26,618 nucleotides of DNA from a virus, in IMG/VR virus record IMGVR_UViG_3300031111_000384, positions 1 to 26,618 of that record. One strand, written 5' to 3'. A program made the position numbers and the translations under genes. Below the pieces are notes generated by a model. It had not been told where the DNA came from, searched no databases, and was given only the letters and a program-made list of their open reading frames with translations. Shown piece by piece: positions 1-26,618 of the stretch. Every line of letters begins with the position of its first letter. The stretch's first letter is position 1.

Positions 1-1
1 G

Positions 2-2836
2 CCCCAACTGGGACGAGCTCTTATCCACATCTGCCAGCGTCGGGGCTTCAAAAGTAACAGGAAGAGGGAACCAAAACCTGAAGAAAAGGCCACCGAGAGG
101 CAGAAGGCGAGGCAAGAGCTGGCGAAAGAACTCAAGTCTCGTGATATAACATTGGGGCAGTACTTGGCGGATTTCTACCCGCCAGATCGCGACCGGCAGG
201 CTCATCGCCAAAAGAGGCGGTGGATCCGCAACCGCGACGCTTCTGAGACTTACAACTACACATCGCGTGCGATGTACATCAAAGAGTTCGAGAAGATCTG
301 GTCCACGCAATCTGCCTTTCATCCGATCCTTGCCGCTACCGGGCTGAAGGGCAGCGTGTACGATGCCATATTCTACCAGCGGCCTATGTGGTGGCCCGCG
401 GATACCATCGGCACATGCGAACTGACAGGCGAACCGCGATGTCCCAAGGCTCACTGGGCCGGACAGGAGTTCCGCCTTCTGCAGGAGATCCGCAATCTTC
501 AGGTTGTGGATGAATCGACAGGCGAAGAACGCTTCCTGAACGAGGATGAGAGGGAACGTCTGCACGAACTCCTGTCCGGGCAGAAAACTGCAACGTTTGC
601 CGGGATTGCCAAGAAACTGTGGCCTGACCAGCCAATGCGATTCAGCCGCTTCGAAGACAATGCCAAGCGCAAGGGCCTCACAGGCAATTGCGTGGAGGCG
701 GGGCTGCGAAGGGCACCGCTGAAAGCATGGTGGAAAGGTGCATCCGACCAGGTCAAGGAAGAAGTGTTCGACGCTCTGGTCGCCGTGGACGTCAAGGAGG
801 TGGCCGGAAAGAGGCGTGTTTACGGGGCCGACCAAGAGGCGATTCTCGGAAACGCGGATCGCTGGGGTTTGAGTCCAGAGCAGACCGAGGCGATGGATAA
901 GCTATCGGCCGATCTACCTGATGGTTATTTGGAGTACTCCCTCTCGGCCATCAGAAGGCTCCTTCCTCACCTGAGGAAGGGGCAGAGAGTTGATCAGGCG
1001 GTTGAGGCTGCAGGCCTCTCTGTAATGGATGCCCCGGTCTGCGACTTCTTGCCGCCCGTTGACGCCGTTGTTTCATACCTCACCAACCCCTTGGTTCACC
1101 GGGCACTGTCCGAGGCGCGCAAGGTGGTGAACGCGTTGATTCGCGAACACGGCAAGCCTTCTCGTGTGGTCATTGAACTGGCACGCGAGATGAAACAGTC
1201 ACGCAAGCATCGCGCCAAGGTTCTGAGCGAGAACAAGGGCAGAGAGAAGGAACGTGAGGCTGCCAAGGTGGAGGTCGAGAAGCTCGGACTCAGCGGGGAA
1301 AACAACGCCAATATCCGCAAGTATCTCCTGTGGACGGAATACAGGCAGTGCTGCGGAGAGCCATGTCGCTGTCCATTCTGTGGCCGGAACATCAGCGAGG
1401 CGGATATGGCCTCGGGGCGCGTTCACATCGAGCACATCCTTCCGAGATCTCGCTCGCTCGACAACTCCTTCAACAACCTGGTGCTGGCTTGCGCCCAGTG
1501 CAACGCCGACAAGGGACAGCTGACGCCATTCGAACGATGGGGCGACGAGCCGGAGCGGTGGGAGCAGATCAAGGCTCTCAAAGCCAAGTTGCCATATCCC
1601 AAAGGGAGGCGTTTTGACACGCGACTAACGATGGAAGGAGCGCGCGACCATTTATTCGAGGACAGAGTGGGCAAGATGCTCAATGATACTCGGTATACCT
1701 GTCGGCAGGCCTCGAAGTACATGGCCGTGCTTGGCATGCCCGTCAGCGTTGTAAGTGGAACAGTCGTCGGCCCGCTGAGGCACTACTGGGGGCTGAACGG
1801 CATTAGCGGAATGGGTCCGTCCGACGCCAAGAATCGCACAGACCACCGTCACCATGCCATTGACGCCATCACCATAGCCAACATAACGCACAAGCACATA
1901 CATGGTCTTTCCAACAAGCTGAGGGATCGAAATGCTGAGTTCCCGTGGCCTTGGGAGTCCTTCCACAGGGATGTCGGCGAGGTCATTGCAGATATAGGCG
2001 AGGGCACCCGTCAGGGAGTATCCCACCGACCCGGACGTTCGCTGTCCGGAGGACTACACGAGGATACCGCCTACGGTCCCGTCAATCCGGAAGAAGGCGT
2101 ATTTGTGACCCGGAAGCCTGTTGGCAAACTCACCCCCGCATTAGTCAACAGTGACGATATTCGCGATCCTGCGATGCGCAAGCTGATCCGTCGCGCGTGC
2201 GTGGACAGCGGGCTCGCAAAGTCCGCCGGACCCCAGTCCAAGGATGCATGGCAGCTTGACGGCCGGTGGTACACCATTGCGAAGGACAAACACTTCGGAG
2301 CCAAGCTTGCCAAGGAACCTATCCGCATGGTCTCAGGCGTGCCCGTTAAACGAGTGCGGATACTCATACGAGACAGGTCGGCCGTGCCTGTGCGCAGCGG
2401 ACCCGACGGGCAGGCAGACAAGTACGTAATACCCGGAGACAACCACCACCTGGCGATCTATCGGATGCCCGCCGGCGACCTCAAAGGTGAAATCGTGTCG
2501 CTTTTCGAAGCGAACCGGCGCAAGTCGCACGGCGAGGCCGTCGTGAACCCTTCCTATGGCGACGGAGGGGAGCTTGTAATGCGGCTCTGTAAGAACGACA
2601 TGGTTTTGCTTACAGACCCGGAATCCGGGCAGAAGAGGCTCTATCGTGTGCAGACGATGTCGCTAGACAATCAGAGACTGGATGTGCGGTTCCGCCTTCA
2701 CACCGCTGCAACCATCGCTGATAAAGTAGAACGGGTCCGCCCCCGATCATGGAAGGACCTTGCCGCTCATCGATTACAGAAGGTCGAGGTGGACCCGTTG
2801 GGTGGTGTGCATCCTGTGGGGCAGTGTCTGGAATGA
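2..2836 (+). CDS. cas9: Type II-C CRISPR effector nuclease Cas9, 5'-truncated by the window edge
   Basis: RNA-guided DNA endonuclease of a type II CRISPR system. The frame is open from base 2, so the TTG at 152 is not the start. The first visible residues include RRGFKSNRK, typical of the region just after the bridge helix of II-C Cas9; RuvC-I and the bridge helix lie upstream of the window. About 944 residues are visible. RuvC-II is VIELAREMKQS (Glu codon 1175). The HNH domain has paired CxxC motifs (CPFCG, CAQCN) around VHIEHILPRS (catalytic His codon 1433) and the Asn-containing NSFNNLVLAC. RuvC-III is HHAIDAI (first His codon 1850, Asp codon 1862). All visible catalytic residues are present and the PAM-interacting C-terminus runs uninterrupted to the stop. 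The stop overlaps the cas1 start (ATGA), so cas9-cas1-cas2 form one operon. The absence of csn2 or cas4 nearby supports subtype II-C. Confidence 0.97.
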   Translation, partial: PQLGRALIHICQRRGFKSNRKREPKPEEKATERQKARQELAKELKSRDITLGQYLADFYPPDRDRQAHRQKRRWIRNRDASETYNYTSRAMYIKEFEKIWSTQSAFHPILAATGLKGSVYDAIFYQRPMWWPADTIGTCELTGEPRCPKAHWAGQEFRLLQEIRNLQVVDESTGEERFLNEDERERLHELLSGQKTATFAGIAKKLWPDQPMRFSRFEDNAKRKGLTGNCVEAGLRRAPLKAWWKGASDQVKEEVFDALVAVDVKEVAGKRRVYGADQEAILGNADRWGLSPEQTEAMDKLSADLPDGYLEYSLSAIRRLLPHLRKGQRVDQAVEAAGLSVMDAPVCDFLPPVDAVVSYLTNPLVHRALSEARKVVNALIREHGKPSRVVIELAREMKQSRKHRAKVLSENKGREKEREAAKVEVEKLGLSGENNANIRKYLLWTEYRQCCGEPCRCPFCGRNISEADMASGRVHIEHILPRSRSLDNSFNNLVLACAQCNADKGQLTPFERWGDEPERWEQIKALKAKLPYPKGRRFDTRLTMEGARDHLFEDRVGKMLNDTRYTCRQASKYMAVLGMPVSVVSGTVVGPLRHYWGLNGISGMGPSDAKNRTDHRHHAIDAITIANITHKHIHGLSNKLRDRNAEFPWPWESFHRDVGEVIADIGEGTRQGVSHRPGRSLSGGLHEDTAYGPVNPEEGVFVTRKPVGKLTPALVNSDDIRDPAMRKLIRRACVDSGLAKSAGPQSKDAWQLDGRWYTIAKDKHFGAKLAKEPIRMVSGVPVKRVRILIRDRSAVPVRSGPDGQADKYVIPGDNHHLAIYRMPAGDLKGEIVSLFEANRRKSHGEAVVNPSYGDGGELVMRLCKNDMVLLTDPESGQKRLYRVQTMSLDNQRLDVRFRLHTAATIADKVERVRPRSWKDLAAHRLQKVEVDPLGGVHPVGQCLE

Positions 2837-3744
2837 TCAAACGCACGATTGAGATATCGGGGTTGGGCAATCGCCTTTCAGTCTCGAACGGCTCGCTGGT
2901 AGTGGAGCGGGACGGAGAGAGGCTCGCCCTCATCCCCGTCGAGGACATCGGTGTGCTTGTTCTGGATGCATGCGATACCGTTTACACGCATCGCACCATC
3001 ACATCCGTGCTTGAGGCCGGCGCCGCAATTGTTCCCTGCGGGTCCGACCACCTGCCGGCTGCCATGTTTCTGCCCCAGAACAACTCGCTGCAAACCCAAC
3101 GCATGGCAATGCAGGCGGGAGCGCCTATCCCCTTGCGAAAGAGGCTCTGGAAGCAGGTGGTCCGGGGGAAGATCGCCAACCAGGCCAGGGCCGTCGGATG
3201 GAGCGCCGATTTGGGCAAGAAGCTCAGGAAACTTGCTGGAACAGTGAGATCGGGAGATCCCCATAACGTCGAGGCGCACGCCGCAAGAATCTACTGGCCC
3301 GCAATGTTCGGCAAGCAGTTCCGCAGGGACCGAAACGGGCCTTGCCCCAACAGCCTGCTGAACTACGGGTACATGGCTCTTCGTGCGGCTGTGGCAAGGG
3401 CCATCTGCGGTGCGGGTTTGCATCCCTCGTTGGGTCTGCACCACAAGGGCCGATGCGATACCCACTGTCTTGCCGACGACCTGGTTGAGCCCATCCGACC
3501 ACTGGTTGACCTGTCGGTTCAGGCCTTGTGGCATCAAGGCTGCAAGGACATAACGCGCCGGACCAAGCAGGAGTTGCTCGGTCTGCTGACCGCTGAGGTC
3601 GAGGTCGCCGGGCAGCGTGGCCCGCTGTTGGTGGGTCTGGCGCGCATGGCGGCTTCTCTGGTTTATTGCTACGCAAGACGCCGCAAAGATATGGAGCTGC
3701 CTGTACTGTGCAAATCAGCGGATACAGATGCATGTGGGTCGTAG
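2833..3744 (+). CDS. cas1: CRISPR adaptation integrase Cas1
   Basis: Metal-dependent integrase that, with Cas2, inserts new spacers into the array. The protein is 303 aa, the usual length for type II Cas1. Catalytic residues by position and motif: Glu147 in NVEAHAARIYW, His203 in PSLGLHH, Glu219 in CLADDLVEPIRP. The typical N-terminal beta domain begins IKRTIEISG. The start codon overlaps the cas9 stop by four bases, so translation is probably coupled; the TTG-initiated extension to 2749 lies inside cas9 and was rejected. The C-terminus overlaps cas2 by 13 bases. The intact active site suggests the adaptation module was functional when the prophage block became its neighbour. Confidence 0.97.
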   Translation: MIKRTIEISGLGNRLSVSNGSLVVERDGERLALIPVEDIGVLVLDACDTVYTHRTITSVLEAGAAIVPCGSDHLPAAMFLPQNNSLQTQRMAMQAGAPIPLRKRLWKQVVRGKIANQARAVGWSADLGKKLRKLAGTVRSGDPHNVEAHAARIYWPAMFGKQFRRDRNGPCPNSLLNYGYMALRAAVARAICGAGLHPSLGLHHKGRCDTHCLADDLVEPIRPLVDLSVQALWHQGCKDITRRTKQELLGLLTAEVEVAGQRGPLLVGLARMAASLVYCYARRRKDMELPVLCKSADTDACGS

Positions 3745-4037
3745 CCATGTTCGATCTTCCGACGGATACGGAACGGGCCAGGAGGGCCTACACGCAGTTT
3801 CGCAGGTCGCTTATCAAAGACGGATTCACTATGATGCAGTACTCTGTTTACATCAGGCACTGTGCGAGCGAAGAGAACGCCGACGTTCACAGCAGCCGAG
3901 TAAAATACTCACTTCCCCCGGAAGGCGAGGTCCGCCTGGTCAGAATCACGGACAAACAGTATGAGAGAATGCAGGTTTTCTGCGGGAGAAAACGCCGGGT
4001 GCCCGAGCAGCCACCCCGCCAACTCGAGCTTTTCTGA
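3732..4037 (+). CDS. cas2: CRISPR adaptation protein Cas2
   Basis: Small dimeric partner of Cas1 in spacer acquisition. The start was placed at the ATG at 3732 because the protein then begins MWVVAMFDLPTD, the canonical Cas2 first beta-strand with its conserved Asp (residue 8); the longer frame from 3666 lies inside cas1. Length is 101 aa, normal for type II Cas2. The end carries a short QLELF tail also seen in II-C Cas2 proteins. It is the last cas gene; the first CRISPR repeat starts 50 bases after the stop. That short interval has no clear hairpin terminator or obvious AT-rich leader. Leftward transcripts from the array would run antisense across this gene. Confidence 0.95.
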   Translation: MWVVAMFDLPTDTERARRAYTQFRRSLIKDGFTMMQYSVYIRHCASEENADVHSSRVKYSLPPEGEVRLVRITDKQYERMQVFCGRKRRVPEQPPRQLELF

Positions 4038-4087
4038 TCGAGTAAGCGGGGCCAACTGCCTTTTTAAACCAAGCTTACAACAACTGC

Positions 4088-4321
4088 AGTGTAACAAACC
4101 CTGATCTGAGATCAATCCACGACTTGGTATCTGCGGGGCTCTCGACTCGCCTCAGTGTAACAAACCCTGATCTGAGATCAATCCACGACAGGCGACGGAG
4201 GGGGAGCCGCCGCCTCAAGAGTGTAACAAACCCTGATCTGAGATCAATCCACGACAGCTGATCGGCATGCCTATTGCTCCATCGGAGTGTAACAAACCCT
4301 GATCTGAGATCAATCCACGAC
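4088..4321 (-). CRISPR. Type II-C CRISPR array, four repeats and three spacers
   Basis: Four identical 36-bp repeats at 4088-4123, 4154-4189, 4220-4255 and 4286-4321, separated by three 30-bp spacers (period 66). On the plus strand the repeat begins AGTGTAACAAACC and ends ATCCACGAC, and it contains a 13-bp palindrome, TGATCTGAGATCA. Read on the minus strand it begins GTCGTGG and ends TTACACT, which fits the crRNA-sense form of II-C repeats, so leftward transcription is inferred. No repeat is degenerate at either end. The array stops ten bases before the stop codon of the regulator gene at 4332, leaving no room for a leader on the inferred upstream side. The short array may be truncated. Confidence 0.97.
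4286..4321 (-). promoter_or_regulatory. Putative promoter inside each CRISPR repeat (shown for repeat 4)
   Basis: On the minus strand every repeat reads TTGATC, 16 bases, TACACT at its 3' end: 4/6 matches to each sigma70 box with near-ideal spacing. Initiation about seven bases later would start inside the next spacer. This parallels N. meningitidis, where each repeat carries a promoter whose -10 box is the repeat terminus and spacers are also 30 bp. The motif is seen; its activity is inferred. Confidence 0.5.
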
Positions 4322-4331
4322 TACGCCAGTT

Positions 4332-4532
4332 CTACACCAGCTTCTTCAACGCCACTCCGATCGCCTGGGCCAGCCGTTCGGCCTGCTGAATCGACGGCGA
4401 TCTCAGACCGCGTTCGTAGAGCGACCACAGAGGCTGAGGTACACCGGCGCGCTCCGACGCCTCGGCCTGAGTGATCTTCTTTTCCCGGCGGAGGCGGCGG
4501 AGGTTGTCTGCGAATTCGGTCATGTTCGCCAT
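4332..4532 (-). CDS. XRE-family helix-turn-helix transcriptional regulator
   Basis: Small DNA-binding protein of 66 aa, probably a Cro/C1-type prophage regulator. It is essentially one HTH_3 domain: NLRRLRREKKITQAEASERA, then a recognition-helix region around PQPLWSLYERG and the usual SIQQAERLAQAIGV third part. The start was placed at the ATG at 4532, which has AAAGG eight bases upstream; a GTG at 4574 would add 14 residues before the domain. The gene is last in a leftward operon of small genes. An inverted ATATGC/GCATAT pair sits directly over its ribosome-binding site, and the same half-site flanks the operon promoter near 5360-5410, so autoregulation is likely. Its stop is only ten bases from the final CRISPR repeat. 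With no dimerisation domain it resembles Cro more than CI. Confidence 0.85.
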   Translation of the reverse strand: MANMTEFADNLRRLRREKKITQAEASERAGVPQPLWSLYERGLRSPSIQQAERLAQAIGVALKKLV

Positions 4533-4535
4533 TGT

Positions 4536-4551
4536 ATATGCCTTTGCATAT
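4536..4551 (-). promoter_or_regulatory. ATATGC inverted repeat over the regulator's ribosome-binding site
   Basis: A perfect 6-bp inverted repeat, ATATGC-N4-GCATAT, just upstream of the regulator ATG; the AAAGG Shine-Dalgarno straddles its loop. It could be an operator for the XRE protein or an mRNA hairpin hiding the ribosome-binding site. The half-site recurs at the operon promoter (5360-5410), which favours an operator. Confidence 0.5.
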
Positions 4552-4592
4552 GCTGTCACTACTCCACGTGACACGTCCTTGGGCTCGGCGCT

Positions 4593-4838
4593 CTAAAGCC
4601 CGGCCTCTTCGCAGAGCAGTTTCTCGATGTTTTCCGGTTCCTGGTTCGACAGGAAGGCGACGGCTCGGACCAGCTTGGCCCGGATGTTTCCCAGATCCCC
4701 GGCGTAGCCCCAGTCGTTGGGATTCGCCTTCGCGTTGGTCTTGTGCTTGTCGAGTTCGAGATCGAGCCAGTCGATCAGGCGGGCGATCTCCTCGCGGCGC
4801 TCGCTGTACAGGTCTCCGGCAGTCTGTTTGGCCTTCAT
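4593..4838 (-). CDS. Small hypothetical prophage protein
   Basis: An 81-aa charged protein with no recognised family. Residues about 10-35 (SERREEIARLIDWLDLELDK) and 52-75 look alpha-helical, so a small helical bundle is likely. It has no membrane segment or signal. The start has a strong ribosome-binding site (GAAAGGAGA, about 8 bases upstream). It is the third gene of the four-gene leftward operon ending with the XRE regulator, 61 bases before that gene's ATG. Early phage regulatory or accessory function is only a guess from position. Codon use looks ordinary and the strong start supports a real gene. Confidence 0.7.
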   Translation of the reverse strand: MKAKQTAGDLYSERREEIARLIDWLDLELDKHKTNAKANPNDWGYAGDLGNIRAKLVRAVAFLSNQEPENIEKLLCEEAGL

Positions 4839-4859
4839 GGTCGGTGTCTCCTTTCGGTT

Positions 4860-5087
4860 TCAGGCCTTGCAGGTGGCCCTGTCGTGTGCGCGAATGCGGT
4901 ATGTCTCGATGTGGCAGGTGTAGGCGTTGTCGACGATCAGCTTGACCGTCACGGTGTCGTGGCTGCTGGGGTAGGCGTCGAAGACCTCGAACCAGCCGTT
5001 GGCGAACCAGATCACATCGCCCGGCTTGAGGTCGTGCCAGTCGCGTTGGGTGGTGTTCCTTGTGTTTCGTTTTGTGGCGTTCTTCAT
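4860..5087 (-). CDS. Small hypothetical prophage protein, beta-rich
   Basis: A 75-aa protein that I do not recognise. After a basic N-terminus (KNATKRNTRNTTQRD) it has DLKPGDVIWFANGWFEVFDA, a pattern typical of small SH3-like or Hedgehog/intein-type beta barrels (GD-turn followed by paired strands), and ends in more beta-prone sequence. Two cysteines (HIETY region and C-terminal CKA) show no metal-binding spacing. The ATG is preceded by GAGGAGA. It is the second gene of the leftward operon; the next gene starts 21 bases downstream. Function is unknown. Confidence 0.7.
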   Translation of the reverse strand: MKNATKRNTRNTTQRDWHDLKPGDVIWFANGWFEVFDAYPSSHDTVTVKLIVDNAYTCHIETYRIRAHDRATCKA

Positions 5088-5111
5088 CGCAATTCTCCTC
5101 GTGGTCTTCGG

Positions 5112-5312
5112 TTACTCGGCGTTCATCGCCAGGATCGTGCTGGGCGTGTATCCGCAACGCCGCGCCTCGGCGTTGATGGCCTTGCGGATTCGGCTGCCCG
5201 GTCGGTTGGTGTAGTAGATGGCGGCCAGTCGCTTACAGCCGAGCGTCTCGATCCGCCTGCGTCCGTTTCGCATGGTCGCGGTCAGCCATTCGTAAGACTG
5301 TCTTGCGTTCAT
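5112..5312 (-). CDS. Small basic hypothetical protein, first gene of the leftward operon
   Basis: A 66-aa protein rich in Arg and Ala, starting MNARQSYEWLTATMRNG. The start at 5312 was chosen over the longer frame from 5408 because it has AAAGGACA upstream and the extension would run across the predicted promoter at 5357-5384. The basic, helical character (GRRRIETLGCKRLAAIYY and SRIRKAINAEARRCGYT) would suit nucleic-acid binding, but no known domain was recognised. The next gene begins 24 bases after its stop, so cotranscription is likely. Confidence 0.7.
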   Translation of the reverse strand: MNARQSYEWLTATMRNGRRRIETLGCKRLAAIYYTNRPGSRIRKAINAEARRCGYTPSTILAMNAE

Positions 5313-5356
5313 CGTCGCTGTCCTTTCGGTTGTGCGTGTCGTTTTCATCTGATGCC

Positions 5357-5384
5357 ATGATATGCGATTACATATATTAGTCAA
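5357..5384 (-). promoter_or_regulatory. Leftward promoter of the XRE regulator operon
   Basis: On the minus strand TTGACT (5379-5384) and TATCAT (5357-5362) are separated by 16 bases, a strong sigma70-like match about 45 bases before the first gene. The -10 box overlaps the left arm of an 11-bp inverted repeat (next entry), so a bound regulator would block it. Confidence 0.6.
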
Positions 5385-5410
5385 GCGGGAAAATATACTT
5401 AATCGCATAT
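5360..5410. promoter_or_regulatory. Operator pair: 11-bp inverted repeat around the operon promoter
   Basis: ATATGCGATTA at 5360-5370 is perfectly inverted as TAATCGCATAT at 5400-5410, bracketing the leftward promoter. Both arms contain the ATATGC half-site found over the regulator's ribosome-binding site. This is consistent with two operator sites for the XRE protein. Confidence 0.55.
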
Positions 5411-5426
5411 ATTATTCGGGCCGCAA

Positions 5427-5440
5427 TTACAGATCTGTAA
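5427..5440. promoter_or_regulatory. Perfect 14-bp palindrome
   Basis: TTACAGATCTGTAA is a perfect palindrome, 17 bases right of the operator pair in a gene-free stretch. It resembles a dimeric regulator site, but no cognate protein can be named. Confidence 0.4.
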
Positions 5441-5588
5441 CGATTTGCCTTTCCCTGCCGGAGAAGCCTTGACTACTACCGTCCACGCCGGGAGATTGTA
5501 GTCTGAAGCACGAAGACGCGACTGACGGACGAGACAACCTAGCAGAGCGACGCGGCGGCTGATCACCGACGCGATGCCAATAGAACAC

Positions 5589-5629
5589 AAGGCCGCTTGG
5601 GGCCAAGCACCCCTGCGGCCTTTTCTTTT
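5589..5629 (+). terminator. Intrinsic terminator upstream of the tRNA and late operon
   Basis: AAGGCCGC (5589-5596) pairs perfectly with GCGGCCTT (5615-5622). GGGG/CCCC pairing continues inside, and the stem is followed by TTTTCTTTT on the plus strand. It would stop rightward transcripts from the 5410-5590 interval, in which no gene was seen. It may end a small RNA or be a relic of a lost upstream gene. The rest of 5313-5737 holds the promoter, operators, palindrome and tRNA listed separately. Confidence 0.8.
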
Positions 5630-5653
5630 GGCCGGCTCTGCCAGGTGCGGCAC

Positions 5654-5726
5654 TGCAGGATGGACTGGAGCGGTTCCAGCACGGCCTCATAAGCCGACGA
5701 CGCCGGTTCGAATCCGGCTCCTGCGA
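5654..5726 (+). tRNA. tRNA-Met (CAU)
   Basis: A cloverleaf can be drawn. The 7-bp acceptor stem TGCAGGA/TCCTGCG includes one G-U pair. The D stem CTGG/CCAG has four bases before it instead of two. The anticodon arm CGGC-CTCATAA-GCCG has CAT at 5688-5690. The T arm GCCGG-TTCGAAT-CCGGC is perfect, and the discriminator is A with no encoded CCA. The irregular D-arm offset and short anticodon stem are the weak points. The CAU anticodon could also be a lysidine-modified Ile tRNA. It lies 11 bases before the first late gene, where a phage would normally carry terminase. Confidence 0.7.
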
Positions 5727-5737
5727 TTGGTGAACGT

Positions 5738-5935
5738 ATGGCGGAAGACCTGAACAGTGCGATCCAGACCGGCGCCACCCAGCCCAAGCGGGGCAAGGGG
5801 GATGGCATCGAGTTCGAGCAGCGCGGCCTGGACGAACTGATCAAGGCCGACAAGCACCTGGGCGCCAAGGCGGCGCTTTCGGGCAAGCGGCCCAAGCTCA
5901 TGGTGAACCGCATGGTTCCCCCCGGAGCTTCATAG
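5738..5935 (+). CDS. Small conserved protein preceding the portal gene
   Basis: A 65-aa protein. Its layout (AEDLNSAIQTGATQPKRGKG, a central DELIKADKHLGAKAAL helix, C-terminal MVNRMVPPGAS) resembles the small proteins that commonly sit between terminase and lambda-type portal genes in prophages. Their role is not well defined, but head-assembly accessory or gpW-like functions have been suggested. Its stop shares one base with the GTG of the portal gene, so translation is coupled. The ribosome-binding site is weak. In related phages the gene directly upstream is the terminase large subunit; here a tRNA takes that place. Confidence 0.75.
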   Translation: MAEDLNSAIQTGATQPKRGKGDGIEFEQRGLDELIKADKHLGAKAALSGKRPKLMVNRMVPPGAS

Positions 5936-7377
5936 TGGGCAAAAGACGCAGAAAGCGAAGGCCGACCGAACGCCGTACGACCGCGCGGCGAGCAGTCGTC
6001 GTGCCGTCACACATGCGCGCCCGCTACGACGCCGCACAGAGCACGCCCGACAGTCGCAGGCACTGGGCGAACGCCGACGGGCTGGACGCCGTCCGTGCCA
6101 ACGCGGCTGCCGTCCGCGCGAGGCTCCGCAGGTATGCCCGCTACGAGGTCGCCAACAACTCCTACGCCAGGGGCATCGTCCTCACGCTGGCCAACGATAC
6201 GATCGGCACGGGTCCGCGACTCCAGATGCTTGCTGAAGACGTGCAGGTCAACCAGACCGTGGAGCGCGAGTTCGCGGCCTGGTCGAAGGCCGTCGATCTG
6301 CCGGCCAAGCTCCGCACGATGCGGATGGCCCGGGCGCAGGACGGCGAGGCCTTCGCGATGATGTTCTCCAGCTCGTCGAGCTGGCCGGTATCTCTCGACC
6401 TGCGCCTGGTCGAAGCGGACCAGATCGAGACGCCTTCGCTGGTCAACAGGGAATACACCGAGGGTATCAAGTTCGACAGCAACGGCAGGCCCAAATCCTA
6501 CGCCGTCCTGAAGAGCCATCCCGGCGGGCTGAAGTCGACCACGGAGTTCGAGCATGTCGACAGCGAGTATGTCATTCACTGGTTCCGCCGGGACAGGCCC
6601 GGCCAGATACGTGGCATTCCCGACATCACGCCGGCGCTGCCTCTGTTCGCGCACTTGCGACGTTACACGTTGGCGGTCATCGTCGCGGCCGAGATCGCCG
6701 CGGAGTGGACGATGTTCCTCAAGACAAATGCTTCCCCGGACGGCGAGCACAGGCCCATCGAAGGCGGAAGCGGCGGGTTCGACGAGATCGAGATCGAACG
6801 CGGCCTCATGACCACGTTGCCGGAGGGTTGGGAGCCGAGCCAGCTCAAGGCTGAACAGCCGACCACGACCTACGAGATGTTCAAGCGGGAGATCCTCAAC
6901 GAGATCGCTCGCTGCCTGAACATCCCCTACAACATCGCCGCCTGCAACTCGTCGGGCTACAACTACGCCTCGGGGCGACTGGACCATCAAACATACTTCA
7001 AGAGCATCCGCGTCGAGCAGACACAATGCGAGGCCGTCGTGCTCGATCCCATCCTGGACGCGTGGATCGACGAGGCCTCGCGGACGTTCGGCTTCCAGCT
7101 CGAGAACCGGCCCCATCAGTGGTTCTGGGACGGCCACGAGCACGTGGACCCGGCCAAGGAAGCCTCGGCCCAAGCGACCCGCCTGGCCAGCCATACCACC
7201 ACGCTTGCCCACGAGTATGCCCGGCAGGGCAAGGACTGGGAGACCGAACTGCGCCAGCGCGGCAAAGAAACGGCTCTGATGAAGGAGCTTGGCCTGACGG
7301 TTTCGCAAAGCGCCCCGTCGGAGCCGACAGAGAAAGACCGCGAAGAGGACGAGGTCGAGGAAGGAGCTGAGGCATGA
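5935..7377 (+). CDS. Phage portal protein, lambda gpB-like
   Basis: Forms the dodecameric ring at the unique capsid vertex through which DNA is packaged and ejected, and to which the neck attaches. The protein is 480 aa, typical for the lambda-type portal family. Recognisable features are the N-terminal RYDAAQSTPDSRRHW segment, NNSYARGIVLTLANDTIGTG, the LRLVEADQIETP strand, and the family signature around VIHWFRRDRPGQIRGIPDITPAL. A central loop-helix region and an acidic, disordered tail (SEPTEKDREEDEVEEGAEA) follow. The start is GTG at 5935, overlapping the previous stop. The gene overlaps the capsid gene by four bases. It begins the intact structural operon. Confidence 0.93.
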   Translation: MGKRRRKRRPTERRTTARRAVVVPSHMRARYDAAQSTPDSRRHWANADGLDAVRANAAAVRARLRRYARYEVANNSYARGIVLTLANDTIGTGPRLQMLAEDVQVNQTVEREFAAWSKAVDLPAKLRTMRMARAQDGEAFAMMFSSSSSWPVSLDLRLVEADQIETPSLVNREYTEGIKFDSNGRPKSYAVLKSHPGGLKSTTEFEHVDSEYVIHWFRRDRPGQIRGIPDITPALPLFAHLRRYTLAVIVAAEIAAEWTMFLKTNASPDGEHRPIEGGSGGFDEIEIERGLMTTLPEGWEPSQLKAEQPTTTYEMFKREILNEIARCLNIPYNIAACNSSGYNYASGRLDHQTYFKSIRVEQTQCEAVVLDPILDAWIDEASRTFGFQLENRPHQWFWDGHEHVDPAKEASAQATRLASHTTTLAHEYARQGKDWETELRQRGKETALMKELGLTVSQSAPSEPTEKDREEDEVEEGAEA

Positions 7378-9434
7378 AGTTCTTCAGGAAGCGATCAGGC
7401 ACAAAGACCGTGCAGGCCGGCGGGGATACCACCGATCGGTTCGACCTGTCCGCCGACGCTGTCGTCGAGATCGAGGCCGCAGCCGAAGGCGAATCGCCAA
7501 AGCGCCCAACGTTCAACATCGACGCCTATTCCGGAGGTCTTCTGCGCGTGGCGGCCTTCTATCGGCCTGTCGTGGTCGACCTGGCAGGTTTGCGAGCGGG
7601 GCGAGTGACCGTGCTGAGAGACCACGACCCGTCGCAGATCATCGGCCAGGGGACCGCCAAGGTCACCAAGAGCAAAATCACCGTCGCCGGGCAGGTGACC
7701 GGCGATCACAGCGACAGGAACGACCCCGCATACAGCGTGGTCGCGCACAGCAAAAACGGCTTCGTCTGGTCGGCGTCGGTTGGCGTGTCGGTCGAACGGG
7801 TCGAGTACGTCGATGCCGGGGCGAAGGTCAAGGTGAACGGCCAGACCTTCACAGGGCCCATCGGAGTTGTTCGGGCCGGTCGGCTCGGAGAGGTCTCGTT
7901 CGTCGGTATTGGCGCAGACGAGACCGCGTCAGGAAAGATTGCGGCGACAGCCGCTGGAAGCAAGGAGAACACGATGGACGAGTTCAAGAAGTGGCTGACC
8001 GCAAAGGGCTGGGACTTCGACGCGCTCAGCGAAGATCAGCGGAAGACCCTGAAGGCTCAGTTCGACGCCGAGCAGGAGCCTCCGGCAGACGAGCCAGAAG
8101 AGCAGCCGGCTGAGAAGGTCGAGGCAGCCGCACAGACCGATCCGCTCGACCAGGAGCGCAAGGTTCGCGCGGCAGAGGTCCGCCGCGTCGGGGCAATACA
8201 GAAAGTCTGCGCAAACAAGCACGCGGACATTGAGGCGAAGGCCATCGAGGAGAACTGGTCGGTCGAGAGAACCGAACTGGAGGTCCTCAAGGCGTCGCGC
8301 CCGACGCCTCCGGCGGTGCATGCCAGCCAGCCGGTCGATGCGGAGCCGACCGTGATCGAGGCGGCGCTGTGCATGCACGGCAAGCTGCCGGGCGTTGAGA
8401 AGGCCTACGGCACCGAAGTGCTGGAGGCCGCGGACAAGGGCTTCCGCCACCTGGGCCTCCAAGAGACGCTGCTGATGGCCGCGGCACTGGGCGGCTACTC
8501 CGGGCGCCAGCGCATCAGCAACGGCAATGTTCGGCAGGTGCTCCATGCAGCGTTCAGTACGATGAGCCTGCCGGGCATCCTCTCCAACGTGGCGAACAAG
8601 TTCCTGCTGGACTCGTTCAACGCGGTGGAGTCGGTGTGGCGGCGCATCGCCGCGATCCGGTCCGTCTCGGACTTCAAGACGGTAACCAGCTACCGGATGA
8701 CCGGCACGCTCGAGTACGAGCAGGTCGGCCCGGACGGCGAGATCAAGCACGGAAAGGTGGATGAGGAGTCGTTCACCAACAAGGCCGACACCTACGGCAA
8801 GATGCTGTCGATCACCCGGACCGACATCATCAACGATGATCTGGGCGCCCTGACGAGCGTTCCCGCCAAGCTCGGACGCGGCGGCGCTCTCAAGCTCAAC
8901 GACGTCTTCTGGACGGCCTTCCTGAACAACAGCGCTTTCTTCAAGAGCGCCAACAAGAACGTGTCGACCTCCTCGGCACTGAGCATCGCCGGCCTGACCA
9001 AGGCGATCGTGGTGTTCCGCAAGCAGACCGACAGCGACGGCAAGCCTCTGGGCATCACCCCGGAGATACTGCTGGTCCCGGTCGATCTGGAGGTCCCCGC
9101 CGGCCAGCTCTACAACGACCGAGTCGTCAACGAGGTCACGGCCGAAGGAAAGCCGGCGCCCAACGGCAACCCCCATGCCGCCAAGTACACCCCGGTGGCG
9201 TCGAGCTACCTGTCCAACTCCAAGTACACCGGCTACAGCACGACCAGCTACTACCTGCTGGCCAATCCCGCGAGCCTGGCGGTCATCGAGATCGCGTTCC
9301 TCAACGGACAGGAGAACCCGACCGTCGAGACGGCGGAGGCGGACTTCAACACCCTCGGAATCCAGATGCGAGGCTACCACGACTTCGGGGTGAGCCTCCA
9401 GGAGCCAAAGGCGGGCGTCAAGGCGACGGCCTAA
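7374..9434 (+). CDS. Prohead protease / major capsid protein fusion
   Basis: A single 686-aa polyprotein supplying maturation protease, scaffold and HK97-fold capsid subunit. Residues about 45-190 form a serine protease like those of caudovirus proheads: His84 in LRDHDPSQ, and the nucleophile in WSASVGVSV (Ser133 or Ser135, the latter best fitting SxG). Residues about 200-320 are acidic and coiled (DEFKKWL to VLKASRP), matching a scaffolding delta domain. From about 380 the sequence is Mu gpT-like major head protein (LSNVANKFLLDSFNAV, KMLSITRTDIINDDL, C-terminal GYHDFGVSL). Such fusions are a known family. The protease should cut itself and the scaffold from the capsid part. An ATG at 7974 inside the frame (MDEFKKWL) could give a separate scaffold-capsid product. 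Confidence 0.93.
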   Translation: MKFFRKRSGTKTVQAGGDTTDRFDLSADAVVEIEAAAEGESPKRPTFNIDAYSGGLLRVAAFYRPVVVDLAGLRAGRVTVLRDHDPSQIIGQGTAKVTKSKITVAGQVTGDHSDRNDPAYSVVAHSKNGFVWSASVGVSVERVEYVDAGAKVKVNGQTFTGPIGVVRAGRLGEVSFVGIGADETASGKIAATAAGSKENTMDEFKKWLTAKGWDFDALSEDQRKTLKAQFDAEQEPPADEPEEQPAEKVEAAAQTDPLDQERKVRAAEVRRVGAIQKVCANKHADIEAKAIEENWSVERTELEVLKASRPTPPAVHASQPVDAEPTVIEAALCMHGKLPGVEKAYGTEVLEAADKGFRHLGLQETLLMAAALGGYSGRQRISNGNVRQVLHAAFSTMSLPGILSNVANKFLLDSFNAVESVWRRIAAIRSVSDFKTVTSYRMTGTLEYEQVGPDGEIKHGKVDEESFTNKADTYGKMLSITRTDIINDDLGALTSVPAKLGRGGALKLNDVFWTAFLNNSAFFKSANKNVSTSSALSIAGLTKAIVVFRKQTDSDGKPLGITPEILLVPVDLEVPAGQLYNDRVVNEVTAEGKPAPNGNPHAAKYTPVASSYLSNSKYTGYSTTSYYLLANPASLAVIEIAFLNGQENPTVETAEADFNTLGIQMRGYHDFGVSLQEPKAGVKATA

Positions 9435-9462
9435 GCGAATCCTTTCGGTGCGGTGTGGCCCG

Positions 9463-9492
9463 GGCCGGGCGGTCGATGACGGTCGCCCGGCC
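9463..9492 (+). other. Strong stem-loop between the capsid and cement genes
   Basis: GGCCGGGCG (9463-9471) pairs perfectly with CGCCCGGCC (9484-9492) around a 12-base loop. There is no U-tract, so it is more likely a partial attenuator or mRNA-stabilising hairpin that sets the ratio of downstream to capsid expression than a full terminator. Confidence 0.5.
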
Positions 9493-9554
9493 TGAGACTC
9501 CGCAGGAAACGAGACCTTTTCTCAAGTTCAGAGCTTCTGAAAGGAAGGACGGAC

Positions 9555-10373
9555 ATGAAAGCGACTTTCATACAGGACGGACGGGCCGTCGATTACACGC
9601 CGGGTTCGGACGTTGCCGCCGGCGACGTGGTTGTTCTCGGCAACCTCGTCGGGATATCGAAACTGCCGATTATTGCCGGATCGCTGGGAGCGCTGGCGGT
9701 CAACGGGATCTTCGACGTGGTTCAGGGAGCGGTGACGTTCACCCTCGGCCAGGCAGTCTATTGGGATGCCGACGGCGATCCCGTAGGTGGAGTGGCCGGC
9801 AGCGGCTGCGCAGTGGAATCAGCCACGGGCAACACGTTTATGGGCTACGCCCTCGGGGCGACCGAGGCAACCGACACGACCGCCCGCGTGCTGCTCCGCA
9901 GCGTCGAGGATTCGGCGGCCGAGGCCCTGTCATTGGGCGACCTTGGCGACGTTGGCGCGGTGGCATACGACGCCGGGCGGATACTGATTGCCGATGGCGA
10001 CAGCTACGAGGACCAGCCTCTCAGCGGTCCGCTGACACTGAGCGACGCGGGCAACGTCGCAGTGGCTTCCGCTACTGTCGCTGCGGCCGGTTCGGCGCAG
10101 GGCGACGCGGCGGCGCTGGCCGAAGGCTTCACGCTGGTAACGGCGGCTGACGGCACGAAGGGCGCAAAGCTTCCCGCCGCCGCCGCGGGCAAGCTCTGCA
10201 TCGTCAAGAACGAGGATTCGGCCAACGCAGTGCTCAAGCTCTATCCGAACACCGATGACGCGATCAACGCGCTGTCGGCCAACGCGGCACTGAGCATGGC
10301 GGCCAAGACGTCGGCCGTGCTCGTCTGCTACGACGGCACGACCTGGTACACCGTCCCGCTGCTGCCTTCGTAG
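9555..10373 (+). CDS. Capsid cement (decoration) protein, DUF2190-like, with C-terminal extension
   Basis: Likely binds the outside of the expanded capsid and stabilises it. Residues 1-115 match the DUF2190 pattern: MKATFIQDGRAVDYTPG, AGDVVVLGNLVGI, VFDV-type strands and QAVYWDADG, then a run of small beta-strands. A low-complexity Gly/Ala linker follows. A second beta domain ends KLCIVKNEDSANAVLKLYP and YDGTTWYTVPLLPS, a C-terminal module I associate with other phage virion proteins. The total of 272 aa is about twice the length of simple DUF2190 proteins because of this extension. The ATG has an AAAGGAAGG ribosome-binding site, and position right after the capsid gene is diagnostic. Confidence 0.85.
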   Translation: MKATFIQDGRAVDYTPGSDVAAGDVVVLGNLVGISKLPIIAGSLGALAVNGIFDVVQGAVTFTLGQAVYWDADGDPVGGVAGSGCAVESATGNTFMGYALGATEATDTTARVLLRSVEDSAAEALSLGDLGDVGAVAYDAGRILIADGDSYEDQPLSGPLTLSDAGNVAVASATVAAAGSAQGDAAALAEGFTLVTAADGTKGAKLPAAAAGKLCIVKNEDSANAVLKLYPNTDDAINALSANAALSMAAKTSAVLVCYDGTTWYTVPLLPS

Positions 10374-10385
10374 TCCGCCAATAGC

Positions 10386-10763
10386 ATGACCGACCTGCTC
10401 GAACAAACTGCCTCGTGGCTGGACGCGATGCGATCTTCGCATCTGTCGCGGACCATCGTTTACAGCCGCGGGGCACTGTCGGTCGCAGTTCTGGCCATGA
10501 TGGGCGGCGAGGCCTACGAGGTCTCCGACGAGTACGGCGTGACAACCCGGGCCCGGTCCGCGGATTTCGTGATGACGGGTGCCGATCTCGTGCTGGGCGA
10601 CGAGACCGTCACGCCGGCCCCAGGTGACAGGATCACCGTGGTAGTGAGCGGCAAGACGCTGGTCTTCGAGGTGATGAACCTGGGCGGAGCAGGCCACTAC
10701 AGACCGAATGACCCCTACGGCAAGTCGATTCGTGTGCACGCCAAGTGCGTGGAGGCGGCATGA
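10386..10763 (+). CDS. Putative head completion / neck protein
   Basis: A 125-aa protein between capsid and tail genes, where head-tail connector genes lie. It has a short N-terminal helix (LEQTASWLDAMRSSH) and then a beta-rich fold: TIVYSRGALSVAVLAM, RSADFVMTGADLVLG, GDRITVVVSGKTLVFEVM. It ends with YRPNDPYGKSIRVHAK, a C-terminal pattern I recall from prophage neck proteins often annotated as hypothetical or head-tail joining proteins. It probably closes the portal channel or bridges to the tail. Function is assigned mainly from position and fold impression. Its stop overlaps the next start (ATGA). Confidence 0.65.
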   Translation: MTDLLEQTASWLDAMRSSHLSRTIVYSRGALSVAVLAMMGGEAYEVSDEYGVTTRARSADFVMTGADLVLGDETVTPAPGDRITVVVSGKTLVFEVMNLGGAGHYRPNDPYGKSIRVHAKCVEAA

Positions 10764-10978
10764 CAAAGTCGAGTGAACCGAAGATAGCCGTCCCGCTGGA
10801 CGAATGGGCGGAAGCGCTAATCGACAGGACGCTGGAACGTCACCTGAACACCTGCCCGGTCCGAGAGAGAGTTGAGAAGCTCGAGGTCCGACTGGCCAGC
10901 CTGATTGCGTTCATGGCCGGGTCCGGCCTTCTCGGCGGGACGGTGGGTGCGGTGATAGCGAAGATTGCGGGAGTCTGA
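10760..10978 (+). CDS. Small protein with C-terminal membrane segment
   Basis: A 72-aa protein. The start at 10760 has GGAGGCGGC directly upstream and overlaps the previous stop; a longer TTG-type start at 10745 was rejected. The N-terminal half is charged and helical (LDEWAEALIDRTLERHLNTC, then RERVEKLEVRLASL, a short coiled coil). The C-terminal 25 residues (AFMAGSGLLGGTVGAVIAKIAGV) form one hydrophobic segment. The layout resembles XhlA-type phage proteins that anchor a coiled coil to the membrane, but sequence identity to them is not evident. It could be a lysis accessory or a small membrane protein embedded in the neck gene cluster. Confidence 0.65.
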   Translation: MTKSSEPKIAVPLDEWAEALIDRTLERHLNTCPVRERVEKLEVRLASLIAFMAGSGLLGGTVGAVIAKIAGV

Positions 10979-11421
10979 TGTCCAGGATCACAGATATTGT
11001 GGACGCCGTGGCCGCAGAACTCAACACCGGCGTCGCGGCCGACAAGTTCAGCCTGTCCTTCGTAGCGGCCAGGCATTACGTGCCTCGCTTCAATCTGGAG
11101 GACATGGCCGATCTCCACGTAACGATCGTGCCCAGGGGCGTCGAGCAGGCCAAGGCCAGCCGGGTTCTGTTGCAGTCCGACGTGCAGGTCGACGTCGCCG
11201 TGCAGAAGAAACTCGACGCCTGCAGTTTGGCCGAGGTCGACGAGCTGATGGGCTTGGTCGAGGAGATCTCCGACTTCCTCCGGACGAACCGTCTGTCGGC
11301 TTGTTCCCAAGCGTCGTGGGTCAGGGCAGAGAACGTGCCCGTCTATTCACAGGAGCACCTGGATCAGTACCGACAGTTCACCAGCGTCGTCACGCTCACG
11401 TTCCGCGTGATGTCGCAATGA
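10978..11421 (+). CDS. Putative tail terminator / tail completion protein
   Basis: A 147-aa alpha/beta protein in the neck-to-tail position. Features: N-terminal helix RITDIVDAVAAELN, long strands with VQVDVAVQKKLD, a helix AEVDELMGLVEEISDFLRTN, and a final strand FTSVVTLTFRVM. This order (helix, strand with a xVDVxVxxK motif, helix, strand) is the layout of tail terminator proteins such as lambda gpU, which cap the tail tube and join it to the head. No close relative is named, so the call relies on position plus fold. Its ATG shares a base with the previous stop. Confidence 0.65.
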   Translation: MSRITDIVDAVAAELNTGVAADKFSLSFVAARHYVPRFNLEDMADLHVTIVPRGVEQAKASRVLLQSDVQVDVAVQKKLDACSLAEVDELMGLVEEISDFLRTNRLSACSQASWVRAENVPVYSQEHLDQYRQFTSVVTLTFRVMSQ

Positions 11422-11431
11422 GGATGCGCAG

Positions 11432-11797
11432 ATGGCAAAGGACAAATGGCTCAACGGGGTATTGCTGAAGGTTGACGACGAGACCGAGGCATTGCTGGTA
11501 AAGCTGATCGATGCCTACCGCGCGATCTCCGCTCCGGCGGCGGTGACGGCCACGACGGGCCAGTGGACGGCAATCGACCTGCCGGAAGGCGTGCGATATC
11601 TCCACGTCGGCGTCTCTGAAGAGACCTACCTGGTGACTAAGACGGACACCGGAGAGCCGTCCGGCGTCGGCTGCGCCTACGCGGCCGAGGGCAATCACGA
11701 GATCGACTGTGCCGGCTGCACGAAGTTGTATGCCAGGCCGGTCGGTGGCAGCGATTCGACTGTTACGTGGACGCCGTTCGAGTTGGTGAGCGACTGA
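11432..11797 (+). CDS. Hypothetical phage structural protein
   Basis: A 121-aa protein of unknown function in the head-tail joining cluster. An N-terminal helix (EALLVKLIDAYRAISAP) precedes a beta-rich part with GQWTAIDLPEGVRYLHVGV and ETYLVTKTDTG. Two cysteines bracket a short turn (DCAGC). A small beta-sandwich that decorates the virion or attaches to another subunit is plausible. The ribosome-binding site GAGGA precedes the ATG. It has no membrane segment or signal peptide. Its relation to the similarly beta-rich protein at 14202 was not demonstrable by eye. Confidence 0.7.
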   Translation: MAKDKWLNGVLLKVDDETEALLVKLIDAYRAISAPAAVTATTGQWTAIDLPEGVRYLHVGVSEETYLVTKTDTGEPSGVGCAYAAEGNHEIDCAGCTKLYARPVGGSDSTVTWTPFELVSD

Positions 11798-11802
11798 GGA
11801 CC

Positions 11803-12132
11803 ATGACCGAAACGCGGATAACCAGCTTCGCTACCGACTGGGCGCGGATACCCATCGGCGTGCCCGATGGCCGCGACTTCCCCGCCGACCTGTTGGCCTA
11901 CACGCGCGAGCATAACATGGCCGCCGGGTACATCCGCACGCCCGTCTGCCATCAGCATGTCGAGGACTGCTATACCGTAACGCTGATGAATTTCAACGAG
12001 CGACAGGCCGAGGCCAAGCGCATGCGAGGCGACGCCATCAAACTCGCCGGCCACTTCGCTAGGCTTTACGGACAGAACGTGGTGACTGTGGTCTTTCCGG
12101 ATCAGACGGTCAACGTGAGGGTTGAGCCGTGA
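11803..12132 (+). CDS. Hypothetical phage neck/tail protein
   Basis: A 109-aa protein; the ATG at 11803 follows GAGGACC and was preferred over the frame's upstream start inside the previous gene. It shows TRITSFATDWARIPIGVPDG, a Cys/His cluster (TPVCHQHVEDC) and a C-terminal pattern of helix plus strands (RHEARLYGQNVVTVVF-like, then DQTVNVRVEP). The Cys/His cluster has too few ligands to claim a zinc site. The stop overlaps the next gene's GTG (GTGA), so coupling is likely. Position suggests a tail completion or connector role, but this is unproven. Confidence 0.7.
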   Translation: MTETRITSFATDWARIPIGVPDGRDFPADLLAYTREHNMAAGYIRTPVCHQHVEDCYTVTLMNFNERQAEAKRMRGDAIKLAGHFARLYGQNVVTVVFPDQTVNVRVEP

Positions 12133-13280
12133 TCATCGACTCGCACACAACCCGGCGCGGCAACAAGGTAATCGTCCACGCGATCTGCCGAAACGTGCAG
12201 GTGGATGGGCAGTGGGTGCGGATCGAGGACGTGCTGACGGTCAAGCGAACCGGTCGCGCGTACGTCGTCCAACTCGGCGACGAGTGGATCCGCTTCGAGC
12301 CTCGCGGCAAATCGGATTCGGAGGTCCTGGTCGCCGCCGAGATCGGCGAGCAGCTCGATCCGTGGCACTTCGGCCCGCTTCTGGATATCTCCCAGATCGG
12401 CGCGGACCGCTTGGAATTCCAGATCAGTCGGAGCAAGGGCGTTTCGTTCGATGCAAGGGCGGACTCGCTTCGTTTCGACGAATGCAGGGAACTCGGCCTG
12501 TGCCTTCGCCGCTGGAAAGAGCAATTCGGCGAGGACCTGGCCGTCGCGGACCTGGATGGCGGAGATCTGCGCTTGGAGCTTGCGGCCATTCGCCAGGCCG
12601 ACGCGGACATGGCCCGAGACAGCGACCTGACCAAAGTCCGCAGACCGCTGGACCTCGACCCGGAGCCGGTAGTCGTGGACGCGAGTTTTCGCTCGCATTT
12701 CCACGCCGTCGATCCGATGGCCCCGGACCCGTGGAGCGACCTGCACGACGCGGCCTCATCTACGTCGAGCGAGTCGACGCCGAACCTGTATCTGAACTGG
12801 ATCCCCGGCAAAGCGGCTCAGTTGCGTCGAGCTATCTTCAACTTCGACACTTCCGCCCTCGACGAACCGCTGGAAGCGTATTTCAAGCTGCATCGCGTCG
12901 GGGCGGCCGCGGGGGAGAACCGCCTGATCGACGGAGGCTACGGAGAGTCTGCACTGTCCACGGCCAGCCACTACGGCGCGATCGAAGACAACGTAGCGGC
13001 CCACACGATCGGCGCGATGACCGAGCCGGTGGCCAATACGCTCTGCTCGCCGGAGCTGGTCGCGGGGGGCTGGTGGGACTCGCTGAGCAAGTTGCGGTTC
13101 GGCCTGATGCAGGCGGCAAACGACTTTGCTGATTCGGCCCCGGCCGGCTCGGAGAACCTGAGCTACTCCTACACCGCGAGCGGGGACAACGCCCCGCGGC
13201 TCGAACTGACCTACCCGGCCAGCGCGACCGGCGGAGGCACGTCCACGTCCACCGGCGCGGGCAGGAGGCGCAGGCGATGA
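12129..13280 (+). CDS. Virion-associated protein with C-terminal DNRLRE-like beta domain
   Basis: A 383-aa protein starting at a GTG that overlaps the previous stop. The N-terminal 200 residues are beta-rich (IIDSHTTRRGNKVIVHAICR, VLTVKRTGRAYVV, LEFQISRSKGVSFD) and include a possible helical stretch to about 175. The C-terminal part, about 200-360, has AQLRRAIFNFDTSALDEPLEA, AYFKLHRVG and a closing DNAPRLELTYP. This is the beginning and end pattern of DNRLRE-type jelly-roll domains seen in secreted and surface proteins. It ends in an Arg run (GAGRRRRR). A surface or fibre-like role is possible. Such a large beta protein between connector and gp10-like genes is unusual. Family assignment of the domain is tentative. 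Confidence 0.75.
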   Translation: MIIDSHTTRRGNKVIVHAICRNVQVDGQWVRIEDVLTVKRTGRAYVVQLGDEWIRFEPRGKSDSEVLVAAEIGEQLDPWHFGPLLDISQIGADRLEFQISRSKGVSFDARADSLRFDECRELGLCLRRWKEQFGEDLAVADLDGGDLRLELAAIRQADADMARDSDLTKVRRPLDLDPEPVVVDASFRSHFHAVDPMAPDPWSDLHDAASSTSSESTPNLYLNWIPGKAAQLRRAIFNFDTSALDEPLEAYFKLHRVGAAAGENRLIDGGYGESALSTASHYGAIEDNVAAHTIGAMTEPVANTLCSPELVAGGWWDSLSKLRFGLMQAANDFADSAPAGSENLSYSYTASGDNAPRLELTYPASATGGGTSTSTGAGRRRRR

Positions 13281-13714
13281 TCCGGTTCGTGGGCAGAAAC
13301 ATGTTCTTCAACCGCAAGGCCGTTACCGGCGCGGTGGACAAGGCCGCGCGGCGCGTGCTGAGCCGCTTCGGCGCGTTCGTTCGTCGCGGCGCGAAGTCGT
13401 CCATCCGCAAGCGCAAGCGCGTCAGCCTGCCGGGCGAGCCGCCCAGCAGCCACTCCGGCCTGCTGAAGCGATTCATATTCTTCGGCTACGACCGTCAGAG
13501 GCGAAGCGTGGTCATCGGCCCGATGCGGCTGAACCAGAAAGTCGGCGACGCGCCCGAGGCGCTCGAGGAAGGCGGAACATCGACCATCGTCGCCGGCCTT
13601 CGCGGCCGTCGCAGGAAACGACGCGTGAAAGTCAAGGCCAGGCCATTCATGGGCCCGGCATTCGAAAAGGAAAAACCGAAGCTGCCCGGCATGTGGGCGA
13701 ACTCGGTCAGGTGA
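13277..13714 (+). CDS. HK97 gp10-like tail component / minor head-tail protein
   Basis: A 145-aa very basic protein that overlaps the previous gene by four bases. It resembles HK97 gp10 / minor tail Z family proteins that act at the head-tail joint: an N-terminal helix (VDKAARRVLSRFGAFVRRGAK), SLPGEPPSSHSGLLKRFIFF (the GxPP.xxxG.L element of the family), VVIGPMRL, and the C-terminal ARPFMGPAF motif (family pattern xRPFLxPA). Length matches the family. The region of about 20 Arg/Lys before the end is stronger than usual. It sits one gene upstream of the tail tube, as expected. Confidence 0.82.
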   Translation: MIRFVGRNMFFNRKAVTGAVDKAARRVLSRFGAFVRRGAKSSIRKRKRVSLPGEPPSSHSGLLKRFIFFGYDRQRRSVVIGPMRLNQKVGDAPEALEEGGTSTIVAGLRGRRRKRRVKVKARPFMGPAFEKEKPKLPGMWANSVR

Positions 13715-13729
13715 GAGGAGCATACCAAA

Positions 13730-14167
13730 ATGGCAGATTATGTACTTGGAATGAACGCCGGGCTCTACCAGGCGGCGGCGGGCTTGACGGACCCGGACGC
13801 GATGACGAAGGTGGACAACGTCCGCGACGTGAATCTCTCGCTCGAGGCGGGCGAGGCGGACATCACCACGCGAGGCAACTCCGGCTGGCGGGCCACCGCG
13901 CCGACGCTGCGCGAGTGCACCGTCGAGTTCCAAATGGTCTGGCAGCCGACCGATCCGGTCTTCACGGCGATCAAGAACGCCTTCCTCACCGCGGGCACAG
14001 TCGCGCTGGCGATACTAGACCAATTGCGGACCGTCACCGGAGCCCAGGGTCCGGTCGGCGACTTCGCAATCACCAACTTCAGCCGCAACGAGGCGCTGGA
14101 GGAGGCCATCGTCGCCGACGTGACGGCCAAGCTGTCCAGGTTCGAGGAATGGCACACGGTCTCCTAA
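13730..14167 (+). CDS. Major tail tube protein
   Basis: A 145-aa protein with a good ribosome-binding site (GAGAGGAG). It likely forms the hexameric rings of the non-contractile tail. Sequence features match siphovirus tail tube proteins: an N-terminal strand with KVDNVRDVNLSLEAGEADITT, then a turn (RGNSGWRATAPTLRECTVEF), a helix (DPVFTAIKNAFLT) and a final strand with VADVTAKLSRFEEW. The KVDNVRDV...GEADITTRG element is the usual tube N-terminal loop/strand. Position directly before the chaperone/tape-measure region supports the call. Confidence 0.82.
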   Translation: MADYVLGMNAGLYQAAAGLTDPDAMTKVDNVRDVNLSLEAGEADITTRGNSGWRATAPTLRECTVEFQMVWQPTDPVFTAIKNAFLTAGTVALAILDQLRTVTGAQGPVGDFAITNFSRNEALEEAIVADVTAKLSRFEEWHTVS

Positions 14168-14201
14168 CGGCAGACCACAGGCCTGAAACAGGAGAGATGC
14201 A

Positions 14202-14531
14202 ATGGCATTACTGACGAAGCAGGCGGCCGCACGCGCCGCCAATGACCTGACGTTCACGACGTCCAGCGACGACGGGGACACCTTCGAGACCAACGGGACG
14301 GAGGCCCTGCTCGTCCGCAACAACAAGGCCGGCACGATCACGCTGACGGTGACCACGCCCAAGACGGTGGACGGCCTGGCCGTGGCGGACCTGACCATCG
14401 AGGTGGGCACCGACGAGGTCGCGCTGCTCGGACCCTGGCCTTCGTCGATCTACGGCGACGGCGACCGCATCGTGAGCATCGACGCCGGGGCCGACTACGC
14501 CGACGTGGAATACGCGCTGATCTCGATCTAG
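14202..14531 (+). CDS. Small beta-rich structural protein between tail tube and tail chaperone
   Basis: A 109-aa protein with GGAGAG before its ATG. After a short Ala-rich helix it is almost wholly beta: TFETNGTEALLVRNNKAGTI, TLTVTTPKT, DLTIEVGTDEVALLGPWPSS, YADVEYALIS. This resembles small beta-sandwich phage proteins found with capsid or tail genes (cement-like or Ig-like). It could decorate the tail tube or be a second head decoration protein placed out of its usual position. Function is unknown; the reading frame is secure. Confidence 0.75.
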   Translation: MALLTKQAAARAANDLTFTTSSDDGDTFETNGTEALLVRNNKAGTITLTVTTPKTVDGLAVADLTIEVGTDEVALLGPWPSSIYGDGDRIVSIDAGADYADVEYALISI

Positions 14532-14544
14532 GAGACTTGCGGCG

Positions 14545-15015
14545 ATGAAGACCTTCAAAGACGCGAGCGGGCGAAACTGGACCGTCGCGCTGACGCTCGG
14601 CACGGCAATGGCCGTCAAGGACAAGCTGGGAGTCGATCTGCTTCAGCCTGAAGCCGGAGACCCACCGCTGCTGACGCGCCTGGGCACCGACGAGATGCTC
14701 CTCGGCGAGGTGTTGTGTGCGCTGCTTGCGGATCAGTTCGACGCCCACCAAGTCAGCGACGCCGACGTGCGGGCCGGTTTCGACGGCGCGACGCTGCTGG
14801 CGGCGCAGACGGCCTTCTACGAGGAGATGGTGGATTTTTTCCGCAGCCGCGGCCGGGCCGACAGGGCTCGCGCCGTGGAGACACAGGCGGCGATGATCGA
14901 CGCGGCGGTCAAGGCAATCGACGAGCGGATCGGCGGAATGGACATCGACGAGACGATCCGTGGCGCGATGTCTGGCTCATCGCCGGACGCTGCCGGATCG
15001 ACCCCCGACCGCTGA
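14545..15015 (+). CDS. Tail assembly chaperone, short form (gpG-like)
   Basis: A 156-aa protein in the place of lambda gpG, which binds the tape measure during tail assembly. It begins KTFKDASGRNWTVALTLGTA, a common start for these chaperones, continues with LLQPEAGDPPLLTRL and QTAFYEEMVDFFRSRGR, and ends in a Ser/Pro-rich tail (SSPDAAGSTPDR). A second frame, one base back (-1), carries the T-like part that follows (15018-15275 entry). A canonical TTTTTTC slippery heptamer lies at 14835-14841 in the reading frame. The ribosome-binding site is GGAGA. Confidence 0.82.
   Translation: MKTFKDASGRNWTVALTLGTAMAVKDKLGVDLLQPEAGDPPLLTRLGTDEMLLGEVLCALLADQFDAHQVSDADVRAGFDGATLLAAQTAFYEEMVDFFRSRGRADRARAVETQAAMIDAAVKAIDERIGGMDIDETIRGAMSGSSPDAAGSTPDR
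14835..14841 (+). other. Candidate -1 frameshift slippery heptamer (TTTTTTC)
   Basis: In the gpG-like frame the codons are GAT TTT TTC, giving T TTT TTC, which fits X XXY YYZ. The downstream T-like frame is exactly -1. Against it, similarity to T-like proteins is recognisable only from about 14955, so a later, less canonical slip (for example at CCC near 15004) would keep more of the gpG frame. Confidence 0.5.
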
Positions 15016-15017
15016 CG

Positions 15018-15275
15018 TTGCGGCAACTGCTGTGGATGGCCGAGGGCCACGGCCGCGACGAGTGGAGCCGATGGTCGGTCCTGCTGGCGCTTACGGCCAA
15101 CTGCCATCGCGACCCGAGCAAGGGCCAACCATTGAAGCCCGGCGACTTCGACCCGTTCGGCAAAGACGCAGACCGCCGGAGAGAAGGCGCGCTTGAAGTT
15201 GACAGCGAGACAATCGGCGACCTGAAGGTCGCCTTCGAGAGCTTTTCGAAGACATCGAAGACACCGCAAACATGA
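15018..15275 (+). CDS. T-like frameshift extension of the tail assembly chaperone (gpGT)
   Basis: This frame lies at -1 relative to the gpG-like gene. It reads LTLRQLLWMAEGHGRDEWSR, then LTANCHRDPSKGQPLKPGDF, which matches the second part of tail assembly chaperone fusions (TLRELxWMAEGR...N.HRDPKK...DFxP). Similarity extends upstream of the first possible start, a TTG at 15018 with no ribosome-binding site, back to DVWLIAGRCRIDPRP at about 14955. That favours programmed frameshifting from the gpG-like gene over independent initiation. The stop at 15273-15275 overlaps an ATG, but the next gene probably starts at 15287. In lambda only a few percent of products are gpGT, needed for tail length control. 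Confidence 0.75.
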   Translation: MRQLLWMAEGHGRDEWSRWSVLLALTANCHRDPSKGQPLKPGDFDPFGKDADRRREGALEVDSETIGDLKVAFESFSKTSKTPQT

Positions 15276-15286
15276 AGGAGTCGGAA

Positions 15287-15838
15287 ATGACGGAACGATG
15301 GATGACATTGCTGATCGTTGTGGCCCTCGCGGCGGTGTGCTGCGTCGGATGTACGCAGGCCAGCACGAAGATCGACGGGCAGAGCAGAAACGTAAAGCTG
15401 GGCAACACCCCGGCCAACGTCGGGACGGTCGAGCCGGACGGCGGCATCGTCGCCAACTACTACGGACTGGGCGGCACGGCCATCAACATCGACGAGCAGG
15501 GCAGCTACATGGCCACTCCCGGCGATGGCGGCTGGATGGCGTACAACCCCGAGACGGGGACCATCATGCTGTGGTCGCCGAAGGACTCGACGATGAAGGG
15601 GGTCGAGTTCACCCCCGCGCCCCAGCCCGGCAATGCAGCGCTGAAAGCCGACGAAATCACGATGAACATCAGCGCTCCGCGCGAGCAGCTCGTAGCCGGA
15701 CTTGCCGAGGTCATTGAGGCAATCATCGCACTGCCGAAGGATCAGGCGGAGGCCGAGGTCAGGAAGTACGAGGAGGTCGGCAAGATCACGCCGGAACTGG
15801 CCAAGCTGATCATCGAGTCGATCATCCCGTTGCTGTAG
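15287..15838 (+). CDS. Phage-encoded lipoprotein of unknown function
   Basis: A 183-aa protein. The start at 15287 has AAGGAG six bases upstream; an ATG at 15272 is also in frame. The N-terminus is a signal peptide (TLLIVVALAAVCCVGC) ending in a lipobox-like stretch with Cys22 as the probable lipidated residue; the Cys at -3 is not classical. The middle is Gly-rich and beta-like (VEPDGGIVANYYGLGGTAIN, GDGGWMAYNPETG). The C-terminus has an amphipathic helical region (REQLVAGLAEVIEAIIALPK). Possible roles are a spanin-like lysis lipoprotein, given the holin-like gene next door, or superinfection exclusion. Neither is shown. Confidence 0.75.
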   Translation: MTERWMTLLIVVALAAVCCVGCTQASTKIDGQSRNVKLGNTPANVGTVEPDGGIVANYYGLGGTAINIDEQGSYMATPGDGGWMAYNPETGTIMLWSPKDSTMKGVEFTPAPQPGNAALKADEITMNISAPREQLVAGLAEVIEAIIALPKDQAEAEVRKYEEVGKITPELAKLIIESIIPLL

Positions 15839-15874
15839 TCCCGCCAACGCGTCCTATTGCAGGAAGGAAGACCG

Positions 15875-16102
15875 ATGGAAAAGTTCCTGAAGCGAATCAG
15901 CAGCCGGAAGTTCCTGACGGCGATTGCCGTGCAGATCGCGGCGGTCGTGGCGCTGTTCGCGCCGCCGGAGATGGAGTCCGAACTCGCCGAGGGCGCCGTG
16001 CGGATCGCGGCGCTTGCGACGATGGTGCTGGCCGCGCTGGGCTACGGCAGCATCGAGGCCGGCATCGACAGCAACCCGGACGTGACGCGCCCGGACGAGT
16101 GA
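15875..16102 (+). CDS. Holin-like small membrane protein
   Basis: A 75-aa protein with AGGAAGGAAG before its ATG. It has a basic N-terminus (EKFLKRISSRKF), a first hydrophobic segment (LTAIAVQIAAVVALFAP), an acidic turn (EMESELAEG), a second hydrophobic segment (RIAALATMVLAALGYGSIEA) and an acidic tail. Two membrane segments with a short loop and this length fit a class II holin, which would permeabilise the inner membrane at lysis. No endolysin gene follows in the window, which leaves the lysis cassette incomplete. It follows the lipoprotein gene after 36 bases. Confidence 0.7.
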   Translation: MEKFLKRISSRKFLTAIAVQIAAVVALFAPPEMESELAEGAVRIAALATMVLAALGYGSIEAGIDSNPDVTRPDE

Positions 16103-16105
16103 CGC

Positions 16106-16312
16106 ATGAACGGGCCGTGGCGACAACTCGTCGCCGAGGTGCTCGCCCGCTACACGACGAGCACCTTCGAGGCAGCCGAGATCGTCCGCAGGCTCAAGGC
16201 CGGGTGCGTCTACGAGTTGGCCCGGGCGCTGGCGATCCAGGGCGACGGGCGGACGGCCAAACGAATTCTGGCCGGCGCGATTACCGAGATGGGCCACGAG
16301 CCGCTGAGGTGA
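16106..16312 (+). CDS. Small hypothetical protein before the tape measure
   Basis: A 68-aa, mostly helical protein. It starts PWRQLVAEVLARYTTSTF, continues EAAEIVRRLKAGCVYELARAL and ends KRILAGAITEMGHEPLR. The helix-turn-helix-like spacing is suggestive, but no DNA-binding signature is clear. The ribosome-binding site is weak and the ATG is only four bases after the previous stop, so it is probably translated by coupling. Its location just upstream of the tape measure gene is where small tail-assembly factors often occur. Function is unknown. Confidence 0.65.
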   Translation: MNGPWRQLVAEVLARYTTSTFEAAEIVRRLKAGCVYELARALAIQGDGRTAKRILAGAITEMGHEPLR

Positions 16313-16315
16313 GCG

Positions 16316-18100
16316 ATGGCGAGCACAAACGCAATCAGGGCCGGCAGGGCGTTCGTGGAACTCTTCACGGACGACAAAAGGCTCGTGCGCGGTCTGCGGG
16401 CCGCGTCGGCCAAGCTCAAGGCCTTCGGCGCTGGCGTCCGCAACATGGGCCTGAAGATGGCCGGTGTCGGTGCGGCCGTGCTCGGCCCCATGCTCGGCGC
16501 GGCCAAGGCCTTCAGCTCGATGGGCGACCAGGTCGCCAAGATGGCTCGCAGGACGGGCGTGTCGGTCGAAGCGCTATCTGAGCTGAAGTACGCCGCCGGC
16601 CAGTCCGGAACCTCCATTGAGGCGCTGGAGGCGGGCTTTCGCAGGATGCAGCGGTCGATCTATGACGCCGGGCGCGGGCTGAGCACGCAGACGGACGCGC
16701 TGGCCGACCTCGGCCTGACATACAAGGACCTGGACGGCCTCTCGCCCGAGCAGCAGTTCAAGACACTCGCCGACGCCGTGGCAGGCGTTGCGGACCCCAC
16801 ACGCAAGGCGGCGCTCGCGCAGGCCATGTTCGGACGCGCGGGCACGCAGCTTATCCCGATGATGGCCAACGGAGCCAAGGGCATCGAGGCCCTTCAGCGG
16901 AAGGCGCGGGCGCTGGGACTGACGATGTCGGCCGAGGACGCCAAGTCGGCCGAGGAGTTCACCGACGCGATGGACTCCCTCTGGAAGGCCGTCAAAATGG
17001 GCGTCTTCCAGGTGGGAGCGGCGCTTGCACCCGCCCTCCAGCAGCTTGCGGGCATATTCACCTCCATAGCGATCAAGGCCAAGACGTGGATCGACGCCAA
17101 CCGGCAGATCGTGGTCTCCGTTGCGAAGGTCGCGGCCATCGTGATGGCCGGCGGGATTGCACTTGCGGCGCTCGGCACGGCAATCTCGCTGGCGGGAACG
17201 GTCCTGGGCGGCCTGGCCACCGTGTTGTCGGTGGTCCTGTCTCCGCTGGGACTGGTCATCGCGGCCGTGGTTGCGCTGGGAGTTGTGCTTTTTAAGTACA
17301 CCAGCCTCGGCGGCAAGGCCATCGAGTGGCTGGGCAAGGCCTTCGCCTGGTTCAAGGGCGCCGTGGCCACCGCCATATCTGCCGTCGTCTTCGCCGTGAA
17401 GAACTGGCGGGCGGTCATGGAATACGCCGCCACGGCCGGCGTGCTGCACATCGTCCGCTTCGCATCGCAGGTGCGGCACTTCTTCGTCGAGGTAATCCCG
17501 GCCACGCTGAAGTGGTTTGCCGACAACTGGCGAGAGATCTTCACCACCATCTGGCGGTTTACCAGCACGGTGGCGACAAACATCGGCCGCAACCTCAAGG
17601 CCCTGTGGGACGCAATCATCGGCTTCGCCACCGGCGAAGGCTGGAACTTCAAGTGGACTCCGCTGCTGGAGGGCTTCGAGTCGGCCGTCAAGGAGTTGCC
17701 GAAGATCGCCGCCCGGCAGATGGGTCCGCTGGAGAAGGAGCTTCAAAGCCGCGTGGATGCCCTCGGCAGCGAACTGGCCGACAAGTGGCAGTCCCACGAC
17801 GCAGAGTTCCGCGAGAAGCTTGGCGATTCGTCACTAGGCAAGCTTCTGGGCTTGGATGGAGCCGTCGAGATCAAGGCCCCGGACATGTCCGGCCTTCAAG
17901 GCATGGCAGAGGGTGGCGGCATGGAGCTGTCACAGCAGGCGGCGCAGATCGGCGTGACCGGCACGTTCAACGCGGCCGCGCTGCTCGGCCTGCAATCCGG
18001 CGACGCCGCCGATCGCACGGCTAAGGCGACCGAGGAAACCGCGAAGAACACGAAGAAGCTGCTGGATGAGGCCCGCAACGGCGGGCTGGCATTCTCATAA
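16316..18100 (+). CDS. Phage tail tape measure protein
   Basis: A 594-aa protein that sets tail length and reaches the cell membrane during DNA entry. The N-terminal region reads RAGRAFVELFTDDKRLVRGL, a common tape-measure start, followed by helices and the family-type GVSVEALSELKYAAGQSGTS and GRAGTQLIPMMANG segments. The centre (about 255-350) has several hydrophobic helices (AIVMAGGIALAALGTAISL, VLSVVLSPLGLVIAAVV), the likely membrane-interacting part. The C-terminus is coiled and charged. At about 1.5 angstrom per residue the tail would be near 90 nm, a siphovirus-range length. The ribosome-binding site is GAGGTGAG. Confidence 0.92.
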   Translation: MASTNAIRAGRAFVELFTDDKRLVRGLRAASAKLKAFGAGVRNMGLKMAGVGAAVLGPMLGAAKAFSSMGDQVAKMARRTGVSVEALSELKYAAGQSGTSIEALEAGFRRMQRSIYDAGRGLSTQTDALADLGLTYKDLDGLSPEQQFKTLADAVAGVADPTRKAALAQAMFGRAGTQLIPMMANGAKGIEALQRKARALGLTMSAEDAKSAEEFTDAMDSLWKAVKMGVFQVGAALAPALQQLAGIFTSIAIKAKTWIDANRQIVVSVAKVAAIVMAGGIALAALGTAISLAGTVLGGLATVLSVVLSPLGLVIAAVVALGVVLFKYTSLGGKAIEWLGKAFAWFKGAVATAISAVVFAVKNWRAVMEYAATAGVLHIVRFASQVRHFFVEVIPATLKWFADNWREIFTTIWRFTSTVATNIGRNLKALWDAIIGFATGEGWNFKWTPLLEGFESAVKELPKIAARQMGPLEKELQSRVDALGSELADKWQSHDAEFREKLGDSSLGKLLGLDGAVEIKAPDMSGLQGMAEGGGMELSQQAAQIGVTGTFNAAALLGLQSGDAADRTAKATEETAKNTKKLLDEARNGGLAFS

Positions 18101-18110
18101 GGCGTAACCA

Positions 18111-18935
18111 ATGGCGATAACAGTCGAAGAACTTCCCGATAGCAGGCAGTGGACGACGGGCGCGAACCTGTCCGTTACGTTCAGCTACCAGGTACGCGGC
18201 ACAGCCAGCGACATAGAAGCCAAAAACGCTATGCTCGGGGAGGCACCGTCAAGCTACCAGTACCTCGCCCGCCAGTCCAGCCAGATCGAGCCGGTCGTGA
18301 TGGACGCCAACAACGCGGATGCCTGCATCTGGAAGGGCACGGTCCGCTACGCCCGCGCCAGCCAGGACAGCGAGCCGCCCGAGACGGGAGACTCGGCGTT
18401 CTCATTCGACACAGGCGGCGGGACGCAGCACATCACCCAGTCCATCAGCACCGTCAACAAGTATGCCCCGGCCGGCAAGACCGCACCAGACTTCAAGGGC
18501 GCCGTCGGCGTCACGCACGATTCGGTCGAAGGCGTGGATATTACCGTGCCGGTCTACAACTTCTCCGAGACGCACTACCTGGCCGACAGCGTCGTGACGG
18601 CGGATTACCGGGGCAAGCTGTTCCGGCTTACCGGCAAGGTCAACGGCGGGTCGTGGCACGGCTTCGACGCGGGCGAGGCGCTGTTCCTCGGAGCGGCCGG
18701 CTCCAAGCGATCCGACGAGGACTGGGAAGTGACATTCCGCTTCGCGGCCAGCCCGAACAAGACCGGCCTGACCGTCGGGACCATCACCGCCATCGACAAG
18801 AAGGGCTGGCAGTACATGTGGGTTCGCTACGCCGACGCCGAGGACGCCACGGCCAAGGCCATCGTCAAGAAGCCGGTAGCTGTCTACATCGAGAAGGTTT
18901 ACGAGGACGGCGATTTCTCGGATCTGCGGATCTGA
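18111..18935 (+). CDS. Putative distal tail / tail-tip protein
   Basis: A 274-aa beta-rich protein directly after the tape measure, where the distal tail protein lies in siphoviruses. It opens AITVEELPDSRQWTTGANLS, has an acidic-aromatic middle (EPPETGDSAFSFDTGGGTQ, LADSVVTADYRGKLFRLTG), and ends with FRFAASPNKTGLTVG, WQYMWVRYADAEDA and VYIEKVYEDGDFSDLRI. That C-terminal part resembles hypothetical tail proteins I recall from planctomycete prophages. The role as baseplate hub or adaptor is inferred from position. No enzyme motif was seen. Confidence 0.75.
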   Translation: MAITVEELPDSRQWTTGANLSVTFSYQVRGTASDIEAKNAMLGEAPSSYQYLARQSSQIEPVVMDANNADACIWKGTVRYARASQDSEPPETGDSAFSFDTGGGTQHITQSISTVNKYAPAGKTAPDFKGAVGVTHDSVEGVDITVPVYNFSETHYLADSVVTADYRGKLFRLTGKVNGGSWHGFDAGEALFLGAAGSKRSDEDWEVTFRFAASPNKTGLTVGTITAIDKKGWQYMWVRYADAEDATAKAIVKKPVAVYIEKVYEDGDFSDLRI

Positions 18936-18959
18936 GCCGCCGACATCGAGGAGACGAGC

Positions 18960-19451
18960 ATGTTTCGGTTCGAGGAAAACGGAATCTTTCGCGGCGTGAC
19001 AACGTTTCTCAATGCCGTGCTGAACTCCGGCTGCGTCGGCGACGACGAGGTCAAGGTCGGTGCGGGCATCGCGGCGACCAAGCTGGAGCATCAGCACCGC
19101 GCGGTCTACGAGCAGGAATCCGATACGACGGCCGCGGCCGAGACCCGCGTCGTCCACGTCGTGCGAGGCACGAGCGGCACGCTCAAGGCGATCAATGCCG
19201 GCTGCGTGACCGCCTGCGTGGGCAACGCGACGGTCACCGTCGATCTGCTGGTCAACGGCGCAAGCGTGCTTACGGCCACGTTCGACCTCACCAGCGCCGA
19301 AAGCGCCTACGAGCTGGTGGCCGGGACCATCGACACCGACACGCTGGAAGCAGGCGACGTGGTCGAGATCGACATCGCCGTCGCCGCGGGTACCGGCACA
19401 CTCGGCAAGGGCGTCTTCGCCTACGTCGATATCCACGAGGACGAGAGCTAG
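18960..19451 (+). CDS. Hypothetical tail protein
   Basis: A 163-aa protein with GAGGAGACGAGC before the ATG. It begins FRFEENGIFRGVTTFLNAVL and has a His/Glu-containing linker (TKLEHQHRAVYEQESDTTAAAE). It then has beta-strands with regular spacing (RVVHVVRGTSGTLKAINAGC, NATVTVDLLVNGASVLTATF) and ends EIDIAVAAGTGTLGKGVFAY. The second half looks like a beta-sandwich similar to receptor-binding or fibre-attachment domains. It belongs to the run of four distal tail genes; the next gene starts four bases later. Function is unknown. Confidence 0.72.
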   Translation: MFRFEENGIFRGVTTFLNAVLNSGCVGDDEVKVGAGIAATKLEHQHRAVYEQESDTTAAAETRVVHVVRGTSGTLKAINAGCVTACVGNATVTVDLLVNGASVLTATFDLTSAESAYELVAGTIDTDTLEAGDVVEIDIAVAAGTGTLGKGVFAYVDIHEDES

Positions 19452-19454
19452 CAC

Positions 19455-20279
19455 GTGGGCGGCGATTCCCTCAAGAAGGTCAAGAGCGGCGATCCGCTCC
19501 GGATACCGGCGCGGACGTTCAACACGTTCATCGATTCGGCCCGCGACTACCTCCAGCGCAGCCAGAGCAGCGGAGGCAGGCCGACGCAGTCGGTCAGGCA
19601 GACCGGGATCGCCCTGGTGAAAAACGACTCGGGCACCGACGTGGACCGCTTCGCGGTGCTGCAGATCACCGGGCCGCTGTTCACCCCCACCGAAAACGAG
19701 CAGACCTTCCGCAACCAGGTCGCGCTTACCGGCTCGACGCCGTCTGCCGGCGGCGAGGGGCTTTTCGTCGTCTGCCAGGAGCCGATTGCCTCCGGCGCGC
19801 TGGGCCGCTGCATGGTCGCGGGCGTGACGCCCGTACAGGTAAACGTGACGGCCGAGGCGCACGAGTGGGCCGAGATCGCCTCCGGCCAGACCGGCTACCT
19901 GGCCTCGGCCGCGTCGGGCTCCGCGCAGATCCTCTGTGTCGAATCCGGAACCGGCACGAAGTGGGCCTACGTCCGACTCGGACCGCCGGTCGGAGAGACA
20001 GGCGGGGGAAGCACGGTGTTCCTCGCGAAGGTTATCAGTTCGCAGGGAAGCGCTATTTACACGGTGCGCGAGCAGGTCTACAATGCCACCGGCACACTGG
20101 TTGACAAGGATGGAACCTCTAATGTGTCGGCAACAAATCTGGCGGAGATGTCTCAGGGAGACGGGGACGCGGTTGACACGGGTGAGTTCGTGCTGGTCCT
20201 GGCGACTGACGACACGGCTGATCCTCCTGTCACTCGCTACAGCTTCGACCGTGCGGTGTATGCCAAGTACCTCGACTAG
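19455..20279 (+). CDS. Putative tail fibre or tail-tip protein
   Basis: A 274-aa protein that starts at a GTG four bases after the previous stop, so it is probably coupled. It begins with basic, helical sequence (GGDSLKKVKSGDPLRIPART, then FNTFIDSARDYLQRSQSSGG), a plausible attachment helix. Repetitive beta sequence follows, with Gly/Ser/Thr-rich turns: GIALVKNDSGTDVDRFAVLQ, SGQTGYLASAASGSAQILCV and YSFDRAVYAKYLD near the C-terminus. Composition and position fit a short fibre or tip component; it lacks a recognisable collagen-like or chaperone domain. Confidence 0.72.
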   Translation: MGGDSLKKVKSGDPLRIPARTFNTFIDSARDYLQRSQSSGGRPTQSVRQTGIALVKNDSGTDVDRFAVLQITGPLFTPTENEQTFRNQVALTGSTPSAGGEGLFVVCQEPIASGALGRCMVAGVTPVQVNVTAEAHEWAEIASGQTGYLASAASGSAQILCVESGTGTKWAYVRLGPPVGETGGGSTVFLAKVISSQGSAIYTVREQVYNATGTLVDKDGTSNVSATNLAEMSQGDGDAVDTGEFVLVLATDDTADPPVTRYSFDRAVYAKYLD

Positions 20280-20289
20280 GGAGCCGCAG

Positions 20290-21300
20290 ATGGCGTACTC
20301 GGCAACGTGGGACAACGGCAACGCACAGGGACGGCTGGAAGCGGGATCTCACTACGCCAGCCTTTCCGACGCCGACGAGCTGGCCGAGAGAGTCAATCGC
20401 CGCCGCCTCCTGGTCTACCAGAACTCACAGGACTTCTCGTCGGCGGTCTACAGCGGCGCGCCCGTCGAGAACGACTTGCCGACCGATCTAAGGTCCAACA
20501 TGACGGGCACGATCCTTGAACCGTCGGTCGGGGGCCTGGGCGGCTCTCCCGCCACACCGGCGGATATGGACTGGCTGTGGCCGATCGCCGATGCGGACGA
20601 AGGCAAGATCATAGTCGCGGGGGATTCCGGCGTCGGCGCGGGCGAAGTAGGCTTGCTGCAAAAGCTGAACGGCACAGATCATTGGACGGATTCCACGCTG
20701 ACCGCCTACGAAACCGGCGTTCGCGCCGTCCACTACAACGAGCTTCGCCAGGCCATCGAGTGGATACACCGGGGCAAGTGGGAATTGCCGATCTACTTCG
20801 CGGCTGGGATATTCTCTGTTCTTCCAGATGCGCAATGGATCGACGAGGCAATTGCAAATAACGGCAGCGACGAGCTGCGCAGCATCGGGTATGCGCTGTT
20901 CACGTCGTCTGGTCGGGGCCTGGTCGATGTGACAGTCAGGAGCGGAAGCTCCCTGACGATCACCGCCAACAAGGATTGTACGGTAGAGGCGCACCACTGC
21001 TTGCGACCGCTGCTGTGGGCCTCCGACCAGCCGACTTGGAACGAGTACCAGCCTGGGCCGGATAAGTCATGGAGCACTGCCGGAGGTGTCGGCGCAGGCG
21101 ATTCCACCTTGATCGGATCTGTGGCGCTGACAGCTGGCGTTCCTGGAAGTATCTCCAATTCCGCGCTGGTCTCGGTGCTTCAAGCGATGGTAGACGGGGC
21201 CGAGACCAACTTCCTCCTGCGCCGCTATGACACCGGCTCGGAGACCATCGACATCTCCGGGGAAGTCACCATCGAGTTTGACTTGACGGCCGATGAGTGA
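20290..21300 (+). CDS. Putative tail fibre / receptor-binding protein
   Basis: A 336-aa protein, last of the rightward operon, with GGAG ten bases before the ATG at 20290; the longer frame back to 19936 overlaps the previous gene and was rejected. It shows AYSATWDNGNAQGRLEAGSH, a helical segment (SDADELAERVNRRRLLVYQN), a mixed middle (VHYNELRQAIEWIHRGKWEL) and a beta-rich C-terminus (VDVTVRSGSSLTITANKDCT, EVTIEFDLTADE). The last gene of a tail module usually encodes host recognition, which supports but does not prove the call. It converges on the leftward integrase genes with a 24-base gap. Confidence 0.7.
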   Translation: MAYSATWDNGNAQGRLEAGSHYASLSDADELAERVNRRRLLVYQNSQDFSSAVYSGAPVENDLPTDLRSNMTGTILEPSVGGLGGSPATPADMDWLWPIADADEGKIIVAGDSGVGAGEVGLLQKLNGTDHWTDSTLTAYETGVRAVHYNELRQAIEWIHRGKWELPIYFAAGIFSVLPDAQWIDEAIANNGSDELRSIGYALFTSSGRGLVDVTVRSGSSLTITANKDCTVEAHHCLRPLLWASDQPTWNEYQPGPDKSWSTAGGVGAGDSTLIGSVALTAGVPGSISNSALVSVLQAMVDGAETNFLLRRYDTGSETIDISGEVTIEFDLTADE

Positions 21301-21324
21301 CAGAAGGAACGCTGGTATCCCCCC

Positions 21325-21429
21325 TTACCTGTGCTCCCGCTTCTCGCCGAACAGCCAGTCTCGGACGTAGTCTGCCACGGCTCTGAGACGTTCGTCGCTG
21401 ATGCGGAGCTTGCCGAACAGCCAGTTCAT
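21325..21429 (-). CDS. Micro-ORF translationally coupled to the integrase
   Basis: A 34-aa ORF whose ATG overlaps the integrase TGA (ATGA at 21426-21429), so ribosomes finishing the integrase could restart on it. The peptide, MNWLFGKLRISDE to WLFGEKREHR, has WLFG near both ends. On the DNA this is a repeated GCCGAACAGCCAGT-like element (about 21346-21359 and 21412-21425). It is short and amphipathic with charged ends. It could be a recombination directionality helper or a chance ORF; no homologue is recognised. The long open frame to 21783 is an out-of-frame shadow of the integrase. Confidence 0.4.
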   Translation of the reverse strand: MNWLFGKLRISDERLRAVADYVRDWLFGEKREHR

Positions 21430-22784
21430 CCAATTCTTCTTGCCACCTCGGCGGCCTTCTTTCTGTTGATGTGGGCGTAGAGCATCGTGACGTCCACGTT
21501 CGCGTGTCCCAGGGCGGCGGCGATCTTGTCGAGTTGCCCGTGTCCGAATATCTCTCCTGCCCGAGTGGCGAAGCTGTGGCGCAGCCGATGGGGCGTCCAC
21601 GTCATGCGCTTGCGGAAGGCAATGAACTTCAGATCGTATCTGGTCTGCCTGCCGTGTTCTTTCAGCCAGTCCTGCTGCATATTCCAGCTTGGCTGGCCTC
21701 GCAAGAACTCTCTGAAGGTCTCCGACAGTTGACTGTCGGCGCCGTGCTCTTCCTGCCATATCTTCTCGGCAGCCACTGTGCATGCCTCTGTAATCGACCT
21801 TCTATAGCTGGCGACGGTGTAGTGTTCGCCGGGCGCCTTCTTAGGTCTGCGGGCATGCGGTCGGTTGATGCTGGACGGCCAGAGGGGCGTGATTCTTTCT
21901 TTTCGGAGAACCTCGTTCTTCTCTGCGATTGCCTCGACGGGCTGGAACAAGTATTCCTCCGTCCTGGTCCGAATCCAAGATTTTAGCACGGCTTGTGCCT
22001 GAGGCCCAAGTGCGATCACAAGCTCCCGATCGAGGTATGCGGTCTTGTGGTCGGTCGGCCGGTAGTACCAGATGGGGCCGGACGTATCGAGATCCGCTGT
22101 CCGCATGATTACCGCTGAGCCGGGGCGCATGCCGCTGTGCCACTGCAGCTCTATCATGGCCCATATCTGCCGACTAACATAAGGCCTTACGGCATCGACC
22201 AGGTCGCGGCTGACCGGCTGTCTCTTCCTGGGCTCTCGTCCGCCCCGGCCCCTACGGAGTCCCTTTACCACATGAAGGCGATGGTAGACCAGAGGGTCGG
22301 CCAGGCCATTCTCGCCGGCCCACGCGAAGATTCGCTTTATGCGGCTGACATGCTGATTGATCGTCGTGCGTGCCAGGCAGCGCTCGACCATCTGTTGTCG
22401 GCACGCTTTTAGTGCAAGAGGGTCGAAGTGGTCCGCTAGTAGCTCGCCATAGAGCTGAACCACCATCTTGATCGTTGTCCGCACGTGGTCATACTCCGGC
22501 GTGAGGTGTCCGTTCTTGACGTAATACCCCAGTGCGTGCCTCAGGTACCCCTCGCAGATCTCGGCGACGGTGACGCATCCTGTGCCGGTGGCCGGGCGGG
22601 CGTTCCGATCGGCAGCAATCCATTCGGCCATAAGTCGGTGGTATCTGGACTGCGCACTCGCAGAGGGTGCGTTATTTTTTGTGTCCCAAGGGCCACAGTA
22701 ATGATCTTTGCCGTCGAACCGAACGACGGATTGACCTGAACCCTTGTGGTGAGTGAGCTTGGGAACTCGATTGCTTCTTGCCAT
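21426..22784 (-). CDS. int: Tyrosine-type site-specific integrase
   Basis: A 452-aa recombinase that would integrate and excise the element. The N-terminal arm/core-binding part includes KHTHHKGSGQSVV-like and DHVRTTIKMVVQLYGELLAD sequence. The catalytic domain has Arg220 in HSGMRPGSAV, the HxxR box in TPHRLRHSF (His399, Arg402), His427 in LGHANVDVTM and nucleophile Tyr436 in LYAHIN. All core catalytic residues are present, so the enzyme may be active. The ATG has AAAGGAGC, strong. Its upstream region holds a GATTCCTCAGTA palindrome, a tRNA-Thr-like fragment and a second palindrome (next entries), consistent with an attachment region. Confidence 0.95.
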   Translation of the reverse strand: MARSNRVPKLTHHKGSGQSVVRFDGKDHYCGPWDTKNNAPSASAQSRYHRLMAEWIAADRNARPATGTGCVTVAEICEGYLRHALGYYVKNGHLTPEYDHVRTTIKMVVQLYGELLADHFDPLALKACRQQMVERCLARTTINQHVSRIKRIFAWAGENGLADPLVYHRLHVVKGLRRGRGGREPRKRQPVSRDLVDAVRPYVSRQIWAMIELQWHSGMRPGSAVIMRTADLDTSGPIWYYRPTDHKTAYLDRELVIALGPQAQAVLKSWIRTRTEEYLFQPVEAIAEKNEVLRKERITPLWPSSINRPHARRPKKAPGEHYTVASYRRSITEACTVAAEKIWQEEHGADSQLSETFREFLRGQPSWNMQQDWLKEHGRQTRYDLKFIAFRKRMTWTPHRLRHSFATRAGEIFGHGQLDKIAAALGHANVDVTMLYAHINRKKAAEVARRIG

Positions 22785-22801
22785 GGCGGTGCTCCTTTCT
22801 G

Positions 22802-22831
22802 GGATTCTTCAGTACTACTACTGAGGAATCC
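22802..22831. repeat. Palindrome 1, upstream of the integrase ribosome-binding site
   Basis: 13-bp arms GGATTCTTCAGTA (22802-22814) and TACTGAGGAATCC (22819-22831) with a four-base centre and one mismatch. It lies just before the integrase Shine-Dalgarno. It is nearly identical to palindrome 2 at 23063. It could be an operator, a recombination site or an mRNA hairpin. Confidence 0.85.
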
Positions 22832-22892
22832 TTCCGCACCGCCCGGCAGGGCAGGAGCCACTAACTAGTGGCATCGGAAGGCCTTACATCGA

Positions 22893-22934
22893 AGCCGACC
22901 CTGGGATTCGAACCCAGAACCTCAGCTTTACGAA
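22893..22934 (-). pseudogene. tRNA-Thr(CGU) 3'-half fragment, probable attachment-site core or scar
   Basis: On the minus strand the sequence contains a seven-base anticodon loop TTCGTAA (22928-22934), the 3' anticodon stem AGCTG, a five-base variable region, a perfect T arm CTGGG-TTCGAAT-CCCAG, the 3' acceptor strand GGTCGGC and discriminator T. The 5' half is missing: no GCCGACC strand or matching anticodon strand is upstream. Breakage at the anticodon loop is where one class of tyrosine integrases crosses over. A GCCGACC direct repeat lies at 22894-22900 and 22948-22954. The rest of 22785-23141 holds the palindromes and small hairpins, with no gene. Confidence 0.65.
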
Positions 22935-23062
22935 TCCGCTGGAGCCCGCCGACCGAACGGTGCGATTATGCTGTTATTATTGATCCAAACGGCCGTGAGA
23001 GAGGCCGAAAACGTCACTACATGCTGCAACGCAAAACAAAGACTTGCGCGCTGTCTGCCTCC

Positions 23063-23088
23063 GATTCCTCAGTAGTTACTGAGGAATC
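23063..23088. repeat. Palindrome 2, between the tRNA fragment and the accessory cassette
   Basis: A perfect inverted repeat: GATTCCTCAGTA (23063-23074), two bases, TACTGAGGAATC (23077-23088). It shares arm sequence and the following CCCAG with palindrome 1, on the opposite strand. It lies 53 bases after the stop of the minus-strand gene at 23142, but has no U-tract, so a simple terminator role is less likely. Confidence 0.85.
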
Positions 23089-23141
23089 CCAGCGGCGACT
23101 TAGTCGACAAGGACGGTCAGGACACTTCATGTCATCCATGG

Positions 23142-25520
23142 TCACTTTATCACCCCGAACAGAGCCAGCAGGCCTATCGGGACAAGCACCCATCCGATCA
23201 GCCGCTGGAGTACCATCCATGTCCGCATGCCTTTGGCCCTGAGGCCCCCGCCTTCTGGTACCCAGCGATCTGCCCAACCGAGGCCTATGGCAGGCAAGGC
23301 GAGATCCAGGCTGTACCATACACAGCTATACGGCAGTCGTGGCTCATCGCTGCCCTTGCGGGGAACCATATACGCTGCGTTCCGGAACACAACAGCGCCG
23401 ATGACAATCACAGCCAACACTCCCAAGAGAGCTCTTCCCGGCGCGCGACCGTAGTCGACGCTCTTCTCGATGAACCAGTCCCAGGCGCGACTTAGTCCCG
23501 AGAGTTCTTCTTGCCTACGCCGGCGACGGAAGGCTCTATGGACATCATCGGCGCTACCATGGTGTCCCAGACTTCGCAACGAGGATTCCAGCGTGCTGTA
23601 CGCACCGGGTGTGTAACGAGCAGTATCAAGAAGCTTCAGGCGTTCTTCATTCACAGCACACCCCCTGAAGCCTTGGATCGTCCCGCCGTAGTGCAGCCCT
23701 CGTAGGAATACGTTCTTCGGCACGTGAAGGCCATGTATCCAGATATCCGTACCGACGTCTGCACGCGACAAGTAGATTGTGTTGCCCTTAAAGACAGTGT
23801 CATCGAGCTTCAGGCTTCCGCCAATCACTGCGTCGGTCAGGTACACATCTCCCCAGAAGTCAGCCGACCCCAAAACCACATCTTGGGACACAGACACCTT
23901 TCCTAAGTCGACCTTTGCGTGTTCGCTATGGAACTGAGCATTCGAGAGATCCAGGTCGGCTCCGAAGACTGCCCCATAGAAACTGACCGGGCCCAGGAAC
24001 TTTGCGCCCGTCAGGGAACACGCGCTTCCCACATGAGCCTGGCCCAAGGTGAACGGATTGGTCGGGCTCAGGCTTTCGCAGTCCGACGCAAACAGGCCTT
24101 CGCCGACATGTGCGTATGCCAGATCGACGCCGCCCGCAAAACTTGTGCTGTTAAGAAAGAGACTGCCCTCGACCTTCACGGTGTTCAGAGATGCACTCTT
24201 GCTCTCATGTTCGAAGGATGCTTCCTGTGCCACCAGGTCCCCTACTACAAGCATTTTCGTGAAGTTGACGTCGTCGTGGAAGACAGCGCTGTTAAGGCGG
24301 CAGAAACCACCGATGGAAGCCAGTGCAAGAGACACGGGGCCGTGGAAGACAGCGCCTGAGAAGTCTGCGGGGCCCTTTAGTTCCAAGCGGAACAGGGAGA
24401 AGGAACTTGTCGAGCTCAAGCTCCTGCAATTCTGCGCGTAGAGGCCCCCGCCGATATGCGCGAAGTTGAGATCAGCCCCTCCTGCAAAGTTTGCGCCCTT
24501 CAGGAAGATGTTGCCGTCGATCTCGACGCTATTGAGGGAAGCTACCTTCCTCTCACATTCGAAGGATGCTCCTGTGGCCTGCAGATCACCTTCTGCCCGG
24601 GTCTTGTAGAAGACGGCCTCTTTGCCGAAGACGGTGCTCTCCAGCCATAGAGTTCCACCAATAGAGGCGCCCTGGAAGCTGACTGGGCCATCAAATGTCG
24701 TTCCAGAGAAGTTGGCGTCGCCCTTTACCTCGAGACGCCTGAGAGAGCTAACGCCCTCGGATAGCAGCTTTGCGGACGACATCTCCAGGTTTCCTGAGAC
24801 CTTGGCGTCTTCCAGAGAGAGGGGGCCGTTGAGTGAGGAGCCGCCCATCAGGAGATGGCCCGACAGAGACATGCTCCCCATATCCAAGGCTGAATCCCCG
24901 TCCTCAAAGATGGCGTTCTTCAGGTCGGCAAGCTCAGCCTTGGCATAGCATGCGGAAACGGGTCCCGTGAAGCGGGAGCCCATGAGTGCGAGTGCTCCGC
25001 CGATCTGCGCTCTCCTAACACTCAATCCCCGCAACTCACAGTCCACCAGCCCCAGGTCCCTGGCGAATGTTGATCCGTTAGCACTGAAATCTCCTAGCAC
25101 TTGGCACTTCACCAGAACGACTGATCGCCCAATCTCACTGACGTCTATGGCTATCCCCTCGCTAATGACCGCGTGCTCAATGACCAACTCCGATGCACGT
25201 GCAGGGGAAGCCAGCCAGTCCTTGTCAACCAGGATTGCTGCAACGACATCGCCTCTCAACACCCGGTCTACCGTATTGGGCGAGAACTGGCTCAGGTCCG
25301 CTGACTCGCCAGCGTCGAGGCGATCGAACACCCATTGCTCAGCAGGAGTGCGCATCTCACAGCCCGCACCAGCAGCCAACAGCATCGCCATGGCAATCTG
25401 GATCAGGGGATGCCCCAGAGAAACACGTCCCCTACTCGTTGCGGAATAGGGACGTAGACTTCCCGCTGCAGTCGCCTTTGACCTGGCCGGCTCACAGTTG
25501 GGCCAAACTCGCGGGGTCAT
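23142..25520 (-). CDS. Large beta-helix (pentapeptide-like) membrane protein with C-terminal two-TM domain
   Basis: A 792-aa protein; AGGAGGAG six bases before the ATG at 25520 fixes the start. After a hydrophobic N-terminal segment (LIQIAMAMLLAAGAG, residues about 39-53, weakly lipoprotein-like) come many copies of a short repeat of the form F.GPVSL..A.IGG.L.L, typical of a long right-handed beta-helix related to pentapeptide-repeat and bactofilin-like proteins. Residues about 590-690 are basic and helical (DDVHRAFRRRRRQEEL). Then follow a TM helix (about 696-716), a YSLDLALPAIGLGWADRW segment and a last TM helix (about 772-790). This C-terminal layout recurs in large pentapeptide-like membrane proteins of unknown function. 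It is probably cotranscribed with the gene at 25579. Confidence 0.85.
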   Translation of the reverse strand: MTPRVWPNCEPARSKATAAGSLRPYSATSRGRVSLGHPLIQIAMAMLLAAGAGCEMRTPAEQWVFDRLDAGESADLSQFSPNTVDRVLRGDVVAAILVDKDWLASPARASELVIEHAVISEGIAIDVSEIGRSVVLVKCQVLGDFSANGSTFARDLGLVDCELRGLSVRRAQIGGALALMGSRFTGPVSACYAKAELADLKNAIFEDGDSALDMGSMSLSGHLLMGGSSLNGPLSLEDAKVSGNLEMSSAKLLSEGVSSLRRLEVKGDANFSGTTFDGPVSFQGASIGGTLWLESTVFGKEAVFYKTRAEGDLQATGASFECERKVASLNSVEIDGNIFLKGANFAGGADLNFAHIGGGLYAQNCRSLSSTSSFSLFRLELKGPADFSGAVFHGPVSLALASIGGFCRLNSAVFHDDVNFTKMLVVGDLVAQEASFEHESKSASLNTVKVEGSLFLNSTSFAGGVDLAYAHVGEGLFASDCESLSPTNPFTLGQAHVGSACSLTGAKFLGPVSFYGAVFGADLDLSNAQFHSEHAKVDLGKVSVSQDVVLGSADFWGDVYLTDAVIGGSLKLDDTVFKGNTIYLSRADVGTDIWIHGLHVPKNVFLRGLHYGGTIQGFRGCAVNEERLKLLDTARYTPGAYSTLESSLRSLGHHGSADDVHRAFRRRRRQEELSGLSRAWDWFIEKSVDYGRAPGRALLGVLAVIVIGAVVFRNAAYMVPRKGSDEPRLPYSCVWYSLDLALPAIGLGWADRWVPEGGGLRAKGMRTWMVLQRLIGWVLVPIGLLALFGVIK

Positions 25521-25578
25521 AGTATTCTCCTCCTCTTCGCCTGTCGGCGCGTTGGTCGCCTACGACATCTTGCTTGGC

Positions 25579-26589
25579 CTATGGTGACAACCGCTTGCCG
25601 AGAATCGTCTTGGCCCATCCATGGGGGTCGGCCTTAAGACCAACCAGCAAGCGCAGGTAGTGTTCAGCATAATCAGCTTGGCCTCGAAGCGCTCGTTGCG
25701 TGGCCACGAACTGCACGAGAGGAGATGCGGTTCTCTCAAACACAGACGAATATGCTTTGACTATGGCGCGCGCCACCTTGTTCTTCTCGCAGTAGGGAAC
25801 AGCCAAGAGCGCGTATCCGTTGAGCACCCCTTCGACCTTCTGCAGTGCTTCGTCTGCAGCCTCCAGAGATTCTCTGAAGCTGGCAAGCAATTGCTTGTCA
25901 GGCTCAGCGCTGAGTACTCTGGGTACGTCGAGAATGCGGTGAGTACCGTCAGATGAAACGGTGATATAATCTGCCCCTAGCCCAGGCAATGATTCAACGA
26001 CGTCAACCAAGATATCCTGCAAAGGCCCGTAGACAAAGCCCCTTGCACTGTAGCTGCTCTCCCATCGAGTGTGCACGTTTACCAAAGCGTCGAAGGAAGT
26101 GCCGTCCTTGAGCAGTCGAAGTTGCTGAAACGTGAAACAGGTGTAGACGATTACGACTATCAAGGTCAGCACCAGCGCCGTAGTCTCTATCCAGGAGCGA
26201 AGGTTGCCATCCACGCTGTTGTCCAGTGGTTGGGGGACAACCGGCTTCGTCATCGACAACTGGCTTACCCCCCCGCCAGTGAGCTGTGCGTTGACAATCT
26301 GCCCGTCAGGCAGCACACCAATGGTCGACCTGACTTGGCCGGCCGAGTCGTATAGTACCAGGCCTGCCATGCCCTCGGGGGACACGCCCAGAATGGCTCG
26401 ACGAGTCCCCGTTTCGTCGATGATCTCAAGCTTTTCGGTACCGATGTAGGACGGCTCAAAGAAAAAGGCTCGGTAAGTCATCAGTGCCATTGCCGCCGCC
26501 ATCACAAAGAAGGCGGCGACCATGAGTCTCTCACGGTTGGTCAACGGCTCTTTCTTCGGGCGTGCACTTTGCCTGGATTCGTCTGCCAT
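25579..26589 (-). CDS. Two-TM membrane protein, possibly DUF4760-like, first gene of the accessory cassette
   Basis: A 336-aa protein. The ATG at 26589 follows AAAGGGGG; a TTG one codon earlier was not used. It has a basic cytoplasmic N-terminus, TM1 (about residues 22-41) and two tandem beta units of the kind D.(G)TRRAILGVSPEG and GLVLYDSAGQVRSTIGVLPDG, a motif seen in surface beta-rich proteins. TM2 (WIETTALVLTLIVVIVYTCF, about 132-155) precedes a cytoplasmic helical domain with ALVNVHTRWESSYSARGFV and VQFVATQRALRGQADYAEHY. That domain loosely resembles DUF4760-type proteins. A CCCCC-GGAAA-GGGGG hairpin covers the ribosome-binding site (26595-26609), so translation may be controlled. The next gene follows after 58 bases. 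Confidence 0.8.
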   Translation of the reverse strand: MADESRQSARPKKEPLTNRERLMVAAFFVMAAAMALMTYRAFFFEPSYIGTEKLEIIDETGTRRAILGVSPEGMAGLVLYDSAGQVRSTIGVLPDGQIVNAQLTGGGVSQLSMTKPVVPQPLDNSVDGNLRSWIETTALVLTLIVVIVYTCFTFQQLRLLKDGTSFDALVNVHTRWESSYSARGFVYGPLQDILVDVVESLPGLGADYITVSSDGTHRILDVPRVLSAEPDKQLLASFRESLEAADEALQKVEGVLNGYALLAVPYCEKNKVARAIVKAYSSVFERTASPLVQFVATQRALRGQADYAEHYLRLLVGLKADPHGWAKTILGKRLSP

Positions 26590-26618
26590 CAAAGCCCCCT
26601 TTCCGGGGGTGCCCGAAC

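Follow-up and report, generated by a model that had tools for sequence, protein, structure and literature searches.

A type II-C CRISPR-Cas module, probably phage cargo, next to a regulator operon in a sequence related to temperate Planctomycetota phages

We present an analysis of an IMG/VR record of 26,618 bases (hereafter the window, meaning the whole stretch that was analysed), which probably belongs to a temperate, tailed Planctomycetota phage (the record covering part of it) with a complete type II-C CRISPR-Cas module as its cargo. The array of this module appears to be driven mainly by promoters in its repeats, and it abuts an operon whose transcripts may read through into it. Taken by itself, the assignment of the module to the phage is quite likely correct. 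More interesting than the junction of array and operon, in our view, is that II-C CRISPR-Cas9 occurs in a family of Planctomycetota phages; type II systems of phages are already known.

From left to right, the window contains cas9, cas1, cas2, the array and a leftward XRE gene, followed by three small leftward genes, a tRNA-Met gene, a gpW-like gene, a lambda-type portal gene, and capsid and tail genes. The right end consists of a leftward integrase gene, the 3' half of a tRNA and two more leftward genes. The features are as follows.

2–2836, plus strand: cas9 (type II-C), with its first ~109 codons beyond the contig end
2833–3744, plus strand: cas1 (type II, NMENI family; TIGR03639, E 3e-67)
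3732–4037, plus strand: cas2 (TIGR01573, E 1e-19)
4038–4087, no strand: cas2-array interval of 50 nt, by position the II-C leader and spacer-acquisition end
4088–4321, minus strand (predicted crRNA strand): CRISPR array of four identical 36-nt repeats and three 30-nt spacers
4322–4331, no strand: junction of last repeat and XRE stop codon, ten bases, no terminator
4332–4574, minus strand: XRE (Cro/C1-type HTH) regulator, 80 aa as called
4531–4559, minus strand: predicted XRE promoter GTGACA-N17-TACAAT, with the dyad ATATGC-CTTT-GCATAT (4536–4551) between the hexamers
4593–4838, minus strand: orfA, a phage gene; its homologs in L039 and L070 are leftward and precede terminase/portal
4860–5087, minus strand: orfB, unassigned, GC3 0.87 as in phage genes
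5112–5312, minus strand: orfC, a conserved phage gene, with the reading frame open to 5408
5357–5410, minus strand: predicted operon promoter TTGACT-N16-TATCAT (promoter-like site 5384–5357)
5654–5726, plus strand: tRNA-Met(CAT), phage-borne, recurring before the gpW-like/portal genes in L017, L018, L039 and G407
5738–21300, plus strand: head and tail module (gpW-like, lambda-type portal, capsid/protease, tail tube, tape measure)
21426–22784, minus strand: tyrosine integrase (PF00589), of a family common in Planctomycetota genomes
22893–22934, minus strand: tRNA 3' half (anticodon loop to acceptor), an attP-like core facing the integrase, sole copy in the window

The cas9 product matches NCBIfam TIGR01865 (E 5e-132, model positions 110–1069 of 1070) and the Pfam families HNH_4 and RuvC_III. 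Its catalytic motifs IELARE, HIEHILP and HRHHAID are intact in the visible part, and RuvC-I falls beyond the contig end. The gene set cas9-cas1-cas2 abuts the array and, among the visible genes, neither csn2 nor cas4 occurs between cas2 and the array; on account of this gene content we assign the system to type II-C. A search for an anti-repeat within the window found none. In relatives the anti-repeat sits upstream of cas9, a region that is off this contig, and the tracrRNA is presumably encoded just upstream of cas9 in the window's element as well. The repeats start at 4088, 4154, 4220 and 4286 and are all perfect copies (0 expected by chance), with spacers of 30 nt each at 4124–4153, 4190–4219 and 4256–4285. 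The exact repeat is absent elsewhere in IMG/VR. No target was found for the spacers, two of which have no exact 20-mer match in IMG/VR, and partial hits of spacers from related phages did not exceed shuffled controls.

The main evidence for phage cargo comes from related phages. A scan of genomes and viral contigs with a single Cas9 sequence gave no match; Cas9 loci were found instead by scanning with an alignment of plasmid-borne Cas9s, which yielded 17 loci in IMG/VR, three of them from the window's phage family. These three, G407, G408 and G418 (L217, L218 and L232, respectively), are contigs of related temperate phages with a complete cas9-cas1-cas2-array module of 30–59 repeats, and in each the module is clearly carried by the phage. 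Its position in the phage map differs: 1) int-cas9-cas1-cas2-array-early genes-leftward operon-terminase-portal-tail in G418 (46.6 kb), 2) terminase-portal-tail-cas-array in G408 (39.1 kb) and 3) terminase-portal-tail-cas-array-integrase-intact tRNA-Val in G407 (31.6 kb). The integrase gene of G407 is directed into the array, with 2 nt from its stop codon to a degenerate terminal repeat. GC3 of the cas genes is below that of the late genes in G407 and G408, and much less so in G418. Because related phages hold the whole module inside the phage, invasion of a host array does not have to be assumed, and insertion of a prophage into such an array probably did not happen. Another phage-borne II-C array has a leftward tail-chaperone gene (L226, 9573–9818) at a distance of 48 nt from its upstream end. 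In L221, a short leftward ORF next to the array was considered as a third example and dropped, its sequence looking spurious in our judgement. A phage record of 6.8 kb (L094, MT837457.1), obtained from human faeces, encodes a Cas9 relative with 26% identity.

A portal scan returned 80 relatives at 58–67% identity, and three more are present in one Thermoguttaceae genome. The leftward operon comprises four ORFs, from 5408 to 4332, in the order orfC-orfB-orfA-XRE. The initial annotation had attributed it to a phage, and this is supported by the homologs of orfC and orfA in related phages; all nine orfC homologs are leftward and upstream of terminase/portal. Terminase and replication genes were sought in the window, including the interval between array and portal, and none were found, a point against the cargo reading; the present copy may have arisen by deletion. 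The terminase is missing from its usual place between orfC and the gpW-like gene (window 5409–5653), and a terminator-like hairpin with a T run persists on the plus strand at about 5590–5635.

Thirteen of the 15 relatives of the integrase have an intact tRNA about 110 nt away, where the window has the 3' half only. A second copy of this core was sought leftward of the integrase to the contig start, and none was found. A single 3' half with no left copy would be expected if the element were unintegrated or if this were a tandem junction; the phage genes, the operon and the CRISPR-Cas genes then fall on the element's side. We infer from the single core and the gene order that this copy of the module is located inside the element. 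No attB match, and hence no host, was identified in 392 sampled genomes. The tRNA-half segment by the integrase is flanked by near-identical palindromes at 22799–22830 and 23063–23092 (GGATTCCTCAGTA...TACTGAGGAATCC), which are possibly recombinase or excision sites. Beyond the tRNA half, positions 23142–25520 encode a 792-aa pentapeptide-repeat protein and positions 25579–26592 a 337-aa protein of unassigned function, possibly membrane-bound.

The strongest competing explanation is that the II-C locus is chromosomal and that an adjacent prophage lost its left end, early genes and terminase, one deletion end at the array's old end having brought a shortened array next to the XRE operon. The absence of early genes and terminase from the window agrees with such a deletion, and so does the size of the array, which has three spacers where those of the related phages have about 30, 58 and about 30, a difference that makes it plausible that the old end was lost. 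Chromosomal II-C loci with similar repeats are moreover common in Planctomycetota. The cas genes, XRE, integrase and right flank have GC3 of 0.64–0.71, unlike the structural genes at 0.83–0.86, a split that also fits host DNA on both sides and thus counts against phage cargo, although G407 and G408 show the same trend. The lack of an attB match, of spacer targets and of an XRE homolog in the related phages likewise weighs against cargo. The array also has no degenerate terminal repeat at its right end, as the initial annotation observed. We surveyed 28 II-C arrays with a distal flank, chromosomal and plasmid, with gaps measured by crude ORF calls. Degenerate repeats were exclusively cas-distal, in 8 of the 28 (9 including one doubtful), never at the cas2 end, and they are commonly missing, 19 of the 28 arrays having a perfect or one-mismatch end repeat. 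Against a chromosomal locus stand the modules inside three related phages, the tRNA core present as a lone 3' half, and the fact that at the junction the XRE gene is intact, as is the last repeat; the early genes, for their part, may sit in an unsequenced part of the element. On balance we consider the chromosomal origin unlikely.

The direction of array transcription bears on a different proposal, made in the initial annotation, namely that a phage promoter replaced the CRISPR leader and placed crRNA supply under the control of the phage repressor. The array was taken there to be transcribed leftward, and we concur: anti-repeat/tracrRNA units upstream of cas9 indicate leftward transcription in 12 of 13 tested relatives with homologous repeats. 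In these relatives the anti-repeat is the reverse complement of the repeat and the terminator-like end is on the minus strand, so the crRNA should be the minus strand, and by homology the pre-crRNA of the window is predicted to run opposite to the cas genes, as reported for II-C arrays (PMC3936727, PMC8092290). Among 57 unique repeat sequences, reverse-complemented, matches to the -35 and -10 hexamers cluster at two shared positions, with a spacing of 16 or 17 nt in 46 and a joint score of 7.8 versus 5.9 in the opposite orientation. Every repeat in the window contains the promoter-like TTGATC-N16-TACACT (8/12 consensus match plus an extended TG), and the G418 repeat carries a perfect TTGACA. 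The II-C crRNAs of the window would consequently start mainly from a promoter inside each repeat.

Leader replacement is improbable for these reasons. II-C crRNAs are driven by repeat-embedded promoters, which make a leader promoter unnecessary (PMC8092290, PMC12638026), and the leader, or acquisition end, is located on the cas2 side in II-C (PMC12638026, PMC8092290). In the window this is the 50 nt beside cas2, still present, so no leader was replaced; the interval is also about 50 nt in G418, G408 and G407. The XRE operon sits at the opposite end of the array, which is its old, transcription-upstream end. Arguments for leader replacement drawn from other CRISPR types do not carry over to II-C, with its repeat-borne promoters and its acquisition end next to the cas genes, and the phage-borne modules of relatives likewise speak against the proposal. 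It draws support from the leftward course of the operon, the ten-base gap without a terminator and the probable operators at the two operon promoters, as well as from the G407 integrase gene that runs into its array in the same manner.

These features of the junction, most of them described in the initial annotation, are borne out by the sequence. The XRE stop codon, TAG, is at 4332–4334 and the last repeat ends at 4321, and all four ORFs point toward the array. No minus-strand terminator-like site was found in 4322–4574 and no plus-strand run of at least four A in 4256–4600, and the predicted fold of the junction RNA is no more stable than those of shuffled sequences (z -0.3). In the survey of 28 II-C arrays, the nearest downstream gene was directed into the array in about half, and the smallest non-overlapping gap was not below 40 bp by the crude ORF calls. 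The ten-base gap is tight relative to these arrays, yet the related phage G407 shows 2 nt.

The regulator itself matches HTH_31/HTH_3 at 1e-12 to 1e-10 (HTH_31 8.6e-13) and phrog_8 at 3.3e-15; a match to the RstR family (2e-10) is below the cut-off. Scanning viral contigs for it turned up a single weak relative, and no XRE homolog was found in the related phages to hand. A start codon at 4532 or 4523 would fit the predicted promoter better than the called start, and the dyad between the hexamers is likely an auto-operator. The predicted operon promoter bears the inverted sites ATATGCGATTA ... TAATCGCATAT, a dyad that is missing from ten relatives without XRE. In the window, an AT-rich promoter with ATATGC/GCATAT sites, common to the XRE promoter, replaces the region upstream of orfC. 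The distribution of ATATGC half-sites alone was set aside as weak evidence, promoter regions being AT-rich.

The junction could be an assembly chimera in which a host array was joined to phage sequence at a repeat edge, e.g. via a spacer identical to the phage start, given that phage sequence starts at most 10 bases from the repeat edge and that arrays are hard to assemble (the contigs of several relatives terminate inside the array); we consider this very improbable, since modules of this kind truly occur in related phages, including one where the junction has the same geometry and a 2-nt gap, and the usual final assembly k-mers are longer than a 36-nt repeat or a 30-nt shared spacer.

The reading we prefer, a phage-carried module with a repeat-driven array, implies the following mechanism. 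The promoter in each repeat would start crRNA leftward, toward cas2, and the short crRNAs would base-pair with tracrRNA to guide the Cas9 of the phage, probably against rival mobile elements. On its transcription-upstream side the array adjoins the 3' end of a lysogeny-type operon, and XRE-like operator sites are present at both putative promoters of this operon. As no terminator intervenes, its transcripts may enter the array, a possible additional source of pre-crRNA and thus of crRNA, and could continue as antisense RNA into cas2-cas1. XRE may therefore modulate the crRNA supply, which would not require it. A bolder version is that the phage wired its Cas9 guide array into the lysogeny operon, with XRE-controlled read-through setting both crRNA and cas2-cas1 antisense and tying phage-on-phage immunity to the lysis-lysogeny decision; we put this forward as a speculation that is doubtful at present.

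Complete II-C systems with adaptation genes in temperate phages of ordinary size would show that adaptive immunity can serve as cargo of lysogenic phages, here in a phylum that has received little study. Should the lysogeny operon supply the array as well, the way in which a phage links its own CRISPR to its life-cycle switch becomes testable.

G418, G408 and G407 share with the window homologous late genes and the order cas9-cas1-cas2-array, and G407 also has a leftward phage gene at the array edge. They differ in their 30–59 repeats and in that no XRE homolog was found in them, and G418 retains early genes between the array and the leftward operon. Phage-encoded CRISPR-Cas is exemplified by the type I-F system of ICP1, and virus-encoded type II and V systems have already been reported (Al-Shayeb 2022, as cited in PMC12607003; review PMC11656645). 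Common to these and, if its module is indeed phage-borne, the window is an effector with an array in a phage; the window has in addition the adaptation genes cas1 and cas2, and it differs in being of type II-C and from a temperate Planctomycetota phage family. With the type II-C systems of Neisseria, Campylobacter and Flavobacterium columnare the window shares the three-gene cas operon, 36-nt repeats and 30-nt spacers, as well as an array opposite to the cas genes with repeat-encoded promoters (PMC3936727, PMC8092290, PMC12638026), the last two traits being predictions for the window, the direction from its relatives and the promoters from repeat sequences. In contrast to those systems, the array of the window ends ten bases from a phage regulator gene, and the module is apparently carried by a phage.
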